Part shown: positions 1-33,841 of the stretch, one piece after another
How positions within the stretch are numbered: position 1 is the stretch's first letter
Layout of the letters: each line of letters begins with the position of its first letter
From: a virus
IMG/VR virus record: IMGVR_UViG_3300031973_000778
Location: 1 to 33,841 of that record
Reading direction: 5' to 3' (one strand)
DNA: 33,841 nucleotides
Translations under genes and position numbers: made by a program
The notes under the pieces: model-generated
Seen by the model: the letters and a program-made list of their open reading frames with translations, nothing else
The model's database searches: none
Told to the model about the DNA's origin: nothing

Positions 1-419
1 TTAAAGAATATCAAGAAACAGATGTCAAGACTAAATTCACAGAAGAAGACCTTCAAGAAATGGATTTCGATAGTGAACAAGCCCCTATGCAAATCCCTGC
101 AACAGTGACAGAAAGAGTGATTCAAGGTGTGACTAATGCCGTTTCTAAAGATTTAGATTTAAGTATTGAAATGGAGTATATATTGAAAGGAATCTTATCT
201 AGTGATAAAAGTAGGAATTTCATAAATTATATCATGGCTTTAGTCATAACATATGCATACAACGAGGGTAAAAACCTATTAGAAGATGCCGACCTTAGAG
301 AAGAAAGAACCGAAATTAGTGTGCCGGATGAAGAAGGTGACTTTTCTGATATGAGATTTGAAGGAAAGGACTTCTCAGAATTTTTTAAGTCTGAATGGTT
401 TAATCAATTGAGAAGGTGA
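1..419 (+). CDS. Unknown acidic protein, 5' end cut off by the window
   Basis: The reading frame is open from base 3 with no stop, so the gene starts upstream of the window; the first in-window ATG at 60 is probably internal. About 138 residues are visible. A helical part with a moderately hydrophobic stretch (FINYIMALVITYAY) is followed by an acidic C-terminus (ISVPDEEGDF) that ends FNQLRR. I do not recognise a family. The stop lies in a GAAGGTGATG context, so the end of this gene supplies the ribosome-binding site of the next gene (TTG start at 424). That suggests co-transcription and translational coupling with the paralog array that follows. Whether it carries the N-terminal tag of its neighbours cannot be seen. 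Confidence 0.75.
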   Translation, partial: KEYQETDVKTKFTEEDLQEMDFDSEQAPMQIPATVTERVIQGVTNAVSKDLDLSIEMEYILKGILSSDKSRNFINYIMALVITYAYNEGKNLLEDADLREERTEISVPDEEGDFSDMRFEGKDFSEFFKSEWFNQLRR

Positions 420-423
420 TGCT

Positions 424-855
424 TTGTCTTGGCGTTCTATCTTGAAGGAGTCTAAAACCACTTCTAGAGAGATAGTGAATTTAAATTGGGATGAAGAACA
501 ATTACCGGAGAAGGACAAAGATACCTGCATTAAGGAATTAAGAAGGGTGGTTGAGAAAGCAAAAAATCATCCTGTTATTAGAGAAACAGAAACCAAATTT
601 CCTAACCCTACGATGAAAGACATGCCGGAAGCAGTGGCATGTAGGGCTTTAGACTTTATTAAGCGATTAGGAAAAGATGATACTGCTTTTTCTGATATAA
701 TAGATGGATATTATATTGTGTGTGTATATGATATAACCGGTTTCGGTATTACTATTTTCCCAGATAGACCGCTTCATGGTGGACCAACTGTGCTTGGAAT
801 ATATGCCCATAATAAAGACGAAAAATACACACTTGAAGAATTAGATTGGAGGTAA
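424..855 (+). CDS. Tagged paralog array member 1 (short type)
   Basis: 143 residues from a TTG start; GAAGGTGA lies just upstream, and no ATG gives the tag. It opens MSWRSILKE, then VNLNWDEEQLPEKDKDTC, then a helix and the EAVAC motif. The rest is short and β-rich. It ends ELDWR, where the codons for W-R-stop contain the GGAGG used by the next gene. The short type (members 1, 5 and 8) shares the order helix, [PE]E-x-VAC, then about 75 residues. The function is unknown. I infer an internal-head or cargo protein because the tag resembles the scaffold C-terminus. Confidence 0.88.
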   Translation: MSWRSILKESKTTSREIVNLNWDEEQLPEKDKDTCIKELRRVVEKAKNHPVIRETETKFPNPTMKDMPEAVACRALDFIKRLGKDDTAFSDIIDGYYIVCVYDITGFGITIFPDRPLHGGPTVLGIYAHNKDEKYTLEELDWR

Positions 856-856
856 C

Positions 857-1570
857 ATGTGGTGGAATATCATTAAAGACACTAAACAGTCCTCTAGACA
901 ATTAATCAATTTAGATTGGGATGAAGAAGCGATTTCCATAGAAGATGAAGACTGTTTAAAGTGGCTTGTGGAATATCATAATATTATTGTTAAGTATGAC
1001 GATTTAGTTACGCATCGTATTCCTCAAGGGCCAATAACAAATAAAATTCCTAATGAAGTGGCTTGTTTAGTTAAGCAGAAATTTCAACAAGATATTCCTA
1101 GTCCAAGTATAGATTTCAATGAAGGCGGCATTAACGTTGGCATTTCTTTTGAATTAAGACCAAGTAAAGTAGGAACAGGTTGGTTTGATATATTTATTTT
1201 TATTGGGAAAGAAGACACACCTGAATATTTTATGAATTCGGGCCTTACTAGAACATGGGCTAGATGTCCTCCTGAAATGGAGATAGAGAGAATTAATTCA
1301 AGAAAGGGCACTGATGAACACTTTATTCAAAAAAATTCATTTGTTAGTAGGTTTAATCGTGGGAAAAATACATGGACAAGAAGGATGTGCCAATTCTTAA
1401 AAGAACTTATTAACCATACTAATAATCCCAATTTATCGGACTATTGTATTGATGCACTTGCTGAACAGTGGTTTTATTGGGCCGGTGAACTCAATGATGA
1501 AGATAAGCCGTTAGATAAAAAAATTCTATCAGTTATAAAAGAAACGATAGAAACACAATATTGGAATTGA
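857..1570 (+). CDS. Tagged paralog array member 2 (longest)
   Basis: 237 residues from ATG with GGAGG at 848-852. It opens MWWNIIKDTKQSSRQ, followed by INLDWDEE, the acidic segment EDEDC and the NEVAC motif. It then differs from all the other members, with a long C-terminal part rich in Trp and Phe (TWARCPPEM, NTWTRRMCQF, EQWFYWAGEL). The C-terminal domain looks like a separate globular fold that I cannot name. It may be an older member, or one that gained a domain. The N-terminal half fixes it in the same family as its seven neighbours. Function unknown; packaged cargo is an inference. Confidence 0.88.
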   Translation: MWWNIIKDTKQSSRQLINLDWDEEAISIEDEDCLKWLVEYHNIIVKYDDLVTHRIPQGPITNKIPNEVACLVKQKFQQDIPSPSIDFNEGGINVGISFELRPSKVGTGWFDIFIFIGKEDTPEYFMNSGLTRTWARCPPEMEIERINSRKGTDEHFIQKNSFVSRFNRGKNTWTRRMCQFLKELINHTNNPNLSDYCIDALAEQWFYWAGELNDEDKPLDKKILSVIKETIETQYWN

Positions 1571-1574
1571 TAAT

Positions 1575-2201
1575 ATGTGGTGGGATATTTTGAAAAATAT
1601 TAGGCAGACTTCTAAAGAAGTAATTAACCTAGATTGGGATGAAGAACAGATACCCGAAGAAGAAGATGAAAAATGTAAAGATAGATTGCAGAAATTATTT
1701 GATTTTCTAAAAACTAACAAGGATTTGCCTTTTGAATATCAAGCGGTTAATTTAGACAAAGGTGAAGCCTTCGGTCAACGCTATACTCATGGCCGAAGAC
1801 AAGACCCTTACATGTCACTTTACATTACGGCGTATCATCGAGGAATGGACTCTTTTACTGAAGAAGCAGCATGTGTTTTTTTAGCAGAATTTGAGAAGGT
1901 ATTAGACCATTCTATCGCTCATTTAGACACTCCCGAATCTATAGACTATAAACCACAACTTCCTAATGCAGGTGGCAGAGTAAACGTAGGTGAATTTGAT
2001 ATTTTATCAGGTAGTAATCGAGGAACAATGAGTAAACTAAAGGGCAGTCAGCACATGCTTAATGCAAAAATATTAGATGCAGGAGCATCAGTTGGGAGTA
2101 ATACTAGATTTTCTATAAGTATGTATTGGATGCCTTATCCTCCTGCTATTGAAGAAGACGGTATTAGAGCCTTTTTAGAAAAAGTTAGGGGTATGTTATG
2201 A
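1575..2201 (+). CDS. Tagged paralog array member 3 (long type)
   Basis: 208 residues from ATG. It opens MWWDILKNIRQTSKE, then INLDWDEEQIPEEEDEKC, a helix and the EEAAC motif, followed by the long-type C-terminal domain also seen in members 4 and 6. It ends VRGML, and the codons for these residues (GTTAGGGGTATGTTATGA) serve as the ribosome-binding site and overlapping start for the next gene (ATG at 2198 or 2201). Its own start has only a weak upstream site. The domain has no family that I can name. Confidence 0.88.
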   Translation: MWWDILKNIRQTSKEVINLDWDEEQIPEEEDEKCKDRLQKLFDFLKTNKDLPFEYQAVNLDKGEAFGQRYTHGRRQDPYMSLYITAYHRGMDSFTEEAACVFLAEFEKVLDHSIAHLDTPESIDYKPQLPNAGGRVNVGEFDILSGSNRGTMSKLKGSQHMLNAKILDAGASVGSNTRFSISMYWMPYPPAIEEDGIRAFLEKVRGML

Positions 2202-2770
2202 TGTGGTGGAATATCATCAAAGCCCAACAACGGTCTAAGGAAATGATAAACTTAGATTGGGAAGAAGAAGCAGTCCCAATGCAAGAGGAAGAAGATTGTA
2301 AAAAGAAACTTCTTTCAGTTTATGAGTATATTCGTTCCTCTAATGATATTAAGTTTAATGAAACTCAAGATAATGGACAACGTTCTTTTACTAGATTCGT
2401 TAATAATTTTGAGTTGGGACTTCATCCTAAGTTTCATATATTGATTCATCTTCAGTTTCTTGATAAGTTTTCCAATGAAGAAGTTTGCACATTTAATGAA
2501 TATATAAAACAGGTCTGTCAAGCAATTATTGATGAAAAGGAACTAAAAGAACGTATTCCTGTGCGTGACGGCGAAGGGTCTTACTCTTATGCGAGAGTTT
2601 ATCATGCCCCTAATAAACTTGGTTTTAATGGTGATGTTTCGTTTATTGCGAAAGAAGATAATTATTTTAGTTTAGAGTTTAGCATAGCATATTTTCCTTT
2701 TAGAAAAGAATATGACACGATTTCTGATGAAATAGTTTCTCTAGTTACAAAAATTAAGGGGATGTTATGA
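2198..2770 (+). CDS. Tagged paralog array member 4 (long type)
   Basis: 190 residues from ATG at 2198, or 189 from the adjacent ATG at 2201; ATGATG overlaps the previous stop, so translation is probably coupled. It opens MMWWNIIKAQQRSKE, then INLDWEEEAVPMQEEEDC and the NEEVC motif. The C-terminal domain shares its layout with members 3 and 6 and ends IKGML. The paired pattern of conserved N-terminus and divergent body is the same as in the neighbours. I see no catalytic motif, signal peptide or membrane segment. Confidence 0.88.
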   Translation: MMWWNIIKAQQRSKEMINLDWEEEAVPMQEEEDCKKKLLSVYEYIRSSNDIKFNETQDNGQRSFTRFVNNFELGLHPKFHILIHLQFLDKFSNEEVCTFNEYIKQVCQAIIDEKELKERIPVRDGEGSYSYARVYHAPNKLGFNGDVSFIAKEDNYFSLEFSIAYFPFRKEYDTISDEIVSLVTKIKGML

Positions 2771-3237
2771 TGTGGTTTGATATCCTTAAAGAATCTAAGC
2801 AAACTTCTAGACAGTTGATAAACTTAGATTGGGATGAAGAAATTCAACCGGAAGCAGAAGAAGACAGTTGTGTTAAGAGATTAAGACAACTGTATGAAAA
2901 GGTAACACAACATAAATATTATTTTTCTGATTTTCACAGTTGGAAAATTAAAGATTTGCCGGAAAGTGTAGCGTGTAAATCTTTAGAGATGATTGCAGAT
3001 GCCGAATTTACAACCCCATACTCATCTAGGGATGAAAGATTAAGAATAATAACTGATTCAATAGTTACTGATTTTGAAGGATATACAATACAAATGGTTT
3101 GGAATGAAAAAAGTTTTCTCTTTGTTATTTTTAAGAGAGGTGCAGGCCACAAAACTATTTATTTCGGAACAACTGCTCCCAAATACGGTAGTCAAGAAAG
3201 AGTAGCCATTGACCCTAAAGAATTAGATTGGAGGTGA
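2767..3237 (+). CDS. Tagged paralog array member 5 (short type)
   Basis: 156 residues, from an ATGATG that overlaps the previous stop. It opens MMWFDILKESKQTSRQ, then INLDWDEEIQPEAEEDSC and the ESVAC motif. Like member 1 it is short and ends KELDWR. The W-R codons give GGAGGTGAT (3229-3237 region), which pairs well with the archaeal-type 16S rRNA 3' end and drives the gene at 3242. It most resembles members 1 and 8. Function unknown. Confidence 0.88.
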   Translation: MMWFDILKESKQTSRQLINLDWDEEIQPEAEEDSCVKRLRQLYEKVTQHKYYFSDFHSWKIKDLPESVACKSLEMIADAEFTTPYSSRDERLRIITDSIVTDFEGYTIQMVWNEKSFLFVIFKRGAGHKTIYFGTTAPKYGSQERVAIDPKELDWR

Positions 3238-3241
3238 TAAA

Positions 3242-3904
3242 ATGTGGTGGTGGGACATAATCAAAGAAACTAGACAAGCCTCTAGAGAAATGATTAGTCT
3301 TGATTGGGATGAAGAGATGGTTCCCGATTCAGAACAAGAGGAAGAAGATTGTAAAAAGAAATTAAGGGCAGTTCATCAATATCTTTCTTCTCTTAATGGT
3401 ATTGAGTTTACTTTCGGAAATGAAGTTAAAGCCTTTGATTTTACAGATGAATATGACAGTGGTGGGTGGTTAGATAAAAGAATGCCTTTCAAATCTAGTA
3501 AAGATAGATTTACTAGAAGTGCCGTTACTGTTGAAATTGATGTTGGAGATATAGATAAATTATCAGAAGACGAAGCCTGTGCATTCAATGAGAAGGTGAA
3601 GGAAACGCTAGGTGATGCTATATCTAGAAAAGACACAAGAGGCTCACTTAATTTAAGGCCAAACATGGAAATAAAGTATAATACTAAAACTAGATATGAT
3701 GATGATGGGTTTATAGCAAGAGTTAGTTTAGAGGATTGGAATAATGACATATTTGTATTCTTTAAGTTTCTTTGCAGGCCTTTACGATATACAGAATCAA
3801 AAGAATTTACTCCCGGCGTAGGCAAGATAAATTCACGGCTTATTCATGAATCAATTTCTAGCAGTTGTGTTAACATAGCCGAAAAAATTAGGGGGATGTT
3901 ATGA
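3242..3904 (+). CDS. Tagged paralog array member 6 (long type)
   Basis: 220 residues from ATG with a strong upstream GGAGGTGAT. It opens MWWWDIIKETRQASRE (three tryptophans, where most members have one or two), then ISLDWDEEMVPDSEQEEEDC and the DEAC motif. The remaining part is acidic and β-rich and ends IRGML, as in members 3 and 4. A long open frame on the opposite strand (3376-3825) is a shadow caused by codon bias. Function unknown; it belongs to the same inferred cargo family. Confidence 0.88.
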   Translation: MWWWDIIKETRQASREMISLDWDEEMVPDSEQEEEDCKKKLRAVHQYLSSLNGIEFTFGNEVKAFDFTDEYDSGGWLDKRMPFKSSKDRFTRSAVTVEIDVGDIDKLSEDEACAFNEKVKETLGDAISRKDTRGSLNLRPNMEIKYNTKTRYDDDGFIARVSLEDWNNDIFVFFKFLCRPLRYTESKEFTPGVGKINSRLIHESISSSCVNIAEKIRGML

Positions 3905-4518
3905 TGTGGTGGGACATAATTAAAAACCAACAACAGGTTTCTAGGGGAATGATTAATCTTGATTGGGAAGAAGATATTGAAGAGGAAGAAGAGGATTGTA
4001 TTAAACGATGGAATGCTCAATGTAAGAAGAATGAATCCTTTAGTCATATTGTTAAAGACTATCTAATAGAAGATGATACCGGAGGATGGGAAACCGATGT
4101 TAAAGAAAATAAAATTACTTTCTATAAACAGGGTGATAGAAAAAAACCCACTTGGACATATCCCGGTTCAAATGCTACATATAGAATAAGTATTGCTTGG
4201 GAATATTTAGATAAAAATTCTTCCGAAGAACGTGTTTGTCGGATGTTAGAATCATTCAATAAGATACCTTTGGGTCAAGGTGCAGTTAATGTTGTTCATG
4301 ATGATGATATAATTGGTATGGTTGATAAAACAAATTCTAGATTTCTTCTCGGTAGGACTATGGTATTAATGGAAAGAAATGTTCCGTTGAAATTTTGTAG
4401 CATAGTCATTACCACAGAAAAGAAAGACAAAGATGGATATACAGATGAAAATGATGAACAAAATAAAAAACTCGAAGAGTTAGCAGAAAGAGCGAGGGCG
4501 GTTTTCAATGTGGTTTGA
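3901..4518 (+). CDS. Tagged paralog array member 7 (long type, divergent end)
   Basis: 205 residues, from an ATGATG that overlaps the previous stop. It opens MMWWDIIKNQQQVSRG, then INLDWEEDIEEEEEDC and an EERVC motif. The C-terminus lacks the GML ending and instead ends RARAVFNVV. Its last codons overlap the start of member 8 by 11 bases. The acidic run after the tag is the longest in the array. No enzyme motif is visible. Family membership is certain from the N-terminal half; function is unknown. Confidence 0.88.
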   Translation: MMWWDIIKNQQQVSRGMINLDWEEDIEEEEEDCIKRWNAQCKKNESFSHIVKDYLIEDDTGGWETDVKENKITFYKQGDRKKPTWTYPGSNATYRISIAWEYLDKNSSEERVCRMLESFNKIPLGQGAVNVVHDDDIIGMVDKTNSRFLLGRTMVLMERNVPLKFCSIVITTEKKDKDGYTDENDEQNKKLEELAERARAVFNVV

Positions 4519-4969
4519 TATTCTAAAAAACGTAAATCAGTCTTCAAGACAAATGATTAATTTGGATTGGGGTGATGAAACTGTCCCCGAAGAAGAGGAA
4601 TCTGATTGTCTTAAGAAATTAAAAGAATATTATGACAAAGCAAAGAATCATCCTCATGCAAGAGCAGATGGTTATTTCTCCTTTTTCTCTATTCCTGAAG
4701 AAGTCGCTTGTGCTATATTAGAAGATTTAGAATCAGCAAAAAAAGGAAAAACCAAAATTGGTTATAAAACAATAAAAAATATTAATGGTATGAATTATGA
4801 CTATAAAGTAGCCTATGGTGTTTACCAACATCCACCTCGGCCTAAATATCAAGTATTCAGAGTTGTTTGTTATAATTGGGGAAAGATGGATTATGATGAC
4901 ATGAAGCGAATGAAGTTTGCTACACAATCTCAAGATTTAGATGCTGATATAGACTTCCGCAAAACATGA
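4508..4969 (+). CDS. Tagged paralog array member 8 (short type)
   Basis: 153 residues from an ATG inside the end of member 7. It opens MWFDILKNVNQSSRQ, then INLDWGDETVPEEEESDC, with AKNHPHA and EEVAC close to member 1 (AKNHPVI and EAVAC). The body is Tyr- and Lys-rich (YKVAYGVYQHPPRPKYQ). It closes the array: the genes after it keep the short tag but lose the LDWDEE block and the paired cysteines. Function unknown. Confidence 0.88.
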   Translation: MWFDILKNVNQSSRQMINLDWGDETVPEEEESDCLKKLKEYYDKAKNHPHARADGYFSFFSIPEEVACAILEDLESAKKGKTKIGYKTIKNINGMNYDYKVAYGVYQHPPRPKYQVFRVVCYNWGKMDYDDMKRMKFATQSQDLDADIDFRKT

Positions 4970-5046
4970 CGTATTGCGATTTACATAGTCAAATTAATAA
5001 GCAGAGTCCTATTCGTCATTTCCATGACTCGGTGTATTTTGCTTGA
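4966..5046 (+). CDS. Possible 26-residue peptide starting MTYC
   Basis: A short frame from ATG (overlapping the stop of array member 8 as ATGA) to TGA. The peptide begins MTYCDLHSQI and has a C-x2-H and an H-x2-H. The MTYC opening recurs in the 39-residue zinc-binding candidate at 21159, which is a weak argument that it is real. It could equally be chance, or the upstream half of the frame at 5024 after an indel. Low confidence. Confidence 0.3.
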   Translation: MTYCDLHSQINKQSPIRHFHDSVYFA

Positions 5047-5131
5047 TAGTTGGTTTGATTCTAAGTCAAAACAGTTAGACACAGAAGAACAAAAGCAAAA
5101 GAAAGATTTGATTACAGGTGAGAAGAAATGA
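5024..5131 (+). CDS. Possible 35-residue charged peptide
   Basis: ATG at 5024 to TGA at 5129-5131, giving MTRCILLDSWFDSKSKQL followed by a charged tail (EEQKQKKDL). Its stop overlaps the ATG at 5128 as ATGA, the same coupling used by real gene pairs here, and it fills an otherwise empty 150-base gap. No clear ribosome-binding site is seen. The frames at 4966 and 5024 might be one gene broken by a frameshift. Low to moderate confidence. Confidence 0.4.
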   Translation: MTRCILLDSWFDSKSKQLDTEEQKQKKDLITGEKK

Positions 5132-5343
5132 ATTGGGAAAATATATTGAAAAAGTTGCCGAAAGACGATTTGACTTTTCTTGAAATTATGGATATAGTTA
5201 ATAATCAAGGCTTTCATGCAATTGGAGATATGGCTATGCAAAAGGAAGTAAGAGATAACATATTAGAGGATATTGACCTATACGGTGAAGCCTTCAAGAA
5301 TATGCTAAAAGATTATCTTGCGGATATTGCGAAGAGAGATTAA
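5128..5343 (+). CDS. Small tagged protein
   Basis: 71 residues from ATG, with AGGTGAGAAG upstream. It opens MNWENILKKLP, the common tag, followed by an all-helical acidic body (DLTFLEIMDIV, KNMLKDYLADIAKRD). There is no LDWDEE block, so it is outside the preceding array family, although it shares the tag. It is followed closely by another tagged gene at 5359. I infer capsid cargo or a minor internal protein from the tag alone; no other function is visible. Confidence 0.85.
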   Translation: MNWENILKKLPKDDLTFLEIMDIVNNQGFHAIGDMAMQKEVRDNILEDIDLYGEAFKNMLKDYLADIAKRD

Positions 5344-5358
5344 TTACAGGTGATTAAC

Positions 5359-5871
5359 ATGAGTTGGGAAGACATACTAAAAAGAAAAGCCTCTGATAAT
5401 GAAAGAAATATTAGTGCTGATTCTTTTGATGAATATGGCGGTGCTTCTTATGAAGGGCCTACATCGGCAAAGAAAGATAAATCCACAAGGTCGCCCGAAT
5501 TACAAAAGGGAGCAAATACATATCCTCAAGGTATGGAAAAATTAGCAAGATTATTTTCCAAAGGAAAGATTGATGCTGAAAGATATGAAGAATTAAGAAT
5601 GGAGTTACAGGACATTTTTAATGTATCTAAATACGATTATGCTAGTGATTCTAGAGAAACAAAAAAACTTAGACAAGAAATGGAAGAACGTGGTTTGAAC
5701 AGTATGGAACAAATTGACGAACTTACTATTCAATCAATAGAACAAGACAAAAAAAGAAGAGATGCCCGTTCAGCGTATGATAGAAAAAGAAAGGAGATGG
5801 GACTACCTAGAAATAGAATACCAAGAAAATATAGGGAGGAAGTCTCAAATGACTTGGCAAATAATTCTTAA
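5359..5871 (+). CDS. Tagged protein, disordered then helical
   Basis: 170 residues. I chose ATG at 5359 over GTG at 5350 because AGGTGATT at 5349-5356 and the tag MSWEDILKRK both favour it. After the tag come about 50 low-complexity residues (SADSFDEYGG, KKDKSTRSPEL). A helical region follows that includes a short pattern FSKGKIDAERYEELRMELQ, reminiscent of the short SHOCT-like helices that follow linkers, though this similarity is loose. A basic charged C-terminus ends the protein. It overlaps the next tagged gene by 23 bases. Confidence 0.85.
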   Translation: MSWEDILKRKASDNERNISADSFDEYGGASYEGPTSAKKDKSTRSPELQKGANTYPQGMEKLARLFSKGKIDAERYEELRMELQDIFNVSKYDYASDSRETKKLRQEMEERGLNSMEQIDELTIQSIEQDKKRRDARSAYDRKRKEMGLPRNRIPRKYREEVSNDLANNS

Positions 5872-5995
5872 AAAGAAAGGCTGCGGTTGTTCAGACTGTG
5901 AGAAAAAAGCAGCAGGAGCAGTCACTACATCAACTCCGGGTGTAATTAACTCTAAGGTCGTCAATCCACGAAAAGAGGATGAGGAAGATGAGTAA
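5849..5995 (+). CDS. Tagged small cysteine-rich protein
   Basis: 48 residues from ATG at 5849, with AGGGAGGA at 5833-5840. The frame is open further upstream, but the ribosome-binding site and the tag MTWQIILKKK fix the start. It has a CGCSDC cluster (a possible metal site), then an Ala/Thr-rich linker and an acidic end (KEDEEDE). The same first eight residues (MTWQIILK) open the protein at 20068, which also has cysteines right after the tag. Function unknown. Confidence 0.75.
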   Translation: MTWQIILKKKGCGCSDCEKKAAGAVTTSTPGVINSKVVNPRKEDEEDE

Positions 5996-7427
5996 AGAAA
6001 AGAAGAATGTTGATGACTACAAAGGGATGAGAGTCACACAGAATTCTGATAAGGCTGAGTTTATACAAGAGTATCGTAATTGGAAAGAAACGTGTATGGG
6101 TATTAGTAACTCAGACATGATGGTTAGCAATAGGATTCCTACTCTGTATGATTTCTTAGTTAATCATATTACTTCAACAAATGTAAGAGACAATAGTCGT
6201 AACAGGGGCTTTACTGATGAAGGGGCAAATAAAAAATATATTGCCTTCATTGAAAGAGTTATAGAAAATAAATATTATACGCTAGCAGATGAAATTGCTA
6301 TTTCTTCTTTAGGCGACGCTTTGATGGCTTTAAAGGGAACCGGTGAAGATGCCGGAGGTGACGGTAAAGCACTAGACCCTGCATTTATTTTATTTACAGA
6401 CGTTGAAGAAGTAAGAGGTAATGAAAGACTTGCACCTAAGCCTGTTCAAGGACACTATAGAACAGAAAAATACAAGGAAAAATATGGAGGCGAAGCAGCC
6501 CCCGGAGATTGGTTTACGGGTAGCAATTTACCACACAAGGCACTATTTAATGAAAAACCAACTGCTGATTTTGATTCAAGAGGATTAGCAGTTATCATGA
6601 CAGATGCTAAAGGAAAGTTGGCACAAATAACAAATGAAGTTGATGATGTCCCAATGACCGAAGACGATGAGACTATTATTGATTGGGAAGAAATAGGCGA
6701 GATAGAAAGATACTTTGACAAGGCTATCAGAAATACTGCATTTTGGAATAAAGACGGTAAACTGAATGTAACCAAACTGAGAAGGGACTTTGAAAATACT
6801 AAATTCAAATTAGGAAATACCGACAGAAGGTTAGTAAGAGAAATTGCTCAACTCAATGCTAAAGATGCACCTGCCGGAAAAATTACTGAGATTACTTTAT
6901 CAGCAACTCCTAAAGGAATTGTAATTTTAATTGAAAGAGCATTGAGAAGAAAAACCCCTAGAGGTGTTGCACTTGCTCCTAATGATAAACCGGCTTGGCA
7001 AAACACTGTTAGGGGAGGATTTGACTTTAGAGAAGAAGGACAGGAAGAAGTTGTCTTTCCTGTTAATAGCGTAAGAATGGCAAAGGAATTAGGAAAGATT
7101 CCCGAAATTAAAAGATTCGCACAAGGTCTTTTGAAAAAGACAGAATTGTATGATGGTGCTAATTTTGATACTAGCCAAGCAGCAGCGAGATTAAGCGAAA
7201 GGAAGTTTGACTTTCCTCCTTCATCTAAGCAGAAAGTTTTGGACTTATTTAGAAAGGAGAAAACTAATCCCAAAACAATTCAGATTAAACTTACAAAGAG
7301 TGCTATGAAAGCATTGTTGAATCAGTCTGTAATTAGTAGGACTAGAGATTTACAAAGCATGAATGCACCTAATACTGATGAGAAGATTGTATTGAAGAGA
7401 ATGTGGCAGTCTCATCTTTGGAGGTAA
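5988..7427 (+). CDS. Unknown 479-residue protein
   Basis: Starts at ATG 5988 (GAGG upstream at about 5975); ATG at 5979 would add three residues. It has no W-x-x-I-L-K tag. The N-terminal part is helical (FIQEYRNWKETC). A middle region has a Gly/Asp-rich loop (GTGEDAGGDGKALD) and an acidic stretch (DDVPMTEDDETIIDWEEI). The C-terminal part is rich in basic helices (RALRRKTPRG) and ends SHLWR, whose codons supply GGAGGT for the next gene. I recognise no domain. Its size and position among late genes suggest a virion or packaging accessory protein, which is only inference. Confidence 0.8.
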   Translation: MSKEKKNVDDYKGMRVTQNSDKAEFIQEYRNWKETCMGISNSDMMVSNRIPTLYDFLVNHITSTNVRDNSRNRGFTDEGANKKYIAFIERVIENKYYTLADEIAISSLGDALMALKGTGEDAGGDGKALDPAFILFTDVEEVRGNERLAPKPVQGHYRTEKYKEKYGGEAAPGDWFTGSNLPHKALFNEKPTADFDSRGLAVIMTDAKGKLAQITNEVDDVPMTEDDETIIDWEEIGEIERYFDKAIRNTAFWNKDGKLNVTKLRRDFENTKFKLGNTDRRLVREIAQLNAKDAPAGKITEITLSATPKGIVILIERALRRKTPRGVALAPNDKPAWQNTVRGGFDFREEGQEEVVFPVNSVRMAKELGKIPEIKRFAQGLLKKTELYDGANFDTSQAAARLSERKFDFPPSSKQKVLDLFRKEKTNPKTIQIKLTKSAMKALLNQSVISRTRDLQSMNAPNTDEKIVLKRMWQSHLWR

Positions 7428-7431
7428 TTAC

Positions 7432-8094
7432 ATGGTAACTAGAAAACGCTGCGGTCTATGTCAGCATGAAGATAGAGAAGAAATAGAAAACTCTCTAGAA
7501 AACGGTATTGTTACCTGTGATGAATTAGACGCTGCTAATGGTTGGAGAAGCGGAACTGCTGCTCAACATCAAAGAAATCACATGGGGGATTATGTGATGT
7601 CATCTAATCCTAAATGTAATCTATGCACCGACCCCATGAGAAAACATTACGAACAGGCATTAAGTAATGGAGATATAGATAGTGAGGCAGTTGCTTTAGC
7701 CTTAGATACTACAAAGGCGCAGATTCAAAGGCATATGAAACATCACTTAACTCCAATAGTGCAACAAAGTGCTGCTGCTATTATTGCCAAGAAAGAAGTT
7801 AATGAAGTCGAATTACTTTCTAATAACGTTGAGAAATTAGATGCTAGGCTTGAACAGGTATTTCATGAATTAGGAAATGATTTAGACCCTAAGATGATTG
7901 ATGCTTTAACTAAGTTAGCAAGAGAAATTAGAGAGTCGCTAAAATATCTTATGGAGTTTAAAGGAAAACTTATACACAAGAGACAAGATACAATTATTGT
8001 CGCACAAATGCAAATTGTTCAAGAAGTGCTTGCACAAAACAATCCTGAGATTTGGTTAGATATTAAAAAGAAAATGCAGGAGAAGTTACAATGA
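7432..8094 (+). CDS. Double zinc-finger/HTH protein, candidate small terminase subunit
   Basis: 220 residues from ATG with GGAGGT upstream. The N-terminal 110 residues hold two units with the same spacing: C7-x2-C10-x35-H46-x3-H50 and C62-x2-C65-x35-H101-x3-H105. Each encloses a helix-turn-helix-like stretch (SEAVALALDTTKAQIQRHMK). From about residue 120 there is a coiled coil (VEKLDARLEQVFHEL, LAREIRESLKYLMEF). A DNA-binding front with an oligomerising helical tail is typical of small terminase subunits, and C-x2-C...H finger/HTH modules occur in such phage proteins. The large subunit is about 8 kb downstream, so the assignment is a reasoned guess. A transcription regulator is the alternative. 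Confidence 0.6.
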   Translation: MVTRKRCGLCQHEDREEIENSLENGIVTCDELDAANGWRSGTAAQHQRNHMGDYVMSSNPKCNLCTDPMRKHYEQALSNGDIDSEAVALALDTTKAQIQRHMKHHLTPIVQQSAAAIIAKKEVNEVELLSNNVEKLDARLEQVFHELGNDLDPKMIDALTKLAREIRESLKYLMEFKGKLIHKRQDTIIVAQMQIVQEVLAQNNPEIWLDIKKKMQEKLQ

Positions 8095-8339
8095 ATTGGA
8101 GAGAAATAGTAAAAGCAGAAACGCTACAATCATTGGCTAAGGACATGGAAGATTTATTCAGAGGAACTGATTGGAGAACATTTATGCAAAACGAATTAGT
8201 TGATTTAGATAAAAAGATTGATAGTATGTCAAAAGAAGAAATAGAAAATTTAAGAGATTTAAAATACCATCTTTTCTCTCCACAAATGCAAGAGTATGAA
8301 GGCATGGTTGATAAATTACTTGAACTAAAAGGAGAGTGA
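8091..8339 (+). CDS. Small tagged helical protein
   Basis: 82 residues from ATG, overlapping the previous stop by four bases (ATGA), with AGGAG upstream. It opens MNWREIVKAETLQS, the tag with Val in place of Leu, followed by a wholly helical, charged body (VDLDKKIDSMSKEEIENL) that probably forms a coiled coil. I recognise no family. It is the first of a run of five consecutive tagged genes (8091, 8344, 8499, 8812 and 9408). Confidence 0.85.
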   Translation: MNWREIVKAETLQSLAKDMEDLFRGTDWRTFMQNELVDLDKKIDSMSKEEIENLRDLKYHLFSPQMQEYEGMVDKLLELKGE

Positions 8340-8343
8340 TTGA

Positions 8344-8496
8344 ATGAGTTGGGAGAATAAAATTAGAAAAGAAAGTAGTTTTTATACTAAGAGAAAACTA
8401 AGAAAACTATTAGATATTCTAAACAGTGATATGGAACCTACTTCTAAAGTAGCGCAAGCACAGGGCTTTATTGAAAGCATGTTAAGGGAGGATTAA
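8344..8496 (+). CDS. 50-residue tagged protein
   Basis: ATG at 8344 to TAA at 8494-8496. The peptide opens MSWENKIRKESS, a diverged copy of the tag with W3, I7 and the following basic residue kept, and ends GFIESMLRED. AGGAGAGTGATTG lies upstream. It fills the gap between its neighbours exactly, and its last codons supply GGGAGG for the GTG start at 8499. Helical throughout; function unknown. Confidence 0.75.
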   Translation: MSWENKIRKESSFYTKRKLRKLLDILNSDMEPTSKVAQAQGFIESMLRED

Positions 8497-8498
8497 TT

Positions 8499-8810
8499 GT
8501 GCTTTGGGAAGATATCATAAAAGCGAGTTATTCTTCTAAGAATCTAAAGATGTTAAAAGAGTCAGTTGAAGAATTATATGCTACTATTCCTTCTGGAACT
8601 GTTTTCAAAAGTAATGATATGTATGAAAAATTTGTTGAGATAGTTGCACCTAAAATTGGCTCAGGAAATCAAGAAAGAAGAATGTGGAATGTTTGGAGTA
8701 AAGGAAAAGGACAGGATTGGTTTCCTAATTATTTCACGAATTATGGTATGCGTAAAAACTACATAGAGCGAGAAGGCAGTTATGATAAGGCTAAGTTAAA
8801 GAGGGTTTAA
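8499..8810 (+). CDS. Tagged protein, paralog of the next gene
   Basis: 103 residues from GTG, with GGGAGG at 8486-8491. It opens MLWEDIIKAS. The body has the pattern LKESVEELYATIPSGTVF, then MYEKFVEI, then a basic, aromatic end (WFPNYFTNYGMRKNYIE). The gene at 8812 has the same order (IPADTVF, WEKFLDM, WFRNFFLNYGRQRNYFE), so the two arose by duplication. The shared domain is not one I know. The Trp-Phe-x-Asn-[YF]-Phe block is the best search handle. Confidence 0.85.
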   Translation: MLWEDIIKASYSSKNLKMLKESVEELYATIPSGTVFKSNDMYEKFVEIVAPKIGSGNQERRMWNVWSKGKGQDWFPNYFTNYGMRKNYIEREGSYDKAKLKRV

Positions 8811-8811
8811 C

Positions 8812-9411
8812 ATGGATTGGTGGGCAATAGTAAAAAAGAAAGGAAAGGCTTTTCCTAAAAACAATATGAGTCTCATAAAAGAGATAACAGAAAAAATATA
8901 CATGAGTATTCCTGCCGATACTGTTTTTGAAGGAGATACATATTGGGAAAAATTCTTGGATATGTCTGAGCCTTTAGTTCCAAAAGAAGACAATAGGAAT
9001 CGTTTAAGGTTTAGTCTTTTTAAGAAAAATGGAAAATCATGGTTCAGAAATTTCTTTTTAAATTATGGTAGGCAAAGAAATTATTTTGAAAAGATTAGTG
9101 AACAACATCCTATCCGTTATAAAAGGACAGATACTATGCAAGACTATTACAAAGAGTCACTTATGAAAAGACAAAAAAGAAGAACATACCAATTTGGTAA
9201 ATATCTCGACAATATCATGATGGATGGAAAGGCGAGAACTGCTAATGATGCTTTTTTGGCCTTACAGGATTATTACATTAGTCGAAAAGATAGAACCGGA
9301 GGAAATTTACCTACTACCGGTGAAGTTAGCGGGTATTTTAACAGCGTTGCTTACAAAAGATATGAAAAAATAAAAGGTAAGCCTAACAAATACAGGTGGA
9401 AAGGAGAATGA
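8812..9411 (+). CDS. Tagged protein, longer paralog of the preceding gene
   Basis: 199 residues from ATG, two bases after the previous stop. It opens MDWWAIVKKKGK. Residues about 20-100 align with the gene at 8499. It then adds about 100 residues with a basic, aromatic character (RQKRRTYQFGKYLDNIM, DAFLALQDYYISRKDRTGG) and ends YRWKGE, whose codons give AAAGGAG for the next start. The second half is unique to this copy. Positively charged overall, so contact with DNA is possible but unproven. Confidence 0.85.
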   Translation: MDWWAIVKKKGKAFPKNNMSLIKEITEKIYMSIPADTVFEGDTYWEKFLDMSEPLVPKEDNRNRLRFSLFKKNGKSWFRNFFLNYGRQRNYFEKISEQHPIRYKRTDTMQDYYKESLMKRQKRRTYQFGKYLDNIMMDGKARTANDAFLALQDYYISRKDRTGGNLPTTGEVSGYFNSVAYKRYEKIKGKPNKYRWKGE

Positions 9412-11843
9412 ATTGGTTTAATATTCTGAAAGCACCTTATGGGATGTTCCCCGATGCTGATGAAGTCCTTTATCTTGACCTAATATCTTCGGAAAATTTT
9501 CAAGAATTCCTAGAAAATATTCAGAGTGGCAAATTTTCAAAAGAAAATTTGTCAAAGTTGAAGAATCGTCTAGACCAACTCAAAGTTGATGATGCTAAAA
9601 TCCAAAGAGCGTATGATTTGTATGGAAAATTACCACAAGCAGACCAAACCAAAGAGCAATTTAAGGCCAACATAGAACAAATTATAGAATTTTTACCAAA
9701 AAAGCAGGCTCCCGAAAAATCTCAACAAATAAAATCATTAGTTGAACAAATACAAGAGTCAGATTTTTCAGGAAAAAAGAAATTAATTACAGAATTAATT
9801 AAATTAATGCCAAAAAATAGAGGCAAGTGGAGAAGATATCCCGAAGCAAAGAAAATTATACAGTATCAAGAGTATATTGATAGAAGAAAATCAAAAAATA
9901 TGATATCATTTGATACAACTCCAAGTGAAAATGATAGTGAAGTTACAGAATTTGCTAAATTATTGCAGTCAAAGTATGAAAATGGAGTAATTGAGTTAAA
10001 TGTAAGCACTCATGGAGAATTTATTTCCCTTCTCAATCCAATTATTTACTCAGATAAAAATAAATCTAATTGGGAGATTAAAAGAATACAAAATCCTGAA
10101 AACAAAGAAGAAATTATTGATGTAATTGCTGAAGAAAAAGAAGATTTAGTAAAAAATAAGAAAAAAATAAAGAATTTGTATAATACTCTCAATAAAAAAT
10201 ACAAAATTAATGTTATTTTTGCAGGAAAAAATAAAAATAAAGAAACTAAAGAAGATTTAGGAAGTAAAATGGCATTTTTAGGAACAAAATATAAAATTGC
10301 ACCTGCTCATAGTCCATTTACAACAAAATCTGTTGAATTATACATAAAGGCCTATGAAGATGTTATTGGTGAACCGGGCCAATTGATTCCATCTTGGATT
10401 TCTGGAAAAAATCCCGATAATTCTGATTATAATCAGACTACAATAGGAAGAAATCCTACGGGAACCATCTTACCTTTCCCCGATAACTTGTTTTTACAGA
10501 GAGCGACTAAAAATATGAAGAAAATAGTGCTAAATCCCTATGGTTCTGCTATTTTATACCATTCTATGCGTAAAAATTGGTTTGAAACCTATCTTAAAAT
10601 GGCAAAACAGACCGAATTTATATCAGAAGATAGGGCTGAAAAAATGATTATTGATGACTTATATTCTAGTCTTTCCGGTGTTCATGGGGCTATTCAAAGA
10701 AGTTTTGCGTATGATATTCCCTTAAATCCTTATAAAAAGACACTAAAAGGTAAAAATATTGACTTTGATGATGCGGATTTTGCTAGAAAGAAAATAAAAG
10801 AGAACATAAGAAACAATTCTTCTAGGAAGAATGAGGTCAAAAAGGTCACTAGCCAAATGAGAAGAGACACTTTATTTAACTTAGATAGAGGATGGACTAA
10901 ATCAGAAGCACTTCGGTTTTTGGAATTTTGGAATGAAGGAGAATATGAAGGGGCTGAAGGTAAAGTAAGAGTCAATTGGTATTCTAGTCCTATTTCACCT
11001 AGACCTTTAATTCAAGAAGATTTTGCTTCCGAAAAGAATATGATTGATGCTGCTTCTTTTGCTAGAATAGAGATTGCATGGGTAATGGAAGAAACCATAG
11101 AGTATGATGATGATTATAATATTGCATCTGCCGAATACGAGGATTACAAAACATTTACTCCTTTAGAAACTGCTGAAAAATTAGGCGAATCATTTGAAAA
11201 ACAGAAAGAGCGAAGAAGAAAGAATTATGATAAAATTACACAAAAGAAGAAGGAGCAGAACGATAAACTTCGTGAACTTTTGAATACTGATATAAGCAGT
11301 GCAAGAAAAGATGAAATCAGAAATACAATTGCTCAAAGAGAGGCTAACATTGAGAGATTTGAAGATGTCGAAAATAAGGAAAAAGAGAGAACCAAGTCTG
11401 CTATCGGTGCAGTTAGGAATTTATCCTCAAGTGCAAAGGACTTCACTTCTTTCTTAGTGGATTTATCTAAGGAAAGAAAAGATAAGGGAGGTTTGTCTTC
11501 TCTAGCAGATGAGATTAAAAATGATTTTAACAAGTTGTCAATATTGAATCCTAAAGACGCAGCAGGGTTTTTGTCTTATCTTGCTTCTTTCTATCCCGAT
11601 GATAAAGACTTTATACAAACTGCTTATGAGAGTATTGATAATAGGCCCGATGATGCTAAGTCAATCGCTGAAAAATTAGATAAAAAGATGTCTAAGTTTT
11701 TACAAGAAATGAAAGAATTAGTAGTTAAGGCCTTTGAAAACCAATTGAAAAACTTCACTCTTCATATGTTTACTTATGATAAAAATAAGATAGCGAATAT
11801 TGTAAATGTTTTTGAAAAAGCAGGATTAATTGAGGAGGCATAA
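9408..11843 (+). CDS. Very large tagged protein (811 residues)
   Basis: ATG at 9408 overlaps the previous stop (ATGA) and has AAGGAG upstream. It opens MNWFNILKAPYGMF, and it is by far the largest tagged protein. The first 170 residues are helical and charged, a mixed α/β middle follows (about 180-560, with NVSTHGEFISLLNP and GRNPTGTILPFPD), then a strong coiled coil from about 600 (EKQKERRRKNYDKITQKKK). I find no catalytic motif. If the tag loads proteins into the head, this could be a large internal or ejected protein (compare T4 Alt in concept only). Other structural roles are possible. Confidence 0.82.
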   Translation: MNWFNILKAPYGMFPDADEVLYLDLISSENFQEFLENIQSGKFSKENLSKLKNRLDQLKVDDAKIQRAYDLYGKLPQADQTKEQFKANIEQIIEFLPKKQAPEKSQQIKSLVEQIQESDFSGKKKLITELIKLMPKNRGKWRRYPEAKKIIQYQEYIDRRKSKNMISFDTTPSENDSEVTEFAKLLQSKYENGVIELNVSTHGEFISLLNPIIYSDKNKSNWEIKRIQNPENKEEIIDVIAEEKEDLVKNKKKIKNLYNTLNKKYKINVIFAGKNKNKETKEDLGSKMAFLGTKYKIAPAHSPFTTKSVELYIKAYEDVIGEPGQLIPSWISGKNPDNSDYNQTTIGRNPTGTILPFPDNLFLQRATKNMKKIVLNPYGSAILYHSMRKNWFETYLKMAKQTEFISEDRAEKMIIDDLYSSLSGVHGAIQRSFAYDIPLNPYKKTLKGKNIDFDDADFARKKIKENIRNNSSRKNEVKKVTSQMRRDTLFNLDRGWTKSEALRFLEFWNEGEYEGAEGKVRVNWYSSPISPRPLIQEDFASEKNMIDAASFARIEIAWVMEETIEYDDDYNIASAEYEDYKTFTPLETAEKLGESFEKQKERRRKNYDKITQKKKEQNDKLRELLNTDISSARKDEIRNTIAQREANIERFEDVENKEKERTKSAIGAVRNLSSSAKDFTSFLVDLSKERKDKGGLSSLADEIKNDFNKLSILNPKDAAGFLSYLASFYPDDKDFIQTAYESIDNRPDDAKSIAEKLDKKMSKFLQEMKELVVKAFENQLKNFTLHMFTYDKNKIANIVNVFEKAGLIEEA

Positions 11844-11845
11844 AG

Positions 11846-14545
11846 ATGGTGCAGGTAATTGATTTATCCGAATTAAATACAGAATATGATGTTTCTGAAA
11901 ATGACATCAAGGATATATCTGCTATGAAGGGCGCAAAAAAACAAAGAGCCATTCGACAACAACTTGTAAAGTTTAGACAATTCTTGATGGATAAAGGGAG
12001 TGAAGAAGAAATCAAAAGATTTACTAATCGTTTTGAAAGAGAATTTAGGTCTTTGGTTGATAAGAAAACTGATGAAAGAGCAGGCGAGATGTCAAGCACT
12101 CCAATAGGACAAATCAGAAACGTAATCAATAACTTGACCATTGAAACCCTAAAGGGACAAAAATTAGGATATCAGCAATTAGCGAGTATTCGCCTTAAGC
12201 CGGAGAGGTTTAGAGTAAGAGGATTCAGTCCGTCTGATTTAGACACAGTAACTTCTGCACTTACTTCTCTAAGAAATATGAAACAAAATGAATTGGTTGA
12301 AAACTTGACTCATAATTTTGAAGAAATTTATTTATTCATTGAAGACGAATTAGATACAGCCGAAGGCGAAGAACGACCTAGAGAAAGAACAGGGAGATAT
12401 AGAACAGATATTTCCCCTGCAAAGACTATGGAAAGTCCAATAGATTTTGATTTCGTTTTAGGTGCAGTTGATGTAAGTAAGAAAACATTTAGGCAATTAG
12501 TGTATAACCATTGGGGTAATGTTTTCGGAAAATATGATTTTTTCAAAGAAGCATTAGATGATTTTAGGACTGCGGTAGCACAAGAAAAGAGTTTACCTCA
12601 AGAATATCGAGATGAATTGTTAAAGGTCTTGAATAGATATTCAAATAAGAATTTACAATATATTGTTAAGTTTGATAAAGTGGATTCTATGCAAATGGAG
12701 GCTCTAGGAAGATTGTATTCCACAGTAATGTATTGGATGATACTCAACAACGTGGGAGAAAAAATTGAGGACATGTATGCTGAATTCCAACAAGATGAAT
12801 TAGACAGACAGGGTGTAGGTGAAAAAGATACACAAATGTCTCAAGAAGAAGTCAAAGAGATGCAAAGAATAGAACAAGAAGCACAGAGTAGTAAAGATGC
12901 TGCTATGCAAGCCATACAAACTGCTGCGGCAGGTTCGGCTGATGAAGCCATAAGAGAAGGGGCTGAATTAATAGACAATAAATTAGTTCAAGATATGGCA
13001 TTCAAAGGTAAAGATGAACAAGTGTTTGAGCAAATGAAAAACAGTCTTGAATCAATTGACCCTCTCTTAGGTTGGGAATTGAAGAAAGACGATACTGAAA
13101 AGAAACTCATTAGTATTTCAGAAGAACAGTATGATGAATTGATTGAGTATATTGATGATGAATTAGATGATATTGCTGATGGTGAACTAAAAGTTACCGG
13201 CACTTATGAAGCCCAATTAAACAGGTGGGCTGATGAATTAGAAGATACAACTATTGTCGAAGAAGATGAAGTTGCATTTGGTGGATATTATCTTCCTGCT
13301 TCTATTCTTAGAAATTCAAAATTTAATTCACTGTATCAAGGAATGGATTCTCAGTCATTATTAGATAGAGAAGATGACATCAAGGATTTCTTAGAAGACT
13401 TACTTAATGCTCTAAAAGAAAAGCCAATAACCTATACTCAAGAAATGGAAGATGCAGGAGAAATACCCGAAGGCAAGAAGGTAGGGGATAAATCTGAACC
13501 TGTTCCTTTTGCTTTCCATATTGCTTCTAGAACAACTAAAGGCCAACCTAAAGGAACAACTGTTCGATACGGTGATGCGCTATCAGCCGGTAAAACCATG
13601 TCATTTTTCCGAGGGGATATTGATGATGACCCTTCTCTAGCACAAATAGATGAGAAATACAAAGTCATTATTGAACCCTTAAAGGAATTAATTAAGAGAA
13701 TGACAGACTATTTTTCTCTTCCTGTTCAAGCAGGTTTCACTGTAATTAATAATCCTAAATTTTCCACTAGCAGGGCTAATCGAGGATTCAGTGTTTGGGC
13801 AGATATGTTAGGTTTAGAGTCAGCATTTGGTCGAGCGTATGAGATACTATCCGAAGGAGAAGTGGATGAAATAGGTGTTAATGACCTATCTAATATTGCC
13901 GATTTCTTTGAGATTAAAAATGCAAGAAACTTACAAATAACAGGTAATACGTTTGTAGCAGGACAAGCAGCGTTGGATTCTATATCTGAGATTTTTGGAG
14001 AAAATAATAGAGAAAAGATTGCTAATGAGATAGCAACTCAGATTTACATTCTGATGAATGAAGTCGAAGATACTAGATTAGAAGATAAGAGATTCCCTAA
14101 AGATAGCACTAAAACAATCAAAGAAAGAGTTTCTGAATACTTTGAATCTGCGGGTCAGAGAAGGTATCTAGTAGCATTGTTTAATTTCTTGTTGGAACAA
14201 CAGGGTGTTCTAACACAAGATGATAATATGAAATCACAGTATGAGAGAATCATGCGAATATACGAAGAAAGACAGAAGGACTTACCGGAAAGAGTAGTTA
14301 AGTTGTTAAAGGCTCATGACGCTATTAGAAAGCAATTAGGAAAGCCTGTTGTTTATGGTTTCCTTGATTTGAATAGAGATGTAGGTTCGTTCATTGATGA
14401 CATGTATCATACTCATCAAATTGATTTGAGTAATTTAGAAGTTGAAAATATTGTAAAATCCGATGACGCTCATGGTAATTTATCAAAGGAATATGGTATT
14501 AGCAAAGAACAGGTGTATTTAATAAAAGCATCATTTAGGCAGTGA
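11846..14545 (+). CDS. Very large untagged protein (899 residues), unknown
   Basis: ATG with GAGGAGG at 11832-11838. No tag is present. It is acidic and mostly helical, with coiled-coil parts near residues 15-75 and 310-385 (SQEEVKEMQRIEQEAQSS) and a run of Asp/Glu near 430-450 (YIDDELDDIADGEL). A more globular C-terminal half contains GFTVINNPKFSTSRANRG and ends with VYLIKASFRQ. I cannot name the family. Size and location next to the 811-residue protein and before the terminase suggest a virion structural or internal protein, but sequence alone does not show this. Confidence 0.8.
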   Translation: MVQVIDLSELNTEYDVSENDIKDISAMKGAKKQRAIRQQLVKFRQFLMDKGSEEEIKRFTNRFEREFRSLVDKKTDERAGEMSSTPIGQIRNVINNLTIETLKGQKLGYQQLASIRLKPERFRVRGFSPSDLDTVTSALTSLRNMKQNELVENLTHNFEEIYLFIEDELDTAEGEERPRERTGRYRTDISPAKTMESPIDFDFVLGAVDVSKKTFRQLVYNHWGNVFGKYDFFKEALDDFRTAVAQEKSLPQEYRDELLKVLNRYSNKNLQYIVKFDKVDSMQMEALGRLYSTVMYWMILNNVGEKIEDMYAEFQQDELDRQGVGEKDTQMSQEEVKEMQRIEQEAQSSKDAAMQAIQTAAAGSADEAIREGAELIDNKLVQDMAFKGKDEQVFEQMKNSLESIDPLLGWELKKDDTEKKLISISEEQYDELIEYIDDELDDIADGELKVTGTYEAQLNRWADELEDTTIVEEDEVAFGGYYLPASILRNSKFNSLYQGMDSQSLLDREDDIKDFLEDLLNALKEKPITYTQEMEDAGEIPEGKKVGDKSEPVPFAFHIASRTTKGQPKGTTVRYGDALSAGKTMSFFRGDIDDDPSLAQIDEKYKVIIEPLKELIKRMTDYFSLPVQAGFTVINNPKFSTSRANRGFSVWADMLGLESAFGRAYEILSEGEVDEIGVNDLSNIADFFEIKNARNLQITGNTFVAGQAALDSISEIFGENNREKIANEIATQIYILMNEVEDTRLEDKRFPKDSTKTIKERVSEYFESAGQRRYLVALFNFLLEQQGVLTQDDNMKSQYERIMRIYEERQKDLPERVVKLLKAHDAIRKQLGKPVVYGFLDLNRDVGSFIDDMYHTHQIDLSNLEVENIVKSDDAHGNLSKEYGISKEQVYLIKASFRQ

Positions 14546-14549
14546 TAAT

Positions 14550-14819
14550 ATGAATTGGCAAGAAGTATTGAAAGCAGAAAGATTAGATATGGCTAATCCT
14601 ATCCAATATCCTAGAGAAGAAGTTTCTAAATTGTTACGGCAGACTATGAATAAAACCAAATTTCACAAGGGAGTAAACGGTCTTGTTCCTGAGTTGGCTA
14701 GGTTTGCTTATATTGATAAAAGAAGAAGCCAACAGTATTTGGACCTCGCTGATGAAATTAAAAATGTCGCTATGAAAGTAAGAAAACTAATTACCGATTA
14801 TGAGAATAAAGAGGGTTGA
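14550..14819 (+). CDS. Small tagged helical protein
   Basis: 89 residues from ATG. It opens MNWQEVLKAERLDM, the tag in its Val-Leu-Lys form. The helical body has a basic middle (KLLRQTMNKTKFHKG) and YIDKRRSQQYLDLADEI near the end. It ends NKEG, and its last codons (GAGGG) form the ribosome-binding site of the next gene. Function unknown. It sits between the two very large proteins and the terminase-proximal genes. Confidence 0.85.
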   Translation: MNWQEVLKAERLDMANPIQYPREEVSKLLRQTMNKTKFHKGVNGLVPELARFAYIDKRRSQQYLDLADEIKNVAMKVRKLITDYENKEG

Positions 14820-14821
14820 TT

Positions 14822-16015
14822 TTGATAGAGGAAATGTCTAAAGAAGAATTGTTTTCTTTGTGGGAATCAAACAATGACAGTGAGTTTCCTGCTGCCCGTA
14901 GTAAGAATTCTCCTTTAGACCCATTTTATCCTATAACTGATTACTTTGTTAAATTACAAGACGGCCTACCTATTGCTGCTATTGGTTATGGTAAGAAAGG
15001 AGAATTTACTACTAGAGGCGGTGCATTTGTTATTGAATCTGAAAGAGGTAATAATCATTATCAAGAGTTAGATAGACATCTTGAGAGAAATACTTCCGGT
15101 CCTTACATAACAGGCATTTCTTCAACTGTTATGCCTAATGAAGAATGGGCTAAGTCTTTTGAAAAGAGAGGTTGGTCGGTAACTCCAACAGATGAAGAGT
15201 TAGGCAAATATGCTAATGATAATACTATTAAGGCATTCAAAGAATATTATGATGACCACCCTAGAGGGGCTAAATGGGCAGTTAAAGGATTGCCTTTGGC
15301 AAAAGGATGGTGGAACATTATTAAAAATTTAGTGGACATTCGTAGTGCTGAACAATATGAAAGAGCGAGTCCCGATGATAGAAGAAGATGGCATTTAAGA
15401 CAATATAAGGCTTATGATAAAAGGTTAAAAAATTTACAAGCAAAAGTTAATGTTACTGATGAAGAATCTCCATTATATCAGGAAATGGTAAAATTACAAG
15501 AAATACTTAGATTTCATGGAAGGCAAGTTAATAGGTTACGAGTAAAACCGCCTAACAAGAGTTTTTATTCTTTAGAATTAGAAACTAATAGACGGAAAAC
15601 AAAAGGGCAACAGACTCCTCATGGTAATCCTATGCCATATAAAGAACTTTCACAAGAAGTTTATGAAACTTTAACTAGGGCTGAAAAGATTAAATATCAT
15701 ATGTCTATGTATAGAAAATCTGAGGGCGAAGAGAAAACATTTCACGGAAGAATGTATTCACGACTTCGTAAGAATAATTCCCCGCCAACCTTTGCTGCTT
15801 CTAAATATGGTGGAGAAAAAATAAAACTCATAGAAACCACAAGGGAAGAATATGAAAACATGTCTAATCAAGAAAAAAGAAACTATCACGGCAGAATGTA
15901 TCGCAGAAATAGAAGAATAGGTAATAAAGATATGACACAATTTCATAGTAGTATGATAGGCAGATTGCAGAGGAATAGCAAACTTCCCGTATTTTATTCA
16001 CCGGAGGATATGTAA
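14822..16015 (+). CDS. GNAT-like domain fused to internal tag and three His-repeat units
   Basis: About 397 residues. I prefer TTG 14822 (GAGGG six bases upstream) over TTG 14816. Residues 1-150 look like a GNAT acetyltransferase fold: DYFVKLQDGLPIAAIGY, then VIESERGNNHYQELDRHL (acyl-CoA-loop-like), then WAKSFEKRGWSV. At about residue 162 is an internal copy of the tag (GWWNIIKN). After it come three degenerate units, each with an aromatic-His pair: RRWHLRQYK with LRFHGRQVNRL, KYHMSMYRK with FHGRMYSRLRKN, and NYHGRMYRR with FHSSMIGRLQRN. The acetyltransferase call is tentative, since no substrate can be inferred. The layout suggests fusion of a GNAT gene with a formerly separate tagged gene. 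Confidence 0.7.
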   Translation: MIEEMSKEELFSLWESNNDSEFPAARSKNSPLDPFYPITDYFVKLQDGLPIAAIGYGKKGEFTTRGGAFVIESERGNNHYQELDRHLERNTSGPYITGISSTVMPNEEWAKSFEKRGWSVTPTDEELGKYANDNTIKAFKEYYDDHPRGAKWAVKGLPLAKGWWNIIKNLVDIRSAEQYERASPDDRRRWHLRQYKAYDKRLKNLQAKVNVTDEESPLYQEMVKLQEILRFHGRQVNRLRVKPPNKSFYSLELETNRRKTKGQQTPHGNPMPYKELSQEVYETLTRAEKIKYHMSMYRKSEGEEKTFHGRMYSRLRKNNSPPTFAASKYGGEKIKLIETTREEYENMSNQEKRNYHGRMYRRNRRIGNKDMTQFHSSMIGRLQRNSKLPVFYSPEDM

Positions 16016-17427
16016 TGGATTTAGAAGCATTTAATTTTGAACATCAGATGGATATGGAGTTATCTCGTAACTCTTTTCCATATTTTTTTCAAAATGTATT
16101 AGGCTATCATTTTCCTTCTTATATTCAAGAGTGGCATGAGTTAATGAATAACACTCAAAGAACTGTAATTATTTGTAGTCGTGACCACGGAAAATCTGTA
16201 TTTATGCACAGTTGGGTTGTATGGAAATTAATCTTTGAAGAACCACCATATCAAATGCTTTACATTTCTTCTAACCAAAAGCAGACTTTGGTTCACATGA
16301 GAGACATTGATAAGATGTTTACTCATCCTATGCTTAAGAAGTTTAAACCTGCTAGAGGTTGGGCTATTGGTAATATTACTTTGACTAATGGAAACCAAAT
16401 TCTAGAGAGGTCAGTAGGTTCTCAGATTCGTGGGTTACACCCTCAAGAGATTATTATTGATGACCCTCTAAAGGAGTTTAGTATGACGGGTATTCAAAAA
16501 GTTACAGATTGGTTTTATGGTGACATGATACCAACACTTCACCACACTGCTTCTCTTAGAGTAATCGGAACTCCCTTTAGTTACACAGATATTTATCAGC
16601 AACTAGCAGAAAATGAGGCTTATACAGTTAGAACATATCCTTGTTTGAATTCTTTAAACGAACCGCTATGGCCCGAAAGATGGAACTATGACGCACTAAT
16701 GGCAAGAAAGGCTGAAGTAGGTTCTCTCATGTTTACAAGAGAATACATGTGTGTTCCAATATCAACGGGCACTTCTTTATTCAATCCCGAATATTTGGAT
16801 AGTGCTAAGAATAAAGACTTAGTTTTGAAACCTATGAGAAGAGAAGGCTACAAATATTTTGTAGGAGTGGACCCTGCTATATCAACTGATGGAGACTACA
16901 ATGTAATTACTGTTTTAGAAGTTGATGAGAATGAAAACAAATCCATAGTTTACATTGACCGGGCAAAGAATGTTGAGTTTAGAGAAAACATCAACAAAGT
17001 AAAATTGATAGGTCAAATTTTCAGACCGGAGGCTATTCTTTTTGAGACTAATACTTTCGCTAAATCTTTTACACAGGAGTTGAGACAGGTGGCTGATTTG
17101 AACGTGCATGATTTCAATACAACTAGGAGAAAGAAGCAGGAAATTATTCTTAATTTACAGATGACTTTAGAAAATCAAAAAATGAATTTTCCTTATGGTA
17201 ATGAAGAAAGTCGAAGAGTTACTTCAACATTAGTTGAGGAATTGTCAATGTTTGCTATTACTGAACGTGGTAAGTTTGAAGGAATAGGCGCACATGACGA
17301 TATGGTTATGAGTTTAGCATTGGCTAACGCTGCTACATATCAATTGGTTGAAAACTTCATTCTGCTAGATGATATAGGTTTATTTGATAGTGGTCCTAAA
17401 ACGAATTCATTGGGTCTTAATTTCTAG
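16015..17427 (+). CDS. terL: Terminase large subunit
   Basis: 470 residues; ATG overlaps the previous stop, with CGGAGGAT upstream. This is the DNA-packaging motor: an ATPase that pumps DNA into the prohead and a nuclease that cuts it. The ATPase half has a deviant Walker A C54-SRDHGKS and Walker B IIIDD (146-150), with the coupling segment VIGTPFS near 183-189. The RNase H-like nuclease half shows D286 (GVDPAIST), E344 (ILFETN) and D428/D429 (GAHDDMVMSLA). Length and motif order are normal. It carries no tag. A LAGLIDADG gene follows directly, as is common beside conserved viral genes; no intein or intron interrupts the frame. Confidence 0.95.
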   Translation: MDLEAFNFEHQMDMELSRNSFPYFFQNVLGYHFPSYIQEWHELMNNTQRTVIICSRDHGKSVFMHSWVVWKLIFEEPPYQMLYISSNQKQTLVHMRDIDKMFTHPMLKKFKPARGWAIGNITLTNGNQILERSVGSQIRGLHPQEIIIDDPLKEFSMTGIQKVTDWFYGDMIPTLHHTASLRVIGTPFSYTDIYQQLAENEAYTVRTYPCLNSLNEPLWPERWNYDALMARKAEVGSLMFTREYMCVPISTGTSLFNPEYLDSAKNKDLVLKPMRREGYKYFVGVDPAISTDGDYNVITVLEVDENENKSIVYIDRAKNVEFRENINKVKLIGQIFRPEAILFETNTFAKSFTQELRQVADLNVHDFNTTRRKKQEIILNLQMTLENQKMNFPYGNEESRRVTSTLVEELSMFAITERGKFEGIGAHDDMVMSLALANAATYQLVENFILLDDIGLFDSGPKTNSLGLNF

Positions 17428-17435
17428 GTGGTATT

Positions 17436-18797
17436 ATGTCGAAGGCTGAAAGATTAAAAGAAATTTCTAGCAAATATGAAGAGTTGTCTAGAATTACTGA
17501 GGAAGAAGAATCTCTTAAGGATGAGATTGAAGATGCTCAAGATAGAGATTTAGTTACTACTTCTTTTGATACCTACGTTATGTCGGAAAATGAGCAGATA
17601 ACTAAACTATCAAATGATTTAGGAGTTAATGCTTCTCAAGCAAGAAAGTATATTGTTTCATTCCCCGATGAATATATCATACAAGAACAAACTATTCCTG
17701 ATTTAGTCACTAAGATGAGAAAGGCTAGAAGAGTTCTTAAGGGCGAAAATAGAGAAAGGATGACAAGAGTAATTGACACAATGATTGATGCTTACTCAGA
17801 CCATTTGCAGAAATGTATAGATTCTATTTCTTGGTTATCTCCTTACGAAGTGCCTCTAAAGAAAATGAGATTTAATGAAAAGGATTTACAGAAACTTTAC
17901 AAAATGAAAGATGTGGAATCTAGAAGAGAAGTTGTTGATGCTTTGTGTAAGTATTGGGAGGCTGAACTAGAGCAAACAGGAATGGTTTACTGTGATGATT
18001 ATTCTGAACTATACAAGACTATGAGACAAAGTAAAAAAGAATTTAGAAATGCTATTTCTAAGGTTTCTAATCAATCTTTAGTTAAGTCGAAAAAGGATAG
18101 ACAGAATGATTTTATTGTAAAGATGGTATGTGAAAACCCCGGTATTAGTGCGAAGGGAATACATGATAGAATGCCTGCTGATTTATTTAGAACAACCAAT
18201 GCTAACTCTATATCTAAATCAGCAAAGTCACTAGATATATTATCTGTTAAGGGTAATTACTACAAGGCTCCTACTATGTTAAAGAAAAATGTATGGGCTT
18301 ACACTGCTGCATTTATTGACTCTGATGGTTATATTACTCTTGACCGCAATATGAATCCTAGAGTTGGTTTGGTTGCTACCGGAGAAAGAGGCAGGGCATT
18401 CATGGAAGAAATGCATAAATCAATTGGTTTTGGCAGATTACATTTAGACCAAAAATCTCCACAAGATACTAGACCCGTAAATCGCTTAAATTTTTATTCA
18501 CAAAAAGATGTTATGGATTTACTAACTAAGTGTCTTCCTCATTTTAGATTAAAGAAAGGAAATGCCGAACTACTTATAGAGTTGATACGAATGAAAAAAT
18601 CATATAAGAAGGCTGATTGGTATAAGCAAAGGTGTGACGAAATTTTCAAATTAATGAAATGGGAGAATCATAAAGACCATGTTGGGTTTGATTTCGGTAA
18701 AGAAAATATAAATTTAGATGACATTCAAAAATACAAAGATAATTGTAAAATTTCAGTAATGGATGAGTTAGAAGGAATAGGAGGGATATTGGCTTGA
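17436..18797 (+). CDS. LAGLIDADG endonuclease-domain protein with N-terminal helical part
   Basis: 453 residues from ATG with AGGTGG upstream. Residues 1-215 are helical and charged with a possible HTH (LSNDLGVNASQARKYI). Residues about 222-280 look like a winged helix (FIVKMVCENPGISAKGIH). From about 290 there is a single LAGLIDADG motif, TAAFIDSDGYI, with the acidic residue kept, followed by the usual strand/helix pattern (GLVATGERGRAFMEEMHK, NRLNFYSQKDVMDLL). One motif implies a homodimer or a degenerate second half. It is probably a free-standing homing endonuclease adjacent to terL. The long N-terminus is unusual and might instead be a DNA-binding structural gene that captured the nuclease. 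Confidence 0.8.
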   Translation: MSKAERLKEISSKYEELSRITEEEESLKDEIEDAQDRDLVTTSFDTYVMSENEQITKLSNDLGVNASQARKYIVSFPDEYIIQEQTIPDLVTKMRKARRVLKGENRERMTRVIDTMIDAYSDHLQKCIDSISWLSPYEVPLKKMRFNEKDLQKLYKMKDVESRREVVDALCKYWEAELEQTGMVYCDDYSELYKTMRQSKKEFRNAISKVSNQSLVKSKKDRQNDFIVKMVCENPGISAKGIHDRMPADLFRTTNANSISKSAKSLDILSVKGNYYKAPTMLKKNVWAYTAAFIDSDGYITLDRNMNPRVGLVATGERGRAFMEEMHKSIGFGRLHLDQKSPQDTRPVNRLNFYSQKDVMDLLTKCLPHFRLKKGNAELLIELIRMKKSYKKADWYKQRCDEIFKLMKWENHKDHVGFDFGKENINLDDIQKYKDNCKISVMDELEGIGGILA

Positions 18798-18869
18798 AAT
18801 GGCAAGACATTCTTCAAAAGAAGAGTAAGGCTCGGAGAAAGAAAGGTTCTAAGCGTAAAAAAAAGAAAG
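18794..18869 (+). repeat. Duplicated 5' gene module, copy 1
   Basis: The first 76 bases of this gene closely match those of the gene at 20469 (copy 2 at 20469-20544). Both encode [KT]WQDILQKKSKARRK followed by a Lys/Arg-rich run. Downstream of the match the two genes are unrelated, so a tag-plus-basic-linker module has been copied onto different domains. Confidence 0.85.
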
Positions 18870-19000
18870 CAAAGAGAGATGCCTGCTATAATAAAGTCCG
18901 TAGCAGGTATAGTGTTTGGCCTTCTGCTTATGCTAGCGGTGCTTTAGTTAGATGTCGTAAAGTAGGTGCGGCTAATTGGGGCAATAAATCTAAGAAGTGA
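18794..19000 (+). CDS. Tagged, strongly basic protein with CY-x-KV...CRKVGA domain
   Basis: 68 residues from TTG (GGAGGGAT at 18780-18786; the previous stop overlaps). It has the tag MKWQDILQK, then a Lys/Arg-rich linker (KARRKKGSKRKKKKAKR), then a compact domain DACYNKVRSRYSVWPSAYAS followed by VRCRKVGAANWG. I know this C-terminal domain as a small conserved protein in many marine phages (from memory, no function assigned); two Cys and several aromatics are kept. The high positive charge suggests DNA binding. With the tag, a packaged DNA-condensing protein is a reasonable hypothesis. Confidence 0.85.
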   Translation: MKWQDILQKKSKARRKKGSKRKKKKAKRDACYNKVRSRYSVWPSAYASGALVRCRKVGAANWGNKSKK

Positions 19001-19005
19001 TTGAT

Positions 19006-19272
19006 ATGAGTTGGCAGGATATTCTTCATAAAAAAAGAAAGTTAACTTCAAAGCCTTCTTCTGAATCAAGTCTTAGAGATTGGTTTGGCCGTAAAGGTGC
19101 TAAAGGAAGTAAAGGTGGTTGGGTTGATTGTAATGCGCCCGATGGAAAAGGAGGCTACAAATCATGTGGTCGTTCTTCCGGTGAAAAAAGAAGAAGATAT
19201 CCTGCTTGTCGCCCCACCCCATCAGCCTGTAAAACTAAAGGTAAAGGTAAGAAATGGGGGAAGAGAAGATAA
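19006..19272 (+). CDS. Tagged basic Cys/Trp protein (DWFGRKG...WVDCN family)
   Basis: 88 residues from ATG 19006 (GTG at 18997 is in frame, but AAGTGATTGAT and the tag favour ATG). Tag MSWQDILHKKRK, then SLRDWFGRKGAKGSKGGWVD, CNAPDGKGGYKSCGRSSG, YPACRPTPSACKTKGKGKK. Four cysteines and many Gly/Lys residues suggest a small metal-stabilised or disulfide fold. The same core occurs, to my knowledge, as an uncharacterised small family in phages and large eukaryotic viruses. The N-terminal tag looks like an addition specific to this virus. It ends with TAATG overlap to the next gene. Confidence 0.85.
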   Translation: MSWQDILHKKRKLTSKPSSESSLRDWFGRKGAKGSKGGWVDCNAPDGKGGYKSCGRSSGEKRRRYPACRPTPSACKTKGKGKKWGKRR

Positions 19273-19703
19273 TGTGGCAAGATATTCTAAAGAAAGATAT
19301 GTCCTACTGCGTTTGTAGTGGGCCAAATAAAACTAAAGGATTTACTTGTAAAGCACATTGTCGAAGTAAAGAAATGAAAAAAGCCGACCCCAAAAAAGGA
19401 ACAGGTAAAAAGCCAAAAGGGTCTAGAAGAAGATTATACACAGATGAAAATCCAAAAGATACTGTTCCCGTTAGTTTTAAAACTGCTAAAGATGTGAGAG
19501 ATACATTCAGTAGTGCGGCATTCCGTTCCAAGTCACATAAAAGACAATCGCAAATAATCAATTTAGTTGAACAAAGAGCAAGAGTAGCGGCTAGGAGAGC
19601 AAAAGATACCAAAGCAAAAAAGAGATTAAACGCTGCACACAAAGTTGCTTTGGCAAGAAAAGAATCAAGTAAAAGAAAAACACAAAGGATGGCTAAAACA
19701 TGA
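19272..19703 (+). CDS. Tagged basic protein with N-terminal Cys cluster
   Basis: 143 residues from ATG 19272, the last base of the previous stop (TAATG); a longer frame upstream lacks a start that fits. It opens MWQDILKKDMSYCVC, one residue shorter than the usual tag. Four Cys and one His (YCVCSG, FTCKAHCRSKEM) suggest a small zinc site at residues 12-32. The rest is basic and helical (KKPKGSRRRLYT, ARVAARRAKDTKAKKRL), with net charge strongly positive. A cargo or DNA-associated role is inferred. Open frames on the other strand here are shadows. Confidence 0.8.
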   Translation: MWQDILKKDMSYCVCSGPNKTKGFTCKAHCRSKEMKKADPKKGTGKKPKGSRRRLYTDENPKDTVPVSFKTAKDVRDTFSSAAFRSKSHKRQSQIINLVEQRARVAARRAKDTKAKKRLNAAHKVALARKESSKRKTQRMAKT

Positions 19704-20071
19704 ATTGGAAAGATATACTAAAAACACACTGTAATGAAAAGGCTGACAAGGAAAAGCAGATATTTGAAAAAGATTTAGAGGATTTATCCGGTGATGGTGA
19801 AGTAACTCGTAAAGACTTTTTAATCGGTGCAGGTGTTCTTGATAAAGATGGAAAGAAAGTCAAGAAAGCGAATCCCGAAAAAATGATTCTTGATGAAATT
19901 AAACAAGAAGGCGGTGCATTAGGAATGAAAGACCTAAAGGACCTAAAGGGTATTTCTAATCTAAAAGAAACTCTTGACCGCCTAGTAAAAGAAGGAAAGA
20001 TATACATTCACGGAGATGGAGATATTATCTCTATTAAGAAACCAAGTAAAGGGAGAGGATTCACTGCATGA
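19700..20071 (+). CDS. Tagged protein with EF-hand-like loop and winged-helix-like end
   Basis: 123 residues from ATG, overlapping the previous stop (ATGA). Tag MNWKDILKTHC. Residues 28-39 match a calcium-binding EF-hand loop: D28-x-S30-x-D32-G-E-V-T36-x-x-D39. The last position is Asp instead of the usual Glu. The same loop followed by LIGAGVLDKDGKK resembles a motif seen in marine phage proteins (from memory). The C-terminal 60 residues (MILDEIKQEGGALGMKDL, LDRLVKEGKIYIHGDGD) have winged-helix layout. Function unknown; calcium binding is predicted from the loop only. Confidence 0.82.
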   Translation: MNWKDILKTHCNEKADKEKQIFEKDLEDLSGDGEVTRKDFLIGAGVLDKDGKKVKKANPEKMILDEIKQEGGALGMKDLKDLKGISNLKETLDRLVKEGKIYIHGDGDIISIKKPSKGRGFTA

Positions 20072-20472
20072 CTTGGCAAATTATACTGAAAGAGTTGTCC
20101 TGTCCAATGGCAACTAAAGATTTGAAATTAAATACTAAGAATAGAAATGCTGCTATTAAAGATGAGGATATTAAATACGGTCCTTTGAATATAGATGAAC
20201 CTGCTGATTATTGGGAGAAGGTAGCAGAACATTGGGACACATCAGTTAAAGCCGCTAAAAAATCTAAATGTTCAAACTGTATTGCTTTTGATATTAGTCC
20301 AAGAATGAAAGATTGTATGCCTATTGAAGATGTAAAAGGCGGATTAGGGTATTGTTGGATGCATGATTTCAAATGCCATGAAGATAGGACTTGCTATACA
20401 TGGGCCAAAGGCGGTCCGATTACTAAAGATGAGAAGTCCAAAAAGAATCAGATGAAGAGGGAAAAACAGTGA
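20068..20472 (+). CDS. Tagged cysteine-rich protein (marine phage family)
   Basis: 134 residues from ATG, overlapping the previous stop (ATGA). Tag MTWQIILKELSC. The domain runs from YGPLNIDEPADYWEKVAEHW to CHEDRTCYTWAKGGPI. Its cysteines sit in KCSNC, KDC, GYCWMH and KCHEDRTC, a pattern that suggests one or two zinc or iron-sulfur sites. I recognise the body as an uncharacterised family widespread in marine phages (from memory). The tag at the front is not part of that family as I know it. The basic tail ends KREKQ. Confidence 0.85.
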   Translation: MTWQIILKELSCPMATKDLKLNTKNRNAAIKDEDIKYGPLNIDEPADYWEKVAEHWDTSVKAAKKSKCSNCIAFDISPRMKDCMPIEDVKGGLGYCWMHDFKCHEDRTCYTWAKGGPITKDEKSKKNQMKREKQ

Positions 20473-20544
20473 CTTGGCAAGATATTCTTCAAAAGAAAAG
20501 TAAGGCTAGACGAAAGGCCGGTTCTAAAAGAAGAAAAAAGAAAT
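20469..20544 (+). repeat. Duplicated 5' gene module, copy 2
   Basis: Near-copy of 18794-18869 at the DNA level. It shares a ggcaaga[tc]attcttcaaa stretch and the following Lys/Arg codons. It marks the shared tag-linker module in front of an unrelated domain. Confidence 0.85.
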
Positions 20545-20786
20545 TAGGCAAACCTCGAAAAGGAAAAAGGTTTGTTAAAAGAACGGCTTCGGGCAAGAAA
20601 GTTTCATACGGTCAAGCAGGTAAAGCCAAAGATGGCGGAGATAGAATAAGGCCCGGAACTTCTAAGGGAGATGCTTATTGTGCGAGGTCAAATAAAATTA
20701 AAGGAAATTGGAGAAGTGACCCAAATAGCCCGAATAATCTGAGTCGTAAAAAATGGAAATGTCATGGAAATAAATCAAGGAGATGA
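20469..20786 (+). CDS. Tagged, strongly basic protein with YCARS...NLSRKKWKC domain
   Basis: 105 residues from GTG (stop of the previous gene overlaps). Tag MTWQDILQK, basic linker, then FVKRTASGKKVSYG, and a C-terminal domain DAYCARSNKIKGNWRSDPN ending NNLSRKKWKCHGNKSRR. I recognise the C-terminal domain as a small conserved one in marine phages and some giant viruses (from memory, function unknown). Its first 25 residues are nearly identical to the protein at 18794 while the rest differs. It is very basic, so DNA binding or condensation inside the head is plausible. Confidence 0.85.
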   Translation: MTWQDILQKKSKARRKAGSKRRKKKLGKPRKGKRFVKRTASGKKVSYGQAGKAKDGGDRIRPGTSKGDAYCARSNKIKGNWRSDPNSPNNLSRKKWKCHGNKSRR

Positions 20787-20790
20787 TTAT

Positions 20791-21162
20791 ATGGAAGAAT
20801 GGAAATTAATACTTAAATCTGATTTAGAAAAAGGTATTTTTGGTTTTTTTCCTAATCAAGAGGCAAAAGAATTTTATGATATTCAGATGAATAACGCTTA
20901 CTTTTCTGATGATGCTAGAAACAAATTCAAAAACAACGTAAAACAAATACCCAAACGACAAAGAACAGTTGAAGAAATGAAAAGAATCATGCAAACTATT
21001 GCGGGAGGAAGATTCGATAATCCTGCATCAAGAACAAATATCGTAGGTCGAACTAGAGATGATATGGCTAATACAGGGGCAGTTGGAAACCGATACGGTA
21101 ATGTTGCTTCTGACCCCGGAAAGCATTTAACTCGACCAAAGAATCAGAGGCGGGGACTATGA
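20791..21162 (+). CDS. Tagged protein with Gly/Arg-rich tail
   Basis: 123 residues. ATG 20791 is chosen because AAGGAG at 20777-20782 sits eight bases upstream and it gives the tag; ATG 20764 lacks these. It opens MEEWKLILKSDLEKG, with the Trp shifted one place but the W-x-x-I-L-K spacing near intact. The middle is helical and basic (QIPKRQRTVEEMKRIMQTIA), and the end is probably disordered (TGAVGNRYGNVASDPG). Function unknown. It is the last of the tagged block before the portal. Confidence 0.78.
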   Translation: MEEWKLILKSDLEKGIFGFFPNQEAKEFYDIQMNNAYFSDDARNKFKNNVKQIPKRQRTVEEMKRIMQTIAGGRFDNPASRTNIVGRTRDDMANTGAVGNRYGNVASDPGKHLTRPKNQRRGL

Positions 21163-21278
21163 CATATTGCGGCAAATGTTATTGTTCTAAAAACGATTAT
21201 CCTCATGGATACTGTGAATCATGTTGGGTGAAAGCAGGTAAACCAAAGGCTATGGAAGTTAGTAAGGTTGATAACTAA
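21159..21278 (+). CDS. 39-residue putative zinc-binding protein
   Basis: ATG at 21159 (overlapping the previous stop as ATGA) to TAA at 21276-21278; GGCGGGG lies upstream. The peptide MTYCGKCYCSKNDYPHGYC is followed by ESCWVKAG, with five Cys and one His, which fits a small zinc knuckle (C-x2-C, C-x2-C). It starts MTYC, like the tiny frame at 4966. No Trp tag. The 32 bases between it and the portal start hold only a strong GGAGGGG site. Confidence 0.7.
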   Translation: MTYCGKCYCSKNDYPHGYCESCWVKAGKPKAMEVSKVDN

Positions 21279-21310
21279 TCATCACCGACAGATAAATAGG
21301 AGGGGTTATA

Positions 21311-22966
21311 GTGGCAGAAAAGAGAAGATTCTCCATTACAAATCTGTTTAGAAGACAAACCCCTAAACCTGCTGATAGGAAGATATACAATATCGGTATT
21401 CAAGAAAGGCACAATCAAAACATAATGACTGCGCCTTTGATTTATCATTTAGTAAATCAATCAGTTATTGCTAGAACATGTATTACTCAACTAAAACAAG
21501 AAGTGTTTAGAAGAGGATATTATTGGGAAAAGGCATACGAAGCCTTGTGTAATGATTGCGGTAAAGAACACAAAAGGCCTGTTCAAGAATGTTCTCGTTG
21601 TGGAAGCACTAATCTTAAGATTCCCGATGTCAAGCAATTAGAATATGCTGAGAAGTTTATTGAAGGCTATGTAAACAAAGCAGAACAACTATTCATTGAT
21701 GTTCTAAGAGAATTAGAAGATGACCTAAACATAATGGATGATGCTTACATTGTTCTTGTAAAAGAATATTTCATAGATGGTAATGGTAAAATTAGAATGC
21801 ATCGAATCAAAGAAGTATATAGGGGCGACCCTGTTACTATGGCTATCTATACTGATGAGTTGGGTGAAAGGGGAACAAAAGGATTTACTTGCGTCAATCA
21901 CCGTAGTATGTTATCAACAGAACCGCATGAATTGTGTGAAACGTGCGGTTCTAATTTATTTCCTGTTCATTATGTAAACAGAGTGCATGGTGAAGACCAA
22001 TATTTCCTAAAGGGAGAAGTTCTTCATTTTAGTAAGTATAGTCCTTCTAGACTATACGGAATGTCTCCTGTAATTACCCTTTACAATAACATCATGACTC
22101 TTATTGCTATGGAAAATTACGTCAATTCGTCTTATACTAAAAGCAGAATGCCAAAAGGTCTTCTAGCGGTGCAAACTAGAAACATGGATTCTATGCGTTC
22201 TTTTTGGCGTTCAGTAAAGGAAAAAATGGAACAAGACCCTCACTTTATTCCTGTTATGGGAATTGAAGCCGAAGGAGGAAAGGGTGCAGTTGAATGGATT
22301 AAATTCATGGATAGTCTAAAGGAAATGGATTATGTTTCTGTTAAGGATGATTTGAGAGATAGAATCTCAGCGTTCTATGGTGTAAGTAAAGTTTTCATGG
22401 CTGATAATACTACAAGCGGTGGATTAAATAATGAAGGTATGCAAATCTTAGTTACTAATAGAGCCGTTCAAATGGCACAGAATGTTTACAATGAATATGT
22501 ATTCCCATTCCTAGTAAAGCAATTCGGTATTAGTGATTGGAAACTAAAACTACCACCATCCGAAGAAGAAGATGAAATTGCAGTATTGAGAAAGAGAGAG
22601 ATAGAAGTTAATATTGCTGCTTCAACTAAGAATCTAGGATTTGAGGTTGATATGGATGAAGATGGTAACTTTACCTTTACTAAACCCGAACCTCAAGAAA
22701 ATGAGGGAGAAGGTGAAAATCAAGAAGAAATAGAATTAGACCCTTATGCAGGCACTAATATAGACCAAAGTCAATTAGGTCAAATGATGGAAGAGGGAAC
22801 TAAACCTTCACCGGAAGAAGCAGGAATGCCTGCTAAACCGGCAAAGGTTAAAGCCAATAGAAATAAGCCAAGTATGGCAACGGGGCCGGATAAGAGATTA
22901 GCCGGACTACCTAGAGAAGCAGGTAATCAAAACGTGGATAGAAGAACTGAAAGGAGAGTGAATTGA
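21311..22966 (+). CDS. Portal protein with two zinc-finger insertions
   Basis: 551 residues from GTG with GGAGGGG upstream. Portals form the dodecameric ring at the head vertex through which DNA enters. Support: position after terL and before protease/capsid, length, the portal-like region ISAFYGVSKVFMADNTTSGG with the following GMQILVTNRAVQMAQ helix, and an acidic, probably disordered end. Odd feature: two Cys clusters, C80-x2-C83-x10-C94-x2-C97 and C194-x2-H197-x11-C209-x2-C212, look like zinc ribbons inserted in the front half. Such fingers are not standard for portals; they may stabilise the clip or wing. It carries no tag. Confidence 0.9.
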   Translation: MAEKRRFSITNLFRRQTPKPADRKIYNIGIQERHNQNIMTAPLIYHLVNQSVIARTCITQLKQEVFRRGYYWEKAYEALCNDCGKEHKRPVQECSRCGSTNLKIPDVKQLEYAEKFIEGYVNKAEQLFIDVLRELEDDLNIMDDAYIVLVKEYFIDGNGKIRMHRIKEVYRGDPVTMAIYTDELGERGTKGFTCVNHRSMLSTEPHELCETCGSNLFPVHYVNRVHGEDQYFLKGEVLHFSKYSPSRLYGMSPVITLYNNIMTLIAMENYVNSSYTKSRMPKGLLAVQTRNMDSMRSFWRSVKEKMEQDPHFIPVMGIEAEGGKGAVEWIKFMDSLKEMDYVSVKDDLRDRISAFYGVSKVFMADNTTSGGLNNEGMQILVTNRAVQMAQNVYNEYVFPFLVKQFGISDWKLKLPPSEEEDEIAVLRKREIEVNIAASTKNLGFEVDMDEDGNFTFTKPEPQENEGEGENQEEIELDPYAGTNIDQSQLGQMMEEGTKPSPEEAGMPAKPAKVKANRNKPSMATGPDKRLAGLPREAGNQNVDRRTERRVN

Positions 22967-22967
22967 T

Positions 22968-23228
22968 ATGACTTGGGATTATTATGACATTGGGAAAGAA
23001 GAAGATTATCCTGAAAATATTGCAGCAGACCAAATGATTAATGCTATTATGGATATTGATGATGCGGAACTTGTTTTACAGATTATAATAAAACATATTC
23101 ATTCTAAAATACATACAGGACATTTTGCAGTTCAATTTACTAATGGGATATTTGAAAAAGAAAAATACAAATATGAACTTCCATCTGAAATATTTACTTC
23201 TATTAGGAATTATTTGAAAGAAGAGTAA
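22968..23228 (+). CDS. Small protein with variant tag MTWDYY
   Basis: 86 residues from ATG with AAAGGAGAG upstream. It opens MTWDYYDIGKEEDYP. The protein at 25431 opens MTWDYYNDGKE, so the two share a distinct N-terminal block related to the MTW start of the main tag but without I-L-K. The rest is helical and mixed (AELVLQIIIKHIHSKIH, then HFAVQFTNGIFEKEKYKY) and differs between the two. I recognise no family. Its place directly after the portal suggests a head-assembly role (inference). Confidence 0.82.
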   Translation: MTWDYYDIGKEEDYPENIAADQMINAIMDIDDAELVLQIIIKHIHSKIHTGHFAVQFTNGIFEKEKYKYELPSEIFTSIRNYLKEE

Positions 23229-23244
23229 AGGAGAGTCGGTTAAT

Positions 23245-23472
23245 ATGGCAGAAGATATGAGACAAAAAGAAATAAGACTAAAGAAAGAATTGGCACAAGT
23301 AAAAGCAATTAACGCTAATGCCGATACTAAACTAAGTAAGAATAGAGATTTCAGTATTGGCGGGGTTCCTCCTGATACTACACATAAGGCTAAACTACAT
23401 TCGGCTGATGTTCCTGATGTAGTTACACTTCCTCCTAAGAGAAAAGGAAGAAAAGAAAATATTCCATTCTGA
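23245..23472 (+). CDS. Small basic protein, unknown
   Basis: 75 residues from ATG, with AAAGGAGAG upstream. A charged N-terminal helix (MRQKEIRLKKELAQVKA) leads to a proline- and lysine-rich, probably disordered end (TLPPKRKGRKENIPF). No tag and no recognisable domain. The stop overlaps GAGGTGATT, which serves the next gene, so translation is likely coupled. Lies between portal and a long coiled-coil protein. Confidence 0.78.
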   Translation: MAEDMRQKEIRLKKELAQVKAINANADTKLSKNRDFSIGGVPPDTTHKAKLHSADVPDVVTLPPKRKGRKENIPF

Positions 23473-23481
23473 GGTGATTAG

Positions 23482-25434
23482 ATGTTCTTTCAACTATCTA
23501 AAGATAAAACGCTACACAGTGTTCTATTGAAATATGATTTAGATAGTGAAACAAAGGAACTTGTTGAAAACCAAGCGAGTGCTGCTATGATTAAAGATTC
23601 TCTAATTAAAAATATAGATGCTACTAACGTTGTTGTTTATAGAAAACTAATAGAAAAAGCAATACTTAAGCAAAAAGAAGATGAAGACTATGGTGAATTT
23701 GCAGGAGACACTAGATATACTTCGGGTAAGGCAAGAGAAATAGAACAAAGAAAGGAAAGATTACAGGGGCAGTCCGAACAAGAACAGGCTGAACAAGAAA
23801 GTTTCAAAGAATCTGATAGATTAAGACAAAGCACTATGCTTTCTGCTGAACAAAGAGAAAAGAGCAAAGAAGAAACAGAACATAGAAGGGCACAGAAGGA
23901 AATTAAATTTTTAGTAAATGCTAAAGAAAAGGTAAATGATTTAATTAGAAACGTTAGAATCCAAACTAATCTTTCACCTCCTGCTATAACAGGGGCAAGT
24001 GCATATAGAGATATTAGTAAAAGGGATTCTAATTTTTTAATAAAAGTTCTAAGAACCATGTCCACACTACCGGAATTTAAAAAGGGAACCGAAACTAATT
24101 TCATAGTAAATAGATTCAAACAATTTTCATTTAATGGTGAATTTCCTATATATTCTAAGAAAATGTATAAGAGAGAACAGGGTGAAAGAACTATCAAAAA
24201 TAAAGTTACTTCTGAAATAAATATCTTTGATTTGAATAATACTTACTCTGCTCTTGCTAACTCTATAATTGATAATACTCCATCAAATAAAGACATGTCT
24301 GTTATAGAAATTATGGGAATGCTTCATTTAAGAGCGTTTAATAGCGAAGCAAAAGCCCTTGCTAATGTCGGAAGAATAGCAAGAGATTTTTCAGGATTTA
24401 AATCTAAAATTGCAGAAAGAGATGCTAAAGGATATAATGTTAGATTTAGGAGAGCAGTGGCATCTTTAAACAAAACATTACAAAACATTGAGAATCATAT
24501 TAAATACTTAAATGATTCAAATTCTTCTTTGAAGAATACTTTGGAAGAGTTTGAAAACGTTGATGATGATTATCTTTTAGAATATGCAGAGGATTTAGTA
24601 ACAGATAAGGCTAGGGAGTTAGCAGTTTCACTAAAGGTATTTACTGTTAAAGAAGGCTCAAATGAAATGCCGGAATATATAAGAGATTTAAGAGAAGAAA
24701 TAAAAACTCTAAGGGAAAATCCTGAAGAAAAATTAGATGACCTAAGAATGGATTTAGCAAACCAATGGGTCGAAGTAAAAGAAGATTATGAAAAAATTTA
24801 CAATAAATTTAATATGAGATTTATGAAGAGATTAATTACAGAGGTTAATCTAATAAAACAAACAATATCTTCTGCTGAGGAAATTAAAGACCCTAGTAAA
24901 GAGTTAAGTAAAAAAATAAGACAGATTAGAAGACCCATTAGAAAATTGTTTTCTAAAATTAATTCTTTGACAAAAGCACTAGATGAATTAGATGATGAGA
25001 CAAAGGAAAAATGGAAAGAATTCTTAAAAGCAGATTCTGAAAGTCTTAAAGACTTAGAAGCAGATAAACCCAAAAAGAGAAAGAAAGGAGAAAATCTAGC
25101 AAGTAGCGTAGGTTATAGAATAGATAGGACTATGCGAATACTTATGGAAGTAAGTGAAGACCAAGCAAAAAATAAGTTCACGGAGTTAGGTATAGATTTT
25201 AAAAATGTTCAAAATATAAATGTCCCTGTATCTGAAATAGAAGAAATGATACAAGACATTAATAGCGATATAGCAGAAATAAATAGTGATATCGAAAGAA
25301 GAAAGGACAAAGATGCAGAACAAGAAGTAGTTGCTGAGATTCCATTTGACTATGACATACCATCTTGGATTGAAGAAGACTTTGACCCCGAAAGACAAAT
25401 GGGTGGTAAAAAATACAAGGAGGGTTTTGAATGA
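23482..25434 (+). CDS. Long coiled-coil protein in the head-assembly region
   Basis: 650 residues from ATG; GAGGTGATT lies five bases upstream. Nearly all helical and charged: a Gln/Glu-rich segment near 85-150 (EIEQRKERLQGQSEQEQAEQ), a conserved-looking globular patch near 160-300 (TNLSPPAITGASAYRDIS), then long coiled coils (IKYLNDSNSSLKNTLEEFEN, EIEEMIQDINSDIAEINSDI). No tag. It occupies the place between portal and protease where some viruses keep minor capsid or core proteins. I do not recognise the family. A prohead core or ejection protein is a guess. Confidence 0.8.
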   Translation: MFFQLSKDKTLHSVLLKYDLDSETKELVENQASAAMIKDSLIKNIDATNVVVYRKLIEKAILKQKEDEDYGEFAGDTRYTSGKAREIEQRKERLQGQSEQEQAEQESFKESDRLRQSTMLSAEQREKSKEETEHRRAQKEIKFLVNAKEKVNDLIRNVRIQTNLSPPAITGASAYRDISKRDSNFLIKVLRTMSTLPEFKKGTETNFIVNRFKQFSFNGEFPIYSKKMYKREQGERTIKNKVTSEINIFDLNNTYSALANSIIDNTPSNKDMSVIEIMGMLHLRAFNSEAKALANVGRIARDFSGFKSKIAERDAKGYNVRFRRAVASLNKTLQNIENHIKYLNDSNSSLKNTLEEFENVDDDYLLEYAEDLVTDKARELAVSLKVFTVKEGSNEMPEYIRDLREEIKTLRENPEEKLDDLRMDLANQWVEVKEDYEKIYNKFNMRFMKRLITEVNLIKQTISSAEEIKDPSKELSKKIRQIRRPIRKLFSKINSLTKALDELDDETKEKWKEFLKADSESLKDLEADKPKKRKKGENLASSVGYRIDRTMRILMEVSEDQAKNKFTELGIDFKNVQNINVPVSEIEEMIQDINSDIAEINSDIERRKDKDAEQEVVAEIPFDYDIPSWIEEDFDPERQMGGKKYKEGFE

Positions 25435-25787
25435 CATGGGATTATTATAATGATGGAAAAGAGATTATCATAAAAAAGGAAAAGACTGAGGCTAAAAGCA
25501 TACTTGATTCGTTAGACCCGAAGGCTAGAAAGAGACTAAAAAAGACCATTCAAGCGGCTTCTCCTACTGAATTTTTCGGTCAAGATTTTACTAAATTAGG
25601 TGAATTAATTGATACTCTTAAAGAATTGGATTTAACTAAATCTGATAAGAAACTTAGTAAGAAAATGAAATCAATGGATGACAGGAACCTTGATATTGTT
25701 GCTACTGCTACGAAGTTGCGTAAAGAATACGAATTACTGTATAGACAACTCGATGATTTAATCTATGGCAGGACAAAAAAGAAGTGA
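25431..25787 (+). CDS. Small basic protein with variant tag MTWDYY
   Basis: 118 residues from ATG overlapping the previous stop (ATGA), with AAGGAGGG at 25418-25425. It opens MTWDYYNDGKEIIIKK, matching the first eleven residues of the protein at 22968 apart from two changes. Beyond that it is helical and basic (DPKARKRLKKTIQAAS, KLRKEYELLYRQLDDL) and ends GRTKKK. No known domain. The shared beginning suggests a second tag class used for the portal-proximal genes. Confidence 0.82.
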   Translation: MTWDYYNDGKEIIIKKEKTEAKSILDSLDPKARKRLKKTIQAASPTEFFGQDFTKLGELIDTLKELDLTKSDKKLSKKMKSMDDRNLDIVATATKLRKEYELLYRQLDDLIYGRTKKK

Positions 25788-25791
25788 TATT

Positions 25792-26043
25792 ATGACAGAA
25801 GAAAACACAATTAATCAAGAATTATTGGAGATAATTAAAGCATTAGCCTCAAAGGTTGAAGACTTAGAAAAGACAATTTATGCTAAAGATAGCATACTTA
25901 TGAAAGCGGGTTTTGTAGTAACTAATAGTCCAACTCCTGCTATGGATAATTCAATTGGTTCTCCAATGGGAATGCCAAAAGATATTTCAACTATGGATTG
26001 GTCCGAGATTCATAAAATGGTCGAAAAGGCGGGTGGAAATTAA
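25792..26043 (+). CDS. Small protein with scaffold-like C-terminal capsid-binding motif
   Basis: 83 residues from ATG 25792, five bases after the previous stop; a longer upstream frame would overlap the previous gene. A short coiled coil (ELLEIIKALASKVEDLEK) and a Pro/Met/Gly-rich linker (NSPTPAMDNSIGSPMGM) lead to the C-terminal motif ISTMDWSEIHKMVEKAGGN. The scaffold at 28833-30029 ends VAQMDWNDIHKMVGGI. This is a strong match at the same, terminal position, so I infer that both dock to the same partner, probably the capsid shell. It could be an accessory scaffold or an assembly chaperone. Confidence 0.82.
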   Translation: MTEENTINQELLEIIKALASKVEDLEKTIYAKDSILMKAGFVVTNSPTPAMDNSIGSPMGMPKDISTMDWSEIHKMVEKAGGN

Positions 26044-26282
26044 TGCCGGAAAGAGTAACTAAAGAAGAAAGAATTGTCAGTCTTGCTATTGAAAAGGCTA
26101 GAAGTGCCAAAAAAGAATTAGAATTGTCTCTTAATGATAATAACAGAAGTCCCGAAAAGGATGATGCTGAAGTAGTCAAAGTAAAAAGACCAAAGGCAGA
26201 AGAAGTTAAAGATAGTGAATTAATTCCTAAAAATAGAAAAACTGATGGATATGGTTTAGCAGGTCAAGAATCTAAGTATTAA
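26043..26282 (+). CDS. Small charged protein, unknown
   Basis: 79 residues; ATG overlaps the last base of the previous stop (TAATG). A helix (VTKEERIVSLAIEKARSAKK) is followed by a charged, likely disordered tail (EKDDAEVVKVKRPKAEEV) and the end GYGLAGQESKY. No tag or family recognised. It separates the scaffold-like protein from the DNA ligase, and its stop codon region gives the AGAAGTGAT site for the ligase. Confidence 0.78.
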   Translation: MPERVTKEERIVSLAIEKARSAKKELELSLNDNNRSPEKDDAEVVKVKRPKAEEVKDSELIPKNRKTDGYGLAGQESKY

Positions 26283-26293
26283 GAAGTGATACA

Positions 26294-28792
26294 ATGAAAT
26301 TAGGTTCTATCGAAAAAGATAGACAACCATCAGTTGAAATAATGCGTCTTTTTGAAAAGACAAGGGTTGCCTATTTATCCGCACGACATGACCCGAAAGA
26401 ATATGGGAGTCGTTGGAGAGCAGCAGTTAAATTAATTAAAGAATCATACGAAGAATTAGATGCTGCCGGAAAAGAAATGAAAAATTTCATTGATGAAGAT
26501 GATTTAGAAAATAATAGCGTTAATGATGTTAAGACAACCGAAGCAAAAAACTTATTTGAAAAAATAAAACTTCTAAGATATAATTCTAAATTAGTCGAAG
26601 ACCCGTTCGCTAAAAGATTCAAAGGTAATGTTCTTGAAGAGTTAATGACAAATCCCGAATCTATGGTTAAATTTGTTCATTATGCTCTAAGGAATCACAA
26701 CAATGCTCTAACTGCTGAAACATTATCAATAAAAGACATGGAACCGGACTCAATTACCGAGGGTCTTATGGGTCTTGACCTAGAGGAAGACGACATAGCA
26801 CTGTATATTATTGAGCATTATGGGGATGGAAAAGATTCAAAGAAAGTGGAATCTAAAGTAAAGGCAGCCTTAGACCTATTGCAGTTAGTCTTCTTTTCCC
26901 AACATGAAGAAAAAGAATGGGAAGAATTGGTTGATATTGATATGAAAAAATCAGAAGAAGAGAAGTCAATTAGTGATTTCATTATTCCTAACAAACCGAT
27001 GTATAGAATATTTGATATTGAAGATATCAATGAATTAAAGGGTTTCAGTGGTGATTGGGTTGTTCAAGAAAAATATGATGGCATGAGAGTGCAACTTCAT
27101 AAGTTTGATAAATCAGTTAAAGTTTATTCCTATAACAAAAAGAATATAACAGATAAATGTTCTGACATAGTTGATGAATTAAAGAAAAAACACTTTGGCG
27201 ACTGTATTTTAGATGCTGAATTGATTCTATTTAGTGGTGAAGATTCTTTACATAGGGCAGATACTATTGCTCATGTATTCAAAGGAAAATACAAAGATGC
27301 TAAATTAAAATGCCATGTTTTTGATATTATGCGACACGAAGAACAAACTCTTCTTGATGAAGAATTGTCTAATAGAATTACTACCTTATTCAACAACTAT
27401 TCATCTCATTCTTCTGAGTATTTAGTATTCCCATCTAAAAGAGATACTAGAATGGCAGATAGTCTAAAAGATATAGAAGAATATTCTAAGACAATTATGA
27501 ATATGCCTACTGCTGAAGGAGTAGTAATTAAAGATGCTACTTCAACTTATTATTTAGGAACAAGAAAGAACCCTAAGTGGATTAAATGGAAAAAATTTGT
27601 TGATTTAGATGTTATTGTTTTGGATAAAAAGAAAACAAAAAGCAATTTATATTCTTATACTGTTGGTGTTGATGTTGGTCCGACTGATGAGGAAAGTAAA
27701 TTTATAGAAGAAATTGACGGTAAAAAATACATGAACGTCGGTAAGACTCTTAATACTAAAACTTCAGCAAATGTAGGAGATATAGTTAGAGTAAAGGTTG
27801 ATGAAGTAAAGCAATCCGGTGAAAGATTTACTCTATATTCTGCAAAGGTAATAGAAATACCGGAAGTCGAAATGCCTGATAAAGTGGTTACTTTAGAATT
27901 CTTAGCCCAAGATACTAAGAAGTCTCTAAATTATGATGTGACTGCGTTAACAAAAGGATTCAAAATAACGGACCATATTCACGGTGAAGCGATACTAAAG
28001 TTCGACGTAAGTGGTTTTACTTTCTTTGAAGAACACAATTTGATGTCTAAGAATGCTATGTTGGATATTGACATTTGGAAAGAACAAGTGCAAGAGATAA
28101 TGAAAACTAAACAGGGTGTTTTGGCAAATGCAATTATTCGTTATTTGACAGATAATGGGCCTAGAACATTAAAAGAAGTGCATGACTATCTAGTGAAAGA
28201 AAATGTTGCTGAGTATAAAGACATTGTAAAAGATGGAAAAGATGGTTTGGTTGAATGGGCTGATAATAGAGATGGTATAGATTACAATCCTCAAACTAAA
28301 AAACTCTTCATGAGTTATGATAAAGTCCAAAAAGAGACTGAAGAAATTAAAAAAGAGTATAAAACTCCCGAAGAAAAAAGAAGCGGTCCTTTCAAAATAT
28401 ATGCTAGAGAAGACGACAACATTACTCTATCAATTAAATTAGGTGAAGATACTATTAATTGGACTATTGATTTAGAAAACGAAGAAGAATTGTTTGATTT
28501 GTTTGGTGCTGCGGGAAAATATCCTGCACAAGTGGCAACTAATATAGAAAAAGAAAAGGTAATTGATAGTGGGACTGTTGAATTAGGTGTTCAGAGGGAT
28601 GGATATCATGAATATTTCTTAGATGGAAACAAGTTTGAGACTAAACTCCATATTAGATATTTGCCTGTAAAGGGTAAAAAGATGTGGTTGGCGTGGACAG
28701 GATATGAACAGGAACCTGTGGATAGTAAAACAGATGATGGTATTTGGGATATTTACGAAGATAAGTATGCAAAAATTAAAATTCCACAGTGA
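26294..28792 (+). CDS. lig: ATP-dependent DNA ligase with extra C-terminal domains
   Basis: 832 residues from ATG with AGAAGTGAT upstream. It seals nicks in DNA using ATP. Residues 1-230 are a helical DNA-binding-like region. The nucleotidyltransferase core shows motif I EKYDGMR with catalytic K260, motif III LDAELILF (306-313), IIIa HVFDIM, motif IV AEGVVIKD (407-414) and motif V WIKWKK (429-434), then an OB fold to about 540. Roughly 290 more residues follow, with a winged-helix-like part (LANAIIRYLTDNGPRTLKEV) and a final β-rich part (SGTVELGVQRDGYHEYFLDG). Family ligases usually end after the OB fold. Its place between scaffold genes is unusual, and it might repair DNA at packaging or entry. 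Confidence 0.92.
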   Translation: MKLGSIEKDRQPSVEIMRLFEKTRVAYLSARHDPKEYGSRWRAAVKLIKESYEELDAAGKEMKNFIDEDDLENNSVNDVKTTEAKNLFEKIKLLRYNSKLVEDPFAKRFKGNVLEELMTNPESMVKFVHYALRNHNNALTAETLSIKDMEPDSITEGLMGLDLEEDDIALYIIEHYGDGKDSKKVESKVKAALDLLQLVFFSQHEEKEWEELVDIDMKKSEEEKSISDFIIPNKPMYRIFDIEDINELKGFSGDWVVQEKYDGMRVQLHKFDKSVKVYSYNKKNITDKCSDIVDELKKKHFGDCILDAELILFSGEDSLHRADTIAHVFKGKYKDAKLKCHVFDIMRHEEQTLLDEELSNRITTLFNNYSSHSSEYLVFPSKRDTRMADSLKDIEEYSKTIMNMPTAEGVVIKDATSTYYLGTRKNPKWIKWKKFVDLDVIVLDKKKTKSNLYSYTVGVDVGPTDEESKFIEEIDGKKYMNVGKTLNTKTSANVGDIVRVKVDEVKQSGERFTLYSAKVIEIPEVEMPDKVVTLEFLAQDTKKSLNYDVTALTKGFKITDHIHGEAILKFDVSGFTFFEEHNLMSKNAMLDIDIWKEQVQEIMKTKQGVLANAIIRYLTDNGPRTLKEVHDYLVKENVAEYKDIVKDGKDGLVEWADNRDGIDYNPQTKKLFMSYDKVQKETEEIKKEYKTPEEKRSGPFKIYAREDDNITLSIKLGEDTINWTIDLENEEELFDLFGAAGKYPAQVATNIEKEKVIDSGTVELGVQRDGYHEYFLDGNKFETKLHIRYLPVKGKKMWLAWTGYEQEPVDSKTDDGIWDIYEDKYAKIKIPQ

Positions 28793-28832
28793 ACTTAATA
28801 TAGTGAAAGGAAATAAACAGGGGTGAGGAAGA

Positions 28833-30029
28833 ATGGCATCTGCTATTATGGCTAATCATAATGATGATTTCAGAATACTCAAAAGTGACGATTTAATGAT
28901 TGGAGGATATGCAAGCATCGAAATCGTTGATAAGCAAAATGATTTAATTACACTCAAAGCATTAGAAGATGCAGTCGAAAAATACATGGAGAATCCCAAA
29001 TTTAGGAATGTAATGACAAACCATTCAAATGTTCAAGTCGGAGAGGTAATTAAATCGTATCGAGATAAGAACGGAAAACTATGGAAAACTGAAGTTGATG
29101 ATGTAGGATTTTTTGTAGTGATTAAATTAAGGGATGATATAGAAAAAGCCAAAGAAATAAATCGAGGCATAAGAAAAGGTTCATTGAGGTCATTTAGCAT
29201 TGGGGGGCAAGCAATACATAAAGTAAAGAAAAATCACCCGGAGTTAGGAGATTACAATGAAATAAGCAAACTAGAATTGCATGAAGTAACAATATGTGAA
29301 AAAGGAATAAACCCGGAAGCGAAATTTGATATTTTAAAGCAAGATAAGGAGGCAAAAAAAATGAGTAAACTAGAAAAAGCATTAGCAGAATTGGACACTC
29401 TAATGGAGGAAGTCAATATGCTAAGAAAAGAAGAAGAAGAAGAAGAGAAAGGTATGGGTGAATACATGGATGAAATGGAAAGAGCCGATACTATGGAAAT
29501 GAAAGATGACGAAGAGGAAATGATGGATATGTCCGACGATAGAGAAAGAGAAGCAAAGGCTTTACTTTCAACTCTAGATGGCGCAGGCGTTGAAATCGGC
29601 GAACCTGCGGATAGAGTTGTAATTGACAACGGAAACCCAAAGGCTTCTGATTTGCCGGTTGTTAAGGCATTTAACAACGAAGAATTAGAAACACTTGATT
29701 TGTCAGTAGGAAACATTGAGAAGGCTTACGAAGCATTCCGTCAAGAACAACTAGAAAAGTTGGCTTACGATAATCTTCAAAAGCAGTTTGAAGCCCGATT
29801 TAAGGCTGAAACAACAACAAGAACAGATGCAATCGCTAAAGCAAATTACGATGCAAAGTCAGAAATTGCTTCCCTAAAGGAAGAATTTACACAACTAAGA
29901 AAGTCTCTAACTGCTGAGAAAGAGACTATTCTAAAGGCTCAAGAAGAGTCTGAAATTAAACTCCCTTCATTGGATGAAGTTGCACAAATGGATTGGAACG
30001 ACATTCACAAGATGGTAGGAGGAATTTAA
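28833..30029 (+). CDS. Capsid maturation protease fused to scaffold
   Basis: 398 residues from ATG with GGTGAGG upstream. Residues 1-170 fit the phage prohead serine protease fold: GGYASIEIVDKQNDLIT, then H64 in MTNHSNVQVGEVI, S122 in GSLRSFSIGG, and LHEVTICEKGINPEAKF (H150/E151). H64 and S122 are the likely catalytic pair. Residues 177-398 are an acidic, coiled-coil scaffold that ends MDWNDIHKMVGGI. The protease digests scaffold and trims capsid proteins during maturation. The protein probably assembles inside the prohead, with the C-terminus on the shell. A strong internal start at 29361 probably yields the scaffold alone. The W-x-x-I-x-K end matches the N-terminal tags elsewhere in the window. 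Confidence 0.9.
   Translation: MASAIMANHNDDFRILKSDDLMIGGYASIEIVDKQNDLITLKALEDAVEKYMENPKFRNVMTNHSNVQVGEVIKSYRDKNGKLWKTEVDDVGFFVVIKLRDDIEKAKEINRGIRKGSLRSFSIGGQAIHKVKKNHPELGDYNEISKLELHEVTICEKGINPEAKFDILKQDKEAKKMSKLEKALAELDTLMEEVNMLRKEEEEEEKGMGEYMDEMERADTMEMKDDEEEMMDMSDDREREAKALLSTLDGAGVEIGEPADRVVIDNGNPKASDLPVVKAFNNEELETLDLSVGNIEKAYEAFRQEQLEKLAYDNLQKQFEARFKAETTTRTDAIAKANYDAKSEIASLKEEFTQLRKSLTAEKETILKAQEESEIKLPSLDEVAQMDWNDIHKMVGGI
29346..29352 (+). promoter_or_regulatory. Internal ribosome-binding site for the scaffold
   Basis: AAGGAGG, eight bases before ATG 29361, inside the protease/scaffold reading frame and exactly at the domain border. It is one of the best ribosome-binding sites in the window, which argues for a second in-frame product. 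Confidence 0.75.
29361..30029 (+). CDS. Nested scaffold protein (internal in-frame start)
   Basis: 222 residues from M177 of the protease/scaffold gene, beginning MSKLEKALAELDTLMEEV. A perfect AAGGAGG lies eight bases upstream. The product lacks the protease domain and contains an acidic Met/Glu-rich stretch, a helical part (AYEAFRQEQLEKLAYDNLQK, EIASLKEEFTQLRKSL) and the terminal MDWNDIHKMVGGI. The same arrangement is well known for phage lambda C/Nu3, where most scaffold is made from an internal start. It would supply excess scaffold over protease. Supported by the site and the domain border; expression is not shown. Confidence 0.72.
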   Translation: MSKLEKALAELDTLMEEVNMLRKEEEEEEKGMGEYMDEMERADTMEMKDDEEEMMDMSDDREREAKALLSTLDGAGVEIGEPADRVVIDNGNPKASDLPVVKAFNNEELETLDLSVGNIEKAYEAFRQEQLEKLAYDNLQKQFEARFKAETTTRTDAIAKANYDAKSEIASLKEEFTQLRKSLTAEKETILKAQEESEIKLPSLDEVAQMDWNDIHKMVGGI

Positions 30030-30030
30030 G

Positions 30031-31386
30031 ATGAGTGGATATATTAACACAATTGCAGATTTAGAGGCTAATACTTACGGAATGGGCGCAAATGCGGGAC
30101 TAAACAACCAATTGCTTAAGCAAGTTGGTGCAGTGGCAGGTATTCATACAGGCCATGATGTTTCTCTAGGAGTTGGTAGTGGGACTACTGCTGCTTCTTC
30201 TCTAGGAGCATTATACAATCAAGTTTACGGACAAAAAGTTTGGTCTATGCTAAACCGTGAATGTAATGCTCTTTCAGTAATTGCTAAGAGGCCATATACT
30301 TCTAGCGGTTGGAGAGTATTGTCAGAAAGACCTGCCGGTGGTAGTGGTAACTTCCTAGCATTGGATGTTGAAGGAACAAAAGATGCTGCAAACATTGGTT
30401 CAACTTCTCCTAGAGCAGATATTATTGGTGGTGTTCCTGAAAATGCAGGTCTAGATACTGTTGCTGATGGTTTGGCTTCTATTGCGCCAAAGTATGAGCA
30501 ATTGTTCACAAGTCCTAAAATTATTGCACATCAATTTGAATTCAGCGAATTGGCTATGGAAATGGCACAAATTGATGATGGAATTGGCGATATTAGAGCG
30601 CAAATGCGTGAAGATATGGGTAAGCACCATGCTGAGGTTCAGAATGCTATGCTAGTTATGCCTCTAGAATTCTATTCAGCAGGTTCAACAGTTTCAAGTT
30701 CAGTCACTGTTGATACAATTGAGAGAAACTATACATCTCTAAACAAGATTGTTTCTTCTAAAGGAGAATTAGATGCTATGGCTGCTGCAAATCTAATATC
30801 AAGTGCGACTGCTGCTGAAGTAACTAATTTGTTTTCATCAAACCGAAATTCTGCTTCTTTCCTAGATTCGCAGGTTACTTTTGGTGATACTTATGCTAGT
30901 GGAGATGCTCGCCAACTAACACTAACTGTTCTTAATGAAATGCTAAGACTAATTCGTGTTGCGGGTGGTTCACCAAAGGTTATTCTAACAGGATATGATA
31001 CACTACAAACTATCTCTGATTTGCTACAAGCACAAGAGAGATTTATGGATAGAAAAGAAATTGTTCCAACTGTAAATGGTGTTCGTGGTGTTAAAGGTCA
31101 AGAAGTAGGATTTAGAGTATCAACTTACTACGATATTCCTCTAATTCCTGTTGCTGCTATGGCTTCCACAGGTGCAAATGCCGATTGTATTAGCGATATG
31201 TTGTTCCTAGATACAGACCATCTATGGCTATCTGTTATGAAACCAACTCAATACTTTGAGGATGGTATTAGCAACGGAAACCCATTCGGTGTCGGAACCC
31301 TCGGAAACAAGGCTCTTTACCGAACAATTGGTGAATTGGGTTGCTCGTATTGGAAAGGACAAGGCAAAGTCACAAACCTTCTGTGA
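30031..31386 (+). CDS. Major capsid protein (HK97-fold type)
   Basis: 451 residues from ATG with AGGAGG at 30017-30022, the best-placed site in the region. It sits immediately after the protease/scaffold, as expected. Features: a Gly/Ala-rich N-terminal arm (MGANAGLNNQLLKQVGAVAG) that may be processed, then WSMLNRECNALSVIAKRPYT, EFSELAMEMAQIDDG (spine-helix region), GSPKVILTGYDTLQTISDLL and a C-terminal IPLIPVAAM strand leading to MLFLDTDHLWLSVMKPTQYF. These match the general order of HK97-type capsid proteins. Codons are less AT-biased here than in neighbours, fitting high expression. No tag is present; it is the presumed receptor for the tags. Confidence 0.9.
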   Translation: MSGYINTIADLEANTYGMGANAGLNNQLLKQVGAVAGIHTGHDVSLGVGSGTTAASSLGALYNQVYGQKVWSMLNRECNALSVIAKRPYTSSGWRVLSERPAGGSGNFLALDVEGTKDAANIGSTSPRADIIGGVPENAGLDTVADGLASIAPKYEQLFTSPKIIAHQFEFSELAMEMAQIDDGIGDIRAQMREDMGKHHAEVQNAMLVMPLEFYSAGSTVSSSVTVDTIERNYTSLNKIVSSKGELDAMAAANLISSATAAEVTNLFSSNRNSASFLDSQVTFGDTYASGDARQLTLTVLNEMLRLIRVAGGSPKVILTGYDTLQTISDLLQAQERFMDRKEIVPTVNGVRGVKGQEVGFRVSTYYDIPLIPVAAMASTGANADCISDMLFLDTDHLWLSVMKPTQYFEDGISNGNPFGVGTLGNKALYRTIGELGCSYWKGQGKVTNLL

Positions 31387-31396
31387 GGTGTTTTAA

Positions 31397-31762
31397 TTGA
31401 CACATACAGTAACATTGATTGCTGACCACAAGGGCTTTACAAAGCCCAAAGTGGTTGGTGACGAATATGTGGTTGATGCTTTTATTGACATAACCTCATA
31501 CACTGCTAATGGAGAAGAAATACTAGCAAGTAAGTTTGGTCTAAGCACTATAACTTGTGTAGCAGTAACAGGTATTTCTGTTGATACAATTAGCGGAGGA
31601 TATGCAGTTTCCATGATTGCACCGGAAATCCTATCCGGTTCTGCTAATGGAGGAAAGTATGTAAATACCGACACTCAAGATAGATTCCAAATACATGCAC
31701 CTGCGGCTTCTAACACTGATAATATCGGTGAAATTAGAGTTAGAGTTTGGGGACAAATCTGA
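31397..31762 (+). CDS. Capsid decoration-like / minor head protein
   Basis: 121 residues from TTG with GAGGTG upstream. β-rich: HTVTLIADHKGFTKPKVVGD, ITSYTANGEEILASKFGLST and a final EIRVRVWGQI. This pattern (strand, 'SYTxGGExL', then a variable loop and 'V.G' end) resembles small structural proteins found next to capsid genes in many marine phages, from memory. It probably decorates or cements the shell or forms a head-surface β-barrel. No cysteine pattern or signal peptide. Directly follows the major capsid gene. Confidence 0.7.
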   Translation: MTHTVTLIADHKGFTKPKVVGDEYVVDAFIDITSYTANGEEILASKFGLSTITCVAVTGISVDTISGGYAVSMIAPEILSGSANGGKYVNTDTQDRFQIHAPAASNTDNIGEIRVRVWGQI

Positions 31763-31772
31763 GGGGATTTGA

Positions 31773-32108
31773 TTGGTTAAAGTAAAACTGAGTAGCGAGT
31801 CTCCGTTTACTTTGAATGTGATGGGTTTAGAATTAGTAAAAGGTTCTGAACCCGTCACATTCCCAACCTTAGTTGGGGCTTTGGTTCGTAATAGTCATCC
31901 TAGTCTAGATTTTATCTATGAAGAATCTGATAGAGAAGAAATGATGCAATTAGATACTGAGATGTTTGAAGTCCTTTCTAGAGAATTAGGCACTGATATT
32001 ACAACTCATGAAGAATTGTGTGCGCTTCTTTTGCCAAAGAAGACTAGGAAATCTAAGGCCAAAAAAGAAACTGTTCCGGTAGTTGAAAAGGCCGAAGAGT
32101 CCGAATAA
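31773..32108 (+). CDS. Small head-associated protein, unknown
   Basis: 111 residues from TTG with GAGGGGATTTG upstream. A β-rich first part (VKVKLSSESPFTLNVMGLEL) is followed by a helical part (REEMMQLDTEMFEVLSRELG, THEELCALLLP) and a charged Lys/Glu tail (KKTRKSKAKKETVPVVEKAE). I do not recognise the family. Its place after the capsid and decoration genes, where head-tail connector proteins often lie, suggests a head-completion role, without direct evidence. Confidence 0.7.
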   Translation: MVKVKLSSESPFTLNVMGLELVKGSEPVTFPTLVGALVRNSHPSLDFIYEESDREEMMQLDTEMFEVLSRELGTDITTHEELCALLLPKKTRKSKAKKETVPVVEKAEESE

Positions 32109-32124
32109 TTCCAATAAGGTTTAA

Positions 32125-32448
32125 GTGGGAGTTATCCCTAAAGTTGAATGGTGGAAACATATGTCGAGTTGCAGAAGTAGTGGAGTTTTAACTTCGAGTC
32201 AAACTGTTAGTGGTGATAGGTGTAAACTTATTTCAATACACGCTACACTAACAGGATTAAATCCGACAACAATTAAGGTATGGGATAATGCTTCGGCTGC
32301 TTCGGGTAAAGAATTGGCTAGAATTACTCTAGGTCAAACTGAAAACCTTGAGTTTGATATGCATGGTGTAATTGCAACTAACGGCCTTTATTTGGATATT
32401 AGTAGTGGAACAGACGAAGGCGCAGCAGTTTCTGTTGAATTTGCTTGA
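32125..32448 (+). CDS. Small β-rich structural protein
   Basis: 107 residues from GTG at 32125, or 95 from ATG at 32161; neither has a strong site, so the start is uncertain. The body GVLTSSQTVSGDRCKLISIH, TIKVWDNASAASGKELARIT, LEFDMHGVIATNGLYLDISS and VSVEFA is an alternating-strand sandwich that I associate with small virion surface proteins of marine phages (from memory). It may sit on the head surface or on a fibre. No membrane segment. Confidence 0.7.
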   Translation: MGVIPKVEWWKHMSSCRSSGVLTSSQTVSGDRCKLISIHATLTGLNPTTIKVWDNASAASGKELARITLGQTENLEFDMHGVIATNGLYLDISSGTDEGAAVSVEFA

Positions 32449-32458
32449 GGTGAATTAA

Positions 32459-32854
32459 ATGCCTGCATTGAATCAAGATACTAGATTAGTTATGACTATA
32501 CTTTTCGTTGGTGCATTAAGTGGTGCTAACGTTATGGTTTATGCACAGATAGGTTTAGGATTCCCATATGGTCCTTTAGCACACTCCGTATTATTTGGTT
32601 TAGGAACGATAGGTGCTATTATGGTAATGAAAGCCCTATTTGATTTAGCACTAAATGATAAAATAGAGATGTGGCTACTTGATAGAAAGATTGCGGCCTA
32701 TTGGGAAAGGAAAGCAAGAGATGAGCAACAGTTGAGAAAGATGCAGGAAAGCGCAAAGCAATATGGTGGAATGACTTTCCCGCAGTATTCTAACATTGAG
32801 ACAACTGATGATAACACTGTTGGAAGTGAATTTTTAGCCGCTACTCTTCAGTGA
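32459..32854 (+). CDS. Small membrane protein with two transmembrane helices
   Basis: 131 residues from ATG with GAGGTGA five bases upstream. Two hydrophobic segments, about residues 9-32 (MTILFVGALSGANVMVYAQI) and 36-62 (VLFGLGTIGAIMVMKALFDL), are followed by a charged helix (AAYWERKARDEQQLRKMQES) and a polar tail. The two-helix hairpin with a charged tail resembles holins in outline, but such hairpins are common and I see no lysis enzyme. It precedes another small membrane protein and a GTPase, which suggests a membrane-linked module. Confidence 0.72.
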   Translation: MPALNQDTRLVMTILFVGALSGANVMVYAQIGLGFPYGPLAHSVLFGLGTIGAIMVMKALFDLALNDKIEMWLLDRKIAAYWERKARDEQQLRKMQESAKQYGGMTFPQYSNIETTDDNTVGSEFLAATLQ

Positions 32855-32863
32855 GGCGGTTAA

Positions 32864-33079
32864 ATGTTTTCTGATTTTCTAGGGTTTTCTGATTCTGATT
32901 ATGCATATAATCAGCAAAGAGCGCATTCAGCAGATATTTTATTTCTAAAAATGAGAGCATGGTTTTGGGGCACTTGTGCTGCCATATCCTCTTTCTTTAT
33001 TGGAAACATTATGGGTGTCTTCGATATTAATATTCTAGGTTGGATATTAGATACCTTTTGGCACAGTTGGGAGGTATAG
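32864..33079 (+). CDS. Small membrane protein preceding the GTPase
   Basis: 71 residues from ATG with GAGGCGG upstream. A polar N-terminus (FSDFLGFSDSDYAYNQQRAH) is followed by a hydrophobic region, about residues 33-66 (WFWGTCAAISSFFIGNIMGV and DINILGWILDTFW), one long or two short membrane helices. It ends SWEV, and its last codons provide GGGAGG for the GTPase TTG start. Tight spacing with the flanking genes suggests shared function. Family unknown. Confidence 0.7.
   Translation: MFSDFLGFSDSDYAYNQQRAHSADILFLKMRAWFWGTCAAISSFFIGNIMGVFDINILGWILDTFWHSWEV
33069..33074 (+). promoter_or_regulatory. Ribosome-binding site that fixes the GTPase start
   Basis: GGGAGG at 33069-33074 lies seven bases before TTG 33082. 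The in-frame ATG at 33040 is deep inside the previous gene with no site, so TTG 33082 (or ATG 33088) is the likely start. Confidence 0.65.
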
Positions 33080-33081
33080 TC

Positions 33082-33750
33082 TTGTCAATGATGACAGGCT
33101 TTGCCATTTTGGTAGGAGAAGCATTCATTAGTTTTTATAGAAAGGTTCATGCAATTAATTTTGGTGTGTATGGTGCAACAATGGTTGGTAAAACAACGTT
33201 AAGTAATCAGTTAAGAACAAGGGGAGAAGTGCCTCAAATAAATGAAAGAACAGTAGGATTACATAGGGCCTCTAGAAAAACAGTTAAAATAGACGGAGAC
33301 TCACATACTGTTAGAAGTGCAGACGTTGGCGGAGAAGCAATCTATTGGAAAGAATGGGTTAAAGACATGCAAAAAAGAAGAGTAAAGTATGTGATTTTTA
33401 TGATAGACCATAGGCACTTAGATAATTCTTCTAACTTAGACCATCAAGTAGCATGGAAGTTTTTAGTTGATACAATATGTGCAAATACTTGGCCCACTAA
33501 CAGAAAAAAAAGAGATTCAGATTATCCTATTGCAGTGGGCATATGGGCAAATAAATATGACATATGGGGAGAAAAATATCCACTAAAAGAAGGACAAACA
33601 ATAGACAAACATGAAATTTTTGAACCGTTTAAGTATGGAATGAGACAATTAAACGATAAAGGAATACCTTGTTTTAAGTATATAGTTTCAGCAAAATCAG
33701 AACCCGAAATGGTTTATAGAGGCGTAATGACGATGATAAAGGATTATTGA
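33082..33750 (+). CDS. Arf/Sar-like small GTPase with hydrophobic N-terminus
   Basis: 222 residues from TTG 33082. All five G motifs are visible: P-loop GATMVGKTT (31-39), switch I ERTVG with T57, switch II DVGGEAIYW (D81), NKYD (157-160, in WANKYD) and SAK (203-205). The DVGG plus following Trp-rich helix is typical of the Arf/Sar/SRβ group. The position of the catalytic Gln of Arf (DVGGQ) holds Glu85, which suggests altered or slow hydrolysis. Residues 1-25 (MTGFAILVGEAFISFY) are hydrophobic and could anchor the protein to membrane, as Arf N-terminal helices do. Two membrane-protein genes precede it. I know of no established role for such a GTPase in a tailed virus. Confidence 0.85.
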   Translation: MSMMTGFAILVGEAFISFYRKVHAINFGVYGATMVGKTTLSNQLRTRGEVPQINERTVGLHRASRKTVKIDGDSHTVRSADVGGEAIYWKEWVKDMQKRRVKYVIFMIDHRHLDNSSNLDHQVAWKFLVDTICANTWPTNRKKRDSDYPIAVGIWANKYDIWGEKYPLKEGQTIDKHEIFEPFKYGMRQLNDKGIPCFKYIVSAKSEPEMVYRGVMTMIKDY

Positions 33751-33755
33751 TTACT

Positions 33756-33841
33756 ATGTGGGAAGAAGTATTAAAGGCAGCAAAGAGATTAAATTATGAT
33801 TTTCTTAAAGAGATTGTTTTAACACAAGGTAAAGAAATGAA
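33756..33841 (+). CDS. Tagged protein, 3' end outside the window
   Basis: Starts at ATG 33756, five bases after the GTPase stop. The visible part begins MWEEVLKAAKRLNYDFLKEI, an N-terminal tag in the short form (M-W-x-x-V-L-K) like that at 19272, and runs off the window. It shows that tagged genes continue downstream, beyond the capsid region. The rest of the protein cannot be seen. Confidence 0.75.
   Translation, partial: MWEEVLKAAKRLNYDFLKEIVLTQGKEM

What the first reader, a model, noticed from the sequence alone, without database searches (positions are those of the whole stretch)
424..4969. Eight tandem paralogs with two invariant cysteines and divergent bodies
Seen: eight adjacent genes share tag, LDWDEE-like block, acidic run ending in Cys (EEEDC, EDEDC and similar) and a later E-x-[VA]-C-like motif (EEVAC, ESVAC, DEAC, EERVC). 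Both cysteines are present in all eight although most other positions differ. Two subtypes alternate. Inference: tandem amplification with fast divergence looks like a set of packaged effectors or an arms-race family, and the cysteine pair may form a disulfide or bind metal.
Basis: partly seen in the sequence, partly recalled or inferred. Interest (0 to 1): 0.8.

Follow-up and report, generated by a model that had tools for sequence, protein, structure and literature searches.

The report
Archaeal virus's tagged capsid-cargo protein array
Eight side-by-side genes of an ocean archaeal virus make a fast-changing family of proteins that all start with the same short address peptide, one that also ends the virus's own capsid-scaffold protein, which suggests that they are loaded into the virus head and injected into the host.

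Summary
Window 424-4969 holds eight tandem paralogs with two invariant cysteines. The cysteine pair recurs in 92 of 93 paralog units from 20 related virus records, even inside fused multi-unit proteins. Copy number varies from 2 to 8 genes where complete. The subtypes do not strictly alternate.

The larger finding is the shared N-terminal tag M-x-W-x-x-I-L/I-K. In 18 magrovirus-like records it is on 264 of 1200 late-strand ORFs and 5 of 1054 on the other strand. Leaving out the arrays, in 14 of them it is on 176 of 556 head-side and 7 of 327 tail-side late ORFs. The same motif ends the head protease/scaffold protein in 80 of 80 loci and 77 of 78 in a second clade.

Best explanation: the tag is a capsid-targeting peptide that copies the scaffold's docking end. 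The paralogs would be virion-internal cargo, analogous to T4 internal proteins, with a virus-specific leader, a Cys-paired domain and usually an acidic partner tagged at its end(s). Packaging, injection, disulfide and targets are inferred. No fold match is reliable. Works like T4 CTS cargo; not shown to be homologous.

The parts
3..419 (+). 3' part of the acidic partner gene that precedes the array (cut by the window edge; 224 aa in G001); ends ...KSEWFNQLRR
   Evidence: ORF 60-419; open ORF 3-419; relatives beside arrays; pI 4.3
424..855 (+). paralog 1, short subtype A; TTG start; Cys 35 and 73
857..1570 (+). paralog 2, longest, outside subtypes A and B; Cys 33 and 70
1575..2201 (+). paralog 3, long subtype B; Cys 34 and 100
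2198..2770 (+). paralog 4, subtype B; overlaps neighbour by 4 bases; Cys 34 and 97
2767..3237 (+). paralog 5, subtype A; modelled (helix-helix-4 strands-helix); Cys 35 and 70
3242..3904 (+). paralog 6, subtype B; modelled (helix-strands-helix-4 strands-helix); Cys 37 and 113
3901..4518 (+). paralog 7, subtype B; no ortholog in the 95% MCP-identical virus G001; Cys 33 and 113
4508..4969 (+). paralog 8, subtype A; Cys 34 and 68
5128..5343 (+). other N-tagged gene (MNWENILKK); left out of the automatic tag count because a longer antisense ORF displaced it
5359..5871 (+). other N-tagged gene (MSWEDILKRK)
5849..5995 (+). small Cys-rich N-tagged gene (MTWQIILKKKGCGCSDC) with a GAVTTSTPG tail; start placed at the in-frame ATG before the tag
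5979..7427 (+). universal neighbour gene whose C-terminus is a tag variant (MWQSHLWR here; KSWMDILRN, KKQWREILKGL in relatives)
8091..9411 (+). block of small genes: 8091, 8499 and 8812 N-tagged; 8344 starts MSWENKIRK, a near-tag that misses the pattern
9408..11843 (+). 811-aa N-tagged protein (MNWFNILKA)
14550..14819 (+). N-tagged gene (MNWQEVLKAE)
18794..21162 (+). seven consecutive N-tagged genes (18794, 19006, 19272, 19700, 20068, 20469, 20791), several strongly basic
25765..26043 (+). 92-aa protein ending in the scaffold-type C-terminal motif (TMDWSEIHKMVEKAGGN)
28833..30029 (+). head maturation protease/scaffold (Peptidase_S78) ending QMDWNDIHKMVGGI
30031..31386 (+). HK97-type major capsid protein, proposed receptor of the tag (inferred)

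Best explanation
The eight genes encode virion-internal cargo of a magrovirus-like archaeal tailed virus. Each protein has three parts. (1) The N-terminal tag M-x-W-x-x-I-L/I-K. It is a copy of the peptide that ends the head protease/scaffold protein, so during head assembly it should dock the protein on the same inner site of the procapsid and load it into the head. (2) A leader of about 25 residues, virus-specific, mostly ending in acidic residues. It is repeated once per domain, also in fused proteins. I think that it folds with the domain or binds the acidic neighbour protein, which in most array viruses ends in a copy of the tag, and in four of them starts with one too. (3) A variable domain whose first and middle helices each carry one invariant cysteine; I think that they form a disulfide that staples the domain. 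After injection with the DNA the variable bodies act on varied host targets, most simply host defences. Shown: the array, the tag distribution, the likeness of tag and scaffold end, the Cys pair, copy-number change, selection on the leader. Inferred: packaging, injection, disulfide, the leader's partner, targets.
For: Tag on 264 of 1200 late-strand ORFs and 5 of 1054 other-strand ORFs in 18 records. Leaving the arrays out, on 176 of 556 head-side and 7 of 327 tail-side late ORFs in the 14 largest. Same motif at the C-terminus of the protease/scaffold in 80 of 80 loci and of the 92-aa protein in 60 of 61, and in 77 of 78 loci of a second clade. A C-terminal form on 45 of 1067 late ORFs, these proteases included, against 0 of 873 on the other strand. 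The related halovirus HVTV-1 shows neither N-tag nor motif in the 23 late-region genes looked at. Tagged set very diverse: 253 non-array proteins in 105 clusters, half of the N-tagged ones with pI above 9, some with enzyme or DNA-mimic domains (GNAT, PAP2, pentapeptide). Leader kept at protein level with synonymous sites saturated (pS 0.73-0.78, pN 0.10-0.25; bodies pN 0.50-0.53), so selection and not recent conversion. Cys pair in 92 of 93 units. Precedent read in passages: T4 internal proteins are diverse defence proteins sharing only a capsid targeting sequence (PMC3012670); P1 DarB's first 30 residues suffice for the capsid (PMC9024508); scaffold ends contact the coat (PMC12749128).
Against: No virion proteome exists for these uncultured viruses, so packaging is not shown. 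[quoted passage not shown] No protease cleavage site after the tag was identified. dN/dS stays below 1. The array is absent from 11 of the 18 records read gene by gene, so it is dispensable. Most bodies have no known domain. The model folds match nothing reliably.
Confidence: 0.62

Rival explanations
1. The tag is a docking peptide for something other than the head interior (portal or neck, membrane, or a host factor), and the paralogs are late accessory proteins that are not packaged.
For: The N-tag is a short amphipathic stretch and no virion data exist. Seven of 327 tail-side late ORFs of 14 records carry it.
Against: The same motif ends the protease/scaffold in 80 of 80 loci and 77 of 78, a position that in 80alpha and P22 contacts the coat (PMC12749128, passages). 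Head-side enrichment within the same strand. Basic bias of the other tagged proteins.
Confidence: 0.2
2. The tagged proteins, including the array, are assembly-only scaffold or core components that are digested or lost during maturation and never reach the host.
For: A Peptidase_S78 head protease is present. The partner proteins look scaffold-like: acidic, tagged at one or both ends.
Against: The array is absent from 11 of 18 records, so it is not a core assembly part; its bodies differ within a virus and evolve fast; other tagged proteins carry GNAT, PAP2 or pentapeptide domains that fit a job in the cell.
Confidence: 0.13
3. The two cysteines bind a metal ion (alone, or two plus two in a dimer) and do not form a disulfide.
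For: Two invariant cysteines are compatible with a shared metal site in a dimer. No thioredoxin-like or sulfhydryl-oxidase family appeared among the 47 other-strand proteins of G001 scanned with Pfam at 1e-5.
Against: No CxxC spacing and no other invariant Cys, His or acidic ligand: besides the cysteines only tag residues W, I, K and one Glu reach 75% of 93 units. C1-C2 spacing runs from 28 to 119.
Confidence: 0.2
4. Ordinary tandem duplication without a special role: a neutral, repeat-prone accessory region.
For: Copy number varies widely, and accessory genes are common in viruses.
Against: Leader kept by purifying selection while synonymous sites are saturated; Cys pair kept in 92 of 93 units; the array sits beside an acidic partner in 17 of 20 array records.
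Confidence: 0.05

Closest known systems
[quoted passage not shown]
   Same: Short N-terminal sequence shared by otherwise unlike, fast-changing late proteins; variable sets between related phages; head protease present. T4 facts from passages of PMC3012670 and PMC9958956.
   Different: Here the motif is also at the end of the protease/scaffold and other proteins, is on 6-24 late ORFs per record, and some records carry a tandem paralog array with a Cys pair. No sequence relation found.
Phage P1 DarB and the Dar system
   Same: An N-terminal segment directs a large defence-related protein into the head (PMC9024508, passages).
   Different: [quoted passage not shown] here the consensus is strict.
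Magrovirales / Aoguangviridae (viruses of marine archaea, Poseidoniales)
   Same: 88-97 kb records, two opposed gene clusters, family B polymerase, ATP-dependent ligase, clamp loader, TFB-like zinc ribbon, chaperonin, HK97 capsid (PMC10768690, whole text).
   Different: No named aoguangvirid was compared directly; the annotated phage collection held no closer capsid match than 22-28%.
Type III secretion effectors with an adjacent acidic chaperone (analogy only, recalled)
   Same: Order of parts: N-terminal signal, then a segment shared by effectors of one system, then a variable body, with an acidic protein encoded next door.
   Different: Different machine, no homology sought or shown; leader-partner binding is not shown.
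Crassvirus capsid cargo proteins
   Same: Virus-encoded proteins stored in the head and ejected (PMC10172136, passages).
   Different: Large conserved cargo proteins; no short shared address peptide or paralog array in the passages read.
Whirly / PUR-alpha nucleic-acid-binding fold
   Same: Strand-helix order of the paralog 6 model recalls two sheets of four strands with helices; top Foldseek rows for it are Whirly proteins, and PUR-alpha heads the second look for paralog 5.
   Different: TM-scores about 0.25 and Z at most 5.6, level with unrelated proteins: not evidence of membership.

Membership tests
T4-type CTS cargo / internal proteins | One short N-terminal sequence on several otherwise unrelated late proteins | tested here: met
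   264 of 1200 late-strand ORFs in 18 records; 253 non-array tagged proteins in 105 clusters
T4-type CTS cargo / internal proteins | Targeting sequence absent from scaffold and other core proteins | tested here: not met
   Same motif ends the protease/scaffold in 80 of 80 and 77 of 78 loci; T4 state from PMC9958956 passages
T4-type CTS cargo / internal proteins | Protein present in the head and injected | not testable with these tools
   No virion proteome for uncultured viruses
T4-type CTS cargo / internal proteins | Tag removed by the head protease | not tested
   Protease present; no cleavage site could be recognised
T4-type CTS cargo / internal proteins | Sequence similarity of array proteins to known families | tested here: inconclusive
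   No Pfam or PHROG family and no INPHARED tblastn match; too short and fast-changing to exclude descent
Magrovirales | Genome of about 90-100 kb with own replisome incl. PolB, ligase, clamp loader, chaperonin | tested here: met
   In the close relative G001 (MCP 95%): PolB, ligase, AAA clamp loader, TFB zinc ribbon, Cpn60, ERCC4, dimer glycosylase. The window itself is a 33.8-kb record
Magrovirales | Phylogenetic placement with named members | not tested
   No named magrovirus compared; capsid is 22-23% identical to Druskaviridae
Whirly or PUR-alpha fold | Significant structural match over the domain | tested here: inconclusive
   Best Foldseek E 4e-3 with TM 0.23; VIA Z 5.0 for PUR-alpha; within background
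Disulfide-stabilised domain family | Two cysteines conserved as a pair | tested here: met
   C1 in 93 of 93, C2 in 92 of 93 units
Disulfide-stabilised domain family | The two sulfurs within bonding distance | not testable with these tools
   Models return no coordinates; both Cys lie in helices

The most novel reading that the evidence does not exclude
A large group of ocean archaeal viruses uses one universal encapsidation address, a mimic of the scaffold's coat-binding end, on 6-24 late ORFs per record. On top of this general loading system, some lineages run a modular effector array: tag + virus-specific leader recognised by a dedicated end-tagged acidic loader or chaperone + a disulfide-stapled variable domain that is swapped, duplicated and even fused into polyproteins. 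That would be a virion-borne counterpart of secretion-system effector repertoires.
Probability: 0.35. Interest if true: 0.88.

Novelty: new variant of a known kind. Interest (0 to 1): 0.72.

Why it matters
If true, one short peptide predicts which proteins of an abundant but uncultured group of marine archaeal viruses are inside the virion, a list of several hundred otherwise nameless genes that can be read straight from sequence. It would show how an archaeal tailed virus loads its head by letting cargo imitate the scaffold, and it would point to virus-borne factors that meet the defences of Poseidoniales archaea. The claim is directly testable with a reporter fusion.

Tried and rejected
Family look-up: Pfam and PHROGs on the eight paralogs gave only sub-threshold hits; tblastn of paralog 5 in INPHARED gave none; profile searches of PDB sequences gave no meaningful match. 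Fold searches with both models found nothing above background in PDB, and with the paralog 5 model nothing in BFVD; the Whirly/PUR resemblance is kept as a weak lead only. PADLOC on the tagged cluster representatives gave one marginal hit.

Gene conversion as the cause of leader likeness: rejected, because synonymous sites in the leaders are saturated.

Leader as a general head-protease site: judged unlikely, since protease and capsid protein are similar across these viruses while leaders differ entirely between them; no site was tested directly.

Limits of the counts: the simple ORF caller drops ORFs under 40 codons and overlapping shorter ones (it lost 5128-5343); start codons were chosen to fit the tag on both strands alike; orthologs are counted as separate cases, so Fisher p-values overstate independence. 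Other-strand ORFs include some spurious ones. The fused G005 protein was left out of alignments A5 to A7. HMM hits in G022, G023 and G120 covered the tag only and were not counted as arrays. The partner-protein HMM did not detect the partners of the second group, so its silence in array-less records proves little.
Full report
WHAT WAS CHECKED. The window is a whole 33,841-base virus record of IMG/VR. Eight + strand ORFs at 424-4969 are paralogs: every pair aligns over at least 35 N-terminal residues at E 2.3e-6 or better, and the bodies are about 27% identical. In the 8-row alignment W2, I5, K7, S13, L19, W21, C34 and C68 are invariant. The subtypes do not strictly alternate: the order is A, other, B, B, A, B, B, A.

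WHICH VIRUS. The capsid protein has several hundred relatives in IMG/VR (563 confirmed, 80 kept) and is 22-23% identical to that of Druskaviridae haloviruses. The near relative G001 (96.5 kb, capsid protein 95%, terminase 99%) carries family B polymerase, ATP-dependent ligase, clamp-loader AAA, a TFB-like zinc ribbon, chaperonin, ERCC4 and dimer glycosylase on the strand opposite to the structural genes. This is the layout described for Aoguangviridae/Magrovirales (PMC10768690, whole text). No named magrovirus was compared directly.

THE FAMILY ELSEWHERE. I searched 171 records with family profiles (31, 50, 40); many are fragments. Arrays are in 20: G000 8 genes, G001 7, G005 5, G010 4, G014 2, G026 6, G028 1 at a contig edge, G029 8, G031 4, G081 4, G088 4, G089 4, G091 3, G092 3, G096 3, G097 2 plus a fragment, G148 4, G150 5, G153 8, G156 3. 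That is 88 genes and 93 units, because G005 and G150 each hold a fused double and G153 a fused four-unit protein of 806 aa. Tag-only hits in G022, G023 and G120 were not counted. Of the 18 records read gene by gene, 11 have no array, 6 have one and G028 shows an edge. Both cysteines are kept: C1 in 93 and C2 in 92 of 93 units; the exception is the copy at the start of contig G153. C1-C2 spacing is 28 to 119 residues; the only other positions conserved in three quarters of units are tag W, I and K and one Glu before C2.

TAG, LEADER, DOMAIN. After the tag each array virus or group has its own leader, for instance INLDWDEE in G000/G001, KGKTFQLDF in G005, PIDIQKPFKRV in G010, KEIEDIDIDI in G026/G028/G029. 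Within a virus the leaders are 57-84% identical and the bodies 26-28%. Synonymous sites are saturated in the leaders (pS 0.73-0.78), non-synonymous ones are not (pN 0.10-0.25; bodies 0.50-0.53): the leader is kept by selection and not by recent conversion. In fused proteins the inner units repeat leader and Cys pair but lack the tag. So the tag is one per polypeptide and the leader plus Cys pair one per domain.

THE TAG IS A HEAD-SIDE ADDRESS. In 18 records 264 of 1200 late-strand ORFs start with M.{0,4}W..[ILVM][ILVMTF][KRQHN], against 5 of 1054 on the other strand. Most frequent letters are M-S/N/T-W-K/Q/E-D/N-I-L-K. In the 14 records of at least 88 kb, leaving the arrays out, 176 of 556 late ORFs on the terminase/portal side of the capsid gene carry it and 7 of 327 on the tail side. 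The 253 tagged non-array proteins of 60 aa or more (C-terminally tagged ones included) fall into 105 sequence clusters. Of 220 N-tagged non-array proteins of at least 50 aa, 51% have pI above 9, against 30% of 870 late untagged and 23% of 958 other-strand ones. Of 103 representatives (two of the 105 left out: the protease/scaffold cluster and the G028 array member) few have Pfam domains: GNAT in 2, DUF5754 in 2, PAP2, pentapeptide repeats and DUF6943 in 1 each. Outside viruses a tag pattern gave 62 scattered single matches in 257 billion bases.

THE SCAFFOLD ENDS IN THE SAME MOTIF. The head protease/scaffold protein (Peptidase_S78) ends in [ED]MDW[SN][DE]IHKM or close to it in 80 of 80 loci, and a 92-aa protein encoded before it in 60 of 61. 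In a second clade (capsid 64% identical) 77 of 78 proteases that could be read, of 80 loci, end in M[ST]W..[IVL]H or close to it, the other in LSWDEIAN. N-tags there are on 170 of 1526 + strand ORFs and 1 of 139 - strand ORFs. A C-terminal form occurs on 45 of 1067 late and 0 of 873 other ORFs, including the proteases, the universal neighbour of the array, a GNAT-like protein and an array partner. In 23 genes of the HVTV-1 late region I saw neither N-tag nor motif. Scaffold ends contact the coat in 80alpha, P22 and phi29 (PMC12749128, passages). Cargo that copies the scaffold's end is therefore the simplest reading.

THE PARTNER. Beside the array, on its 5' or 3' side (one gene apart in G156), 17 of 20 array records have an acidic protein (pI 4.05-5.05) with W-x-x-x-[LI]-[RK] at or near its C-terminus; in G026, G029, G148 and G156 an N-tag is also present. 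None was recognised in G150 or G153, and G028 is cut. The partners fall into several groups without detectable similarity between them, so common descent is not shown. The partner HMM found no member in the other 12 of the 18 records but also missed the second-group partners, so that silence is weak.

TEMPO. Between G000 and G001 dN/dS of the seven ortholog pairs is 0.29-0.64, against terminase 0.02, portal 0.13, capsid protein 0.15, protease 0.16. The 3901 gene finds only a 35% match in G001: a copy-number change between close relatives. A few other genes are as fast (partner 0.44, 14816 gene 0.51, 20791 gene 0.50).

STRUCTURE. AlphaFold2 gave mean pLDDT 72.9 for paralog 5 (helix 35-47, helix 66-78, four strands, helix) and 74.7 for paralog 6 (helix 37-50, strands, helix 109-127, four strands, helix); the leaders (11-31 and 8-34) are of very low confidence. 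The first cysteine is the first residue of the first long helix and the second is the fifth residue of the second helix in both. The tool returned no coordinates, so the sulfur distance is unknown. Foldseek and VIA-align found nothing above background.

MECHANISM. Most likely: the tag docks the proteins on the procapsid interior like the scaffold end, they stay in the head, and they enter the host with the DNA. T4 offers the pattern: diverse defence proteins that share only a targeting sequence (PMC3012670, passages); in P1 the first 30 residues of DarB suffice (PMC9024508, passages). A disulfide is favoured over a metal site because the pair is kept without other conserved ligands. Leader function is the least certain part.

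NOVELTY. Searches of the held open library listed no paper that reports such a tag in magroviruses or a capsid targeting sequence in archaeal viruses; I judged from the listings and read passages of one magrovirus survey (PMC10160649). The founding magrovirus paper is not held. It is filed as a new variant of a known kind.

Noticed in passing
window 26294-28792: An ATP-dependent DNA ligase gene (832 aa, no N-tag) sits inside the structural operon between the small scaffold-like gene and the protease; a second ligase match lies in the replication half of relative G001.
   Followed up: partly
window 5849-5995; also L199 7826-8830, L121 and L127 genes: A second short shared tail (GAVTTSTPG...N...KK-acidic) recurs at the ends of small Cys-rich tagged proteins and is fused to some array and partner proteins.
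   Followed up: no
window 14816-16015: A tag-like GWWNIIKNL lies inside this protein; possible relatives are short proteins ending in the tag, one with a GNAT match in G010, as if a C-terminally tagged protein had gained an extension.
   Followed up: partly
L558 6695-7456: An N-tagged 253-aa protein contains HEFGH, a zinc-metalloprotease-like motif (recalled meaning); no Pfam match at 0.01.
   Followed up: partly
L560 3412-4176: An N-tagged pentapeptide-repeat protein lies between the acidic partner and the array in G156.
   Followed up: partly
window 17436-18797: The C-terminal part matches an HNH endonuclease family (phrog_5046, E 2e-6) in the gene after the terminase.
   Followed up: no
window 18794-19000 and 20469-20786: Two very basic tagged proteins share the start WQDILQKKSKARRKxGSKRxKKK and look like DNA-condensing proteins.
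   Followed up: no
L557 5181-7601: Four paralog units fused in one 806-aa protein, with leaders at each unit and a tag only at the start.
   Followed up: yes

Follow-up and report, generated by a model that had tools for sequence, protein, structure and literature searches.

Small GTPases of the Ras/Arf type are familiar chiefly as regulators of membrane traffic in eukaryotes. Here, we ask what such a protein might do in a tailed virus of prokaryotes. The gene in question lies close to the end of a 33,841-nucleotide stretch of viral DNA (IMG/VR record IMGVR_UViG_3300031973_000778), which was analysed over its full length and is referred to below as the window. An original prediction, made from the letters alone, had described an Arf-like GTPase, tethered to the membrane, in which Glu replaces the catalytic Gln of Arf and which is perhaps slow or always GTP-bound.

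A small GTPase gene with intact G motifs

The gene, its motifs and its immediate neighbours are listed below. Coordinates are those of the window.

32459–32854, plus strand: TM-A, 131 residues, two predicted transmembrane helices and a long charged tail; recognised by position and look in both virus clades
32864–33079, plus strand: TM-B, 71 residues, one predicted transmembrane helix; homologous across clades (hhalign)
33070–33075, plus strand: ribosome-binding site GGAGGT, 6 nucleotides 5' of the TTG start, read directly
33082–33750, plus strand: small Ras/Arf-type GTPase, 222 residues, TTG start, TGA stop, frame open
33085–33147, plus strand: N-terminal hydrophobic helix, residues 2–22, running straight into the first strand (AlphaFold2 and hydropathy)
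33172–33198, plus strand: G1 P-loop GATMVGKTT, residues 31–39; G36, K37, T38 and T39 invariant in 73 sequences
33247–33258, plus strand: switch I/G2 RTVG, residues 56–59; R56 and T57 invariant in both clades
33322–33336, plus strand: G3 DVGGE (ADVGGE is residues 80–85); Glu85 codon at 33334–33336
33550–33561, plus strand: G4 NKYD, guanine specificity, residues 157–160; N157, K158 and D160 invariant
33688–33696, plus strand: G5 SAK, residues 203–205
33756–33841, plus strand: start of an open reading frame with a W-x-x-[VL]-L-K tag (MWEEVLKAAKRL...), cut by the window end

The GTPase gene starts directly 3' of the TM-B stop codon. Note that an automatic list of open reading frames places the start further upstream, at 33040. 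In relatives, the position equivalent to 33082 is occupied by ATG (148 cases) or TTG (17 cases). Hence, 33082 is the correct start. As originally predicted, the five G motifs are all present in the open frame, Glu85 occupies the position of the Arf catalytic Gln, and the hydrophobic N-terminus is modelled as a helix.

The GTPase is a core gene of two virus clades

With the close family as query, two scans of viral sequences returned 187 and 256 relatives. A pattern scan on TMVGKTT surfaced a second clade and, when this was used as the query, relatives were found on at least 385 IMG/VR stretches. GTPases of the window clade and the second clade share 28–37% identity. We selected 73 representatives, under 90% identity, for comparison. 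Down to 28% identity, G31, G36, K37, T38, T39, T57, D81, G84, N157, K158 and D160 are invariant; R56, W89, W92 and the R65-K66 pair are likewise kept without exception. In switch I, VG is confined to the window clade and, at G5, the second clade has MAT[KR] in place of SAK. Loss of the G motifs from all relatives, which would have spoken against the original prediction, was not seen in the 73 sequences.

The median dN/dS of the gene among close relatives is 0.068. Together, the invariant motifs, the fold match described below and this ratio rule out a chance P-loop. The gene is found in 14 of 14 near-complete genomes, at one copy each, with two in a 184.7-kb record. We conclude that the GTPase is a strongly conserved core gene, with one copy per genome equivalent. 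The record with two copies (IMGVR_UViG_3300021958_000021, L044/G006; 184,733 bp) carries two GTPase and two capsid genes, approximately 92 kb apart, as if a genome had been doubled or two related genomes joined in one contig.

No relatives of the GTPase were found in PHROGs or the phage record collection, including Druskaviridae, or in the plasmids searched. Among BFVD viral proteins, named small-GTPase matches come from giant eukaryotic viruses. The sole match in a cellular genome, using a window-clade query, is on a contig assigned to a Maricaulis metagenome-assembled genome (L083, NZMJ01000024.1). Since it is 87% identical to the viral GTPase, this contig is most likely a misbinned magrovirus. 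With so many viral stretches, and all near-complete genomes, encoding the protein, acquisition of a host gene by a single virus is ruled out.

Viruses with the GTPase are best read as magroviruses

All 14 near-complete relatives encode an SU10-type capsid protein, PolB and Cpn60, and a few encode TFB. The capsid protein is similar to its counterparts in haloarchaeal Druskaviridae. PolB is divided between two open reading frames in the window clade, as reported for Aoguangviridae (PMC10768690). In the second clade, PolB is unsplit and genomes are mostly 100–109 kb; Apasviridae are alike in both respects (PMC12999244). Magrovirales are defined by genomes of 90–110 kb, a Druskaviridae-related capsid protein, PolB and Cpn60, with split PolB in Aoguangviridae (PMC10768690, PMC12999244). 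The near-complete relatives have these genes and sizes; the window itself is a 33.8-kb fragment. Hence, given the capsid protein, PolB, Cpn60 and the split PolB of the window clade, we consider that these viruses are best read as magroviruses. PCNA, looked for as a clade marker, was not found. The literature names Poseidoniales, abundant marine archaea thought to be infected by magroviruses, as the host. No mention of a GTPase was found in the magrovirus literature searched, which leaves out Philosof 2017 and Prabhu 2025, where an earlier mention is possible.

Elsewhere in the window, an open reading frame behind TerL (17436–18797) has a LAGLIDADG-like stretch, AAFIDSDGYI, in its C-terminal half and an N-terminal region of unknown kind. 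This is possibly a homing-endonuclease relic.

The predicted fold is Arf-like, with other Ras-superfamily folds close behind

The AlphaFold2 model (pLDDT 80, pTM 0.78) has a G-domain with helix 2–22 in front. In a structural search, the top 24 rows were all Arf/Arl or Asgard ArfR proteins (Z 16.5–15.7), with about 160 residues aligned, mostly at 2.5–2.9 Å, and 16–22% identity. Rab30 (Z 15.6), Rag (15.5) and G-alpha (15.3) were within about 1 Z of Arf/Arl. Foldseek placed Rab33 first by E-value, and Arf1 had the top TM-score among the matches listed.

Sequence matches to cellular GTPases were too weak (E about 0.01) to place the family reliably among them. Against Pfam, the window protein matched MMR_HSR1 (E 3.5e-4, just under the cut-off), Roc, and SRPRB (E 0.1; 12.4 bits against a cut-off of 25), and had no match to Arf (PF00025). 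Among the 73 members, matches were to MMR_HSR1 (40/73), Roc (38/73), Ras (26/73), SRPRB (24/73) and Arf (12/73). The Arf matches are those at E ≤0.1, the best being 1.6e-3, and none reached the curated cut-off; the best SRPRB match, at 3.5e-4, was also under its curated cut-off. The NCBIfam model TIGR00231 (small_GTP) matched 54 of the 73 members, with a best E of 2.6e-6, and a profile search matched the SR-beta structure 5ck3 at E 0.025.

The broad Ras/Arf superfamily is recognised by GxxxxGK[ST], a switch Thr, DxxG and NKxD in a single G-domain; all are present here, with fold matches at Z of about 15–16.5. We conclude that, as judged by its motifs and modelled structure, the gene product is a small GTPase of the Ras/Arf superfamily in this broad sense. 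The prediction of an Arf-like GTPase thus stands in part. An Arf-like fold is a fair description of the model, whose top structural matches are Arf/Arl. Membership of the Arf family is unsupported by the Pfam cut-off, the motif or the helix type, and Rab, Rag and G-alpha are tied in the structural search.

Likenesses to Arf/Arl proteins, including Asgard ArfR, are the fold, a DxGG-type G3 in nearly all members, and a helix before the G-domain. However, Arf proteins have WDxGGQ, while the window protein has ADVGGE, with no Trp before the G3 Asp; Gln is present in part of the second clade only. Similarly, the Arf helix is amphipathic and myristoylated at Gly2 (PMC12554972), whereas the window protein has Ser2 and an evenly hydrophobic helix with a low moment. 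Unlike Ras and Rab, which have a C-terminal prenylation Cys and DTAGQ, the window protein ends ...MIKDY, and G3 is DxGG in most members and DxAGE in a few. The giant-virus Rab/Ras proteins are also virus-encoded small GTPases. However, they are mostly 10–18% identical to the magrovirus protein and come from viruses of eukaryotic hosts. The magrovirus GTPase is encoded by a tailed virus of prokaryotes, as a core late gene, and its anchor is N-terminal, not C-terminal. Among prokaryotes, MglA and Rup are small Ras-superfamily GTPases of bacteria and archaea (PMC4316618). MglA is without the G3 Asp, and is coupled to MglB/Roadblock (PMC4316618), whereas D81 is invariant in the viral family. The 14 viral genomes yielded no homologue of Roadblock (PF03259) or MglB, nor any GAP of the Roadblock type.

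Gln, Glu and Asp exchange at the catalytic position

Conservation of Glu85 depends on the clade considered. In the window clade, the residue is the same in all 81 close sequences. Members of the second clade have Gln, Glu or Asp at this position, and never a hydrophobic residue. Of 196 unique sequences, almost all have G3 in the form D-x-[GA]-G-[QED]. On a tree of the 73 representatives, there were at least seven changes among Gln, Glu and Asp, with the window clade all Glu. Note that the catalytic column was kept in the alignment for this tree, which introduces a small bias in the count. In Ras, the equivalent Q61E substitution increases intrinsic GTPase activity (PMC2987813, PMC10515638).

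These observations run against the original prediction that Glu might leave the switch slow or GTP-bound at all times, and rule out loss of catalysis through Glu85 as the default. Repeated exchange among Gln, Glu and Asp fits better with kept polar chemistry, namely an oxygen able to position water, than with lost catalysis. Thus, by comparison of natural sequences and by analogy with Ras, the series argues for a working switch, rather than one that is dead or locked.

The N-terminal helix is a likely membrane anchor

The N-terminal helix is short. Its best 17-residue segment has a mean hydropathy of 1.85 in the window clade and 1.21, which is borderline, in the second clade. The helical moment is low in both. 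Hydropathy and low moment together favour a short membrane-embedded helix over an amphipathic helix of the Arf type, less firmly so in the second clade. We conclude that the helix is likely to be the membrane anchor of the GTPase. The membrane tether originally proposed is therefore probable for the window protein, and the evidence is weaker for the second clade.

The GTPase sits in a conserved cassette

In both clades, the gene order is TM-A (two transmembrane helices and coiled coil), TM-B (one transmembrane helix), GTPase, and a protein with CxxC and CPxH motifs. A TM-A/TM-B-like order precedes the GTPase in 135 of 157 and 70 of 85 loci. TM-B is 71–89 residues long, with a single transmembrane helix, and is homologous across clades (hhalign probability 94.6, E 7e-8). 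The same is true of the CxxC/CPxH protein (probability 96.5, E 1e-9); control comparisons of wrong pairs gave probabilities under 1. Homology of TM-A across clades was undetected by hhalign (probability 0.7), so that agreement is in position and look only.

The CxxC...TYCPxH protein was found 3' of the GTPase in 210 loci and, in 27 window-clade loci, it is at +2 instead of +1. In the window, the tagged open reading frame at 33756–33841 sits between the GTPase and the usual place of this protein. The CxxC/CPxH protein was modelled with pLDDT 82 and pTM 0.59, and had no convincing structural match. More generally, our searches gave no recognisable family or fold for the cassette neighbours. At one locus (L008), the protein at +2 weakly matched a virion structural PHROG (E 0.005).

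The genes that flank the cassette differ. They are genes for the head followed by genes for the tail in the window clade, and TerS and TerL in the second. Since the block is kept while its surroundings change, the cassette members probably work together.

A terminal peptide is absent from the cassette proteins

A W-x-x-[ILVM]-[ILVMH]-K peptide begins 19 of the window's 46 open reading frames, the 19 lying within 424–21162; shuffling gives an expectation of 0.2. Two proteins, encoded at 25765–26043 and 28833–30029, carry this motif at the C-terminus: one is 92 residues long (MDWSEIHKMV), and the other is the protease/scaffold fusion (MDWNDIHKMV). Similar terminal motifs were found in both virus clades, in 242 of 2074 and 97 of 1057 unique open reading frames, compared with 11 and 5 in shuffles. 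From these patterns, a role in targeting to the capsid interior or scaffold is plausible. Separately, 424–4969 is a tandem run of about eight open reading frames with a common N-terminus, M(W)WDI[IL]K...INLDWDEE, and otherwise different sequences. These look like a family of tagged, diverged proteins, encoded side by side.

In the window, the tag is found neither on the GTPase nor on its membrane partners. Since many other open reading frames carry it, the cassette proteins are probably not capsid cargo.

Discussion

We propose, with about even confidence, that the GTPase is a membrane-anchored, hydrolysis-competent switch, encoded by a core late magrovirus gene, that acts inside a small viral membrane complex. 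The N-terminal helix would hold the G-domain next to TM-A and TM-B, on the cytoplasmic side of the host membrane. In the GTP state, the switch regions may bind a cassette partner, and hydrolysis, with Gln, Glu or Asp holding the attacking water, would release it. A GEF or GAP could be supplied by the host. Most likely, the switch would set the time or place of a late event at the host membrane, such as docking of assembling particles or membrane opening for release. What points to a late step is the position of the gene among structural and morphogenesis genes. More tentatively, the anchored switch, the two transmembrane proteins and the CxxC/CPxH partner could form a virus-run GTPase membrane module, with no known phage counterpart, that controls when virions dock at the archaeal membrane or are released there.

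The same neighbours could instead be virion components. In that case, the GTPase and its membrane partners might reside in the neck, the tail or a patch of internal membrane, and act during entry, as the tail meets the membrane of the host. Transmembrane proteins encoded among structural genes may belong to the virion, the window-clade cassette does sit between head and tail genes, and the +2 protein at L008 has its structural PHROG match. However, the second-clade cassette adjoins terminase genes, so that linkage to tail genes is not kept, and the cassette proteins are without the tag suspected of marking capsid cargo. Both points moderately favour assembly or release over entry. Furthermore, a GTPase brought in by the virion would depend on the host cytosol for its GTP once entry had taken place. 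We consider action at entry unlikely.

A GTPase acting outside the virion altogether, as a mimic of a host regulator or in blocking superinfection, seems more improbable still. In SR-beta, an N-terminal hydrophobic helix directly precedes an Arf-type G-domain. The viral GTPase is predicted to have the same layout and could, as an SR-beta-like receptor, recruit the host signal-recognition machinery; the SRPRB and 5ck3 matches agree with this. However, no match passed a curated cut-off, and the neighbours of the viral gene are small transmembrane proteins and the CxxC/CPxH protein, with no recognisable SR-alpha. Accessory exclusion genes tend to be patchy, so universal presence with fixed late neighbours better fits a structural or assembly role, and PADLOC gave no defence match. 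Least probable of all is a protein that Glu85 has turned from a cycling switch into a slow or permanently GTP-bound scaffold. Invariance of Glu85 in the window clade would suit such a protein, but the exchanges seen across the family, and the behaviour of Ras Q61E, would not.

The preferred reading, a hydrolysis-competent switch at the host membrane, bears on more than this locus. The natural Gln/Glu/Asp series at the catalytic position is useful for understanding the chemistry of GTP hydrolysis. A small GTPase appears to be a universal late gene in a globally common group of marine archaeal viruses, where it is accompanied by a constant set of small membrane proteins. The GTPase and these neighbours suggest that the virus itself drives a step at the host membrane by means of GTP. 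This opens a testable question: how archaeal tailed viruses handle the host membrane in assembly or release.
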